Source: Bimastos eiseni (taxonomy: Eukaryota; Annelida; Clitellata; Crassiclitellata; Lumbricidae). From it: 64,000 nt of DNA. Shown in pieces: positions 1 to 64,000 of this stretch. How positions within the stretch are numbered: the first letter of the stretch is position 1; each line of letters opens with the position of its first letter. The position numbers and the translations under genes are program-made. The notes beneath the pieces are model-generated. The model had not been told where the DNA came from and searched no databases. It worked only from the letters and a program-made list of their open reading frames with translations. The stretch lies in NCBI GenBank assembly GCA_959347315.1, contig OY365814.1, forward strand, positions 2,903,661 through 2,967,660, read 5' to 3'.

Positions 1-1367
1 TCAGATGTGTGAATAAACTTTCCTCTATGTGCCTTGTTGAACTCAGATTTGGGTGGCAAAACTGCATCACCGAATCGACCTTCCCTACCAGTACCAGTAG
101 CTTTCATTCCAAGGTCTCGGAGCTGGCACATCAACGAATACGATGTGAAGAAGTTATCGAAGTACAGCTGGTGCTGAGCCTTGACCGGAATTTTGTCAAC
201 AAAGCCAAGAACAATGTGCTCACCAAGACCGGTCTTTTCTGGTCTGTCACTTCTGCCACAATAAATGTTTGCTTGGTATGGAAACCCATCAGATGAGCAA
301 AGCATCCATACTTTGTACCCGAACCTGATTGGCTTTCCACAGATGAACATTTTAGCACTGTGATGGCCATAATAAGGCACCATAGACTCGTCAATGCTCA
401 ACTTTTCATGGAAAACACCAAACTGCAATAATGCACTGTTCAAGCTGTCATAGATAGGTTGCACTTTGGCAACTTTCGATGCCGAAAGGTTGCGATTGTC
501 AGCAGCATGAACGAACTACTTGATCTCTTGGAACCTGTTCTTTGTCATTGCCTTGCAAACTGCTTCACAGCCTAGATCATCTGCTGTACTCCAGTAATCT
601 CGCTCTTGCGGTAGGCTGTTATATCCCGACAGAAGAACAATCCCAACAAACTTCCGAACTTCTTCGCACGATGTTACAAAAGTGGGATCATTCCGATCTT
701 GATGGGCATAGAGTTCAGTCTGCACTTTCAGGTTGTCAAAAAACTCAGGTCCACAAAATATGTCAAATAACTCCAGGGGTGTCTTGTGAATAAGTTCTGG
801 GTGCAAGTTAGCTATTTTTGGCAGCATACTAGATGGAATTTCAGATAAGTATCTGTCGGCAGGTTTCCAGGCTAAACTGCTGATCTGGTGACTTCTACTT
901 CGTTTTGGTATTTTACCAACTTTTTTACTCAAAGAAGCATCATCATCATTGTCACTGAAAATGCAGGTAGGCTGCGGTGTTCTTTTCTTCTTAGAGGGTC
1001 TGCGGGTTTCATCAGGAGATGTGGACTGAGTCACAACCGCATCATGATCTCGACTGTGAACTGGTTTTCGTGACTTCGTTTTCCGTTTTGTTTCTGCTAC
1101 TTCCAGCTGACCATTATTTGTTTCAGTGGTCTTTTTTGTATGATCACCACCTGTGAAAACATGAAGTTCTCCACATACATCTGCAGGCTCCACAGCTGTT
1201 AAATTGTCGATCGCTTCGACTTCGCTGTCTGCACCGTCATTCGGCGGGAGGATGCATATTTCCGGAACACTATCATCATCATCATCATCTGAGTCTTTGT
1301 CACTGCCAGAATCTCTAAGAACTGCTTCAACAGCCTCTTTCAGTGTAAAATATTTTATTCTAGGCAT
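1..1367 (-). pseudogene. piggyBac transposase (DDE_Tnp_1_7), one in-frame stop, 3' part missing
   Basis: A cut-and-paste transposase acting at TTAA sites. The chosen start is the Met at 1365-1367 (MPRIKYF); another in-frame Met lies 11 codons upstream. The first ~190 residues are acidic and basic low-complexity sequence, as is usual for piggyBac N-termini. The conserved domain follows, with LELFDIFCGPEFFDNL and CEEVRKFVGIVLLSGYN. An in-frame TAG at 516-518 interrupts it just after FQEIK. The same frame stays open from 515 to position 1 and carries the catalytic-Asp contexts SIDESMVPYYG and YFDNFF. A single nonsense change in an otherwise intact frame suggests a fairly young copy. The C-terminal Cys-rich domain is beyond the window. 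Confidence 0.85.
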
Positions 1368-2012
1368 CCTAAAATACACAGTGAAAAAGAAATTGTACAA
1401 CGTTTCATCATCGCTGTTGGTCTTGTTGAATGGAATTTTGAATCATGCGCGGCAAACCCAAAAAGAAACTGGGTACTACATATGTGGTAATATTATATTT
1501 TGGAGCTAGATTATTTCACATGCCATAATGTCTCAAATAATGTCATTGTGGAGTTACAAAAGGCACTTGTGGAGTTATACAATGCAGTTTTCAGTACCAA
1601 CTCAAAATAATGGTCCGCATAGTGACAGTGACCCAACGTTCCCAAAGTGGAACACATTTGAAATCAGCTACATTGCTCATGCATAAAGCACTACCACTGA
1701 AAAGTTTGACTATACACTAGCACTATAAACACAGTTCATTCAAAATGTACAATAAAAACAATTAATTGTCACGTACCTGTATCGTACAGTTATTTTTAAT
1801 ATTTAGATGCAAACATGTCAATATTCGTCCGATTCGCACCACAATTATAATTATATTGACCAAAACAGACTCGATATAAAAGTACATAAACACGCCTACA
1901 GCATTAATCAAGACAATGAATATTCATGACGACGACTCATAGTCTGTTTCACTGCCCAGCAGCGGTTTTACAATATGTTCCACTTTGGGAACGTTGGGAT
2001 GATAAAGGTTAA
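1..2012 (-). mobile_element. piggyBac-type DNA transposon, 5' end and most of the transposase; runs off the left edge
   Basis: The - strand encodes a piggyBac transposase (see the next entry). Upstream of it, read on the - strand, the element begins at a TTAA at 2009-2012 followed by CCTTTATCATCCCAACG. TTAA target sites followed by CC(C)TTT are typical of piggyBac ends. A 23-bp sequence inside this terminus (1976-1998) has a perfect inverted copy at 1632-1654, so the 5' region carries a terminal plus a subterminal inverted repeat. The 3' end lies outside the window. The boundary call is inference; the repeat and the TTAA are seen directly. Confidence 0.75.
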
Positions 2013-3995
2013 AGATTTATCGGCAAATAAATGGCCTACGACGTCCAGACTACTCAATGCTAGGAACGATGATACTAAACGGTAAATGATGTTATAATGT
2101 TTATGGCAGATAACTCACGAAAATTGGGTTTCATGTCACTGGGGGATGTTACGAGTGAGATGGTTTGCCGTTGCCTTCCTTAGAGACGATGCTTACATGT
2201 AGGTGAGAATCTTGTCCAACGTCGCCCCTTAGTGACTTAAGGCACATTCGAGCTGCGAAACGTCGAATAGAAGGCACAGAACATACCGCTAACCGACAGC
2301 GTTCACTGTTTGGAATACGATCAATAAATTTAATTACACGAGGTATGACAAGAATAATAAACCTGATCCATAAATATAATTACCAGATCGAAAGCCCTCA
2401 GACCTGGCGTCAAAAGGCCTACATGTAGCCTATAAGCGATTAAAATAGTACCCTCAGTTGAGACCTTCCGAATCAATTGGCTGGCGGTAAATGTTGCCAC
2501 AGGGCCCAAGTCCTCAGCCTGTTCACATTTGAATGACCATTCCCTTTTTATGAGTGTTTTTAATGGACGACCCATGAGAGGAACCTTGAAACGTCAAAAC
2601 GGCCCACTGCAAGACCGTTGCTATGTCTATTACACACAAATATGTACAACATTATATTTATATGTAATTACACAAGATTAATATTTTATTCAGCATTAAT
2701 CGAATGCATTTCAATGATAGAAATAATGCAGATACTAAAATTGCAATTAAATGTTAACAATGTTTTACGCCTCTGTACATTTTGTCATGGCAAATGTTCA
2801 ATTGCATGTTCATGAAAATTTATTTAGGGTTAGGGGTCGATATTCTGCGTACAAGTGCCAATGAATATATTTTCGAACCAGTTGCCGTTAAGCCTTTGAG
2901 CTGAAATGTGGAAGTTAGGATGTTCTTTGACATGGCGAGATATTTTTTAAACTGCTGTAAACCCAAGTGTGTTGGTCTCGTCACGAGAATTTCTGGCATA
3001 AGTGAAATTACTGGAGGACATTTCGACCATCTGATATATACTGTTAGACACATTTCTGAATTCCTAATAAAAGATGATGCTAGTTTACATCGATAATTAT
3101 CAGTGACTGCATGCATTTTATAATTTTTTACAGCGGTCATCTTTGAGGCACTAATATATTTCGGTAAAATTTTCAAGGATTGTTTGCAACTCTTTCTGTT
3201 GTATGCCCTGTAGCATAAAATTCTTGTTTAGAAATTTCAATTAATTGCCGAGAAATTGTATTCGGTCCAATGCGACCGTTTTATTGAGTCACCATAATGT
3301 TTTAATGTTTTTAAGTCACCATAATGTTTTAATGTTTATAATGTTTTAATTCGGATATTAATGCTACACTATCTAAGGACCTGACAAAAAGATGTTTTAG
3401 TCAACCGTTTGCAATGTTTTCAATGCCACGAAAAACGGGACAGACATTAGACCATTAATGCGTGAATTTTTCATCGGTTCTATTTATTATAGCCTAAATA
3501 TGTTTTCACGTTGTGCTGTCAGTTCCTGCAACTCTAGCGATCGCAATGGCAAAACTTCTCCATTTTCTTTCTTTTTAAAGTCGCATCTCTTATTATGTCT
3601 TAGTACTAATTTTGTCGTCGGACTGAAAAGTAAATGATCAAGCTCTAAGAAAATATTTAAAAAAAAGAAAAATAGTGGTGTCCTTTAAAAAGGACGCTTT
3701 GCGTTACAGGGCAATGTAAAATCCATTCTAATAGTATGTCAAAAAAGAACGCTATATACATTACTAGCTAACTTAGTGGTCTGCCCTTGCAAACTATAAC
3801 AGGCATCTCTCTCCCCATCATTATCTGCTCATCGACTGTTTTCGGTTTGACTCCAAAGTCGTAGGCCTACCCTTGTATTCCGATGCGCTTGTGACACAAC
3901 CCTTCTTCAGTTTATCCATTTCATCCACATCAATAAAGGGTCATTTTCAAGATGGCGTCTAACATGGCCGCCGATAGCTATAACTGTCAATTTGT
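2013..3995. other. spacer without recognisable gene
   Basis: AT-rich sequence in which I found no protein family. At about 3291-3350 an AGTCACCATAATGTTTTAAT unit of about 27 bp is repeated twice in tandem. Short open frames here (for example 2820-3176 on the - strand) have no recognisable motif. Confidence 0.5.
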
Positions 3996-6900
3996 TTAAC
4001 ACTCAGTTTGTTTTAGAGAATAATGTCCATATGCTAAAGTGTAGATTCCACCTTGCTGAATCACTCGTTTGTCATCTTCCGCTGAGAGAGCCACCTTGTT
4101 AACTTCTTCGGTGTAGATATCGTGAAGGTGGGATCGAATGACATTCATCTTTCTCAATTGGTCTCTCTTGGTGAATAAGCAATCTTTGTAGTCTTCGTGA
4201 GTGATTGATTTCTTGACAACATTCTTCTTCACACCTTTACATTTCTTGTGGTCTAATCCAACCATTTTGTACGAATACAACTTTGATCTTAAACCTACAA
4301 ACTCTTCGATCTGTTTACCAGCAGCTTCATCTTTGAACATACCAATGACCTTTTTATTGATGCCAGTTTCTATACCGGATGGATGGTCTTTAGGGTAACT
4401 GCTAGTGTCGAACCTACTTATAATGTCGGGAGTTATATCGGCGTAGAAGTCTTCGGTCTTAATTTCGTAGGCTAAAGAATCTGCATCTGTAAAGAGTAAC
4501 TTTGCTCTATCCTTATACTTTTTCTTGATGTAATTATAATGAAAATCACACATTATTGTCTTAGTCAAGTCTAAAATACACATTCCAAGATATATGGGCT
4601 TATTGTAAGATAGCTTCGTCCGTTTCATGTGAATGGCAATTAGGTTTTCGTCAAAAATAGTTCGCGTGTTATAATTCGTTCTCGTTGCTAGTTTTATGGC
4701 TTGCTTCTCGCTTGAAACCAGTTTTATATCTACGCGAGACTCTATATTCTCGCAAGTCTTCTCATACCCACTATTGTTCTTTAGTTTGAAAAAGTCTTTC
4801 TCGAAATCGCTGGTGGCTTTCGTCCTCAGGTTGGTATTTTGATCGATATACTTTTTCAGCCAGGCACTTTCTTCAAATTTTATACCACGATGAATTTTGG
4901 TAATCTTCAAGCCTAGGCCTTCATACAGCTTTACATTTTCGTAATGGACTATATATTTTACTTTATCGTTCAAGTTCGGAATGAGTTTAGGTACAGTTGA
5001 AGATTCAGGTGTAAAACTCTCTGGATCAAGAGAATAGTCGTTGTGAAGATCGTGTAAATCTTTCGGATATTCCAAGTCGACTTCTAATATACACGGTATT
5101 GATCTCCAGTCGTTTAGCTCATCATTACCCACCCACTGGAACCCGTGAGTTGGTAGATTCTTACACATTGCCCATCCGTATAGGTTGTTGGCGTCTAAAT
5201 AGGTTATAAATGTTGAAGGCTTGCTATCGTCAAACGCTGGCATGTACTTATGGTTTGCCTGCCCATAACGATGTGAAATGGAGCTAACACCACCCATTAT
5301 CCCGTGTTTAACCATTAGTATCATATCATAATCGCTCAAAAACTATAACTCTACTCCAGTCAACTTTAATGAGGCGTCCCAAGCAAGACCTGGTGAAGCA
5401 TAATACCAGGCGGGATCTAAACCATACTTCTCACAGCACACATCTCTAAAATTTTCAAACACGTCAGCGAGCAGGAGAACATCACTCACATTATATAAAT
5501 CGTGGTATTCTCTAAACGTTTTAAATCCAAATTCATTCCATACCATCTGTGCGTGGTTGTAGTCTTCATAAAAAAATGTCTGAGTCGTTAAGTCTCGAAT
5601 AGAATGCTGACTTTGGTGGTAGTTCTGTTTCATTCAATCGATCGATGGAATTAATAAAATCGTAAGGGTATAAACCTTTTCTAAGCAAGAGATCGAGCTA
5701 ATTGCCAGAGCAGTGCTTGCTTATATTTTTACACTGGTCTTTGCTCAGGTTCCTCGATAAAGCATCGACACTCGATGCCATAAATCTAAAACTATCGATG
5801 AAATGTAATTCACGCTTAACCTCGACTTCCTTATTTTCTTTATTTACAAACTTATCGACTACAACTTCACTGCTAAATGAGATATACTTTTCTTCGTTGC
5901 TAGGGATGCAGTAAATGATTTCGTTATCATCACCTCGTAATTTCTTTACGAATAGATGACTGTCATAACCGGATAAATTATGGAACAATACTGGGAAAAA
6001 CTTGGGAACTTTATAGTTTAGATTACAATTCTTATGAGCGGCCCCTCTATATTTTCCAGTTAAATGGCAATGGTCTCTAACTCGATCTTTACCCAGTTCG
6101 TCTTCGTAAATGTGACAAACAGTAGCGGAATCGTATAGAGCCCGATCTTTCTTTCTGAATAACATTTTCCTTGGAAATTTAAATCGATCATAAATATCTT
6201 TTATATTATCTATAAGAGTGTTTACGAATATCTGAGCTACATCATCGTCTTCGCTCTCCGCTGTGAACGTTACGGGAGCTTGTGAATATAGGTCATCATC
6301 AAAACATTTTATATAATAGCAGAAAGAACTTGGAACGTGTTTTTGATATTTGTTGGTGTAAGACATGCTGGGATCTGGTTGACAAGTGTCTATAGGTTTA
6401 ATGAAACTTTAGAAATCGGCGTACACTACAAATGGGACTCTCATCTTTCTATTAAAAGTTTTAAAACTCAACAAAGTTCCTGGTTCTGGAAGTTCTATCT
6501 TTTGAGCGTCGTGTTGGGAACAGTATTCGGTGTGTTTTTTTAATGAATCGATTCTACTGAATCCTATGAAGCATCTTTTACAATAGTGCATTGAATTAAG
6601 AGATTTTTTCGTTCGGGCAACCATCAGTCTGTTAAAATTCTTTATCCAACAATAGTGTTTCTTTTCTCCATCAGAAATGAGTAAAAGATCTACACACCTA
6701 TCGTTCTCATGCTTTGATAAATATAGTGGGAATAGGTTAACATCTTTCTCATAACCAAAAACATTAATACTAATAGTATTATTTCTCTCAAACTTACTTA
6801 TCACATTAGCATCCGCTGCTACTGGGAATTCGATACCGGACCAATTAAGTTCCTCAGACTGTCTAATTAATTCTTTCGTAATTCTTTCTAAATGGTTGTC

Positions 6901-7499
6901 AACTGGGTTTAAGGCTCTCGTTACACACCACTTGAAACATTCTTCATCTTTGTTCTTCATATTGATTATAGCCTCTTTTCTCGCTAACTTCTTCGGTAGT
7001 GGGATGTAAGAACTACCTTTCAACGGTATATAAACAACGGTGTTGATATCTAATTTTTGAACCGCTCTGAGTCTCCAGTTACTACTACGCATCTGGAAGG
7101 CAGCCATCGACTCAATAATTTTATCTTTCGCGCTGTTGTAAATTTCACTTACATCGGTGTCTAGAATCACCTCAGTCCTTGAAACGAATGGAAAATCTGT
7201 GGAATCTACAGACTTCAAGTCTACCTCCTGTGCTCGAACGGCGTCAAGAAAAGATGTGGCATCAATACCCTTAGCCCCCTCTACCGTGTATTGTTTCGTG
7301 AAGCCTTTGATGGAAATCCTAGAGAAATAATTGTAATGAATAACCATTCAGATAATTTCAATACGAGACCTTCCGATTCAGTTGTCCTCGACATCCCATA
7401 TTTTACACATTCTAAAACTCGTTCTCTTGCATTCGGCAAAGCAGTGATCCTAAAATCATTCCCATTGTAGATTATATCAACACCCAATGCTGCTGTCAT
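3996..7499 (-). pseudogene. Protein-primed family B DNA polymerase (DNA_pol_B_2) of a Polinton/Maverick-like or related element, multiply broken
   Basis: It would have replicated a linear element by protein priming. From N to C: a Cys/His finger (YCKRCF...H...YC); the ExoI context YADF; an HNH-like patch (DHCHLTGKYRGAAHKNC); the ExoII context (NLSGYDSHLFV); an ExoIII-like YNVSD; polymerase motif A (YLDANNLYGWAM); a motif-B region (NNSGYEKTCENI); and motif C with two Asp (FTDADS). The C-terminal end looks natural. Breaks seen: a frame change near 7345; in-frame stops at 6409-6411 (exactly at the ExoI Glu position), 5698-5700 and 5343-5345; and a frame change in an A7 run at 5570-5576. Length (~1150 codons) fits the family. 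The gene is dead. It could come from a Polinton or an adintovirus-like relative; I cannot separate these. Confidence 0.88.
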
Positions 7500-7699
7500 T
7501 AAAATTTCTACATTCGAATATTGGTTAACTTAGGTTAATCAATACAGATACCAACTGATGTTAATGTTTTCATTAAACATGTTAACACACATTTTCATAC
7601 ACCACGCAAAAAAACATATTTACATAATATTCATACATAACACATGACATATAGGGGCCTACAAATGCATACAGAACACATACATACCTATATAATATT
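7500..7699. other. AT-rich spacer upstream of the polymerase pseudogene
   Basis: No gene seen. No long terminal inverted repeat matching another part of the window was recognised here. Confidence 0.4.
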
Positions 7700-8490
7700 A
7701 TGTACTCCTCAGCAACATCAGAAGCTTGATTTCGTTCTCATCTCTGAAGGTTCCCATTCTTCTCCTTATCGTCAAGTACTCGTTACCTTGATGTTATCCT
7801 CTTACATTTTTCAAAATCATCTCTTATCTGACACGTTCATCCTATTTTCATTTAAGGCACCTCCGGGTCCTTCGTCGTTCTGTATCCTCCTCCACCTTTA
7901 CTAATATAGTTCACGCTTTTATGTGGTCTCGAAATGACTGCTGCCGTTCATTTCTCATTAGTCTTCCAAACGTTCATCTCTCTCCTCTTCAGACAGCACT
8001 TAAGACAGCTGTTAGACTGATAGATCGCACGCATATCATCCTTGTTTTAATGCGTCGTTGAATAAATTTATATAAGACAGTGATATATCGCTTTCCTCGT
8101 TTCTCTCACATCTTTACCTCTATATTCGATTATCTTGATTGACTCCCTCTCCATGCTCACATACAATTTAAAAAGTTCATTTAATCATCAAATCTCAGGC
8201 GGGACCTTGCTCCGAAATACCTGGGTGACGTAATACTTTGGCCTCATTCAGTTTCCTTCATTCGTCAAGTTAGCTCGTTTAATAGACTTGATCTCTTGGT
8301 TCATCGAACTGAGCTCAGTCTCGATCCCTTGCTTTAATTGGTCCCACTCTGTGGAATGGGCTTTCTCCGTCTCTTCGCTCTACATCTTCCTTTGCTTTTC
8401 TCAAAGCCTACTTCTTCTCGCTTGCGCACTGTCAGCGCTTCTGAACGGTTCACCCTACTAGAAGCGCTCTATAGAAAAGCTTAGATACAA
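7700..8490 (+). mobile_element. LINE (non-LTR retrotransposon) 3' fragment, heavily decayed
   Basis: Translated fragments in shifting frames match the C-terminal region of CR1/L2/jockey-type reverse transcriptases: NIVHAFMWSRNDCC (the usual LVHAFI..RLDYC block), LQTALKTAVRLIDRTHII (RVLRSAARLV block), a NRLDLLVHRTELSLDPL / VPLCGMGF block, and a terminal LLEALYRKA. The order and spacing match the complete LINE tails elsewhere in this window. No intact frame remains. Confidence 0.65.
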
Positions 8491-8790
8491 TACAATACAC
8501 TATCTGCAGTCACACGCACATGCAAAGAAATACTCACTTGCAGACAAAAATAAGTATCATTGGTCATACGTGTATGCCCAAAGTGTAAAAAAGAAGAGCC
8601 TGGACGCTATTGAGTCAAGAAGTTAAGAAATAAAGATTGCAAAGGCATTTCGTGGATCCCCTCTTCCATGCGCACGTATGCCAATACATCTTAGCTCTAC
8701 AGTCTTAGCTCTACACCCACCTCATTGCAAAGGTTGAGTAGCTAAATACATCTATAAGACATTGATTTTACTCTAGGCTATTTATTTTTC
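8491..8790. other. spacer, nothing recognised
   Basis: AT-rich sequence. TCTTAGCTCTACA is repeated near 8690-8712. No coding signal. Confidence 0.4.
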
Positions 8791-8875
8791 TTAACCCTTT
8801 GAACCCGACAAGCCAGAAAACGGGCTTCAAAGATAGGCATATATACCCGAAAAGTCGGTTTTCCGGCTTGATGAT
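8791..8875 (+). repeat. piggyBac-like terminus (TTAACCCTTT with palindromic subterminal repeat)
   Basis: TTAACCCTTTGAACCCGAC at 8791 has the form of a piggyBac end. Just inside, CAAGCCAGAAAAC is followed about 45 bp later by its imperfect reverse complement (GGTTTTCCGGCTTG), like the subterminal palindromes of the other piggyBac ends in the window. No transposase lies next to it, so this is a solo end or a non-autonomous copy. A second outward-facing GGGTTAA lies at 10434-10440, but its inner sequence differs. Confidence 0.4.
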
Positions 8876-9319
8876 CTAGCGTCATAGCTCTATGGGCCAT
8901 TATAAAGGATCATGAAATATTATTAGTGGCGAGCATAAAAACGGCGCCACGCCAGTATTTTTACAAACCACACAGAACACATGGCAAGAGAAGTCATACC
9001 TTCAATATGTTTATTGAGAACCTTTGTCACAAATTAGTTGGAACATTATCGTCAAAGAGTTATTCCGATAGGGAGGAGAAGTTCATCAGATCACAGATTA
9101 ACCAATGAAGGTGCTATCCCAGTGCACTTAACCTGAGCGACCACAGGGAGCAACAAGTAACAAAAGATTACTAATCGTAATTTTTTCCTTTATAGCCTAC
9201 CAAAACAATGTGTGTTTCTAACATATACATTATTATGTTCATATAAGGCCAATCTCATTGACATTTTACAAGCAATTAAAAATTCTGAGTTGTGGTTTCG
9301 TATTGAGCCGGAATACCAA

Positions 9320-9500
9320 ATTTGGAATGAATATCTCAAACGGTCTAAAACTTACAGGCTTTTGAAGAAATCTAAGATGGCGTCCATCCGCCATCTTGGA
9401 TTTATAAAAGCAATAATTTTTTCAAACTCTGGATTTGTACTAAGTCTGGATAAAAAAATTTGGAATGAATATCTCAAACGGTTCAAAAGTTACAGGTATA
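9320..9500 (+). repeat. direct repeat of ~35 bp flanking a 9-bp hairpin
   Basis: ATTTGGAATGAATATCTCAA plus the next ~18 bases (CGGTCTAAAACTTACAGG) occurs twice, near 9320 and 9460, about 140 bp apart. Between the copies AAGATGGCG-TCCATC-CGCCATCTT forms a perfect 9-bp hairpin. No function recognised. Confidence 0.6.
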
Positions 9501-9589
9501 GTTAGAAGCAAATCCGTGGAAGTTTTTCTTGACCAGGGAGCCTCGGATAAGAACCAAGAGCGTGATACGTAATTCTAGATCGCCGTGTA

Positions 9590-9725
9590 CGCAACATGTT
9601 TGACTGAAATTGAAATGACTCAAGAAAAAACCCACCGGGAGTCGAACCAGAACACAATGCACATGTTTGCACTGGCGATACGCAGCGGATTTTCTATAGG
9701 TTGGACCAATGGTCACCAGTATTAT
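9590..9725 (-). repeat. tRNA-derived SINE-like sequence
   Basis: On the - strand a perfect RNA polymerase III box B, GGTTCGACTCC, is present (9638-9648 on +) followed by CGGTGGG, with a box-A-like TGGTCCAACC upstream. The stems do not close into a functional tRNA, so a SINE head or tRNA pseudogene is more likely. Confidence 0.5.
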
Positions 9726-9739
9726 ATCACCGGTTTTTT

Positions 9740-9910
9740 ATGGAAAATTTGGAAGACAAATGTCGCGAATAAAAAAGTCGCAATTAAATGGTCGCACTTG
9801 AAAAGTCGCATAATAATTATATCGCCTGTCAAAATGTCGCAACTAAATTGAACGCACGATGATGATGTCGGACGACAATAAAGTCGCCCACCAGAACGTC
9901 CATAAGTACT
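9740..9910. repeat. cluster of GTCGC/GCGAC motifs, a repeat shared with 31865-31935
   Basis: GTCGC recurs about eight times in 150 bp (AAAAAGTCGCAATTAAATGG and similar). The reverse complement of the left part matches 31867-31930 (ATTGCGACATTTTTATTCGC). This suggests a dispersed element with clustered short motifs, as in subterminal regions of some DNA transposons. Family unknown. Confidence 0.45.
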
Positions 9911-11947
9911 TAATTATTCATAGTTACTTTCCTAGGACTGCTAGGATTACCAGGAGTGTTTAGATGTCCGACGATTACGATTATTAATAAATCACAATGT
10001 AAACAGTCGAATGACACATTTATAAGAACGACATGCGATAACCACATTATCTACTACCTCTCGTGCCAACACACATTATATTGGCAAAATTTCCAAACTA
10101 AAGTCCAGTATTCAAACTGGATAAAATTTGGTGTATTGTGAGCGATATTAGGGTATCCAAAGCAACAAACTTTAAAAAGACTTTCGCTATAACGATTAAA
10201 AACTAATTGTACCTTTTTTTCGCCATTTGTGCAAAATTTCCGCCGCTCGTAATTGGCATAAAATCCGTTTAAAATACACCTAAACGTTCAAATTAATAAT
10301 TTTATTCGAATGGTAAGGCTGACGCAAACTGCTTACCATCGTAAATGATCATTTACATTCACTAGATGGCGATGAAATGTAAGCAAGTAAGTCATTTTTA
10401 AGATGTTCCAATAATGGAACACTGGTCAAAAACGGGTTAATAACGAAGAACTATTAAACGACAGGCATCGATTTTCTACCTGTAGGAGACGAACGAACCC
10501 ACTCGTTAGCAAAGGCAAAGAATTTCCTGAGATGTTTTCTCCCGCTCATAACTGCGCTGTACACCCTAAGCTGGGAAATCACTACATCATTTCAAGTACT
10601 GGAGAGCATTGGATCAGCGTTCTCGTCGCTGTCCCTTTCAATTATACTGGTTCGGTCTCCAGCCGAACCGCGGTGTTGCGAATGATCCAACCAGCAGACC
10701 GAATTCTTGAGATGAATCCCGGTCACATGCCATTATAGATCATCCCACACCAAGCTGGTTGATGAACAGCTCAAAGCGTCCACTCTGGGCTCATTTGCTT
10801 CGCACGTAACCCATACGCAAAGCAAGGACTTCAAGTACTAAACAGGTGTAGGCCTATGCGAGTTGAGCGAAAATTTTACATACATCAAAGTTTGCGAGAA
10901 AGACGCGAGTAGGCCTATCGTTCGCGTGTTGCCTTTCTATCAGTTGCTCCATCAACATTTATTTCCGACATTATTCCGTTTATCATTTTGGATATTATTA
11001 TTTGTGTCTGTCAAAGACAGATTTAGTTATGAAAGTTGAGCTAGACAAACGTTCTTGTGCACAACAGAATAATTATTATGTCTTTGCAAGGGAAGTTTCC
11101 ATGCTCATGGAAATCCCAATGATCAGAAAAGTTCCCACTGGGCAATTTCTGCGATTGATCAAAGCGAAAGCACAACAAAAATATCATTTAAAATACTGAA
11201 GATGGCTGATTCTGTTCAACTGGATTTGTATAAACGAAATCGCCGAATCAGTAATATTAGTTATACTTGCATTTTATAAAATGATAGAAGCGTTTATTGT
11301 TTACTAAGGAGAAGGTTGAAACTTACTAATTTGACGTAGGCCTATAATATATGAAACATGTGATCTGTGGTGCAACCGGAAGGGAATAGGTTCTGATTGT
11401 ACACGATTTGGAATATTTTTAATCTTGCTGACTTGAACTAATTCATCAATTCCCTATTTTTCCATATTTTTACGTACATGGTGTTAATCCCAGGCGTTAA
11501 TGTGACGCTCTGTAATGGTTTAGACCTACATGCTCTAGAGACCGATGAACTGTCAATCAAAAGGTTGGGTTTCCCACATGTATGGGCAGATATTTGGTTC
11601 GAGAACTCGAGCACACCAACCGTACACTGTTCAGTTGGAAGATGAGATGGCGAAAGTAAGAACTTTCGACCCGCCTCATATGCCGAGATTAAGAAAACGA
11701 AGTCGCTAGCTTGAGGAACTGCTCTTCTATTTTGCTATTTATGCGTAGACTACGTTGAAATTGCCCACATTAGTTGCCTCGAAAAGTCGTTTGCATCTTA
11801 CCTCTTTGTGTAGAAGGATGGAAGATGATAGTGATTACATTTTACGATTATCTTAGAACTATTTGCCTACTGATGAACTTTGATATTTTTACTCTTTAAA
11901 ATAATCATAGAAGTTTTATTACATTTGTATTCTGTGTCTGTTTTAAG
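9911..11947. other. spacer upstream of the CARD/NHL gene
   Basis: No protein family recognised; small frames at 10532-10738 and 11002-11199 have no known motif. GGGTTAA at 10434-10440 abuts a palindromic GTTCCAATAATGGAAC and could be a piggyBac-like end. Three TAGGCCTA octamers lie at 10849, 10910 and 11337. A promoter for the downstream gene may be here, but I see no clear TATA box. Confidence 0.4.
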
Positions 11948-11990
11948 ATGAATGAGGTCATAATGTCGCAATCAACTTCGACAGCGAAAG
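11948..11990 (+). CDS. exon 1 of the SH3/CARD/NHL gene (tentative)
   Basis: ATG-initiated frame, M-N-E-V-I-M-S-Q-S-T-S-T-A-K, ending at a GTTGGT donor in phase 1. The true start could be further upstream; chosen because it is the nearest ATG whose donor phase fits the next acceptor. Confidence 0.35.
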
Positions 11991-14900
11991 GTTGGTACTA
12001 TGTGGATTATGATAAATTCATCGTTCCACCGCAATAATCGAGTCCTTCCACAGGACCGATATATCATTAGTAACATCACAAAGTACTTAATTTGTGTCAC
12101 CGTCTTTTGTCATTCAATCCTTCAGCATCGTTCCATCAACATTGTCAGTGAGACGCCTTCTTTACGGTCGTATGGTAGATTTTCGGTAGGCCTACTTGTT
12201 GGACAATGTGCTTCATGACTTGTTTAAAAAATTGAGTCACCAATTGCCTATTGTTGTGCGCAGAAGGAGATACCTGTCGAGAAGATCTGAAAAGAAAACA
12301 TTTTGATGACACTGAACTGAATGATGGATCGTCGAAGAAACAGATCACATCATCAGTAATAGGTACATGTAGGTATCTTCTACATATCGAAAATTACGAT
12401 GATTTTCATAAATAAATCATCTTATTTGAAACTCGGAAGTGCTCTTTAATGGGTTTTGTGCTTGCACATCAGAATACGTCATACTTGTCAGGAATATATT
12501 TAGTACGTGTCATGACGTTCTTTTTGATTTTACAGTCGCAGTCGAAATGAAATTGCGCGCAGTCCAAGACTTTGAACCAAAGCAGATTACACGCCGCGAC
12601 AGAATCCAACTTACGGATATTTTACAAAAGCAAAGACTAGATTTGTATGTGACTGATTCGGATGAAAGCGAGAACTCAGACGACGAAGTGAAGTCAGACG
12701 ATGAGGTGAAATCAGACGATGAAGTGAAGTCAGACGATGTGAAGTCAGACGACGAAATAAAGTCAGACGACGAAGTAAACTCAGACGACGAAGTGATGTC
12801 AGACGACGAAGAGAAGTCAGACGATGAAGTGAAGTCAGACGATGAAGTGAAGTCAGACGATGAAGTGAAGTCAGACGACGAAATAAAGTCAGACGACGAA
12901 GTGAAGTCAGACGATGAAGTGGATCGTTATTCTAAAGCGATTCCGTTTAAAAGAGGAGACACAATGGAGACCATTCCGCCAACAAACATCTGGTAAACTA
13001 TATCCTATGTGGTATACACAATTAATGAGAGTAAAATCAATCAACAATTTGTTAATTCATTAAGAACCCATTCATTGATCGTCTCTAAACGACAACAAAT
13101 AACTACTAAGTGTGGTGGTAAGAATTAAAGCAATAGGCATACATTTCGGCTCATTGTGGAAAAATAATTATTCGTACCATTGTGTTAGGCCTAAAATATA
13201 AAGACATAGGCCCTATATTTGGGGAAATTAGCGAATTGAATTTCGGACAAAATAATGTTCACTTTTAGGATCGAGTCTGTGGTAAAATATTTTTTGAGAT
13301 AAATAAAAATAAGAAAATGCTTTCCGCTGTTTAAATGCATCACGCTTTCTATAAAGAAATTTTGCAGCCACAGCGTTGGATGGTGAAAGATATAGGCTAT
13401 AGAGGCCCTAGGCTTGTTATGTTAACTGCATTAAAGAATTAAAAGTTAGAGGGTTAAATCTTTTTCTCTATGTCTGCTTAAAATCCGAAAACATAATTAA
13501 TATAAATGCTCTGCTCACCATTGTTTCTTAAAGTGACAGCGACGAATGGTGGAAGGTGAGGCATTTAAACAACGGAAAGATTGGTTTCATACCAAGAAAT
13601 CGCGTTGTAATTGGTGAGTGCTAGAAATGTTGTTGCTTTATATATGTAAGAATGCCCCGGATTCCACAAAAATGGCTGTCATATACATTGCATTACACCA
13701 AATGGAAACAGCCAGATATCGAATTTCGCAATCGCTTAATATTTAAAAATTTAAAATAGAACGGATAAGGCAAATGCAAACAGAAAATATTTATGTATCT
13801 ACCGATGCTTCCAAAATACCTAGCCTTTAGGTTACGTAGGTTACATAGGTTCTTGTCAACTTAAAACTGGCATTAATCATCACACCTCTAGAAAACCTAA
13901 TTCCTACGTCCATGCCAATAAATGACTTACCTCAATAAAATGCGAATGACCAGGAACTTTTAGCGCTATATGTAGGCCCTGTGTTCTTTTCATGGAAGTT
14001 GTGCCATTTGTAACTATAAAATTATGTTTATGCTTCGGGCAGATAACTGATCATCAAAAAACTAGAACTAATACCCGATTATTTTCTATCAGAGAACCTG
14101 GGCCTAGAGTATGGAATTTGTTGCCCCATGACCTTCATACAATTGGCTCTCTAATCTCATTTGAAATATCCCAACCTCGATATTTACTTAACTCCAAAAG
14201 CTCATATAGTAACTAACTGTGACGTAATAACTCCTAGTTTGAACATGATTTGATATTTAGTGTATTTCTTCATCTAGTCATTGATATTAGTTTGACTTTA
14301 TGTAGAACCTAAGTTATGTCCTTACTCCTTATCATAATCTTGTCTCCCTCTGTGGTCTTCCTCCGTTATGCGTGTCTGATTTGTAGTCAAGTTTAGTCAA
14401 GATTATCATATTTTACATGATAACAAGGCTTACCTATTACATCATCTTCCTCTAATTATTTATCTATGTGTTTTCATGTATGGTATATAATATGTTTTCT
14501 TTATACTACTTTCCTTTAAAGTTTTTAACCGTCGATCAAATGCTTACAAGATGTAATGCTTATTGGGGTTATTATTATCACGCGGGATATTCTTCTCTTG
14601 GGATCTCTATGTTATCCTTTGTTCATCTGTTAAGATGTGCCATATGTGATACTTATTACTATTGATTTGATGCTTCATGTATGTTTTCGTGATCGTTTAT
14701 TGTGTTTAACCTTATTGGATAACATTAAACTAATAAAACAAATAAATATACATTTATCAAAATCTGTCTCTCGAGTTGGTATAATCTTCATGATCTTACT
14801 CACCAAATAACGACTCAGCGAGAGAACCATTCGCCACATACATGTACGTGTATAAACCTATGATTGAATGCATGCATAATATGTGTGTATGCATTAATTT

Positions 14901-17900
14901 ATAGAACATATTTATAACTATATAATTATATGCTTGCATGCTCTAGCAGACCTATAGACAGACAGATAAGCAGGTGGACACATATTGGGACCCATATTAC
15001 AAGCAGCCAACTTTTCTAAATTACTCAAATCGCATTTGTTTAGATCTGTTGAGTAGCTACGTTTAGCTTCTTATAATGCGTTATATAAATAGCCTGATAC
15101 AATACATACATTGCTAGAGTTATATACAGAAGTCCAGGCATGTATAAAATAGCAACAATCATACGGTACACGATAGATGCAATAGATGCGCACTTACATC
15201 AAACGTACGTACAAACACACATAGCTAATTTATGCATTTCTTTTGTTTTTATTCAAACAGAAAATGATCGACCACCTTCGAAGACAACGGTAGGATTATA
15301 ACCAGTTTTACCGGACTATTCTTAAATAAATAATTATAACTCTTGTATGGAGCATTTTAATGAAATCATCAAATCAAAATTTGATTGAAAATACAGTTTA
15401 TGATTTCATTATCTCTATTTGAATTAATTTATTCACGATAGGGGGTGTTGAAGTTGGAATTGCAAGAAGGAAGGAGGTGGAGAAAGAGAAAGACGAGATG
15501 GAGTTACAGTATACGAGATAGACTAGAGAGAGGAAGTGGAGAATGATGTCGAGGAAGACGAGGACGTGTATACGTGGGAGAAGATGAACAGGAGAGGAGC
15601 AGTAAATGAGAGGTATAGTGGAAGGTGCAATGATATGGTGAGAATAATGGAGGTGCGTTGAGATGGGGAGGATTATATGGAGAGTGTTGTTAGGGAGGCG
15701 AATGAGAGGAATGTGTCAGCTGAAGGCTAAGAAGAGAGAGTCTTAGGTGGACGAAATAGGGGAGTAGGAGTAGGAGGTGGGAATGTCATAGTAGGATATG
15801 GAGGATAGGGAAATAGAATGTTGAGGAAGGGTTGTGGTAGGGAAGCGGGATAAAGGGGAAGTGAGATATGGAGAGAAAAAATGGGTTAGGGAGAGAAATG
15901 GAAAGGGAAGCTACAGGAATGGCAGGATATGGTATTAGGGAAGGAAAGTGTCTATAACTGGCATGGAATGATTGACAGTGTACGTACTATATTGGGCAAC
16001 AAATTTCGCAACTTTTAACCAGAAGCCCCTAGAGCCGCATATTCCTTCAGTTTGGTAAGATTGGCCTATGTAGGGCTACTAAACCATAAATTTCGACAGT
16101 TGTGCGGCACATTATGTAAACCTTTTGATTGTCAAATTCCTGTCGGTTAATATTAACGGGCTATGTTTTCCATCTTTAGTGACGGCGCTGGACTTGAAAA
16201 TTTGGTACACAATAGCGGCAATACGCATATTCCGTACATGATGTTCATTAAAAAATATTGATGATGCTGAATGCGGAGATTCCTGAGCGTTTTCGTTAGA
16301 CATTGTCTATATATAATATCTATTGCAATTTTAAACTGTAATTTAAAAGCAAAATGAAAACAGAACGTTTTTGATCAAGAAATGTTCAATTATCGTCCGC
16401 TATGGAAAGCCGATATTATAATTATATTTACAAATTATTTGGATAAATGTTTCAATTTATTTTATTTTGTTAAAAATTGTTGTTGAAATATTTTTTGGTG
16501 ATTTTTTATCGTCCATTTGATACGCAATTGCCTATTTTGCTTTCATGCAACGTGGCCATTATACATATTAACTGGTGGACTAACCTTTTGATATAAACAT
16601 TAAAGCTTTGATGACCATTGCAAACGCATTGAAACCATTTTTTTCATATTTTGTGATGTTAAGAACTTAGTAATTTGATTTTCAGCTGAATAAAATTCCA
16701 TTGGAGTTGCTGGACATTATCTTAGCAAACTCGTTTCTACACTGGTTACTGACTTTTTCATCAATTCAACGAAACGAAGATTTTATCAAAGATTTGGCAT
16801 CAGTCGACTTCTGTTGGTTTCAACGAATAACAAGACGAAGGTTTAAGAATAGAATTTGGCGACGGATGCAACGTAGGTTATTTTCATTTTTAATTCTCTA
16901 GAGTGAAGCAAAGCTAACTTATATCACAATCATTTGGTTATATGGAGCAATATATGTGATAACTACGTTGACGCAGTAAAATTTAGATCAACTGTATTTT
17001 TTGTCTCAATCAATAATTTTCTAAAACAAAGATTTTCAATACAACTTTTATTATTTATTGCCAATATGAGCAAGAAAACCAACAACCGAAGTATACATTC
17101 TTCTGGCAATATTTTAATGTGTGCAATGCTTCGGAAATGTGCCTATCTAAGCCTACTCTTAAACGACCTCAATTTAAGCGAACTCAACTGAAAAAAATAT
17201 GCGTAAGATTGCTGAGCACCGAACGGGTGTCTTTCACAACCTAGCTCATGACGATTACGGATTGGCGACTGATTTATTTGTGTTGTGTTCATAGTTAGGC
17301 TCTTATAAAATCAGAATCAGCCGACACATGCAGAGGCTTCTCGTTCACATTGACAAGAACTATTTTGCTGCTGAAGGTATAATAATATTTTTAAATAGCC
17401 AATGCAGCCATGTCATTGGTCTTTTAGATTTGCAAATCACAAGGAAATCTGCAATCATTAGGAAAAACCGAAATTATCTAATAGAAAATATTCATCCGAT
17501 CGACGAATTTATTGCTCTGCTGTTGTCTCTAAACTGCATAACTGAGGAGCAAAGTCAATCGATTCAGAGACAACATTCACAACAAGAGAAGAACGCAAAA
17601 CTTGTGATCTATTTGAACGACTTCAGCCAAACTAAATCTTCAAATTTCGTCAAATGTCTGCGAAGAACCAATCAGAAGACAGTGGCCAGGATCGTAGAAA
17701 ATGGAGGAGGTTTAGAGTCAATCTTTAATCCAATGTCTTATGACTGATATGCTTTATTTTACAACTCTAATGATATGACCCTAAATCTTTTCCATGGCTA
17801 ACATTTCCTAATTATTTAAGTCAAGCTTTTTTCAAGATCTCATTGATCCTATCTGTTTAAGTTCTATGCCTCCTTCTAGACCCTAGACCCTGTTCATATA

Positions 17901-20900
17901 TCTGGCCACTTAAATGACATCCAAAATACAGTCGATGTTTAGGCCGCGTGCAGAATTTGACAACAATAACATTAACTTACTTACTTACTTACTGACTGAT
18001 ATTGGACTCTTGTTTAACTAAAAAACTTTGGAAAATAGCGACGCTCGTTTAATATCCACGACGAACTCGAAGCATAAACTGATCGCTTCACGACATTATA
18101 TAAAAAGTAACGACATGTGGCGCTCTATCGTGTACGTAAAAAATGCGATTTTGGCGAAACGGTAAAATCGACCGCAAGTAGTGACGATTCCGAACAGGAA
18201 AACGTCGATCTCGAAGATATCGTGAAGTCGCCAACGGTGAGCGAAACGGGAATAGTTGAAGTATCATCGAAAGAAGAATTGCCCGATTTAATTACATCGA
18301 GCGGAGGCAGTTGCAATGGCAGCGATGACGGACATTTTAGCCGAATATAGATTAAAGTGCGCTAGGAAGGAAAATGAAACTCTGAAAACGATGTTGATAT
18401 GCAGACATTGTCGTTCGCGCGGCGTTGAATCAATGTCTCTGCCTTGCGCTCACATCGTGTGCTGCGAAAATTGCGCTGATATTCTGGACTCGTGTCCTCT
18501 GTGTTCGGAGCGTATATTGGGAACGGTCAGAATTGTGCAATCCGAAGGATTCTTAGGCGCTTTACTGACTCCGGTGCTTTGGCTCATCGGCTCTCTTCTG
18601 ATACCAAAACTCATGCCTCAAAATGGATAGCGTCATGAATTACTAGAAGAAAATGGCTTTGGTGGGACCGCGACGGATTGAAAAGTATAAGGAAACCATG
18701 TTGGATAAGTCTCTGTCAAAGTTGGACGGATATATGTACGAGATCTTACACAGAAACGTGGCCGAAGACGGAGAAGCCAAACACTATTCCAACAGTCTAA
18801 GACACTACTTGAACATCGATAAGCCCGAAGTCGTTACAAAATGTAACTCCGAAGAGTCCAAAAATGTTGAAGAAGAAATGAAAGTCGAGGATACCCCGCC
18901 GTGATCGACCGACATAGAAGCTTTGTACTTGACAGCGTTCCGAAAAAGTGGAAATCTCAGGTTTCGCGTCTTTTGACTCATATCAAAAAACAATCCAGAA
19001 TTCGGATGGAGCGAAATAGGAGAACTCGTTTTGAAGAATACGACTTTTCCTAAAACGCACGTCGTCGATTTGGTCAAAGATCTGAAAAGAAAAAGAACTT
19101 TGGCGCGCGTGAACAACGGATGGAGACGTCTGGCCGACGCTTTAAAAGATCAGAACATAACTCACGAGTTAATCGGGAAGGAAGACAGATGGAACTATAT
19201 TAACGTATCGTCGAACTCTGCCGAGTCAGTTACTCCGATCACCGTACGAAGATCGACCGTGTCGTCGAGCGGACGCAAAAAGCAGCAAAAGATGTGGGCT
19301 CTCTACTGATGGAGTCGTATTTCGATCCGAAGCATCCGGCCAGTTTCTAAAGATTTGAAAACTTGGTTATCGGATTAAAACGCCTATGTTTTGCATAAAC
19401 CCGTCAGATTAAAATTTAGACGTAGAAAAATTTTCGCCATAGGCATAGACGATTTGTGGCAGGCCGATTTGGCCGACGTTTCTTGTGTTTCAAAATATAA
19501 CGACAAAAATAAATATCTGTTAAAACTCGCGAACGAGGTAAAAGTTGGAATATTTCGTAAAGTGGAAAGGTTACGACAACAGTTTTAATTCTTGAACTTT
19601 TGATATATTTGATACTTAAACGTCTTTCGCTTCAGATCGATCGCGCATACGGTTGGTATATGATGGTTCACTTTTATCTCAGGTTACCGAGCAACAGCTT
19701 CGAGAGCTGTTATCCGGATAATTAGATCACGCGATTTGGGAAGTCGGTTTGGTCGAAATGCTTTACGTTCGCAGTTGGAATAATTATTCAGAGGGAAAGG
19801 TAGAGTTCAGTATTCTTAATCCGACGTTCAAAACATCAGCAGATTTACGTACAACACACTATACGTCTCCCGGTCGGATACTACGAATCGCCTTCCAACA
19901 TTATGCATTACATAAATTATCATATACAAGAATTTGCGAAAAAGTCGGAACTCAAAGACTTTCCGACCTTTAATTATAACGTCGTAACTAAACGCTTCCA
20001 CGGAGAAATAGGCGAGGGCGCGAGTCTGATATTTTCACCGCCTCTGTGTTCTATGTTGGGCATCGAGTCGCGGCAGAATCCTATAAAACATTTCAAGGAC
20101 GAGTCATTAAGTTTTAGATCGGGTAGCGCGTGCGATGTAAATCGAGGTTTTAATTTCCTTTTCGTCTACTGCAACGTGTTGGAACACGTTATGGTCGGAG
20201 CTCCCAAACTTCCTCTGCTTCGTATCGTACCGAGTTCTGGAAGAAACGGCGATATCGCCCATACCACGTACGAAAAGCCTTAATACGCACCCTTACAGCA
20301 GAAACATTTCGATTCTATCGAGACAGATATAAGGAACGACTTCGGTCTACCCATACCATTCGAGTCCGGGAAAGTGTTGATAACGCTTCATTTCAGATTG
20401 CGCAAAATCCCTTATCTATCACAATGAAAAGACAATTATGTTGCGCGAGTCGCTTCGCTTACGAAGACTATTATTCTCAACAGAGAAAAGCGGAATGCCC
20501 GTTTTCCAAGGCTCGCGCGGACACGGACTGGGAAGCATTCTCAGCGGATTCTTCAGAAGCGCCTGGCCTTTAATTCAAACCGGAGCTAAAGCCTTCGGAA
20601 AACAATTCTTGAGAACTGGTTTGCAAATAGCCAGCGACGTTGCGGATGAGTAAAATTTCAATGAGTCTAGCAAAGCTGGTATTCCGGCCGGTATAAAAGT
20701 GTTTGCGTCGACCAACCATTTCAATAATCAAAGCGGTAGCCGCGGTAAGAGACGCAAGAAATCCTTAAAGAGATTGAATAAAAAGCTCGATATATTTGAC
20801 GAGGAATAATGGCCTTCGTTCATTCGCAGTCTTGCGAATGCACCAAAAGTGAATTGGATCTCTTGTCGAACCTCCGACGCAGACCAGCATAGAAAGCGGG

Positions 20901-23900
20901 ACTTTTGTGGAATATAATCCAATTTCGACAATTTCAATGACATAGATGCAGGCGATCACGTTGGACCCATCAACCTGTTTCTACACAGTCTGTTTTCGGA
21001 AGTCGACATTACCTTAAACGATACTCTCATCACGAATTCGAACAATACTTACGCTTACCGAAGTTAATTGGCGACGATTCTGAGCTACGGATCCACGATC
21101 AAAAATGCTCAACTCACATGGGTGTTGTATTACAAAGACTTGGCCAGAAATCTGGAAAATGCTAATCCGCACGACGACACCGCTCTAAACTCTGGATTTA
21201 AGAAATAAAGCGTTTTGACCAAAGAAGGTAAAGTCGTGGACATGTCGGGATGCATTCGCGGCGACCTGTTCTTCCAAGGTCGATTCCTTCCTAACGACGT
21301 TAATATGAAGGTGCGACTCGTCAGCAATAAAGATCCATTCTGTCTGATGTCATTCATTAATGACGCTACGTTTCAAGTACAAATCTTTTATCGAAAACTA
21401 TACGTGAGAAAAAGTGAAATTCAATCCTTCTGTATTTGTGGCGCAGGCCAACGCTTTGAAAAGACGGAACGTGAAATTTCCGATCTGTAGAGCCGAATGC
21501 AAAGCATTTACCGTGCCAGCCGGAAATTTAGACGCCACTCAAGAAAGTCTTTTCTCCGGTCAATAGCCTACCAGAATAGTCAGCGGATGCGTGGACAATG
21601 ACGCGTTTAACGGAAACTACAAGAAGAATCCATTCAACTTTAAGCACATGAATCTGACTCAGCTTAAAGTGTACCTGGATGGTCAGCGACAATTCGTGAA
21701 TCTCTCGAAGTCAACTTTGCCAATAAGCAGTTTATTATCGCTTACGTCACGCTACTCATGGGAACCGGAAAGTGGCTGCGAGACGAGGGAAACGAAATTA
21801 GCAGAGAAGACTTTTCTGGCCGATACGCTCTCTACGCCTTCGTTCTGACTCCGGACCTCTGCGAGGGCGATCATTTCAATTTGATTAAACGCGGAAATGT
21901 TCGACTGAATATGAAATTTTCGCAAGCTTTGGACAACACGATAAGCGTCACAGCCTTCGCCGAGTTTGAAAGCTTCTTGGATATTGACAGATCCAGGAAC
22001 GTAGTCTTCGATTACAAAAACTGAAAATGGACGGATCCAGGATTAGAACGTTAATTCGACGCGGATACTGGACTTCACGATTATTTGGTTCATAATTATG
22101 TGTGTAAGACGTTCGCCAAATAAATTTATGGAAAGGTTTCCGTCATTCTTTGAAAGCAAAGGAGTTAGAAATTGCCCGAGCGCATCGCGATATTATATTT
22201 ACGCCTGGGATGAGAATTGGGTTTCCTGTTGCAACAGATGTTGGCTTTATTACCTTTCACCACGTTCGGCGAAATATTCCCACGAGAATCATAAACACGT
22301 TTGGCCGAGCCTTTGATGAGCGTGCCGCCCCAGGCCTCATGGAGAGGGTAAAGGGCCCCATGGAGGGGTAAAGGGCCCCATGGAGGGGTAAAGGGCCCCA
22401 TGGAGAGGGTAAAGGGCCAGCCGCCGCCGCCAATGGCTGAACCGTAAACCTACGATTGACGGTGTGCATGTGTCTTTGTATGTGTGTATATGCGTGCGTG
22501 TCTGTATCCATGTCATCGTGTGTGTGCGTGTCATCGTATGTGTGTATGTATGTATGCGTGTCTGTGTCTTTACATGTGTGCGTGTATTTGTGCGTGTCTG
22601 TGTGCGTGTATGTGTGCGTGTTTGTGTGCGTATGTGTCTTTGCATGTGTCCGTGTCAGTGTACTTGTGTATATATGTGTGCGTGTCTGTGTATGTGTCCT
22701 TGTATGTGTGCGTATGCTTAGATATACGTGCGCGTGGAGTCCAGCCAATGGGAGGACGCGGTTGCCTCTTGCCCTAGCCAATGAGAGGGCGAGATAATCC
22801 ATTAAAATGATTGACACCCGATGGCGCCTGGCTCATGAATATTAATTTGGTCCCCCAGCGACCAATCGGTGAACGAGAATAGAAATTAAGGGCTGGAGGA
22901 CGTCGAAAGGGGCTGTAGCACTCCCCTCTGATGGTAAACGGCCCTATTAACCAATACTTATCTTACAGCTCTTGAGTAATTAGTTTTGTTTCAAATGGTC
23001 ACTACAGGTTTCAAATACCCGATGATCTAAGTTTTGCGAGATTTTGGCTCCATTTGAACGTTATGATTGCCCTTACCTACACGAGGAGAGGAGGTATGCT
23101 CTCTTTCTCTGCATCCTTCCGGAGGCACCTGAAGGCCTTTCTGTACTCCTTTTGGATGTGTCCGGAGTAAGACACGCCTCTGATCTTGAGTGGCGCTATA
23201 CGAGTGCTCCGTTACAATTACAATTACAATTGCAATGCCACAAGCTAAGGAAACGAAAGTTTCTAAAGCTTCATAACCATGGCAGAATAATGCGATGCAA
23301 TATCATCGACTTTGAGAAACCTTGTCTGCAAATTAGACAACAGCCAACAAAAATGTGCACATTTACAAAAAAAAGAACAATAATAATGTATTATTATTTG
23401 AATACCATGCTTAGTTTTGAAATCGACAGATAATTTCTGATTGAGTGAATTGAAATATATCGTGGAATGAGCAATGATACACATATCTAAGAATTTCCGA
23501 TCTTTCAATTCTGAACGATTACATTCCAATCGATTTAATTAAACTTTTATTGTGGACATCATCGTCATCGTCAGTTCCTGACGCCAACCATTATGCTACG
23601 ACGACTACGATCAAAATATCTTCATTGTCCTCGATCAATTATCAGATCCGTTGTTTCCATAGTAATGTTAACATGTGTTCATTTATATTTTGCATATCCA
23701 GCGTATTCCTCGTCCATCTTTGCTTTCTTTCCTTCGATTTTTGCATATATGGTGTATTTTTATGAAATTCAGAAACAAAACTGACATTTAAATATATTAA
23801 TTTCGATTTTTAGTCGTAATAAAAGTTGAAGTACAATATCGTGATGCAAAGTGTACAACTCGACAATTTCACGACAAATTTGAAAATCTTCGAAGCAGAA

Positions 23901-26900
23901 CGATGCCAAGGTCACATAAAACTGAAAAAGTCATCAGTCAACTGAAAGATGAAGGCGTAGAAATCATCAACTCTCAACTGGACAGACAGACTGTGGTCGT
24001 TTGGATCTGGTGTCATTCACAAGCAGCACTTGAATATATTCAAAGGCAATACGAATCGAATAAACTGACAGATATATTACACGGTCTTACAGATATTCGA
24101 CGATCAGCCTCTGAAATAAGCCAATCAGCTGTGATCAACATTGATCGCACTGAGATCAAGAAAACAGTTGGTAGGTTATCATCAAAATATATTCAAAAGA
24201 AGTTAAAATATGGACAACACTTGAATCTTAGATGAAAGAATTCGTCAGAATGGCGCTGGTTAAAATGTTGAATCTGAAGAAACGGATCTATCTTTTTAAA
24301 ATAGAAAGTCGATGCAGCAAACAGGAATAGGCCCATAATATTATTTAGAATCTGTCGCTAGTGATGCTTGCGTTCGTCTCCTGTAACCATAAAATTTATA
24401 TGACGGTCAATTTTAATCCTCAGACCGTGTGCAGCTTTCCAGCCTCATTCCTTCTTTCATTCCTTTACATAATCGATGTCAAATCGATCTAATTCATCCT
24501 TTCTTCCTATTCTCATGCCTTTACTCCAGTTCAATTGAAAATGTGAGATTTAGCTTATTACTGTAAAATCAACGGAGTAACTTCTATGACACTTTCACAT
24601 CTTTTGCCTAATTTCATTTTCATCTTCACGTTTTTTGCATAATTCCTCCCTCCTTCTATTTATCTGTCCTCTTTCTTTGATTCACACTTCCTTTCCATCC
24701 ATTTCTACTAAGAAATGACTTATTTCAGTATCAAATCTGTAAAATATCATTCGGAATTCATCTTACAACCATCCTTCCATAATTCCATCCTTCCAGTTCC
24801 ATGCCAAACCGATGATAGTCCATCATTATGATTAAAGTCGATTTATAGAGTGCTCCTTCAAGGCTACTACTCAGGAGCGTTCCCGACCCCGCCATGGTTA
24901 AAAAGAACAGTTTTAAGGCGAGTATAAAATGAGTCTGAGTGGACCCTTGGCGACAACCGCAACGCCAACGGGAGCGTATACTCAAGTTGAGTAACAGAGA
25001 TCGCGAAGATAGGCAGAGGCGAGACCTAGCAAGGACCGTCATACTATAAAGAGATGATATGGCATGACAGTCGCTGTAGGAGGGAGAGCAACGCCAACGG
25101 GAGCGTGTTCCAGAGCTACGTGTAACCACTGAGAAGGTACGATAATGTTTAGTAGTTGTACATGCGAAAGGGACAATGAGCAGGTCTCGCTCAGTAGAGC
25201 GGAGAGAGCGGCGACCAGGTATACTCGAAGTAGAGTAACAGAGATCGCTAAGATAGACAGAGGCGAGACCTAGCAAGGACTGCCATACCAAAGAGATGAT
25301 ACTGTTCGAGACTCGCTGTTGGAGGGGGAGCCAATGGAGCACATCCAACATACATGGTAGGTGTAGGTGGCGCTTCGGCGTGTGTATACCAGCTCAACTC
25401 GGTCGTAACATTATCGTTGACTGCTCTGTTCGACCGAGGTTGAGCTGGGATCGATTCTGAGTAGGCAAACTTGGCGTGATATAAAATTACTGTGATAATA
25501 ATAACAATATAGCCGGAGACATCGTCAAATTTGGGAATGCGTCAGACAAGACGTGCAGCAGAACGCAGGACCCTCTCCAGGCACCGCAACCGCCCAGCTG
25601 GAAGGCCTGCATAGAGTGGGCAACAGTAATCCAGTCGGGCAGTAATGAAGGCGTGAACAAGGGTAGCTGTGGCGTCTGGAGTTAGCGAGAGGGAAACAGA
25701 TCGAAGCTGACGTAACTGGTAGTATGAATCGTGGCAAAGACGGTGAATATGAGAAGCAAAGTATATGTGGTCGGCTAAGACGGACGCGGGGCGGAAAACA
25801 GAAGGTACGAGCGGCCCCTGGAGGTATCGAGTCCTCTGAAACAAGATACAGCTACTCGCGAGGACAGCAAGTATAAAGATATTATTTTAATCAAGAGAAT
25901 GACATGACGCTTAGCCGTCCTTAGCGTATATTTTATGATAAGAGCAAAAATGAAATAGAAAGTAATAGATCGATGAACTACATTTATAAGTTGCCAAAAT
26001 GCCAAATGCGCTTCTGATTATGGAAACTAACGTAAATGAGAGCATAATAATAATCCAGTCTTAATTGGTTTAAGTAAATTTATCATCTGAATGAACAAAC
26101 AGTTGCCAAAGTTTGCCTGCATTCTAATTGCCTAATTAAAATAATAAAAAATTAACAAAGAAGTAAATATTACTGTTTTGTTCAAAACCTCTTCTCACTT
26201 TACAATAATATAACTATCATTTATAGCGCGACTGAGTTCGAGTTTATAAGTTCTCAGGCTATAGCTGTTGGTTTAAAACCTGTATTATAAACCTTTTCTT
26301 TATAAGTTCTCAGGCAGAGCTGTTGGTCTAAAACCTGTATTATAGAGCTATCTTTATAAGTTCTCAGGCTTAACTGTTGGCAGAGGTGTAATAAGATTTT
26401 GGAAAAAATGGGGGGCATAATTTAAAAAATAGTGCGCGAAGCGAAAAAAATTTTTGGCCCCCCCCCCACTTTTGAATTTTGCCCAGAGAAACTTGAAAAA
26501 CGGGGGCACAATTTATCTTAACAAAAGTCATCTTAAGAAGCAAATATTAAACAATGGGATTTTGTCACTAAAATTAGTAGTTAATTGTAATAAAATATTT
26601 TAAATATATTAACTAGTGAAGATAACTATAACTGCAATGAATAAACAGTAATTGATTTCTATTTTAGTCCTGTGTTCGATTTTCGTCAGCTCAACTGAGA
26701 GAATTGAGGTAAAGAAAAACAAAGATGAATTGTTGAGAATATATGGAGTGACTAAACTGCGAAATGAAATCTACGTCTTGTGTCTGTCTTTTTTTACTTT
26801 GGAATCTGGTGTAATTCGTGTGTTTGAGGATCGAAATCCATTTCGTCTTCAGAGAGAATTCAATATAAAAGAGATCACTTTTCCAAGTGACATCGCATCC

Positions 26901-27692
26901 AGTGAGAAAGAAAATTGTCTTTACGTCATAGACTCATACTGCGTCTGGAAGATTACAAGAGAAATGGATGACCAACGCAAAATCATCAAATGGCTGACCA
27001 CTGGTTATGCGCTAAAGAATGCTCTCTCAGTGTCCAGTGACGGTCAGTTATTGCTGTTGAACTATTCATCGCTAAATCTGATGATCTACGGATCAGATGC
27101 AAAACTTCTTCGATCGATTTCGTTACCAACAGACATTGAAGACCCAATTCATGCCGTGGAAACATCCATCGGGAATTTCATCATCATTCACTGGTCAAAT
27201 GAGAGAAAGTCGATCGATGTGGAACAAGAAGAAGAGGAGATGGAGGAGGAGGAGGAGGAGGAGGAAGAGGATGAGGAAGAAGAAGAAGAGGAGGAGGAGG
27301 CGGAGGAAATAGAAAAACTGGAGAAGATGAGAGAGCGTGGGTCACGCGGAAGCAAAAGGGACAAAAAATTGTGTGTAAGTGAGTTGAGCAGCGATGGAAA
27401 GATGATCGTCCGTCGTTTTATTCCTTCAAATGAAACACAGCAACTGAATGACCCTGAATACCTCTCACTCGATTCAGACGATAGAGTGTTTGTGGCTGAC
27501 TATATAAATCATAGAGTGATTATCTTGGATTCCGATCTCCAATGGAATCGAATTCTTTATTCAAAGGAAAAGGAAGACGAACCTGCGATCAGCGGTCCTT
27601 GGAGATTGTGCTACGACGAAGAACAGAAGCAACTGATCGTTGCAGGATTATCATCGGGAGTAATTAATGTTTACACGTTCAGTCAAGCATAA
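11948..27692 (+). CDS. Nine-exon gene: SH3 (with acidic repeat insert) - F-box-like - CARD - TRADD-N-like - NHL propeller protein
   Basis: Proposed join: 11948-11990, 12264-12362 (or 12368), 12536-12992, 13540-13613, 15261-15289, 16686-16872, 17428-17709, 23814-24170, 26668-27692. Every acceptor ends in AG, every donor starts with GT, and phases agree at all eight junctions. The total is 2553 nt, giving 850 aa (852 with the other exon 2 donor). CARD and TRADD-N-like domains bind partners in apoptosis and innate immunity; SH3 and NHL are interaction modules; F-boxes recruit ubiquitin ligases. A cytosolic signalling adaptor is inferred. Exons 1, 2 and 5 rest on splice sites and phase alone; exons 3, 4 and 6-9 also have domain similarity. 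The 6.1-kb intron 7 carries a dead Polinton module. An alternative is two adjacent genes, but phase agreement argues for one. Confidence 0.65.
12264..12362 (+). CDS. exon 2 of the SH3/CARD/NHL gene (tentative)
   Basis: Acceptor GTGCGCAG, then an open phase-1 frame (EGDTCREDLKRKHFDDTELN...) to a donor at 12363 (GTACAT) or, slightly better by consensus, 12369 (GTAGGT). Both leave phase 1. No domain recognised; hydrophilic. Confidence 0.4.
12536..12992 (+). CDS. exon 3: first part of the SH3-like domain with SDDEVK repeat insert
   Basis: Acceptor TTTTACAG, phase 1; donor GTAAAC at 12993, phase 2. It begins MKLRAVQDFEPKQ, which resembles the first SH3 strand (ALYDYE-type). About 14 tandem hexapeptides SDDEVK (18-nt unit, 12676-12921; one unit lacks Glu) follow. 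The exon then resumes with AIPFKRGDTMETIPPTN, which fits the SH3 strand after the RT loop. Each SDDE is a casein-kinase-2-type site. If the donor is skipped, translation stops at TAA 12994-12996 and the SH3 is incomplete. Confidence 0.6.
13540..13613 (+). CDS. exon 4: second part of the SH3-like domain
   Basis: Acceptor AAGTGACAG, donor GTGAGT at 13614 (strong consensus). The 24 codons read DEWWKVRHLNNGKIGFIPRN then RVVI. This is the classic SH3 C-terminal half: the WW of the specificity surface, a G-x-x-G-[FY]-I-P turn and the final strand. Entry phase 2 and exit phase 1 match exons 3 and 5. Confidence 0.75.
13992..14760 (+). mobile_element. LINE 3' end inside intron 4
   Basis: The frame TRLFSIREPGPRVWNLLPHD and the following IGSLISFEIS-PRYLL resemble the C-terminal motif of LINE ORF2 proteins (FSIR..GP.IWN.LP..L...SL..FK). 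After its stop comes a long AT-rich 3' tail ending in AATAAAACAAATAAATA. A weaker relative of the same tail may lie at 39318-39533 on the - strand. Confidence 0.5.
14761..15260. other. intron 4 spacer, AT-rich
   Basis: No gene or known element recognised. Short runs of dinucleotide-like TATATAAT and TGCATGCA sequence only. Confidence 0.4.
15261..15289 (+). CDS. exon 5 (micro-exon) of the SH3/CARD/NHL gene
   Basis: Acceptor TTATTCAAACAG preceded by a T-rich tract, donor GTAGGA. 29 nt, phase 1 in and phase 0 out, encoding (E)NDRPPSKTT. It is the only candidate found that converts the phase-1 exit of exon 4 to the phase-0 entry of exon 6. Confidence 0.45.
15430..15960 (+). repeat. ~530-bp polypurine (GA-rich) tract in intron 5
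   Basis: The + strand is overwhelmingly A and G (for example GAAGGAAGGAGGTGGAGAAA), with no simple fixed unit. Such strand-asymmetric tracts can form triplex DNA. No coding potential. Confidence 0.8.
16110..16548 (-). mobile_element. Copy of the TAGCGGCG-type DNA transposon family (5' part)
   Basis: Read on the - strand, 16548 to about 16304 matches 36225-36330 and 35890-36143, including TTTCCATAGCGG, a CTGTTTTCATTTT block and the start of a short reading frame. The frame here begins MSNENAQESPHSAS (16303 downwards); the other copy begins MSDENSPQSPPSA. It lies in intron 5 of the CARD gene. The product (63 codons) is unrecognised. Confidence 0.6.
16686..16872 (+). CDS. exon 6: F-box-like segment
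   Basis: Acceptor TTGATTTTCAG, phase 0; donor GTAGGT, phase 1. The 62 codons start LNKIPLELLDIILANSFLHW, continue with LASVDFCWFQRITRR, and end in a basic RIWRRMQRR. The IP-x-ELL-x-x-IL start and the L-A-S-V-x-x-x-W-F centre fit the F-box pattern, which binds Skp1 in SCF ubiquitin ligases. The match is by eye and moderate; a different helical domain is possible. Confidence 0.55.
17428..17709 (+). CDS. exon 7: CARD (caspase recruitment domain)
   Basis: Acceptor GGTCTTTTAG, donor GTTTAG at 17710, phase 1 at both ends. The domain runs from IIRKNRNYLIEN through IDEFIALLLSLNCITEEQS and ERNAKL-like QEKNAKLVIYLNDF to FVKCLRRTNQKTVARIVE. This is the helix order of a CARD: H1 R.N...L...I, H2 L...L...G.LT..., H4 ...L...L, H5 F...LR.T.Q..LA..., H6. 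A CARD recruits partners by CARD-CARD contacts in inflammasome- or apoptosome-like assemblies. The phase 1-1 exon makes it a shuffling cassette. The alternative reading without splicing ends at a stop at 17745-17747. Confidence 0.78.
17748..18090. other. start of intron 7, no gene
   Basis: T/C-rich intronic DNA with a short ACTTACTTACTTACTGACTG run near 17975-17997. Nothing else recognised. Confidence 0.4.
18097..18106 (+). promoter_or_regulatory. TATA-like box before the first gene of the viral module
   Basis: TATATAAAAA lies about 20 bp before the first codon of the RING-protein frame and just downstream of AT-poor sequence. It is probably a relic promoter. Confidence 0.35.
18117..18630 (+). 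pseudogene. RING-finger protein with C-terminal membrane segment (IAP-type RING), probably split by a frameshift
   Basis: The first frame (18117-18350) gives an acidic N-terminus (SSDDSEQENVDLEDI). The second (18316-18630, with its own ATG) gives ICRHC...LPCAHIVCCENC...SCPLC, a C3HC4 RING with the short spacing of IAP-family RINGs, and ends with a hydrophobic segment GALLTPVLWLIGSLLIPKLM (~residues 80-99). RING proteins act as E3 ubiquitin ligases; membrane anchoring is inferred. The two frames overlap by 35 nt in different registers, so either one gene has a frameshift or two cistrons overlap. The RING half itself is intact. Confidence 0.65.
18653..19309 (+). pseudogene. Conserved accessory protein of the element, function unknown, broken
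   Basis: The N-terminal part (18653-18904) is intact: MALVGPRRIEKYKETMLDKS and a helical, acidic continuation. After stops and a frame change it resumes at about 19019-19309 with FPKTHVVDLVKDLKRKR, GWRRLADALKDQNI and a basic, Ser-rich tail. This kind of small protein recurs beside integrase and capsid genes of such elements, but I know no function. Its final TGA (19307-19309) overlaps the next ATG (19309-19311). Confidence 0.45.
19309..19620 (+). pseudogene. Retroviral-type integrase (rve) with chromodomain tail; catalytic core deleted
   Basis: The family inserts the element into host DNA. The gene starts MESYFDPKHPASF, then an in-frame TAA. After further stops it reads LHKPVRLKFRRRK and GIDDLWQADLADVS, which carries the first catalytic Asp context of the DDE core. 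The frame passes abruptly from LLKLANEV to YFVKWKGYDNSFNS, the hallmark of a C-terminal chromodomain. About 150 codons holding the second Asp and the Glu are missing, so the gene is internally deleted as well as stop-ridden. It overlaps the preceding cistron at TGATG. Confidence 0.7.
19663..20427 (+). pseudogene. Penton-like (minor capsid) protein, broken
   Basis: The start at 19663 (MVHFYLRLPSNSF) is followed by an in-frame TAG at 19723-19725, a frame change into WEVGLVEMLYVRSWNN, another frame change near 19890, then a long open stretch (VTKRFHGEIGEGASL, CSMLGIESRQN, VYCNVLEHVMVG, PLLRIVPSSG). An in-frame TAA at 20281-20283 precedes YAPLQQKHFDSIETDIRNDF and the end. The N-terminal WEVGL-E block and C-terminal D-x-I-E-T-D-I-R block are typical of the single-jelly-roll penton-like proteins of these elements. 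Its TGA overlaps the next ATG (ATGA, 20424-20427). Confidence 0.65.
20424..20809 (+). pseudogene. Small Gly-rich/basic virion-associated protein of the element, broken
   Basis: It begins MKRQLCC... and YYSQQRKAE, then a frame change leads to a Gly-rich and hydrophobic central stretch GHGLGSILSGFFRSAWPLI and GKQFLRTGLQIASDVAD. After a TAA (20651-20653) the remaining frames give a Lys/Arg-rich end and DIFDEE. Proteins of this size and composition sit between penton and major capsid genes in such elements and are thought to be core or minor capsid proteins. Its TAA shares an A with the next ATG (TAATG, 20807-20811). Confidence 0.5.
20809..22024 (+). pseudogene. Major-capsid-like protein (double jelly-roll type; resembles animal genes annotated 'F54H12.2-like'), broken
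   Basis: The start MAFVHSQSCECTKSELDLLS is followed by frame changes and stops through about 21215. Long open pieces follow: 21215-21490 (VVDMSGCIRGDLFFQGRFL, DVNMKVRLVSNKDPFCLMSF), 21591-21848 (VDNDAFNGNYKKNPFNFKHM, LTQLKVYLDGQ), and 21758-22024 (EDFSGRYALYAFVLTPDLCEG, ending FDYKN). Total span is about 405 codons. The family makes the capsid shell; assignment to the double-jelly-roll fold is from family knowledge, not from this sequence alone. At least four lesions are visible. Confidence 0.62.
22027..22140 (+). pseudogene. Possible start of an adenain-like (C5) cysteine protease, truncated
   Basis: ATG 22027 lies 3 nt after the capsid stop and opens MDGSRIRTLIRRGYWTSR, followed in shifting frames by a F-G-x-x-x-C-like block. 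Maturation proteases often follow capsid genes in these elements, and the N-terminal pattern fits. No catalytic residues remain visible, so this is tentative. Confidence 0.3.
22337..22418 (+). repeat. 20-bp minisatellite, 4 copies
   Basis: Unit CCATGGAGGGGTAAAGGGCC, repeated four times with one A insertion variant, directly left of a TG array. Confidence 0.85.
22429..22730 (+). repeat. Imperfect TG-rich array, left arm of an inverted repeat pair
   Basis: Interrupted (TG)n with TGTGTCTTTG-type variants, preceded by a 34-bp unique segment (22429-22462). That segment has an inverted copy with two mismatches at 28500-28533, next to a CA array on this strand. The pair therefore forms 5.7-kb-spaced inverted arms around the last two exons of the CARD/NHL gene. 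Cys-rich frames here are artefacts of the repeat. Confidence 0.8.
22743..22900 (+). promoter_or_regulatory. Cluster of CCAAT boxes
   Basis: AGCCAATGGG, AGCCAATGAG and GACCAATCGG occur within about 130 bp, with a fourth CCAAT at 22429. This spacing resembles NF-Y-bound promoters, but no gene start is tied to it, so it may be part of the repeat. Confidence 0.25.
22901..23813. other. distal part of intron 7
   Basis: No gene recognised. An ATTACAATTACAATTACAAT-like run occurs near 23215-23230. The sequence ends in an A/T-rich acceptor region (TTTCGATTTTTAG). Confidence 0.4.
23814..24170 (+). CDS. exon 8: TRADD-N-like domain
   Basis: Acceptor TTCGATTTTTAG, donor GTAGGT at 24171, phase 1 at both ends. 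It encodes VIKVEVQYRDAKCTTRQFHD, then EKVISQLKDEGVEIINSQLD, VVVWIWCHSQAALEYIQRQY and ESNKLTDILHGL, ending IDRTEIKKTV. The beta-alpha pattern, with a hydrophobic strand followed by S-x-x-ALE-x-x-x-x-x-YESNKL, matches the TRADD-like N-terminal family found in many invertebrate CARD/death-domain proteins. It would mediate binding in signalling complexes. The unspliced frame runs only to a stop at 24233-24235. Confidence 0.65.
24171..24770. other. intron 8, first part
   Basis: T/C-rich intronic sequence, no element recognised. Confidence 0.4.
24770..25850 (-). mobile_element. LINE 3' end with internal tandem duplication
   Basis: The - strand encodes RT C-terminal blocks: LSLTPDATATLVHAFITARL-DYC, LERVLRSAARLV, MLDVLHWLPLQQRV, GLASVYLSDLCYST and GRRSLRSTERDLLIVPFACT. 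Frames change several times. A segment of about 240 bp is duplicated: GAGTAACAGAGATCGC...CAAGGAC occurs near 24985-25050 and again near 25220-25285. It lies antisense in intron 8 of the CARD/NHL gene. CR1/L2-like clade is likely but not proved. Confidence 0.8.
25851..26242. other. AT-rich intron 8 spacer
   Basis: Nothing recognised. Confidence 0.4.
26243..26381 (+). repeat. ~55-bp minisatellite, 2.5 copies
   Basis: TTTATAAGTTCTCAGGC starts copies at 26243, 26299 and 26353, each with GCTGTTGGT and TAAAACCTGTATTATA in the complete units. Confidence 0.85.
26395..26515 (+). repeat. Low-complexity dispersed-repeat-like segment
   Basis: TGGGGGGCATAATTTAAAAA, GTGCGCGAAGCGAAAAAAAT and a C-run look like the end of a dispersed element; family unknown. 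It is 150 bp before the NHL exon. Confidence 0.35.
26668..27692 (+). CDS. exon 9: NHL-type beta-propeller, last exon
   Basis: Acceptor TTCTATTTTAG, phase 1; stop TAA 27690-27692. The 340 codons form repeated blades: YGVTKLRNEIYVLCL, FPSDIASSEKENCLYVID, SVSSDGQLLLLNY, and at the end LSLDSDDRVFVADYINHRVI and LCYDEEQKQLIVAGLSSGVI. The NHL signature D..-RV.V.D..N.RV is clear in the penultimate blade. A run of about 30 nearly pure Glu residues (27223-27312), followed by a basic linker, interrupts the propeller as a long surface loop. NHL propellers bind RNA or protein. An ATG at 26652 would start it inside the acceptor, so splicing is preferred. Confidence 0.75.
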
Positions 27693-28130
27693 TCACTTCT
27701 CATGCAATTAATCATAAGCTAATAACAAATTTTAAATATTTGTATAATTAAATGCAGCGCTCAGAAAGGAAAGTATTTTAGCTCCTACATAATCTCTAAC
27801 AATTCATAAAACACTATTTTTGATAAATCGCATACATTTTGACCTACATGTTGTCCGATGCTTTAGAGCAGAACGTCGATAAGTAAGAAGATTGTAAATC
27901 GAAGGTGGATTCAATCCTTAAATCGGGCATCAAATTATTTTGTGAGCAGTTTTTCAAGCGCTTGACAAAGTATTTGATTTATATATTTTTAAAATTGATA
28001 ACGCCCTTCTTTCAACATTTTTTTTATCAGAAGTGCACAAGCAAAGAGGACCAGTTTTCCGAAGGGTCCGAATTAGTTTTATAACGGGGTTTCACGCGAT
28101 TTTCCCGCCAAAACGTGACGTCATCTAATG
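27693..28130. other. 3' flank of the CARD/NHL gene
   Basis: AT-rich, probably 3' UTR then spacer. No AATAAA was seen within the first 200 bp. Confidence 0.35.
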
Positions 28131-28533
28131 AGCGCATGCACACGGACAAGCAGACATACGCACTCCGACAAGCACATGGACAGAGAGACGGACACATACA
28201 AAGACAAATACAAAGACACATACAAGGACACATACGAGGACACATACACATACATACAAGAACACGAACACATGCACGCATACATACATACACACATAAA
28301 AGCACACAGATACGCATACATACAAGCACACATGCAAAGACACATACACATACACGCACACATACACTGACATGGACACATACAAAGACACATATGCACA
28401 CATGCATACACAAATACGATGACATGGACACAGACACTTACACATACAACGACACAGACACGCGCACACATACGCACACATATGAAGAGACACGCCCACC
28501 CGTCAATCATAGGTTTACGGCTCAGCCATTGGC
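28131..28533 (-). repeat. Imperfect CA-rich array, right arm of the inverted repeat pair
   Basis: ACACATACAAAGACACATAC-type repeats over 350 bp, ending in the 34-bp segment 28500-28533 that mirrors 22429-22462. Thr/His- or Cys/Val-rich frames on either strand are repeat artefacts. Confidence 0.8.
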
Positions 28534-28671
28534 TGGCCCTTCCCCCACTCCCACATGGGGTCTGGTGTACCACGGTCAACAAAGGAACGGCCGTAGGTCG
28601 TAAACTTGAAGAAATGTATGCGATAAAGGCATTCGGCAGACAACTGTTATGAGTCTGGGCACTGGATGGCC

Positions 28672-28893
28672 CAGTGTTTACATCTGCGACTGCCATCAAA
28701 GGATCGTCCGTACATGTTTATGGCCCTCGTGGGAATGGGAAAACGCGGTTAAGTCATCGGCCGTACATCGATAAGTGGCTGACCATTAGGATGTAACATC
28801 TGGTCTCAATTGGAATTTGACGCAGGTCGACCAAGTGTTTACATCGGCGATTGCCATCAAAAAATCGCCCATACGTCCCTCCTGGGAATAGAC
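28672..28893 (+). repeat. Two diverged ~60-bp direct copies
   Basis: GTGTTTACATC-GCGA-TGCCATCAAA-ATCG-CCATACGT occurs at 28672-28735 and 28831-28893 with about 80% identity by eye. Confidence 0.55.
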
Positions 28894-28904
28894 ATGTGCA
28901 TATA

Positions 28905-29010
28905 ATTATGTATATATATATACATTTAAATATATATATACATTTAAATATATATATACATTTAAATATTTATATATATATATTATATATTATATATATA
29001 AATTATAAAT
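28905..29010. repeat. AT microsatellite
   Basis: TATATATACATTTAAA is repeated three times, then pure AT alternation. Confidence 0.9.
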
Positions 29011-29430
29011 TTAATATGCGTACGATTAATTTATTCTCAATCGTTTAAAAAGCTTCGGTGATTCTAATGTATGCTGTTCAAGAGATTCGTAATGATGCTG
29101 TCGGTAAGTATTTTCAAGCATTTTATAATATTTGCCGTCTTTCGGGCGTTTGCGAACTGAAGTATATATTAATGCATTTAAAATTTATTATAAATAAATA
29201 GATATCATAGATATCACGCGATCGAACCTGATATCTTTCGAGAAAGATGCATCGCTGTTTATCCTACGAACAATTTTAATTTCAATTTATAATTATATTC
29301 CTCTTATAAATATTAATATTCGCTCCCTTGTAAAAGTATAGTCTTATAAATATTCTAAAAGTGACTTTTATAATTATTAAGAATAATCGTAGGCCTATGC
29401 ATGCGTATAAAACGCATATATTTTCCTAGA
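29011..29430. other. AT-rich spacer
   Basis: No gene recognised; one TAGGCCTA octamer at 29390. Confidence 0.4.
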
Positions 29431-29434
29431 TATT

Positions 29435-29510
29435 CTGGGCAACTCAATTGGCTCAATGCTTAAGGATACAACCCTCGCATCTGAGCATCGAGTTCTAATC
29501 CGGGAATTTA
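29435..29510 (+). repeat. tRNA-like SINE head
   Basis: A box-A-like TTGGCTCAATGCTTAAGG (about 29446) is followed 43 bp later by a box-B-like GAGTTCTAATCC (29490-29501). The stems are degenerate. Confidence 0.4.
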
Positions 29511-29972
29511 TTGTATAATTGCAGATGTTGACAAGAATTCTCAATCAATTTCTGAGATGGCGAGCGTTCATGATAACCATCTTAATGAAAGGATGAGAGG
29601 TAGGCCTACAGCCTACATTTATTTCTGCACGCATATCTATACTAGACCGCAGCCGTTATTTTCTTTCGCTAGGCTGCGGCGTTTGTTACAAATGAGATGT
29701 AAAACGTAAGACTCTGGATTATAAAAAAATAATTACATTATTTTATTATCAGGAAAAAGGCCTTTGGAGCCGCAGACCAGCACCTCTTGCAGAGATCCTG
29801 AAGACTCAACATCCTGGCAGTTACGTATCCTAGCGTGTCTCTTCAAATGTGTTTGCGTATGTGTGCGCGTGTCTGTGTCGTTGCACGTGTGCGTCTCTGC
29901 GCTCCTCTGTCTGTGAGGGCTTTGCTGCCCTGTTTCTGCTTTGCTTAGTAGTCGAGCTCTTCGTTTTTTTTT

Positions 29973-30160
29973 GATCTGTGCATCGCTAGGAGATGAAACT
30001 GTGCAAAACTATTTGCCCCATGAACACATGTACGATGGCATATGCACGGGTGAAGAATATGTGTGACCTGTGCAGCGCCATAAGATGAAACTGTGCAAAA
30101 CTATTTGCCCTCTCCCGATGAATACAGACGCGATGGCATATGAGTGGGTGAAGCATATTA
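29973..30160 (+). repeat. ~92-bp tandem duplication
   Basis: Copies start at 29973 and 30065. Both contain GATGAAACTGTGCAAAACTA then TTTGCCC and GATGGCATATG. Confidence 0.85.
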
Positions 30161-31104
30161 CCATTATATTATAAGGCAAGATTATCTGCCGCCCTGTTGG
30201 AGTCTATTCAGATAGACCGACCTAATTGCCCGTCTACTGCAGCACCTACAACAACAGACAAACTATGCCACAGCCACCCATTTGGTCTCAGGCGACTGAA
30301 ATTTTTCGGGGAGATCTGATTGGCAGCTAGCATGTTTTCATTAGGAATGACTCCACGATGTATATTCATCGGTTTCTCCGTGGAATTGGTCAGTCGTTCT
30401 CTGGTCTTTAAGACTGATTTGTATCGCTGTGGTTGGGCACTAAATACATTTTATTTAAGAATAACTGAATTAATAAATAATACTTCAAGATTATGTAATG
30501 ACCAGCAGTCAACCACGATGCAATGAAAAAGAAATAATAATAAGAAAAAGGAGTTTTAGGAATAAGTCTACATCGATCTGCGGCGGTTTAAACTTCTAGC
30601 TCAGATGATAATAGTTTCGATAGCCCGGAAGTTCTATAGTCCGACATCATTTTTTCAAGGGTAGCATTTATATTTAATTTGAGCACCAATGCAATTTCTA
30701 CTTACCCTGTAAGTTGTTCATCAATCCAGCTTCAAATAATACTATTAAATAGTTTCCTATGTCAGACTTACAATAATCAATGAAACTGTTTCATCATTCC
30801 AACTTCCATTAAAACAGGGATACTAAACTGTGCACAATAGTCGCCTTATCAGTCATCATTTTTATTAGCGCCCAGATTTCAGCCAGACTGGTTTGACCGT
30901 AAGAGCGTAGACTGTGTTATGAGCCCCTGCTAAAGATTGCCTGTGGATCTCGGTTCGGTTCGTATTCCAATGATGTTACATTGTGACATGTGAGATCTTG
31001 ATCTTGAGCTAATTAATTTTCGTCTTTGAGCTCTAAATGGCGAGGAGTCAGTTCAAACGAGCGACTGCATCACATTAGAAGGGTAGAGGCCATTATAAGT
31101 AATT
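30161..31104. other. spacer, nothing recognised
   Basis: No protein family; small frames only. Confidence 0.4.
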
Positions 31105-31140
31105 CCGTATTCTGTCTCTCTTCTATATATATATAGTTAA

Positions 31141-31179
<39 letters not shown>

Positions 31180-31243
31180 ACGTATTCTGTCACTCTTCTA
31201 TATATATATATAGTTAATAATTATATATATTTATATATTGTTA
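31105..31243 (+). repeat. 76-bp tandem duplication of an AT-containing unit
   Basis: CGTATTCTGTC-CTCTTCTATA then TATATAGTTAATAATTATAT and TATATATTGTTAC, starting at 31105 and 31181. Confidence 0.85.
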
Positions 31244-32128
31244 CCTGTGCCATGTGTACCATCTGTGCTCTGGGGATACACGCGTGTGCAAAACGCTTTG
31301 GAATGGGGCATTAGTTCTATTGAAAAAGGTCAGACAGTGAAGTACTTAAGATTGGTTTAAACAGTAATGGCGGAGATTGACGTTCGGTGCAGACCCCGTT
31401 GGTCGATTTAGTTACGCCGTCAATTCTCCGGTTGTATATAAAAACGAAAGAAAGTTGACAGTGAAGAGGCCTCGTTTGGTTGTTACTTAGTTTATGCTGG
31501 CAAGAGTTTTGTTTATTTCGAAAAACCGAAGAGCTGACATTTACGCATCTCATCAGATTGCATTAAATTATAAAAAATCCTTTCAGCTGGCTGTTTGTAA
31601 TCAATTCAATTTCTAGTGATACAATAGCTTAACACTTTCATCGACCAAACTTTTATTTAAAGAAGAATTGTCTTCATCAATCCATTAATACTAAACTACG
31701 CTTTGCCAAAATTCGTTATAAGCACATAACAGATGAAGTTCGCAATAGAAATCATTACTAATATAATTATAATTCATAAAATGGCTACTAAATGCACAAC
31801 TTAGGCTATAGATATAAGACATTTTGACAGACGATAGTATTAACGAGCGATATTATTAACGCGCGCCATTTATGGATTGCGACATTTTTATTCGCGACAT
31901 TATTCTTGCCATTTTTTCATTGGATACCATTGATAATCTTATTATCCTGCAGCGTTAACCTTGTGGAGAAGGTACTCGCGCATAACAATAATATAACGCA
32001 TAATTATCTATTCATGCGAGTATGTATGAAAGCACGAGCATTTAGGCCATAGTACCAGAGCAAATCTATGAGGTTTTTGGTTGGTCCTACGTCCTTCACA
32101 TGTAATACGAACAACTAAACTAGTAAAT
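31244..32128. other. spacer with the GCGACA-type repeat
   Basis: 31865-31935 carries ATTGCGACATTTTTATTCGC, matching 9740-9790 in inverse orientation. A 20-bp direct repeat AAATCTATGAGGTTTTTGGT lies at 32063-32082 and 32125-32144, at the edge of the RT fragment. Otherwise nothing. Confidence 0.5.
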
Positions 32129-32878
32129 CTATGAGGTTTTTGGTACACTTAGTCTGTTTCTCAGTAGAGCCGGAGCGTCATGTGTATAAAGCAAGGACAA
32201 TCTTCCGATTGCCCTCTGTAGGTCATTAGCCTTTGAATTAACGACCATGTTCACAGCTGGACCTGGAATCAAAGGTGCACCCAACAAGGTCATGTCCTCG
32301 AGGGCTATGCTCGTGAACTCTTGAAACGCAGGGTCATTGTTCGGCATCTGGGTGTTGTGACACGCGATTTCGCATTTGCTGGGGTTCAAGAGCAATCCCA
32401 GATTCTTTGATTCCTGCTCGATTAATTGAACATCGTCGGCCACTGTTTCCTTGTTACCTCCCAATGTCAGGTCATCCAGATATCCGATACGCAGATCCGA
32501 TCGAAGCTTCATCAGAATCGGTTGCAGCACAAGACAGAATTCCAGAGGTCCCAAAGAATCGCCTTGCTGCGTTCTTTCTTCGGATCGAATTACGTTTGAA
32601 CCATAGCGCAACAGGGAACGGTTTGAATAGGCAGCGTGAGCAAAGTATTAGAGCTCTGGAATCTCTCTAGCAGCTGCCTCTAGAAGAGAATCTCTGCGCA
32701 GAGTGTGAAAGACATTGGCGAAGTCGATCTTCACTAGAACGCTGTCTACAGGCATTGTGGTTATCCAACGACGTGTCACATGGACAGCTGCCTCAGCGCC
32801 TCCTGAAATGCCTACCCGAAGCTGAATGGCGCAAGCAGTTGAGACAGCCTTGTTACTGCATGTTATTATTAAGTCCAA
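32129..32878 (-). pseudogene. Reverse transcriptase fragment (RVT_1, non-LTR-like), one in-frame stop
   Basis: Motif A (LVKIDFANVFHTLRRD) is followed by an in-frame TAA at 32648-32650, then in the same frame motif B (QQGDSLGPLEFCL), the catalytic YLDD box (GYLDDLTLGG) and a thumb-like region (LLLNPSKCEIA, LGAPLIPG). Upstream fingers and the 3' part are missing. The sequence differs from the CR1/L2-type tails elsewhere, so it is another clade, not identified. Confidence 0.75.
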
Positions 32879-32967
32879 CTAGGTTCTTTTTACACATCTG
32901 ACAAAGGATCTGAACCTCACTGTCCGCCATTTTGCTCATTCATAAGATTGGGTAATACTGGCAATAA

Positions 32968-33780
32968 TCACATCAATTTCGTTTGACAATCTTCCATGCA
33001 GTTCATATGCGGGCTGCCGTTGCATTTGAGGCATGTCAACTTGGCCTTTCCTCCACAAGTAGGCCTACCACACTTCAGCTGTGTTGGATGGCTGTGTGGA
33101 TAATGCTCCTTGCCATCACAGCGTCCATCGACAGCTATTCGGCCGTCAAGCGGAACCCTGTGTCTCATTGGACGTCCATTTGGTTATCGTTTAGTGTACC
33201 GCTGGATATAGACCGGAACATCCTGCTGCCAATACATGTGATGACGTGGAACAGTGATGTAACCAACTGATCATCAGGATTCCAAGCAATGATCGCATTC
33301 TGTTGCTGTCGACACGAGAAGTGTGGCCTCCCTTTGGCCAGGCATAGGCCTACCTATAGTAGAGCTGCCGCACACAGACTGAATAATGTCATCAAAGAAT
33401 AGCTGAAACAAACTGACAGCTGACATTCCTGTTCAAGTAACCTTGGGTTACTGGCTGACCATTCAAGGAAATGTGATTATACTTGTAGATTACGCCTGCA
33501 CCAACTTCGAAGCTGTTGGCGTTCTTGATGCTCCTGCTGTGCTTTGCATACGTTTGTTGGTTTCAGGAACTTCATCATTGTCTGAATCACTGTGTAGCTC
33601 ACGTTCGACGTTGCCTAGGCCTATGTCTTGCCTATCAGTTCCATCAGGTGTTGTGGCAACAGCTTCAGCTAGCTGTGTTGGATGGCTGTGTGGATAATAG
33701 AACTGGCTAATTTGACAAGTTGTTCATGGAGCCCTTCCTCATCACCACTGTCATCATCAGTTATGTCCCCAACATCCGGT
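32968..33780 (-). pseudogene. piggyBac transposase remnant (acidic N-terminus, domain start, Cys-rich C-terminus)
   Basis: An acidic N-terminus (PDVGDITDDDSGDEEGLHEQ) is followed, after stops and frame changes, by MSAVSLFQLFFDDIIQSV, which fits the start of DDE_Tnp_1_7 (LF..FF.D.I...). The C-terminal frame (33168-32968) has HYPHSHPTQLKCGRPTCGGK then LTCLKCNGSPHMNCMEDC, a Cys/His pattern like the piggyBac C-terminal zinc-binding domain. The catalytic middle is gone. Confidence 0.5.
33078..33697 (+). repeat. 28-bp direct repeat within the piggyBac remnant
   Basis: AGCTGTGTTGGATGGCTGTG plus TGGATAAT occurs at about 33078 and 33670. It is possibly the scar or substrate of the internal deletion. 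Confidence 0.7.
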
Positions 33781-34396
33781 AGAGCAACTATATTATATCC
33801 TATAGGGAATTGATCGGATAACTAGAGCTCACGTAAAACCCTACTTTATTAACCTGGTGTGTGCCTACATCAGAAAGTTTGTTAAAAAAACACCGTTTTC
33901 CAAGTATGAGATTATTCATTCACTTTGCAACTATATCGTGAACATAAAATGCATTTTTGAGCGCATAAAAAGCATGGTTTGCAGACTACTAAGTATTTGC
34001 AGGCTCTTGTGCCTACAATCCCAAATATGGGATGGGGCTACTTACACCCAGCTGACACTAATTACACCATTATCTGCATAAATGGTGTTTACCTTATTAT
34101 TAAAATACATTTCTCCAACTAATAAATAAGTTACATTTGTTTAACAAGAAATGAGATAATAATACTAAATTTTTCAAGCAGCCATATTGGCAGAAAATGA
34201 ATTTGAAATATGTATCAGGATGTGACGTCAATGAGGCATAAAATATAAAAACTCTGCTGGATGTAAATTTATTTTCTGCAAGAACAAATGTCAGTTAGTA
34301 AATCAACATTAAAATTAGTTGTTACTATGTGATGTTGCAGTCTTTTATAACAGTTTCTAGTGCCATCCCATATATGGGATTGTAGGCATTAATGGG

Positions 34397-34819
34397 TTAA
34401 AGCTACAATTTTATCATCTATCGACCGGTCACCATGCAATCTTCGGACTATCGAACCTTCGGACTATCGATACAGAACCCATATTTTCAAGGCCAGCGCA
34501 CTAACTGTCAGCATCAACACAGTAAAACGGAAGTAACAATTTCCAGTGGTGGTCACTGTACACAGTCCAGCTAGCGACGATTCTCGGTGCCGTCAAGCGA
34601 TTCAAACGACGTCGGTTCCTTGCTCGTCGTACATGTACGTACGTCTGCTGCGAGAAACCTTTGAGAATCAACCCAAGCATAGGCGCCAATTTCACAGGGG
34701 CAAAAGGGACATTTGCCCCAGTAGGCCTACTGGTCAAGTGTCTGGGTCGAGGGCATTCTTTCGCCACATTACTTTTTGGCTTATTTAAATTATTCACCAG
34801 TGTAAAATTTTAAAAAGAT
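34397..34819. other. spacer
   Basis: No gene recognised. CTTCGGACTATCGA occurs twice near 34440-34470. Confidence 0.4.
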
Positions 34820-34821
34820 GC

Positions 34822-35275
34822 CTAAAGAGTGGTTGAGGGCAAAATGGAGAAAAGGTAAGTTGAGGGCAAAATGGAGGTAAGAGAGATGATGGTAAAGTGG
34901 AGAAAAGGGAGTTTCATGTCAGATTGAAGGAAAGGAACGGTGAGGCGAAATGGAGGACAGAAAGGGAGAGGGCAAAATGGATGAACTTCTTGTTGAGAGC
35001 AAAATGGTGGAGAGGGATTTTAAGGTCAAAATGGAATAAAAGGATGGTGAGGGCAAAATGGAGGAAGGAGTGAGTGAGAGGGAAATAGAAGAAGAAGGTG
35101 GTTGAGGGCAAAATTTACGAAAGCGAGGCTGAGAGCATAATAGAGAAAGGGAGGCTGAGGCCAAAATGGAGAAAATAGACGCTAGGAGAATAATTTAAGA
35201 AAGGGAGGTTGAGGGCAATTAGGCCTAGAGGAAAAGAAGTTTGAGAACAAAATGGAGAAAAATTAGGTTGAGTTA
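34822..35275 (+). repeat. ~35-40-bp minisatellite, about 12 diverged copies
   Basis: Core GGTTGAGGGCAAAATGGAGA recurs across the interval with variable spacing. No coding frame makes sense here. Confidence 0.85.
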
Positions 35276-36469
35276 TACTGGAGCACGCGCGTTTTGATTT
35301 GTAAAAAAACTTGAAACTATAATAGTAGAAACTAGAAAAAGTGAAGGAATAATAGTTGCAATCTTATGCATTATCCTTAAGGTGAAAGGATCTGGCAGAA
35401 ACGTTGCAATTTTTTTATAATTATTACAATACATCGATGCAAATAAAACTTTATGCCTCTCCATTCTCCCACGATGAATCAAAATGCTCCTTCATGGAAT
35501 AAATAATATCCAATCCATACACTAATACAACCACTGAGAAGGCACGATTTTATTCTGTGGCTGTGCATGTAAATAGGACGAAGACTACAGGCCTCGCTCA
35601 GTAAAGCGGAGAGAGCGGCGACCCGGTGCACTATGAGTAGAGTAACAGAGGTCACGAAGATAGGCAGAGGTGAGTAGCGGCGCTGTATGGGCACAAAATA
35701 CGCAATTGCGTCCCAAAAATAGAAAAAAATGAACAAAAAATATTTCAACACACATTATAACGAAGCAAAAGAAATTAAAATATATAACCAAATAATTTGT
35801 AAATAATCTGGATGTGCTCATGCAGATTGAAATTTTCTACTTCGTCAGAACATTACTTAGTAGGCTTACTTACGGTGAATTGATATTTTCCAGACTCGGA
35901 ATAGCTAATATTAACGGCTTTCCATAGCGGGCGATAATCTAACATTTCCTGTTTAAACACGTTCTGTTTTCATTTTGGTTTCAAATTACAGTTTAAAATG
36001 GTAAATTTGTTTTCAGATTATATATTGAATTTTGTGAACCCGTTAGGTATAGTTGTGCTGATATTTTACGTTCGCGTTGCTGAAGTTTAGTAGGGCCTAC
36101 TGGAGTTTACAAGTATTAAAGTTAGACGTAGGTCTAGACAATGTCCGACGAAAACTCTCCGCAATCTCCGCCTTCAGCATTACAGAAACGACGGAGAGTT
36201 CAAATGACAATGTAGATAGTGGCGGCGCTGAATGAAGCAAAGTACGCAACTGCGTACAAAATAAGATAAAAAATCACCAATAATATTTGAACAACAATTT
36301 TTAACGAAAAAAAATACATTAAAATATTTAACCAAATAATATGTAAATAGAATGAAATTTTCAACTTCATCAGAACATACTTACTGAGTTGGCCTACTTA
36401 TGATGTTTTGATGTTTTAAAGACTCAGAATAACTATTGTAACGGTTTAGGGGTACGCTTACCTAGTGTC

Positions 36470-36745
36470 TGCCTGCTGTAGTGTCTGCCTGTTGTGTACA
36501 CCTGTCTACTGTGTTCTTTCTACTGTGGTATCTACCTGTTGTATATGCTTATCTACTATCTACTGTAGTCTATCTACTATCTACTGTAGATATCTACTAT
36601 CTACTGTATTCTATCTACTGTAGTCTATCTACTATCTAATGTAGATATCTACTATCTACTGTATCCTATCTACTGTGTATTATCTACTGTGTAGTCTCTA
36701 CTGTCTACTGTCTCCTATCTACTGTGTATCATCTACTATCTACAG
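36470..36745 (+). repeat. TATCTACTG-type satellite inside the transposon
   Basis: Units CTATCTACTGTAGT, CTATCTACTGTAGATAT and variants with period 10-20 bp. Confidence 0.9.
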
Positions 36746-36779
36746 CAAATTAGTATAAAAGGAGTTCACCTGGAAGATA

Positions 36780-37060
36780 GTCGTCGTATAATCGTAGTCG
36801 TCGTATGATCGTGGTCGTCGCCTGGGAATCGTCGTCGTCGTTTGGAGATTGTCATCAGGGAGCCTTGTAGATTCGGCTTCGGCCTTACAGTCTCGGCACC
36901 TAGGAAGCACGAATAGTCGTCGTGGCTTGCGATAGTCGTCGTGGATATAGTCGTCGTAGATTTGCGATAGTCGTCGGGGATATAGTCGTCGTCGATTTGC
37001 GATAGTCGCCGTCAGCCATTGACGTAGCATAGTAGTCGCCGTCAGCCATTGACATAGCGT
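36780..37060 (+). repeat. GTCGTC-rich tract
   Basis: Interspersed TCGTCGT/GATAGTCGTCG units. Asp/Arg-rich frames here are artefacts. Confidence 0.85.
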
Positions 37061-37560
37061 TGCAATTACTCGTTAGTTATCGACGTAGGGCGTATTGAGG
37101 GGGTGAGATACGGACTGTTTCCGAATGGGCGCTACAGAAGTATTGTTTTCCGTTGTACATTAAAAGAGGATTATCGAACAAGCGTGTCTTATTCCAAGCG
37201 CCATCCAGAAAGGAGCTATTTAAACCTTAAATGGTTAGTCTTCAGCAAACCACTAAAGCCTTACTCAGCGGACTGCAACTCGAACTACCCCCATATCGGA
37301 CGGGGCTGCAAGTCGTCATCCTGTTCACTGTCGAATAGGCCCCGTTCCGTTATACTATATATAATAACGGCTGTCCATAACGGATAATAATTGTAGATTA
37401 ACTGTTTAAAAACGCACTGTTTTCATTTTCTTTTAAATTACAGCTTAAAATTGCGTCCCAAATTTTCAAGGCCAGCGCCGCCGCTAGGTGAGATCGGGCA
37501 AAAACTGCCAGACCAAAGCGATGATACGGTAGGAGCCTGCGAGATTCGCTGCTGGAGCGC

Positions 37561-39505
37561 CTCTCACTGGTACAGTATAACCCTGTGCGAAGTCTCCGGA
37601 GAAAAATCTCAAGAACACAGACAGAAGCAGAAGCACCCCAGTTATAGTCTAAGAGCGAGTCAGAAACGGAATATCGTTCGTACGCGCGGTTTTGAGCAGA
37701 ATCCGTCTGAGTGCGATGTACCTAGAAGTCTGGTCGGTCTAAAGAACGAATAGTACGACAAGAAGTTTTCGAAAGAGGACAACTGGTTTGTGATAACTCG
37801 CAACTGTTGCCTGTAGCTTTGCAATATCTAACTGATCGATGGAGCTACCAAAGTGTATCCCATTTCGTCCTCTAGTTTCTATGGTCTGTCGTTATGGTTC
37901 TTTTGATGAGTCTCGATCAATCAATGTAATTGAATCTAATAAATTCCTACGTTGCAACTCCTAAGCTACTTACATGTATGTTACGCCGATACTCACGAGA
38001 CAGATACAGGAGAAGATGCATCAAGACCAGCCTGATGACGAGTGTCAAAGATATTAGGGATCGACAGTGCCATAAATTTGACCGGGGTCATTGTACTGGC
38101 CCAGTGAACGCACGTCACTATACATGACAGTTATTGATGGTGAGGGCCATTCATGTAACCAATGCATGTCATGACAAGACCATATTTTATAGGGTCTCCA
38201 ACATCTGTGATAAAACATACTGATTTATCCCTTTCATCATTTTCCTGCTGTGTAGAAGGAAACTGAACGTATCTTAAATTGAAAGTAGCCGTCATTAATT
38301 TCTCCCATTGCGCCGGTCTTTTATGCACAATGCATCAACCGAACGCACATGAGACTCTGTCTATGGTAACCAAATGGACACTTACTATGCGGACTACCTG
38401 GCAAAGAGGAAGTCGTTGGAAAGAGGAAACATAATCGATGTCATATCCAAGCAATGGACGTCATACATATTTATTCAGCTACCCACTATAGTCTTCACTA
38501 GAAGAGAGAACTGTTACGGTTCGTCTGTGTATTGCACGATAGGACCTGAGTAGGAAATAATCTTCTTTCGGTAGTTTGGTGGTGAGTGATGCTACAGTCC
38601 ATCAATAGTTCAGCACAGCTGAGGACTTAAACCTACTCTTGTATTGAAGGTAGGAAGATGTAGGCCTACTTTTGCTATTTCTCACGTAAACGTTATTCAT
38701 AGGCTATCCTATGCACAACAGAAATTCCTGCAAAACAGCATAAAAGTGTCGATGAGTAAAATGTGGTCATTCCGTTTTAAGATGATGTTATTTTATTGAG
38801 TGTACTTTCTTCACTTTTCTTCCTCATCCATCGCCAACGTTCGTCCTTTATGCTTCCATTATGTACACTGTTCATCTACACGTTAAAATGCCTGATTATA
38901 TTGGCTATATTATTATTATTTTATGATGGGAACTAGTGAAATTGGCACGCACATATTAGGACATCAAGTACTCTTTGTCTGTGTGGTTCCAAAGCAACAC
39001 TTAAGTAGTGCATTTCGTGAAAAAAACACACTAAGCCAGCTCTTCAATTGTGCTGTCAGGTGGTAGGTCTCTTTGTGACATAAAATGCATTATAACGGAA
39101 TGGTATGATGCTGTGCTTTACATAAACGCAGCGACAATTCTTTGATGCATTTATCAGAAATCGTTATCTTTTGTCCTTAGATGTTGTTATATCATAAAAT
39201 TCGTTTTCCTAAAAATGTCAATTATTATCCAGTTAATTAAATTTAGTCGGACAGAATTCACGCGTATCATCTCTATTAGTGAATACTTTACGTCGTCAAT
39301 AATGAACTATATAATGTCTATTCAAAAAATTCGCATCGATCCAATGAAATATTCATAAAATTGGATGTACAAAAAGTTTTGAGCCACATGTAACATGTGT
39401 AACTATTATCAAACGAAATAAGAGATCCTATAATTTGAAGATCATTCTGAAACCAATTGAAGCAATAACCAGACATTTCGGCAGAGGAGTAGTCTATGAA
39501 TCCAA
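37561..39505. other. spacer, no gene recognised
   Basis: Small frames at 37451-37753 and 37930-38127 show no family. A frame at 39318-39533 (-) with IGSLISFDNSYTCYMWLKTF may be an eroded LINE tail related to 13992-14216. Confidence 0.4.
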
Positions 39506-40680
39506 TTTTAATGACCCGTCCCAACCCGTACAAACTGGACCCGAGCCGACCCGATTTCTGAAGCCAAATATCTGACCAAACCCGACCCTGTCCATGAAGT
39601 GCATGACCCGACCCAATCCGACCAGACTTGACGATTTGCCAACTTATACTGAAAACATTTCGACAAATTCTAATATCTTAAAACCGCCAAAAAATTCAGA
39701 CCGCTATGCAGAATGATAATATTGATATCTTAAGCTCATAATTATTAAACGTATCAGAGAAGATACCCTTCGCTTGTTCAATTTATTTGAATCTAGACCT
39801 ACTTTCTCCATATAGGGACTATATTTAAATCAATTCCGGATATTATTAGGTACGTAAGAGTCCGGGCCGGATGCCTCATCGTTCCATCCCTAGGTCACTC
39901 ACACGCCTGTGACCTATTCGTTGACCTTTCGGGTCATTTTCATAAATTAATGAGAAATTATCCAACACGACATTCTGAAGGAACAATTCCGTTGTTGCCC
40001 AAAGTCGTTGCTCGTATTCCTTTGTCATTGTAAAGTAGCTGATGGTAATTGATTGACTGCCCTTCTGCAGCTTTCAGAACCGCCTGCATCATGTTAACCT
40101 GCATGGCTAACTGGAATGAACCTCTTACAACGTAATACTGAAAGAGTTTTACAATTTCAGTGACCGATTTTTTGTCTTAGCAGTCCATTGCCTTTGTCTG
40201 TTGTTCTATCGGCTTTGCGATAGCCTTGCTGCCTCTAGATCGTTTTTCCATGAATCACGTGTGCATAGCGTCTCTTGTCAATGAACGCACGCATCCACAC
40301 ATTCTAAGACGTATAACGTTGCGAATCATTGTGAAAAGCACAGAGTTGAAAATTAAGCTTTTTAAAAAAATGGTGGGTCGAAGTGGGTCCGAGCATGGGA
40401 CCCGACGCAATCCGGCCAATTATGATCTGGACACGATCCGACCCGCCCTGCCAAATATACAGATATTCATTACCCGACCCGGCCCGACCCAACTAGATCT
40501 ACGGGTCAACCCGACATGTGGACAACTCTGATCGACATTAAATCTTTTTGCCAAATATACAGATATTCGTTACCCGATCCGGTCCGGCCCGACCCAACCA
40601 GATCTACGGGACAACCCGACCTGTGGACAACTCTGGTCGACATAAAATCTTGTTGCCAAAATGACAGATATTCATTACCC
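39506..40680. repeat. GACCCGACC-rich, hAT-like non-autonomous DNA with ~100-bp tandem units
   Basis: 39506-39640 and 40380-40640 are rich in CCCGACCCGA. Units GCCAAATATACAGATATTC...TCGACAT start at 40450, 40550 and (partial) 40655. On the - strand each unit starts CAGAGTTGTCCACA, which fits the CAG-x-G start of hAT ends, and CATCCCTAG near 39885 resembles another such end. Exact borders are unknown. Confidence 0.5.
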
Positions 40681-42328
40681 AGCATATAGGGTATTTTTGC
40701 AGCCTGCAGTATTCTACCATTATTCTAATACAATATCGCGACATGATAACACACATTGTCGTTTTTCTTGTGACAAATCTTTGTGATATAACAGGCGCAA
40801 CAATCAGATTATTTTCCATACCCGTTTATTGTCGCTTACTTGCTCCAAAACTGGGCTAAACGGTTGTGTTATTGCAGCTACTAGAAAGCAACCTCCAGGG
40901 CCAGAGCGATCGAGGTGGTGCCAGCGGGGCCTAAGCCCCGTGCTCAAATGTGGAAAGGGCGCAAATTTGAGGATGGAATAACTTATTATTACATAAATGC
41001 ACTATTTTCAAAATTATAGCTCGGTACGGCCCTGGCAAACTCTGTCGACATAACCTGTTACTGCACCCATGACGATACTGATATTTATAAAGTGCTGAAA
41101 ATTGCAATAATCCGGTATGAAACAAAATGTCGTATAAAAATTACAATGTTAGGGCCTATCCTTCACATTGCATCCTATCGCAATTTCGTGAAAGACGATC
41201 TTAAGTTGTATTGTGCATCGAACCGCTATTTCATCAACTAGCTTAGATACAAATGGTTTGCGTTTGGAATCTTTGAAAAATTTTCCAAAAAATCATGATA
41301 TCCGACATAACTCGTTATTGCTCTGAACGCCCATTGTTCATGCCTTCCTCTGCTCTCAAATAGACAATTTTAATTGTCTCCTTATCGATTTTCCTAAGGC
41401 TTGTTTATTTCCTTTTCATTCTGTAAGCCTAATTTACGCCTTTGCAAGACGTTCTCTGTTCTCACAGAATCTGATATCTATTTGTGTGGCTAAACATCAC
41501 AACTAGCTGTCTTTATCTGTCCACATGCAATTCAAAGTTCTCATTCATGTATACGCCTACTTGCGTCTCAGCTATCTCTCTGATTGATTTCTTCCGCGCT
41601 TGAGCTCTGCCACTTCTAATACAATGCTTGTCAGCTAGTTACAAATACAGAAACGTTGCTTTGAGAAATAAAGTGCAGAAATTGGAATAAGCTTTCATTG
41701 GTATGATACCGCACGACAGCTCTATTGGCGTCGTTTAATACGATGCATGTAATTCATACATGCACGGGCAAGGCTTTGATGCATCGGTCGTGTGGGATCA
41801 ATTGGCCTAGGCCTATACGAAAATGATTTGAAGCTCGGACTTCGTTGGAATCAGTAAAATCGTGAAAGCCGTCAATTGCAGCTTAAGAAAACTGTATACT
41901 GTACATTTTGAATAGTAAATGGCATTCCTTTTAAGGAGGAATTCATACTGAAAAAAGTGATTGGCCTACGTGCATGAATTGATCTTTAGGCCTAATATAT
42001 TTATGATACAGCGTAATTCGATCAAAATATCATGTGTAGGCTAATACTGAAGACACGATTATTCATTGTCATTCAAACTCACTTCGATCAGTCGCTCCAT
42101 TTCAATTAATAGGCCATAACTACAGACTTCAGTTTATTTGAAGTCTACCGCACCACGGTTATAAGACAAAGTGGGAACCCATAGATGCGCAGCGTCTGTA
42201 TGGTAACGTGCGCGAAATATTAGATTATCTTCGCACAGTGTATTCTTAAATTAGTCTAGGTTGAGTTTTTGCGTTCTTAGTACATTACAGAAAGCAAACA
42301 CTTATTGGATCTGTAGAAATACTCAACG
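40681..42328. other. 5' flank of the DEG/ENaC gene
   Basis: AT-rich, no coding signal. 42120-42328 includes GCGCAGCG- and GTGCGCGAAAT-type CG-containing sequence that could be promoter-proximal. No TATA box was convincingly placed. Confidence 0.4.
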
Positions 42329-42881
42329 ATGAACCATCCGATCAAGCTCGAGAATATGCAGGAAGTAAAAACGTCGTTAAATCAGACCAGGAAAGAAAAC
42401 CAGAAAGGGTCGGCAGAGCACATCAAATCGAGACCGAATCAGAGAATGTGCGAGAATAAGGCGGCCACCGATGAAAACAAAACCGACCTAGAAGAACCAC
42501 ATGTCATTTTGGAAGAGATGAGAGATGATACGAATATTGCTGTTCATGACAATGAAGTGATGCCTCTCTTCAGAATTTTGCAAATGGCCATGAGACGTGG
42601 GATAGAAACGTTTACACGAGATATATCCATCGTTGGTTTGTCTTACTTGATCAAGCCATCATCAAATAAAGTCGGCTCTGTTATCCGGAAGATTATCTGG
42701 ACATTGCTTCTTCTTTTTGGAGCAGGTTTTATGGTTTTCCAGATTCAGGATAGAATATCTTACTATCTGACCTATCCAACCACTGTCAGTTATCAAGTGG
42801 CTTACAACCGATCTCTACGCTTTCCTACAGTAACCATCTGTTCAGAATGTCTTGCCAGCAAGAAAACACTCACTTCTTTGG
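42329..42881 (+). CDS. DEG/ENaC exon 1: N-terminus and TM1
   Basis: The first in-frame ATG after upstream AT-rich DNA starts a long polar N-terminus. ETFTRDISIVGLSYLIKP is the region that normally holds the HG motif. TM1 is near residues 120-138. Donor GG|GTAAAT, phase 1; read-through stops within 3 codons. Confidence 0.85.
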
Positions 42882-45102
42882 GTAAATAAATAAATTTAAT
42901 TTCGTATTATGAATTCAGTTCAATTGTTAACGTGTACCTACTGATCGTAAACTCCTCATCCTAACCATAATCAGTAGTACATGAAGAATCGCCATCAATA
43001 TTTTCTGTATTAATTTTGTTTCAGATTTGCTCTCTAGCACAGCAGTTGATGCTGACACATAAAATCGCCACAATTAACGGCCTTCATAGACGTTGTTTTG
43101 TGTACGTCCACATGGCAAAACCAGCAATGGCCACTACCACAATGTCATGTCCTCCAGACACTTCCAAATTTGTCTCCGTATGGCGTGAGTGCTTCTCGTC
43201 ACAATCAACCACCGATTCAAGCTTTACTTCTTTAGAGGAATAGAGGTCTCGTCAATGACATACGTCATCGCTGGCAGTTCATAGTTTTTTTTATCCAATT
43301 CATTTTAACATTCATCTTTGTCAATTCCATTCGTTGCAGGGTCCACAACAATTCTTCCAGCCCAGACACATTGGAATCTAAAATCGAAGACATCAACTTC
43401 TAACGACTTAGCCACACACAGGCAGTCAGTTAGTTTTATAACGTCCTTAAAAAAAGAAAGGATCTTGCCGCTTAAAGCAGTTCATCCCCGCGAAGTATCG
43501 TTGAGCACGAGAAAGAGGAGCTAGTAGCTTACTGCTTGATGGCGACTGACTATTGCTCTTCCAGTAAATAGACGCCTTATACTAAAGGTTAAGCGATAGG
43601 ACAATTCGCAAAGCTATGGGTCTGCATCTTGGGGCCAGTGCAGCACCATTGGTTTGACCATAGAATCTAATGAGCGATGGGCACGCTATCATAGAATGAC
43701 CTAATGTGACAGCTACTAATCAAATTAAACCAATGAACTCCTCAGGAGCATGGTGGAACTCCATGCGTTGGTAAGTGAACAGGACTCTGTTCTGGGATGA
43801 GTAGGCCCTACTGTTCGCGAACTGGCTGATTCATATTTATCTCAGACCGTCGGCTCTGCTGGTACAGCGGTTGAACAAAGAGGTCGCACTTTTGGGTTGA
43901 AATCCAGCCAGATTATTACCATTTCACGCCTCTCGTCTCATGGATACCCTCAGATGGTGACCCGACAAAAGCGCAACATAAGCGCAAAGACAAAAGCGCG
44001 CAGGACAAAAGCGCACATTTGTCGGGGTAGCTGATATGTATGTCGCGTGCTCATGTCGGCGCGCTTTTGCTACGGCGCCCCGTCAGATTAACAACCAGGG
44101 ATTTTATGACCGGTATTCTTTAAAAGGAACTATAACTGCAAACCTTATATCTGCAGCCTTCTCTTCAAAAGTGTTTCTACGACTGACGAAGGTTTTGCTC
44201 GAAGTTGCTTCCAGAGAACTCAGAAAGTGTGGACAGACGAAATTACAGCGAAACAAATCCCAAAGGCAGACCAAAATTACGCTGGAACTAATTAACATTC
44301 AAATCCTTGGAATCTCTTTCTTCTGAATTCCCTAACCTTGTATTCTCCACCTGTGTCCGAGATCTGAGGGTAGTTTTGGACCAAGAACTGTCTTTTGTTA
44401 AGCATATTTCGGCATTGACTCGTTCCTGTTATTGTTTCTTGCGCCAATTTCGGGTTGTAAATCGCTCTCTATCCTCATCTTCTGCTGCCACCTTGGTTCA
44501 TGTCTTTATCGTTAATCGATTAGATTACTGTTCCTCTCTCTTCTGTGGGTTCCCCAGGTCCGATTACAACCCTTGGAGGGGTTTCTACCGGCCGCAGCTT
44601 TTTTGTTTGGCGGGGTTCCTAAATGTGGCCACATCTCTACGTACATTGTTCATGCGATACGTCCTTCACTGGCTCCGGATACAGCAGATCGAGTATTCAT
44701 TTTAGGATTTCCTCTATTGTCTGGCATTGTCTCTTGGGCAATGCGCCTGTCTACCGTCTGGATCTGCTCACCTTAACTTCGGCTTGCTTCTGGTCGCCGA
44801 TCTCTTCGCTCTGCCTCTTGAGGCGAGTTTGTGGTTACAGATGCTCATGCCACCAGGCAGAATAGAGCTTTCGTAATTGTGGGTCCTAGTGTTTGGGACA
44901 ACCTCCCATCTGGCCTGCGCTATCTCCCGCACAACCTTTCTGGCTCTTTCTGTAACCTTCTTGAGACTCATTTTGACCTAGCCTGGGTTGGGAACGCCCC
45001 CGAATAGTTATCTTGAAGAGGGACTATATAAATTGAGTTGATTGATTGACTGATTGAATAAGGTGATCAAAACTTGAACCAATATCAAGAGAAGGAGCAG
45101 TA

Positions 45103-45145
<43 letters not shown>

Positions 45146-48100
45146 CGACGACGACGTTGATGATGATGATGATGATGATGATGACGACAACGACGACGAT
45201 GATGATGATGACGATGAGGATGATGACGATGATGATGATGACGATGATAATAATAATAATATAATAAATAAATAAAAATGAATTTCCCATGAGATTCATA
45301 TTTTCTTTACTTGCAGAATTTTATTCAGCCCTGTTGGTCATCAATATAACTATGATGTTTTTCCTTTAGGTTTATTCGTTATTGTGGCCTGATTTGAAAG
45401 TTTGTGCTTGATTAAAGTTTGACTGAAATGTTTCAGGTTCGGAAATTGGTAAATTTACTTCAATCCGTTTCCCGCCATTTTGGGATTTAGAATTTGGCGA
45501 AAGCTTCAGAGCCGTAGACTTTTCAAATTTAAATTTCGACTGGGAATTCTTTTTCGATTATGTAGGCATAAAAATGGATGATATGATTCTCAAGGTAAGA
45601 TCAGAGATTACATCATCTTTAATCAAACAGCAACAAAACGCATTGTATTGCACTCTGTTAATCGCTGTGAAATGATTAGCCATTGCGTTATTTACTTCGT
45701 GTTATATTAATGATGGTTTTAGTTACTTGCATAAAAAATAATAACTGTATTTTGATATGACTCTTCTTCCAAAGTTTGAAAGAGCTCATACGACAACAGG
45801 GCTAAGAAACGATGGCACTGAGCAATGACGAGTGAAGGACTTGCTCCTCAAGGTTCTTACTCAGTGACCGTCTGTGTCGAGGTTCGAATCCATTCTTCAT
45901 ACTGGAATTTTATTCATGTCAACGGATTCAACTCACCAAATCGATGGTTTGCGGGAAATATGTTCAGCGCATTGAAAAAAATAGACTATTCTTTGATAAA
46001 ATTTAAACTTTAAAAATACTTTGCAATTCAAATTAATTCTGTAGCAGATAAATCATTTCAGTGTACGTTCGGGAATCAGCCTTGCAATTCAAGAAACGCC
46101 ATCAAGCAAGTTTCAACGGATCAAGGTTACTGTTTGCAATTCAATCCAGGTAATTATTTCAAAAAGACTATGAACACCATACACCATCCACTTATGGTGT
46201 CTGACTTGTTCAAGGTCTCTTTGTCCCTCTGATTAACTTAAGCTAACTTTTCGAGTTGATCTACCCGTCACCCAATTTTTAGCTCATAAAAATTGTGTGG
46301 AATACTCGACTGGGATATGTTGCTGCTACATGTGTGCTATCCAACGGGGCCAGCATTATAGTTGGCAGACGATGCCTCATTTCTAATCCACATCAAAGTT
46401 GATTAACACGAGTTCAACGACCTCTGATTTACGATGTTGCATGTGTTAGTATCTAGTATTTTTGACAATCTGACAATTTTAGTTCTTACCACATTCCTCT
46501 ATGGAGCATACTAAATTTGAATAAATCAGAGATGCATTTTGCAAAATCGTAGTTGTCTTCAAATGCAGATTCACGATTCCTTTTTACTCACAAGTGTTGG
46601 GTAGATGGTCAGCCTTTCAATTGAAAATCATTATTTCGTGTGACATAATAACATTCATGTTTTTTCTGACGATTAGAATTGCTATGAAACTGCACTGTGG
46701 TTGACATTAATGGTCAAATGGTTGTCAAAGTATTTGATTATGTTCTATTTCTTTTCTAAGAGATTTGCCAAGCTTTAGCAAGTTTCTGGTGTATTTAAGA
46801 TACAGCGAATTATGTGACGACTATTCCTGGAGCCATTAATGGACTTCGTCTTGTATTGTGGGTCAATCAATCCGATTGTTTTATTAATTGGTGTTCAGCC
46901 GTTGGTTTCAGGGTAGGCCTCTCGATGTTTCATTGTAAATTGTGATTCAAAACAGAAAATTTCTTTGACTGTGGTGTGATCTAATGTAGCAATTAGCTTT
47001 TCCTTCCACAAAATGAATGTTTGATGAAAAACGAGCGAGACAATATCTTTGTTCAGAATCATGATTTAATTATACTTTTATCAGAAACTAAAGCAACGAA
47101 CCCATCTTTTAAACTCATAGATAATTTTGCTCTTGGTGTAAACAAAGAACTGAACTGAGAACGTGTTTTTAAGGTGAATGGAAAACTAATGCAACTCGTC
47201 GTCAAAAAAAGATAGGCTATATATCTGCCTTGCAACCTATGGGATGCACCACTTGTTTCCAGGTGCACTGCATATAGGTCTACATTGTGCGGTGTCCCTC
47301 CGCACAATGGGATTTTCCTAGCATCAAGAGTATTTAGATATTCGTAGCTGAAAAGTGTGACCTTCTGTTCAGACGTGTCTGCCTCAGCAGCATGCAAAAT
47401 ATTATAGTAGGCAAAGCATGCCCAGGGAACATACTGAGTAATAGAATAGGCTGCCGTTCAGGGGTTCTGCGATCTATCAAATATCAATCATGCGCAGATC
47501 AACCGTTTCAATGCGTTTCAACCTTGACTACGAAAAAATGTTTCCTTATTAGACGATGAACAATAAATTCACTTCTTGGTCCACTATATATCAATGCAAT
47601 ACAGTAGAAGTTCTGAGCATCTCGGATCAACAATAATTGCAAGGATTCGAGACTAGGAAGTGGCGAACTCTAGATTCGATAGGTCACCACTTCCTGCCTT
47701 CCTATACCTATAGGCCTATGTGCCTGAGCTTTCCTAGTAAGATTATGAATAATGCGTTCTTTATTACTTTGAATCCATTCCGGGCAATTTTGTGTGCTCC
47801 TCCGATTATTAATCTAAAAATGTCGCTTAATAAGTTTCCTATTAAATTAGTTTTTGGGAAGATCTTATTAAATTAGTATTTGGGAGGATTTTCGAAGATG
47901 TTATTCAACGCATTATTGTGTCTCATAGGTAGTCTTGCATGACCCACACGACCCGCCCATTGTGCAGGATGTAGGATTCAGAGTCGGAACAGGAGTTTCA
48001 ACATCCGTTTCATTTTCACTCAGAAACGTAGGTAAACGTCATGCACCTGGAGAATGAACAGTTGCATTAATTTGTTTTCATTCCTCTGAATATGATTATA

Positions 48101-51100
48101 ATCCTTTACTATTATTGACGGTCTAGTTAATTATTGAATTAATTTGCTCCTCCCCACAAGACTATGTGTTTCTGTTAAACCTGCACCACCATATAGTTAT
48201 GTATAGTTCTTGTTGAAATTAGCGACTGCCATCTCTGGTATCCAGTTAGTGTGCTAATGTAAAATTGAATTCTCCTGTTTGTAGCTGTCTGTGTTGCCTT
48301 CACCATACGGTGACTGTCGTGCCAGCGAGAACTATACATTCATGAGATGCCACTTGAAAAGTTTGGGGAACTTCATGGTGTCCATTTGTAAATGCCGACC
48401 GCTTCAGTTCGAAGGTATGAATATGTAATGTAATTAAACCTGATGCAACTACGTACTATGCGTGACAGTGTACGACTGTCTATGTAAACATAGCCGCTCT
48501 TTAAAGTTATCACAAGACATGGCAATTCGTTTTTAGGCATGTAGGCTATAGGCTAATTTTCATTCAATAAACGTATTTGGCATTTAATGTAGAAAACATG
48601 ACAAAGGTCCATCTGCTCCCAATCTATTAGAGTACTCATCACGGTGTAAGATACATGGTGTGTGCACTCCTTATGCTTGCCATAGGGCATTTTTGGCTAG
48701 GCTTATTTGATTTTGATAGGCGGCGCTGCAATCATAATACGACCACGGCCGCCCGTAATGTTGTGGAGCGGAAAATGCTAGAATAAGCATTGTAAGTGAA
48801 TTTTTATTATTTAGGCCTACGTATTGACAATGAATCGATATTGAATTTATATTTGGGTACCAAAATATCCTCGTTCAGTCTAGTTTATTCTAATTATTAT
48901 TGTTGTTTTGTGATAAAGATATATTTATTGATTTATAATCGACACCGAGGTCATGCAATTTTGGTTGCATGTCGTGTACGCAGCTCATCTGGCTTGGCAC
49001 CCGCCAACAGCTCGCATAAAAAAAATTAATAGATATCGGGTCCTCCGCTTTGAGGTATTGGCACCTAACCTTCTCGTATTCGGTCAGAGACCTGGGAGTA
49101 ATCTTGGATCAGAAGCTTACCTTTGTCCAGCATATCAGGCAACTCTGTCGTAGCTGTTAGTATACCAGCCTCGGGAACGTGGGTGGTATCCCGCTACCTC
49201 TCCCAAGACGCTGCTTCTGCGCTTGTCCATTCCTTTGTAGTCTCCTGCCTAAACTACTGCAGCGCCAAATATGATGGTCTACCGGTTTGTCAGCTTAAAT
49301 GCTTTGACAGGGCCTTGCGCTCGGCCGCCCGACTTGTGGGCCACATCCCTAGGTTTTACCGAGTCTCTGGGTACATGCGCGATGTCCTGCATTGGCTCCC
49401 TTACTCACAGCGCATTGCCTACCGTTTCTCTGCGCTGGTACGGCTCTGCATTGAAGGCCTGGCGCCCCTCTACCTGATTGAATTTTGCTGCCGTACTGTC
49501 CCTTTTGGACGCCGTGGCTTGTTACCTTTCTGCTGCGCAAGTGGAGTTACTTGTCCCCCGTGCGAGGACTGCTATCCCACAGCGCCGTGCTTTTTCACTA
49601 TCTGGTCCGGTGACCTTGAATGGCCTTCCAGTAGCATTACGTCTCACACCTATAGGTCGACTGATCTGTTCTTCTTTGGCCTTAAGAGTGTCCTATTTGA
49701 CCGTAGTTGGGCTGGAAGCGCTTCTGAGTGGAAGACTCTGAGGGGGCGCTATATATAACTGCTATAGTAATAATAATGATAATGATAAAAATAATAATAA
49801 TAATAGTAATAATAACGGTGTCTCGTTGTATATACAGGGTTGGCCAAATAAAGTAAAGCCCTACGGTTATTTGCTAATATTTTGGCTAAAGGTAGGAAAT
49901 AATAAATGAAATTTTGCAGGCTCTAAACCAGTTCATACTTGTATATAACAGCCAAACATGATTGAAATATTTCAAACAGAACAAAAGTTATATCGCTTTT
50001 AAGGAGTGCAACCATCGATTTTTGATATTCAAAAAACGTTTAACGCAGTAAAAAAGTTTTAATAAGCGACTTTATGAAGTCACATTTCAAGTAGTTTTAG
50101 AAAAATCACCTCGTAATTATTATTATTGAGAAAAGAAACTTGAAATTATCACGCAATGGAAGATAGATTGACGTCATCTATGAATCATTAGCATGATCTT
50201 GGAGTCAGAGCTGTAGGCCTAATCAATGCTCCTTCTAAAAGCATTGGCCCGATCACTTTAACAAATAAATTTTTATTATGCGGATGCGTTGTATGGGCGA
50301 TGTTGATCGTGCTGCATCGTCATCACCATCTAGCGAACTGTTAGTTATTATTAGTCACATATTACAGCCAAGTGAACCCACCATGTATATCTTACACCAT
50401 GGTTGTCACTTATAATTCCCGAATCCGCATTGATCCAACAATCACAAGGGCTGCAGAAGCGTGGCAGAACTAGGCTCCATGTATTGTCACATTCGCTTTG
50501 CAGAAATAAGTATTGTAAAAGAAACCTTGATATGTCTTGATATGTCTACCGTTGCTGTAGTAGATACGCTATGAGTAGAGTAGAGTGAAGGAAAATTAAG
50601 AGATGGACATGAAACAGTAATAATATAAATAGGATATTTTTAGAAATAATGCTTAAATATTGAAAGAGAGACATTGCAAAACGAATATTAGCCTACATGA
50701 TTTTCTTTGAAATTCATACATCCAGTTCTGTATTCTGTGCTAGACCTAGGCGACTTGCTAGTATATTGTGTAAATGTTCTACCTGGAATTTTCTTAACCC
50801 TTTATCGGCCATCTTGCAATGGACAATTGTGAAAAAAACATCGCATATTTACTTACTTATCTACTTGCTTATTTACTTAATTATTTACTTACTTATTTAC
50901 TCATTTACTTATTTACTTACGTACTTACTTACGTACTTACGCAAGTAAATAAGTAAGCACGTAAGTAACTTACGTACTTACTTACTTGCTTACCTACTTA
51001 CGTATGTACTTACGTATGTAAGTAAGTAAATTACTTACTTACTTGCTTGCTTGCTTACTTACTTATTTTACTTACTTATTTAATAGTTTACTTTCATACG

Positions 51101-54100
51101 TAGGTAAGTAAGTAAGTAAGTTACTTACGTACTTATGTAAGTAAGCAAGCAAGTAAGTAAGTAAGTTACTTGCGTACTTACTTACTTACTTACTTACTAT
51201 TTCGCTACTATACCTAATATGCTCAATCTCGTAAGCGTAATGGGCCAACGCTTGAAATGTAATCGTAATATTACCTGATAAAAAGTAAGTAAGTAGACAA
51301 TCACATTATTGAACCGCTTGCAAGTGCACTACGGGGCTATCATACATTCACAATCAAGGATTGTACAATCACAAAAGCATTCACAATAAGTAATTAAAAG
51401 CAGACGTATTCGGAGCTGTGAGAACGCAATGAGAAACTACGCAATGGGAATATTCATTTGTATTGCATTCGGGTATAATAAACCACTTAGGATTAAAGGA
51501 CTAGCTAACTCTATATGGAGACCCAACCAAGGCTATCCTGAGAATTTCATTCGAAAAGATGTCTGACATGTGAGCCACAAATTATTTTTCTATTGACATT
51601 CTTCGTTCAATTATTTTTATTTTTGTGTGAAAAAAGTACTGCACGTTGGCTTGCGATATGTATAAAACACGTTAACGTGCGTACTTACTTACTTCCAATG
51701 CAAGAGGTGTATATTGGTCCTTGGCTGTCTGCTGGAAGGTAAAATTAGATCAGAACCAATAACGCAGCATCTGCGTTCGTTGCTGCGCGCGAAACATCGA
51801 AATTTCAATGGCCGTATAATTATTCGTTTTCATTTGAACAGCCGTAAGTTTCTTTATATATATTTTTTCTCTCTTATCATCCATGTTTGGCATTCGTCGC
51901 AAAACTTTGTTCAGTGAGTTTATTGCCGTCTACTCAGTTTATTGTTTAGCTGTAATAGCGAACAATACATTCATGTAAGGTAAACAATATGGCTGCCCCC
52001 GAATAATCCACAACTAGAGCGTTGAAAAATAAAACGTTGCTGTTGAAAACGACAATCCAACCAGTGTGGACGCAGATGAACTCTAGTGAGGCTTACTTCA
52101 ACCCTTACTTGAGAACAACAATAATACCATTAACTGCGAGAAATGCAAACGACTGAACGTCAAGTCTTTAACCAGACTTTTTTATTGACAACAAAAACAA
52201 CTTTAAGTAAATGAAGTACCTAACAATACATTGTATCTCGAGATCATTTGAGAGGAAAACCTTTTCATCTAGCCTACTTTCCGCTTATCATTAAAACAGC
52301 TCGTCACATCTGTGCTTTCGGCCAATTTAGATTTTAAGTTAAGTTTCAGAACTTTGATAAGTGTCTAATTCCTTCATTGCTACGATTGCCTGTGCTTTGC
52401 AATATGTTGTGTTTTTATTTCAAGAGGCGAGGACAACTCTGGTTGCAGCAGAAGAGATGGATAGATGAATATTCGCCGTTATCAGAAATGGTGCGTATTT
52501 TACCTTTTATATCCCTGTCAGGGTACCTTTTTATCGCCATTAAGGCGGAAATTTGGTTCGATAACCGGATGCTGAGCATAGTTGGGATGATTAAATATTT
52601 TTTGGCTCCAGTGTATTGTAATAAAATGTAATGTAACATTTTATTGTCCTTCATGATGTGCTCCACATTTGCTAGGTGCTGTTATTGGTTGTCAGAAGAA
52701 TGCTCTGTGCAAATCACAGATTTGAGTAAGTCATAAAGTTCATTCAGATATAACCTTTGCCGTTTGGCTGAAGCCTTCCCTCAGTTTACTTTTTCTCTTA
52801 CTGTTTGTGACCTTGTTGGGATGATTGATCAAGAGCTCAGTCTTTCGCAGCACGTTAACTCGGTTACGCGAAGCTGTTACTATCAGCTTCATCAGTTGCA
52901 TGTTGTTCTGCTTTCCCTCTCCCATGATGCTGCTTGTTCGTGCCTTTGTCACGAGTATCAGAGGCGGCAACAAATTCGTGAGCCCTAGTTCCTCTCAGTA
53001 GGCTCTGGGACAGTGTGGACGATAATCTAGAAGAAAGTCTTGTGGACGAAAGGAGGTAGTTGTGATGCACAGCAAGCAGGAATCAATGCACTGCAAAGTG
53101 TCACAGATGTGAATGATGGGGAGAGAGGTTTTTTGTAGTGACTTTCATCAGTCAGATGTCTTATTCTGATCTGCCATGAGATGTTTAGACTCTGTTGCTG
53201 TCACCCTGCACTTATCTGGTTAAAACTATTGGTTCTGGTGAATGGTTTCATGTTGGTGTTGCACCTGACCTGGAATTGGTGCTTACCAATATGGACTTGA
53301 GTTTAATCCATGTGGTCTATTTACAGATTAACATTGGTTTGCCATTATTCAGATTCTGAAATTGTTAGTTTTGGTCAACTTTATGTGAAGACCCATTTGC
53401 TGTCTTATTTTGTAGCAATTCTAAATCCAATGTTTGTTTCTTGATTGACTCTGTGCTGATGTCAGAGGATTAGCGGGCAATTTTATTGATGTGTGTGCAC
53501 TGTGCGGGACCAAGATGGATGTTTTTTGTGCTCAATTTCTTTTGGATATAAGTATGAACTTATCGTGGACAGAATTTGCTGGGTGATCAGACCCGTCGAG
53601 AGCAAAGTGAGGGCCCGGTACAACTTATAGTTTTAAGTATGAATGAAAGTCTAATTGACAGTATACTGCAATACACAGTACTAGAAAATGTTGCAATACC
53701 CCAAGCACTAAACTTACATCATACATGATACATCACTCACTTTTCAAAGTTTCATCGATTCATCACTATCAGTCAGCCTGCCACGGCTGAATAATAATGA
53801 AAATAAATATTTTTATATTTTTTGCAATTCCTTATTTTAAGGAAAAAAGCTAACTGAAAAATGAAAGCTTACAAACATCCAAGAACTGCGGTTGTTGAGA
53901 CAGTTTTACTCGTGAAGTCTGCAAGGGATGAGTTCAGAGATGGGATATTTTATCCGATTATTGATTCCGTAGTAACTGGACTTCAAAAAAATTTTGTTCC
54001 AGTGTCAAGTCTTTGCAACAAATTTGAATTTTTGTGGAAGTTTCTCCAAGAAGATTATGACTAAAGCGTAACTTGTGAAAACTTTTACTCTGCCGTCACC

Positions 54101-57100
54101 TGCAAAGATTTAATAGACGAGGTTGACTCATTAAAACGACTTTATCATGAAAAAATTGGCTCAAAAATTTTTCAACCTTTTCAGTTGTTGAATAAACTGC
54201 ACGAAATTTTTGCTGCAGAATCTCTTCCCCAGTTTAATTGTTGCCATGAGGATTTTATTGTCTTCCAGCTTCCGGTGCAAGTGCAGAGAGAACATTCAGT
54301 GCATTAAAACGAGTCAAAACTATCAGAGGGCAACAATGTGTCAAAACAAAGTCAATGGATCGGCAACATTGGCCATTAAAGCGGAGTTTGCAAAAACTTA
54401 AAATTTTGATTCAGTTATTGATTTTTTTGCAAGCAAAAAGACCAGAAAGGCCCGCTTATGAATTAATTGAGAATATTAAAGTTGAAATCTGGTTAATAAA
54501 GCCAAATGTGATTTATTAATAAATTTGTTAATAATTACAGAAAAAGTTTACAAATAATCAAAGGGTGGGGCCCCTTATTTATTTAGTTCGGGGTAGAGGC
54601 CCCTTATTTATTTAGTTTGGGGTTGGGGCCCAGGTTATTTGCCTCCCCTTTTTCCTCCCTCTCAGTAAGCCTGCTGGTGATTCTATTAGTTCTTGTGCTA
54701 AGTTGAAAGTTTCCTTTACAATTTTACTTCTTGTGCATTTTTCTTCAAACATTTTGTGCTTTTGCACATTATTTGAGTGCAGACTGCTATTTCTAAATGG
54801 TGGATAATGATGGACACAACGGTTTCCAACTGGACAGTGTCGAGCACCAAACTTGTATGAGTCACCTTCTACAGAGAATTATGAAATTCAAATGATGAGC
54901 CCTCTTTAGAGTCCTTGGCTACTTTGATTGACCTGAGCAGACAATGGCTAGTGATGCACCGAGTTTGAATTTCTTGCGGAGTACTGAGTTATATGAGTCA
55001 TATTTTGCCGAGTCCGAGTGTAGAATATTTTTGAGAAGTTCCTTTGCTTTTTAATTTTGCAGTTTACACGACTTTTATGAATTTTTGATTTTGCTTTAGT
55101 TGACACTAGGAAGAATTAACTATTAAGTACTAATACTAGCAGAGTTTGTTTTTTTGTTAGGTCGATTTGTCAGTTTGTAAATGGAAATAGTTTATAAATA
55201 GAAATAGACGATCGACCTAACTAAAGACAGAAAGTAGTTTTTGTGTCTTTAGTTAGGTCGATCATCATTTTGTAAATTAGAAATCAAATTTTTTCAAAAC
55301 AAAAATTTGAGCGATTAAAACTCAGACCCAATATTGGTCCAAGTTTATGCTGACTGCTCTGAAACTAGCGCAGAGTTCCGAGTAGGGTTTCAGTTCATCC
55401 CTGATACGTTCGAAATGGCTTGAGAGATGCCTGAGTGCTATGGCTGCAAAGATCCACAAGGGGATGCCAGCAGTTGAGCTTCATTTAGCTGTTGCCTTGC
55501 TTTATCTCATAGCAACTGAGCATAGTGTGGTGTTGTGTTGTCTGTCTATCCTGTATGTTACTTGTTGGTTGGAATGAATATACATGCTAGAGCTCACCAG
55601 TTATCTAAGCATTGTTTTATAGAGATGAACTTTCTTATGCAGAAATGAACTCTTTGGTTTGCATACGTTAATGCTTTTTAAATCTAGGTACTATCATTCA
55701 TTCATATTTACATAAATATGTACGAGCATGAACTTTTTTCTGTTTTATGCTCTACACAAGCTTTGGTGACATCAGACCGAGACCACTTTGGGTGTCATGA
55801 AAGCGCTGTTAACGAATCGTCTGGCCTTGCAGTTAACCTGGATTGGAAGCCGTGACAAGCAAAGTTTCTTGGACTTGAAACTGTTTGCTCTTGTTTGGGG
55901 TAAGCATTTTATATGTCAATATGTTTTTAGTCATTTATGAGTACAAAATTGTTGCCTTGGCTTCTTGCTCAACAAAGAATATGTCTCAATTTGGGGCTCA
56001 AGGTGTAGGAAATTGAATTGTAGCCACTCACAGCATTCAAAGTCAGTCCTTTTACCTTGAGCAGTTTTATCACCTTTTAACAAGGTCATCAACTTACCTT
56101 TGTCTGTTCATTGCTCTTAGTCACCTGTCATTTTGTTATTTTCAAATTGTTTTTCTACCTGAGACTGTCTCTGTCTCAGTGCCAGTCGCATTCTCAATAT
56201 TAACCTTATTGCGGCTTAGTTTTTGGGTACCATCAGTTGTTTCTTGTTGTGGATTTGACACCAGCACTTTACCAGTTAATAATAATAATAATAAATGAGT
56301 CACTAAGGCTATGTTCAGGGTGCATGCAGCCGTGTTACTTTTTGCATGTTAATGGTTTGTATGATATATAAATGGGTTCCAAACGCCTTCATTTCAAAGT
56401 TAGAAACTGCACACACTGTCACACGACAGAACATAGGTGGCACTGTGCAATTGTGAATAAAGAACTTGCTGAAGGTTGTTACATAGTGGCTGTGAATAGA
56501 GACCGGAATGCTCGATGGTTGACATGCTGAACTGCTGATCCTGATGCTGGCTATTTTAATGCTCGCATAGGTATGCATATTTCTGTACCGCAAACACTCT
56601 GCAATCTAAGTACAATGACATACCTTGCAATTTAAATTCTGAGCAATGCTGGGAGCAAGATAGGTTGGTGAGGACTGATCATTCACTCTCCTGCACGTTG
56701 GGGTTAAAACTCGAATTCCATGACTTCGTTACTGGTTGTCAAAGTCTGATCTTCTATATTCATATCATAATGTTTTATTTTATTTTCTTTGTGTCGCTTC
56801 CAGTATGTTGACAACATGCACGCGCATATGTTTAATTTTAAGGCGTTAGTGGATGTCATTTTAATGCCTCTGGCTCAACTGGTCTGGGTTGCTAATAATT
56901 TTAATCTCCAAAAGATAACCTTGCCATTTCATTTTCAAAATGCCTCGCCTCTTCGGTGCTTGATTTGAGTATTACACACAACCAAGTATTAATCTTCTCT
57001 GAGCCAGCGGGGACAGCATGTTGAATCTGCATTTATCATCTGGGCCAGATCCATAATATGTGCCAGTTGCTGTCTGCTACTTCTATGTTAATGCATGTTT

Positions 57101-60100
57101 TCATCTAGAATATGGCAGTGCCATTTATGCAGGCTCTCAGGTTAATCAACTTCATTCTTTTTTAAATTAGGTTGATTGATGGGATACTGAAGAATGGTCA
57201 TGTATCTTAATTCTTGTGGGACTGGCGGCTTTGGTTACCTCTGCAATGCTGCATTGAGATACATATATGCAGATATGTAGCTGCCTGGCCAAGCTGAGTT
57301 TCTGAGTACAACCATTACCAGCTCGTGAGTCATAAATGTCTTTTTTCCTATGGGATGTTAATTGTGCATTTTGTGTGACCAATTTTTAATTTATGTGCTT
57401 TTATTATTACTGCAGATTCCGTTCTAGCATCAATGAGCCAACTGCCTCGGTGAACAACAAGGAGTCGAAAAATTTAAATCATGGCTTCTACAGGCAATGG
57501 CGAGAGAGGTCGAAAGAAAAGCGACATTAGAAAATGTCGTCATTACGACGATGCTCAGAAGTTGTTGGTTGTTTTCACATGTCCAATCAGCATGGTAGTG
57601 ACTCCAACGTGGAGGAACGAGGCTCTATCATTGAGCAACACTTCACGGCTCAATGATTCAAATTTGAATGTACCAATGATTTTGGCTACAACTAATCTTC
57701 AACTGAACATTGAAAAACTTGCTATCAATATTCAGCAGCATAAATCGCATATTAATGATTTTTAAAGTATCAAGTGATTAAACTTTAGATAAATATTACC
57801 AGTGTTTTTTTTGTGAAACGTGCCGATACGGCGTTCTGGCACCTTTTTTCAATTACTGATATTAAACTAGTAGTTTTGCAAAAACTCTGTAATTTGATAT
57901 GACACTTTACAATTTCAATTTTTCACATTATAAAATTTATTGGGGATTGTGATCATTTTGTCCTATGAAATTAATTTGATTTGGTAGCTAATTTTGATGT
58001 TTTTTTTTCTTCAACAATACAAATGCGTTCCGGCAGATTTTTTTCTCAAAAAGTACAGAATAACACTAATAAAAAATGGATTTATCAATGTGTCATTTCC
58101 ATTATAAAAAAATCTGTAATAATTGAAAATAATCATTTTTGATCTTGTGGCCAGTCATGTCCTCAACTAAATAAAAGCGGCCCTAAGTCGAAAAAAGTTG
58201 AGGATCACTGATCTAGACCAATACATAAGCGTAATTCAAGTACATGAAATTGTAATTTCTTTGCTGAATGAATTATATCGAGTATGTAGAAATAACATTG
58301 AATGTCATTTTGTTACATTTGCAAAGTTCCGTATGCATATTAATTATACGTTTTGACTGTCACAATGAACGATGTGATTTGTCCGCCTTTACAACAAATA
58401 TTTCATCTGTTTTATCCTCCCATTTAGTTGTCCTATTTGGAATATCATCACCAACAGGCAGCAACTTGTCACTGAAATCGTGGCGATGCCGTATCAACCA
58501 AGTACTGTGGCTTCTGTGTGCTTAGCTCTGTGGCTTGAGACAACTAGCAGCAGATACTGTTTCTGTTCTTCACTTGTAATGGAGCAGCAGTCCTGTAACA
58601 ATTTTGCAGCTTGAGCTGCTTGGTCATTTGCCTCTGCTTATAGAGAAGGTTGACTTAATTTTTGTGTAGCTGTAAATCTTCAAAGGTCGGCTTTTTGACT
58701 GAAGCTTCTTGTGCAAGGGAGTCCACATTCAACCCAAGTGTGAATTAATGAAATACACATATCTAAGACAAATGCGTGTGCTCTATATATGTACAAGCTG
58801 GTGCATATCAATTCATTTTCTTTTTAGGCCTATGTAAATGGTTTGTATTCTGACAGGACCACTCCCAAGCCTGGAGAATGGAGGGTAACACGGTCATGAC
58901 ACAATGCGTTCGCCGGCAACTAACTTATTAGGCGATTTACAGTTATACTTTAAGTTTGTGGCTCAATGGTTCAAGCTGGTGAGATATCGTTGCTGAAATG
59001 TATATCACTGAAAACACGGCTAATGCAAAGTTCCTTACATATGTGTGTAGAAAAAGTTATGATTTTATACATGGAATACCTTTTTCTGTTTATCAGAGTC
59101 ATTTGGAAAAAAATCACTGCTTACAACAGGGCCACTTGCAATTGTTGGATCTTCTACATGCTAGAGTGTATTGTAATATGTTGCTTGTTCAGATGTGATG
59201 TATCATAAATGCCATTTGTATAGAGCTGCTGTTTCCTTACTTTTATTGTGACCATAAATGTTGTCATCGTGATTTTTGGATAATGATTTTACCTCATCAT
59301 CATAATTCATATTTTGTGATCATGATCTTGTAGTCTGTATTGCATTCTATCAAGAAACTTCCGTAGCACTTTGATATGAGCATTTCGTAGCTACTGCTTA
59401 CCATAGACCACAGACAATTTTCTTCTTAAGCTGATATTTCTGGATGTTGTAAAAATTTAAGTGTAACAGAAGTCCGTAGAAGTGTGTACTAAACCTTGTT
59501 AGGAAAAATTGTGCCTGTCACTTAGCCAATTACAGTTTTTAACGATGAGAAAGGAAGGTGTAAAGGGATATGCAAGTAAAGAGAAAGATGTATGCAACCA
59601 GAAAGTAAAGCACAGGATAGGTAGATGAACATGCAAATCATACTGCATTCCAATAATCGTATGTGATCTCCTATACCCTATTATATGGCCTCCTATAGCC
59701 TATTATATGGCCTAATTCATGTTTCATCTCATTTTGAAAATGTTGATTATATATATATATATATATATATATATAATCAAAACTTTCATGTTGTGTGTGA
59801 AAAGTATTTCTGAATATTGACTGTTGTAACTGTTTAGATATTTCAGAAGTTCTAATGTTGACATACTTGGACATTGTATTTTACTGGTATAGTTGGATGT
59901 GTCCCATTTTTTTCTACTTGTGATACAATGAATGGTCCGATCTTCATTAAAAATTATTATCAAACAGACTTGCTTAGTTTTTTTCGCTTTCATGCATTAG
60001 CTATGTTATTCATTTCAATCTCATAAGTGTGCAGTATGGGTAATATTATATACTTTTGAGATCAGAAATGCGAACTATACAGGAATTGACCTGACAATCA

Positions 60101-61876
60101 TGTACAACCAGATTTACAGTTGGTGGTAACTTTCCACTAGTATCAACTCAGACGCTCGAGATTTTTAATTGTAGAGCCCACAGTGGAATTGTGTGGGCAT
60201 ACTGTAGGCAAAGTGAAGGTTTGATACCGATAGTCCAGGTCCAGCATAGCGCCCACAGTGGACGATGATTTGACACTAGAGCCGCCCCAATTTCGCCGAC
60301 TCTCCTCACTCGTTGGGCCTATAGGGAAATATTGTAGGAAAAGCCGTTGTAAAGACATACGCCTCCATCGCGCCCACAGCGGGCGATGATTTTCCACTAG
60401 CGGGCCGACGCTCCACATTCATAGGGCGTGCTGTGGCATGTGTGGGCAAACTGTAGGCACAGCAATGGTTAAAGATAGCTATACCTTCATCGCGCCTACG
60501 ACGGGGAATGAATTCCCGCTAGCAGCTCTATACCATACCGACGCGCTGGTTGCATTGTTCTTGTCTGCGCTGATTCAAAATGGATCATCCAGTTTTCCTC
60601 TAGGGGCGCGCCCTGGGCACCGCTTAGGGATAATAAGGCGCATGAAATAATGCTGGCAGACGCCGTCGTTCAGACGCGGGCCTACAACGTAGGCCCTCTA
60701 CCGCCTAGATGAGCAAATCGATGCAAAAATTGTGTTTACAACCCGAGAAGGGCCGATGTGCGGAATAATAATCGGCAGACACTGGGCCCTGCGAGTCGTG
60801 GCTGTCTGGGATAGGTCTCTCCATGCTCATGCGTTTCATCGACGTATTAAATGTTGTAATGGAATGCGCATATTATTTTTTATTTCGTATTATTAGATCA
60901 TATAACATCAGTTTCTCGTCTTTGAAACATTACCAATTTATAAAATAATATTTGACTTAAAAATTACAGAAATACTATTCCAGCTTCTATCATGGATCTG
61001 TCAAAAACCGCCAGGATGCTTTAGCTTTTGTAGAGTAGCGACAGTACTTGGCTGTGACTGCGCCTGCTTATTTGCAGGAGCTACATGTATGTCGCCCTAT
61101 CACTGCCAGTAAGGGTCGACGACCACTTCGCTCTGCAGTTCATGGCGACCTGATCGTCCCTCTTGCACGCACCTCCGTAATGCAGAATCGGGCTTTCCCG
61201 GTCGTGGGCCTACCATCTGGAATGGGCTTCCCATAGAGCTCCGTCACCCGCCTAAGAACTCACCATCTTCATTTTACGCCTCTCACATAAGAGAGGCGTA
61301 AATAAAACTGTCCTCTTCAGCCGAGGGTTAGACCGGTTAGCGCACCTGAGTGAATATCTTGAAGGAGCGCTTTATCCAGTATTTCTTATTGATTTTATTG
61401 ATTAATCTACAGATATTTCAGAAAGTCTTTTGCATTTAGTTCCAGAAAAAGTCTGCACTCTTGACCAGTACTATTACTGTTTGGGAAAAGTCGCCAAATG
61501 GGTAATATCTTCTGGCGCTTACCGCATGTGTGATTGTCCTCTTCAGTGCCACTTACCATCATATCCCTATTCAATCTCTACAAGTCCTCTGTCACAACAT
61601 TACCTCAACTACATATCCCAAAAGTCGCAGTTCAAGGGAAGGAATCTGACGATATCTAAACTAAGCAAAGAACTCGTCTACCTGGATATCTTCTACTCTC
61701 AGCTGAGCTACGTCGACATCCAAACAAGTCCTGCTTACGATTTCCTCACACTGGTTTGCGACATTGGCGGTGCTTTGGGATTGATTCTTGGAGGCACATT
61801 ACTCACAATTATCGAATTTTTGCAATTCTTTATCCAATTATTTAATGATTTTTTTTACTTCTGCAAGATTCACTAG
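42329..61876 (+). CDS. DEG/ENaC/ASIC-family cation channel subunit, seven exons
   Basis: Join 42329-42881, 45437-45594, 46062-46149, 46800-46912, 47929-48027, 48285-48414, 61413-61876: all GT-AG, phases consistent, 1605 nt, 534 aa. The protein is a trimeric, amiloride-type cation channel subunit of the plasma membrane. It has a ~119-residue cytosolic N-terminus, TM1 (IIWTLLLLFGAGFMVFQI), the post-TM1 motif RFPTVTIC, and a Cys-rich extracellular domain with family landmarks (GYCLQFN, GLRLVLWVNQ, HDP-x-x-PP, LPSPYGDC, CDCPLQC). TM2 (LGLILGGTLLTIIEF) ends in a short tail. Length matches ASICs (~510-560). Oddities: the His of the N-terminal HG gating motif is Val (SIVG), and the selectivity triplet reads GGT rather than G-x-S. 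The ligand (proton, peptide, mechanical) cannot be told. Confidence 0.88.
43840..44000 (+). repeat. tRNA-derived SINE
   Basis: A box-A-like TGCTGGTACAGCGGTTGA (43858) and a box-B-like GGTTGAAATCC (43895-43905) lie about 37 bp apart, as in tRNA heads of SINEs. A CCTCTCGTCTCATGG body follows. Confidence 0.5.
43963..44075. repeat. Cluster of CAAAAGCGC motifs in both orientations
   Basis: GACAAAAGCGC occurs at 43964 and twice more within 65 bp, and GCGCGCTTTTG in inverse orientation near 44060. This looks like subterminal transposase-binding repeats; no gene is attached. Confidence 0.5.
44250..45060 (+). mobile_element. LINE 3' end
   Basis: FSTCVRDLRVVLDQELSFVK, SSAATLVHVFIVNRLDYCSS, then in other frames LHWLR, RRSLRSA, NRAFVIVGPSVWDNLPSGLR and FCNLLETHFDLAW. 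This is the complete order of the RT C-terminal region and tail; it ends near the GAT repeat. Frameshifted and dead. Confidence 0.85.
45101..45260 (+). repeat. GAT/GAC trinucleotide microsatellite
   Basis: About 50 ATG/ACG triplets in tandem, probably the 3' tail of the preceding LINE. Ser- or Ile-rich frames are artefacts. Confidence 0.95.
45437..45594 (+). CDS. DEG/ENaC exon 2
   Basis: Acceptor AAATGTTTCAG, donor GTAAGA. 158 nt, phase 1 to 0. It encodes SEIGKFTSIRFPPFWDLEFG and NFDWEFFFDYVGIKMDDMIL, the finger region after TM1. Confidence 0.85.
45800..45900 (+). repeat. tRNA-like box B (SINE relic)
   Basis: A perfect box B GGTTCGAATCC at 45881-45891 after GTGTCGA. Box A is not convincing at the right distance. 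Confidence 0.35.
46062..46149 (+). CDS. DEG/ENaC exon 3
   Basis: Acceptor AATCATTTCAG, donor GTAATT. 88 nt, phase 0 to 1. It encodes CTFGNQPCN...DQGYCLQFNP, the conserved C-x-F...G-x-C-[YF]-x-F-N motif. Confidence 0.88.
46150..46799. other. intron 3
   Basis: No element recognised. Confidence 0.5.
46800..46912 (+). CDS. DEG/ENaC exon 4
   Basis: Acceptor GTGTATTTAAG, donor GTAGGC. 113 nt, phase 1 to 0. It encodes TTIPGAINGLRLVLWVNQSD and CFINWCSAVGFR, the GL.L.L...Q..Y beta-ball motif. Confidence 0.85.
46913..47928. other. intron 4
   Basis: A - strand open frame (47059-47397, 112 codons) has no recognisable motif. Otherwise featureless. Confidence 0.45.
47929..48027 (+). CDS. DEG/ENaC exon 5
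   Basis: Acceptor GTGTCTCATAG, donor GTAGGT. 99 nt, phase 0 to 0. It encodes VVLHDPHDPPIVQDVGFRVG and TGVSTSVSFSLRN, the conserved [VI]-H-D-P-x-x-P-P motif. Confidence 0.85.
48285..48414 (+). CDS. DEG/ENaC exon 6
   Basis: Acceptor CTGTTTGTAG, donor GTATGA. 130 nt, phase 0 to 1. It encodes LSVLPSPYGDCRASENYTFM and ICKCRPLQFE, the thumb Cys pattern (PYGDC...C...C-x-C). Confidence 0.88.
49040..49800 (+). mobile_element. LINE 3' end, best preserved in the window
   Basis: FSVRDLGVILDQKLTFVQHI, then an open frame 49123-49758 with QDAASALVHSFVVSCLNYCS, FDRALRSAARLVGHIPRF, VLHWLPYSQRIAYR and GLAPLYLIEFCCRT, ending EWKTLRGRYI. A TAATAATGATAATGATAA microsatellite forms the 3' tail. Frameshifts separate some blocks. 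CR1/L2-like. Confidence 0.85.
49835..50120 (+). repeat. Possible mariner/Tc1-like terminus
   Basis: TATACAGGGTTGGCCAAATA resembles ends seen in mariner-type elements. No transposase is present. Confidence 0.25.
50848..51200. repeat. CTTA/TAAG tetranucleotide array with repeated strand switches
   Basis: ACTTACTTATTTACTT-type runs alternate several times with GTAAGTAAGTAAG-type runs, giving many nested palindromes (for example ACTTACGTAAGT-like junctions). Confidence 0.92.
51201..52749. other. intron 6 spacer
   Basis: No family recognised. Overlapping frames at 52377-52666 on both strands have no known motif. Confidence 0.4.
52750..52960 (+). mobile_element. LINE fragment
   Basis: FPQFTFSLTVCDLVGMIDQE then LSQHVNSVTRSCYYQLHQLH matches the VRDLGV.LD..L....H...L.RSC.YQLRQL block of the other LINE tails. 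Confidence 0.75.
53590..54640 (+). mobile_element. hAT transposon remnant
   Basis: A frame 53861-54063 (YPIIDSVVTGLQKNF, NKFEFLWKFL) and downstream frames with SGASAERTFSALKRVKTIRG and RPAYELIENIK carry the C-terminal hAT dimerisation signature (SAS-x-ER-x-FS-x-L-[KR]-x-[IV]-K-T). CAGACCCGTCGAG near 53588 fits a CAG-x-x-x-x-G hAT end. GGCCCCTTATTTATTTAGTT is duplicated at 54569-54640. Confidence 0.65.
54949..55404. mobile_element. Possible hAT-like MITE with 20-bp perfect hairpin
   Basis: The left TAGTGATGCACCGAG and the right end, on the - strand CAGGGATGAACTGAAA, are imperfectly inverted and of hAT form. No matching 8-bp target duplication was found (ACAATGGC left, ATACGTTC right), so this is uncertain. 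The hairpin arms are 55210-55229 and 55244-55263. Confidence 0.35.
55405..57480. other. intron 6 spacer
   Basis: No gene or named element recognised; T-rich, with an AATAATAATAATAA run at 56278. Confidence 0.4.
57481..57765 (+). other. Unrecognised 94-codon open frame
   Basis: Starts MASTGNGERGRKKSDIRKCR; basic N-terminus, no known domain seen. GAGGATCACTGATCTAGA near 58200 resembles sequence near ends of some hAT elements, so it could be part of one. Not supported as a host gene. Confidence 0.2.
57766..60130. other. intron 6 spacer
   Basis: AT-rich. An (AT)n microsatellite lies at about 59747-59776. TCCTATA-CC-TATTATATGGCC is tandemly duplicated near 59670-59712. Nothing coding. Confidence 0.45.
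60131..60535 (+). repeat. ~121-bp GC-rich minisatellite, about 3.3 diverged copies
   Basis: CATCGCGCCCACAGCGGGCG and TTTCCACTAGCGGGC-type blocks recur at 60245, 60365 and 60488 (periods 120 and 123), plus a partial first copy. Confidence 0.8.
60536..61029. other. intron 6 spacer
   Basis: CG-containing then AT-rich sequence; no gene seen. Confidence 0.4.
61030..61300 (+). mobile_element. LINE 3' tail fragment
   Basis: APAYLQELHVCRPI, KGRRPLRSAVHGDLIVPLAR and QNRAFPVVGLPSGMGFP follow the order APAYL.DL...RRSLRS....L.VP...T....RAFSV..P..WN.LP of LINE tails. It lies ~110 bp before the last channel exon. Confidence 0.75.
61413..61876 (+). CDS. DEG/ENaC exon 7: palm Cys cluster, TM2 and C-terminus
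   Basis: Acceptor TTAATCTACAG, phase 1. The exon encodes SESLLHLVPEKVCTLDQYYY, YRMCDCPLQCHLPSYPYSIS, LSKELVYLDIFYSQLSYVDI and SPAYDFLTLVCDIGGALGLI, then LGGTLLTIIEF and a short tail to TAG 61874-61876. DIGG-x-x-GL-x-LG is the DEG/ENaC pre-pore signature. Confidence 0.9.
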
Positions 61877-62029
61877 GATGCAACGCCGCTGAAAAATCGA
61901 TGTAGGAAACCAATTCACTCAATACCTTTTGAACAGAAGAAATTAAAAGATGACTATTTTGTTATAGGAACTATGTACATCTAAAAAAATGTCAATCGAT
62001 GTTTTTTTTAACATTGAACCATTATGTAT

Positions 62030-62035
62030 AATAAA
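62030..62035 (+). terminator. Polyadenylation signal of the channel gene
   Basis: AATAAA 154 nt after the stop codon, the first canonical signal downstream. Confidence 0.55.
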
Positions 62036-63819
62036 AACGTGCATGTTTAACTGGTTAGTTTATTGATAGGCTTATGTTGCAAATGTATCATTATTTTTTC
62101 ACTTATCATCCACACACTTGCGCGTTTTTTATCTGTTTGATACATATTCATTATATGTTTAGGTTGGCCTACTGTTGTGAGTACGTGACTCGTTCATAAA
62201 AATTTTCAAAGCTATACTTTAGTAGCTAAGGGAGAGTACGACAAGACGCATCCTGTGCACAAGACGCATCCCAGTATTATAGCCAATGTAGATGTGTTGT
62301 TTCCAAAACGCAAACCGGGGGCGCTTATTGAGTTCACCCTGATCCTAAGAAGCACCTTCTATGACTTTCTCTAAAATCTAAACCGATGTATATGGATATT
62401 ATGTTGCAATATTTGTTTTATTTGACAGTGTACATGCTTTTAGTAAAACAAAGCATGCACAATTTGTATAGCTGGCAACAATAACACTCATGTACCTGTT
62501 GTCATTCGTTCATACTGTACTTGCAATCACACTGCGGTTTATCAGTTTAAAATTAAAAGCATATTATGGGTATAATTCTTGGTTTCAACAAGCAGTTGTG
62601 ACATAATAAGTTCCAAACACTGCTAAAAAGTTGATATTAAAGAAAGATGATAATTATGATGATGGATCATCCCAGGGCAGCGTGATGTTTACTTTGTCAC
62701 CTGATCATGTACACTTAAAATGCGAAAGTGGTAGAAAACTTAAATGCAATCACTCCCTAGTTGGATGAAGCACTGGATTGAATCAATACTAATAATAATA
62801 TTAATAACAGGAAGCTTGCACGGATGCTTTCTAAAGTGACTTTATCGGGCAGCTACAGCAACTTTGTAAGTAAGAAAGTAAAGCCGTTTTATTGGCAGAT
62901 CATCGATCAACTCCATAAGATCGCAGTAATTACAGTTCATGTCAATTAGAAAATTACTTTCGGGAAATGTTTCAAAAGTCAAACTGCCAATCCAAGGGGT
63001 CATTTGGATCGGGTGAGGCTGGTTGGACTGTTTTCTGAATAATTATTTGGCATTTAAAATCGAAGACACCATAACACAATATATGTGCATAATACCATGT
63101 AATATCATGCAATAATTTATTATTATTATTGATGATTGTGCTGAGGGAAAAAGAGGTTTCACATTAAATCTCCATTTATAAATGCACATGCATGTGTGTC
63201 ACTTCTATTTCAATTGGCGACTTTGGTCATTCTGTTGCCATATGCAGAAACAGTTCTCCGCATGGTCCTGCTAATTCAATGCCTGGCAGTGTCTACACAA
63301 GAGGGAACTCTATGGACAGTTCCATAAGCACAAAAATGGGTGACGCCAGTATGCACATTGGTGTAAGAAAAAAATTGTTGGCGTTATTTATTTATGTTGT
63401 TCTGATCGATGGCTGGCGTAAGAATTATAATTATGGATAAATACATAAATTTTATAATCTGGTTAATTAACTTTAAGATGACTTTTGCGTGAGGCACATA
63501 CAGCACAACAGCCAATCAACATCAAGCACACAATTTTGCCTAAGGTAGCTTACCCACATTTCATACTGACGCCATCTATTTCACAGATTCCCCAATTAAT
63601 GTTACCGCAGTTCACAATGTATGCACTTTACTGTTATTAATTATTCGATGGCCATATTATATACAAAGTGTGTGTGTTGCCAAGGGTCAGTCCCATTCGG
63701 TTGTATTTATGGTCGTTGAAGGATCTATCCTTGGTTCCTTCTTCCTCTATTCACCTCGACCATTGTTGACATTGCTTATAGGCCCTAAATACAGCACCTT
63801 TGCAGGCCTACACACGCAC

Positions 63820-63860
<41 letters not shown>

Positions 63861-64000
63861 ACACATATGCTGATGGAGCTGCATCAAACTGTCTCGCTTC
63901 TGCACCTGAATCTTTGATATTCAAACATGGTGTGCAACCAATGCGCCTAAAACTCAATTCCTCTAAAACAAACTTATTTGGTTCAACCACCGCTTGACGT
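62036..64000. other. 3' flank, no gene recognised
   Basis: Unremarkable AT-rich DNA. AAGACGCATCC is repeated near 62240-62270. TA(n) then TG(n) microsatellite at 63820-63860. A frame at 63192-63440 has no known motif. Confidence 0.45.

Follow-up and report, generated by a model that had tools for sequence, protein, structure and literature searches.

Gene model and feature overview

The locus described here lies on the plus strand of a 64,000-nt stretch of DNA, which was analyzed as a whole and is further referred to as the window. Nine putative exons have been identified in it. They are listed in Table 1. When rebuilt from the window sequence, these exons are separated by eight introns, all of them of the GT-AG type, and the frame is preserved at each junction. 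The spliced total of 2559 nt is divisible by three and corresponds to 852 amino acids plus a stop, the sole stop being the terminal one. The original prediction of nine exons that chain together with agreeing phases is thereby borne out. Homologues occur in public protein sets for exons 6, 7, 8, and 9. For exon 1, neither a homologue nor a domain was found, so its start codon is a guess, and the true start of the gene is uncertain because exons 1, 2, and 5 are backed by splice borders and phase only. An NCBIfam scan of four ORFs gave nothing over the cut-off. From the domains and the exon structure, we infer an animal origin of the gene.

Table 1. Predicted features of the locus, in window coordinates.
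Feature	Position	Strand	Content	Basis
Exon 1	11948..11990	+	Putative start codon and 14 codons, domain-free	GT donor, phase fits exon 2
Exon 2	12264..12362	+	Polar linker	AG/GT borders and phase only
Exon 3	12536..12992	+	First SH3 strand (MKLRAVQDFEPKQ), long acidic insert, middle SH3 part	Higher SH3 scores with the genuine upstream 13-mer than with eight controls
18-nt tandem repeat, 14.1 copies	12672..12921	+	Codes for SDDEVK	Tandem Repeats Finder, SH3 tests
Exon 4	13534..13613	+	C-terminal SH3 half	SH3_1 match of exon 4 alone; NCK2 SH3 match over the 3/4 junction
Exon 5	15261..15289	+	29-nt micro-exon, linker ENDRPPSKTT	AG/GT borders and phase only
Exon 6	16686..16872	+	Conserved, 62 aa, F-box-like by eye, unconfirmed	Homologue P0034
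Exon 7	17428..17709	+	CARD	PF00619; homologues P0035-P0042
Exon 8	23814..24170	+	TRADD-N-like alpha/beta domain	Homologues, AlphaFold, Foldseek, conserved donor
Exon 9	26668..27692	+	Terminal; NHL beta-propeller, acidic insert at about 27221-27310	PF01436, TRIM2/Brat matches, P0001

An SH3 domain interrupted by an acidic minisatellite

Exon 4 alone reaches 23.0 bits with the Pfam profile SH3_1 (curated cut-off 22.9), while exon 3, taken whole or as its end alone, gives no SH3 match in Pfam. Joining the end of exon 3 to exon 4 raises the SH3_1 score to 25.9 bits, and a PDB search with the joined pieces matches the SH3 domain of NCK2 at E = 8.9e-7, spanning the 3/4 junction. Because exon 4 already scores 23.0 bits by itself, the 3/4 splice, judged from profile scores, improves the predicted SH3 domain and does not create it.

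The first SH3 strand, MKLRAVQDFEPKQ, sits upstream of the acidic insert and is missing from the match with the exon 3 end and exon 4. Placed directly in front of these pieces, it brings the scores to 28.6 (SH3_1), 28.4 (SH3_2), and 24.6 bits (SH3_9). With eight control pieces of neighbouring sequence in its place, the scores are 25.2-25.6, 21.8-22.9, and 18.0-19.1 bits, respectively. The insert-free joined domain is thus over the curated cut-offs of SH3_1 and SH3_2 (21.8 for the latter), its SH3_9 score being under the 30 bits set for that profile. With the insert retained, as in the full-length model, SH3_1 reaches 20.1 bits, under its cut-off. Since the gain in score comes with MKLRAVQDFEPKQ and is absent with the eight controls, the RT loop of the predicted SH3 domain is split by an insert that bears the 14-copy, 18-nt SDDEVK minisatellite.

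Exon 6 and the CARD of exon 7

A query consisting of exon 6 and part of exon 7 retrieved nine proteins (38 candidates scored), of which eight match the CARD part. The homologue of exon 6, P0034, is 63% identical to it. Exon 6 had been read as F-box-like, and on that reading the protein was called ligase-recruiting. No F-box profile was found in Pfam, at E up to 10, for exon 6, for P0034, or for loop-trimmed versions (two real and eight shuffled pieces). A PDB profile search with exon 6 returned only a portal protein, mostly over the intron-derived part of the query, and the AlphaFold model, built from two sequences, has a pLDDT of 57.5, which is too weak for use. None of the tests run supports the F-box, which is a by-eye call, and ligase recruitment is based solely on it.

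The CARD profile PF00619 matches the exon 7 ORF at 1.2e-6 with 28.8 bits and the full 852-aa model with 25.3 bits, the cut-off being 23.9. In three scanned members of the eight exon 7 homologues, the same profile scores 33.9, 34.0, and 27.4 bits, and a precomputed CARD label is attached to six of these eight (P0035-P0042). In a single-sequence PDB search with the CARD exon, a designed protein ranked first (E = 0.017); the CARDs of caspases came next, with E-values of 0.3-0.7. Among the two hits that a PDB profile search with the CARD alignment gave at E up to 1, there was no CARD structure; one row of this alignment, P0034, is not a CARD, and its presence may have made the search less sensitive.

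A TRADD-N-like domain in exon 8

A protein search with exon 8 yielded 32 homologues. A VWIWC core is common to all 33 rows of the resulting alignment and is intact in the window copy. The AlphaFold model of exon 8 (pLDDT 77.3) has a predicted RRM-like two-layer alpha/beta fold. In a Foldseek search of this model against the PDB, the top two matches are the TRADD-N structures 1f3v and 1f2h, with modest scores and no match with an E-value below 0.001. In the structural comparison of the model, the highest Z, 6.5, belongs to an unrelated ferredoxin-like chain. The structural alignments of exon 8 with TRADD-N show 7-14% identity.

Members of the TRADD-N superfamily carry a tiny-Ser (uS) motif, its Ser occasionally replaced by Cys, in the turn between b2 and b3 (Kaur et al., 2021; eLife, PMC8195603). 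In exon 8 this turn, placed by the strands of the model, reads Gln-Thr, not Gly-Ser. Over the alignment, Q is present in 28 and T in 31 of the 33 rows, with Ser in neither position. The domain is filed as TRADD-N-like for this reason. At the level of profiles, PF20694 (TRADD-like_N) matched one of the 33 members, with a best E-value of 0.11 that misses the curated cut-off. Weak matches to Sigma70_r1_1 (19 members) and to Anoctamin_N, an alpha-beta plait (11 members), were more frequent. The sole hit of a PDB profile search with the alignment was an unrelated isomerase (E = 1.3), and no relatives were found when viral contigs and genome contigs were searched with the same alignment. Altogether, the predicted model argues modestly, and by fold only, for a TRADD-N-like domain in exon 8.

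A predicted NHL propeller in exon 9

In exon 9, PF01436 is matched at 3.7e-7 with 30.3 bits (cut-off 20) by one repeat only; six blades were counted by eye. When the insert is left out, a PDB sequence search with exon 9 is led by the designed ‘Pizza’ proteins (8.2e-11), which we take to be NHL-type propellers. TRIM2 is matched by residues 183-241 (7.8e-9) and Brat by residues 8-151 (7.8e-5) of the insert-free sequence. As these two matches fall in different parts, both parts of exon 9 appear to be propeller-like.

With a query region that takes in the acidic run and with 7985 candidates scored, at least one homologue, P0001, was obtained, which is 43% identical over 45% of the exon 9 query. 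It exceeds the exon 9 ORF of the window by 156 residues and contains one mid-propeller stretch of 202 columns, approximately four extra blades by eye, without a counterpart in the window. Residues 64-159 of the window propeller match P0001 at multiple positions (within 1-154, 191-263, and 260-500). This fits copied blade units, although P0001 showed no internal repeat when aligned with itself by BLAST. A comparison of P0001 with viral contigs gave no relatives.

Of the five modules originally predicted, the CARD and NHL calls are confirmed by curated Pfam cut-offs, as is the SH3 domain of exons 3 and 4 once the acidic insert is omitted. The TRADD-N-like call holds for its fold, in a predicted model, and fails for the uS motif and the PF20694 cut-off. 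The F-box call is the one that found no support. The four other modules are of kinds characteristic of immune and cell-death signalling.

Neighbouring ORFs and repeats

Several other features were observed in the window. Intron 7 contains an ORF on the plus strand with a RING finger (18292-18627; PF13920, 7.3e-9), and adjoining ORFs reach about 22.4 kb. These adjoining ORFs presumably resemble virion genes of Maverick/Polinton elements; a comparison of two of them with viral contigs gave no relative. A group of ORFs on the minus strand at 3996-7347, among which 5701-6408 matches Endonuclease_7 at 2.1e-4, just under the cut-off, is assumed by us to resemble protein-primed DNA polymerase B of the Maverick/Polinton type. 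For the ORF at 3999-5342, no relative was found in viral contigs. A transposase ORF at 516-1442 (minus strand; DDE_Tnp_1_7, 7.8e-16) is, we presume, of the piggyBac type. By eye, the ORF at 25542-25886 on the minus strand, within intron 8, and the one at 49102-49758 on the plus strand have a retrotransposon-like tail in common. Four pairs of inverted repeats of 50-100 nt, 70-87% complementary and about 19.2-19.8 kb apart, connect 16323-16510 with 35735-36367; these may be copies of a single mobile element, with one copy inside intron 5. Lastly, two plus-strand ORFs, 42317-42886 and 61406-61873, match the start (1.4e-14) and the end (3.1e-23) of the amiloride-sensitive sodium channel profile ASC, and they are perhaps exons of one gene.

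Hexamers of the poly(A) type are common throughout the region: intron 7 has 11 copies, intron 8 has 6, and another 16 lie between exons 1 and 7. They are too frequent to be informative, the one past the final stop included.

One gene or two

In the open frames of the TRADD-N-like and NHL exons, no in-frame ATG precedes the start of the domain. The first ATGs inside exons 8 and 9, at 23903 and 26964, are already past the start of the domain. Lacking a usable start, both exons must be joined by splicing to coding exons further upstream. Beyond the donor of exon 8, G follows in 28 of 29 homologues and K in all 29, a pair of protein letters that fits a GTAAG donor, and while 28 homologue rows still have a letter at residue 127, only 12 do at residue 128. 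Likeness fades more slowly beyond the donor of exon 7 (K in 7/8, then N, K, and L in 4/7 each). The CARD exon itself is free of ATGs; an ATG at 17328, in its open frame but within predicted intron 6, may serve as a start. The exons probably belong to a single gene, read as one transcript, that encodes an intracellular adaptor or sensor with a death-fold, a TRADD-N-type domain, and a beta-propeller (probability approximately 0.58).

It is rather doubtful, by comparison, that the locus holds two neighbouring genes encoding separate adaptors, one with the SH3 domain, exon 6, and the CARD (exons 1-7) and the other with the TRADD-N-like domain and the NHL propeller (exons 8-9). Intron 7 would suit such a boundary, as it measures 6.1 kb and contains the RING ORF, other ORFs, and AATAAA/ATTAAA hexamers from 18351 onward. 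Moreover, the homologues are single-exon ORFs known without their contigs, so that none displays exons 7 and 8 together. The upstream ATG that the CARD frame owns and the less sharp donor border of exon 7 among the homologues point the same way. However, the CARD ORF extends only a few codons past its GT donor, and the likeness to homologues drops there, albeit not at once. The missing ATG before the first strand of exon 8 also means that a second gene needs an upstream coding exon, which for exons 8-9 would be an unseen 5′ exon within 17.7-23.8 kb. The phases of exons 7 and 8 agree, although this has a one-in-three chance of occurring by accident, and in published proteins TRADD-N usually comes after the death-fold (Kaur et al., 2021).

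More improbable still is a once functional member of a multigene family that is now decaying or has been rearranged, with much low-complexity and mobile DNA in it and perhaps untranscribed. The minisatellite within the SH3 domain, the acidic run within the propeller, the ORFs in introns 7 and 8, mobile-element-derived by eye, and the shortness of the propeller exon relative to P0001 would agree with decay. Against it, 2559 nt are free of stops and frameshifts, all sixteen splice borders are intact, and so is the VWIWC core. A TRIM-NHL-type E3 ligase, into which the RING ORF between exons 7 and 8 is spliced, is very improbable: the RING match itself is clear (35.7 bits, cut-off 27), but this ORF comes with ATGs and a stop of its own inside intron 7, its neighbours look like mobile-element genes, and, at E-values up to 0.05, neither RING nor B-box turns up in the spliced 852-aa model.

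Relation to known proteins

For the single gene, the closest published plan is that of marine-invertebrate proteins in which a death-fold and one TRADD-N domain are joined to variable parts such as propellers (Kaur et al., 2021). According to the model proposed in that article, TRADD-N keeps the adjacent domains in check until it senses an invader, and the Ser, a residue missing from the TRADD-N-like domain of the window, serves as the switch. The domain order found here fits this plan. The proteins of the DEDD2 and NCOA6 clades described in it resemble the window gene in having a death-fold directly before one TRADD-N-type domain and in some cases a beta-propeller; their forming multi-copy families is counted as a further likeness. 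SH3 and TRIM ligase domains are present in some of them. In contrast to their usual death-fold, the DED, the window gene has a CARD, and its propeller is of the NHL type, whereas theirs are named as WD40 or left unspecified. Its SH3 domain is N-terminal, while the SH3 of sponge proteins is C-terminal to TRADD-N. The window gene also adds the conserved exon 6 and has Thr where their conserved Ser stands. TRIM ligase fusions are likewise on record for this class (Kaur et al., 2021).

Other known proteins share one part each with the model. The N-terminal domain of TRADD (PDB 1F3V and 1F2H) is the closest Foldseek fold for the exon 8 model, at the low identity given above; TRADD itself has a C-terminal death domain and is not known to contain a CARD, SH3, or NHL. 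TRIM-NHL proteins (TRIM2, TRIM71, Brat) have a C-terminal NHL propeller with detectable sequence similarity, but the window model is without RING or B-box and has the death-fold and TRADD-N-like domains instead. With CARD proteins such as caspase-9, it has in common a Pfam CARD over the cut-off and weak PDB matches to caspase CARDs, while no caspase or NACHT domain was found in the window model.

The original prediction spoke of an undescribed protein and of a death or immune signalling hub. The combination of domains does appear to be new, and the class is known; the hub has its precedent in that class (Kaur et al., 2021), and its ligase-recruiting part depends on the unsupported F-box call. 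The terms NHL and F-box are absent from the main text of that article. No report of the combination was found among the matches listed for open-licence PMC literature, covering titles and abstract starts; the same architecture may stand in the source data of Kaur et al. (2021). In sequence terms, the gene looks like a new CARD/NHL variant of the known marine-invertebrate TRADD-N protein class.

Proposed mechanism and significance

At the N-terminus of the predicted protein, the SH3 domain, split by the acidic repeat, would dock proline-rich partners. The conserved domain of exon 6 would supply a further partner site, for which SKP1 binding, as by an F-box, is only a candidate. Once freed, the CARD would cluster with other CARD proteins into a death or immune complex and elicit a caspase or NF-kB type response, in line with CARD biology. 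The C-terminal NHL propeller would bind a ligand. Between CARD and propeller, the lone TRADD-N-like domain could act as a switch that keeps both inactive until the ligand is present (after Kaur et al., 2021).

A wider reading, which we put forward tentatively, is that of an undescribed, lineage-specific family of SH3/exon6-CARD-TRADD-N-like-NHL receptors, in which the VWIWC core is fixed and propeller blades are gained and lost. These would be germline-diversified intracellular sensors, with the minisatellite in the SH3 RT loop as a length-variable tuner of partner binding. We can only guess that the homologues represent paralogues within a single lineage. No second copy turned up when the window was searched in all six frames.

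In marine invertebrates, TRADD-N proteins, as defined by sequence analysis, have been proposed to form an arm of immunity (Kaur et al., 2021). A copy with a CARD and an NHL propeller would widen the range of signalling and sensor ends joined to the TRADD-N switch domain. The relatives would provide a family in which sensor diversification can be measured, and the minisatellite-interrupted SH3 domain would be a clean case for asking whether acidic repeats tune SH3 binding.
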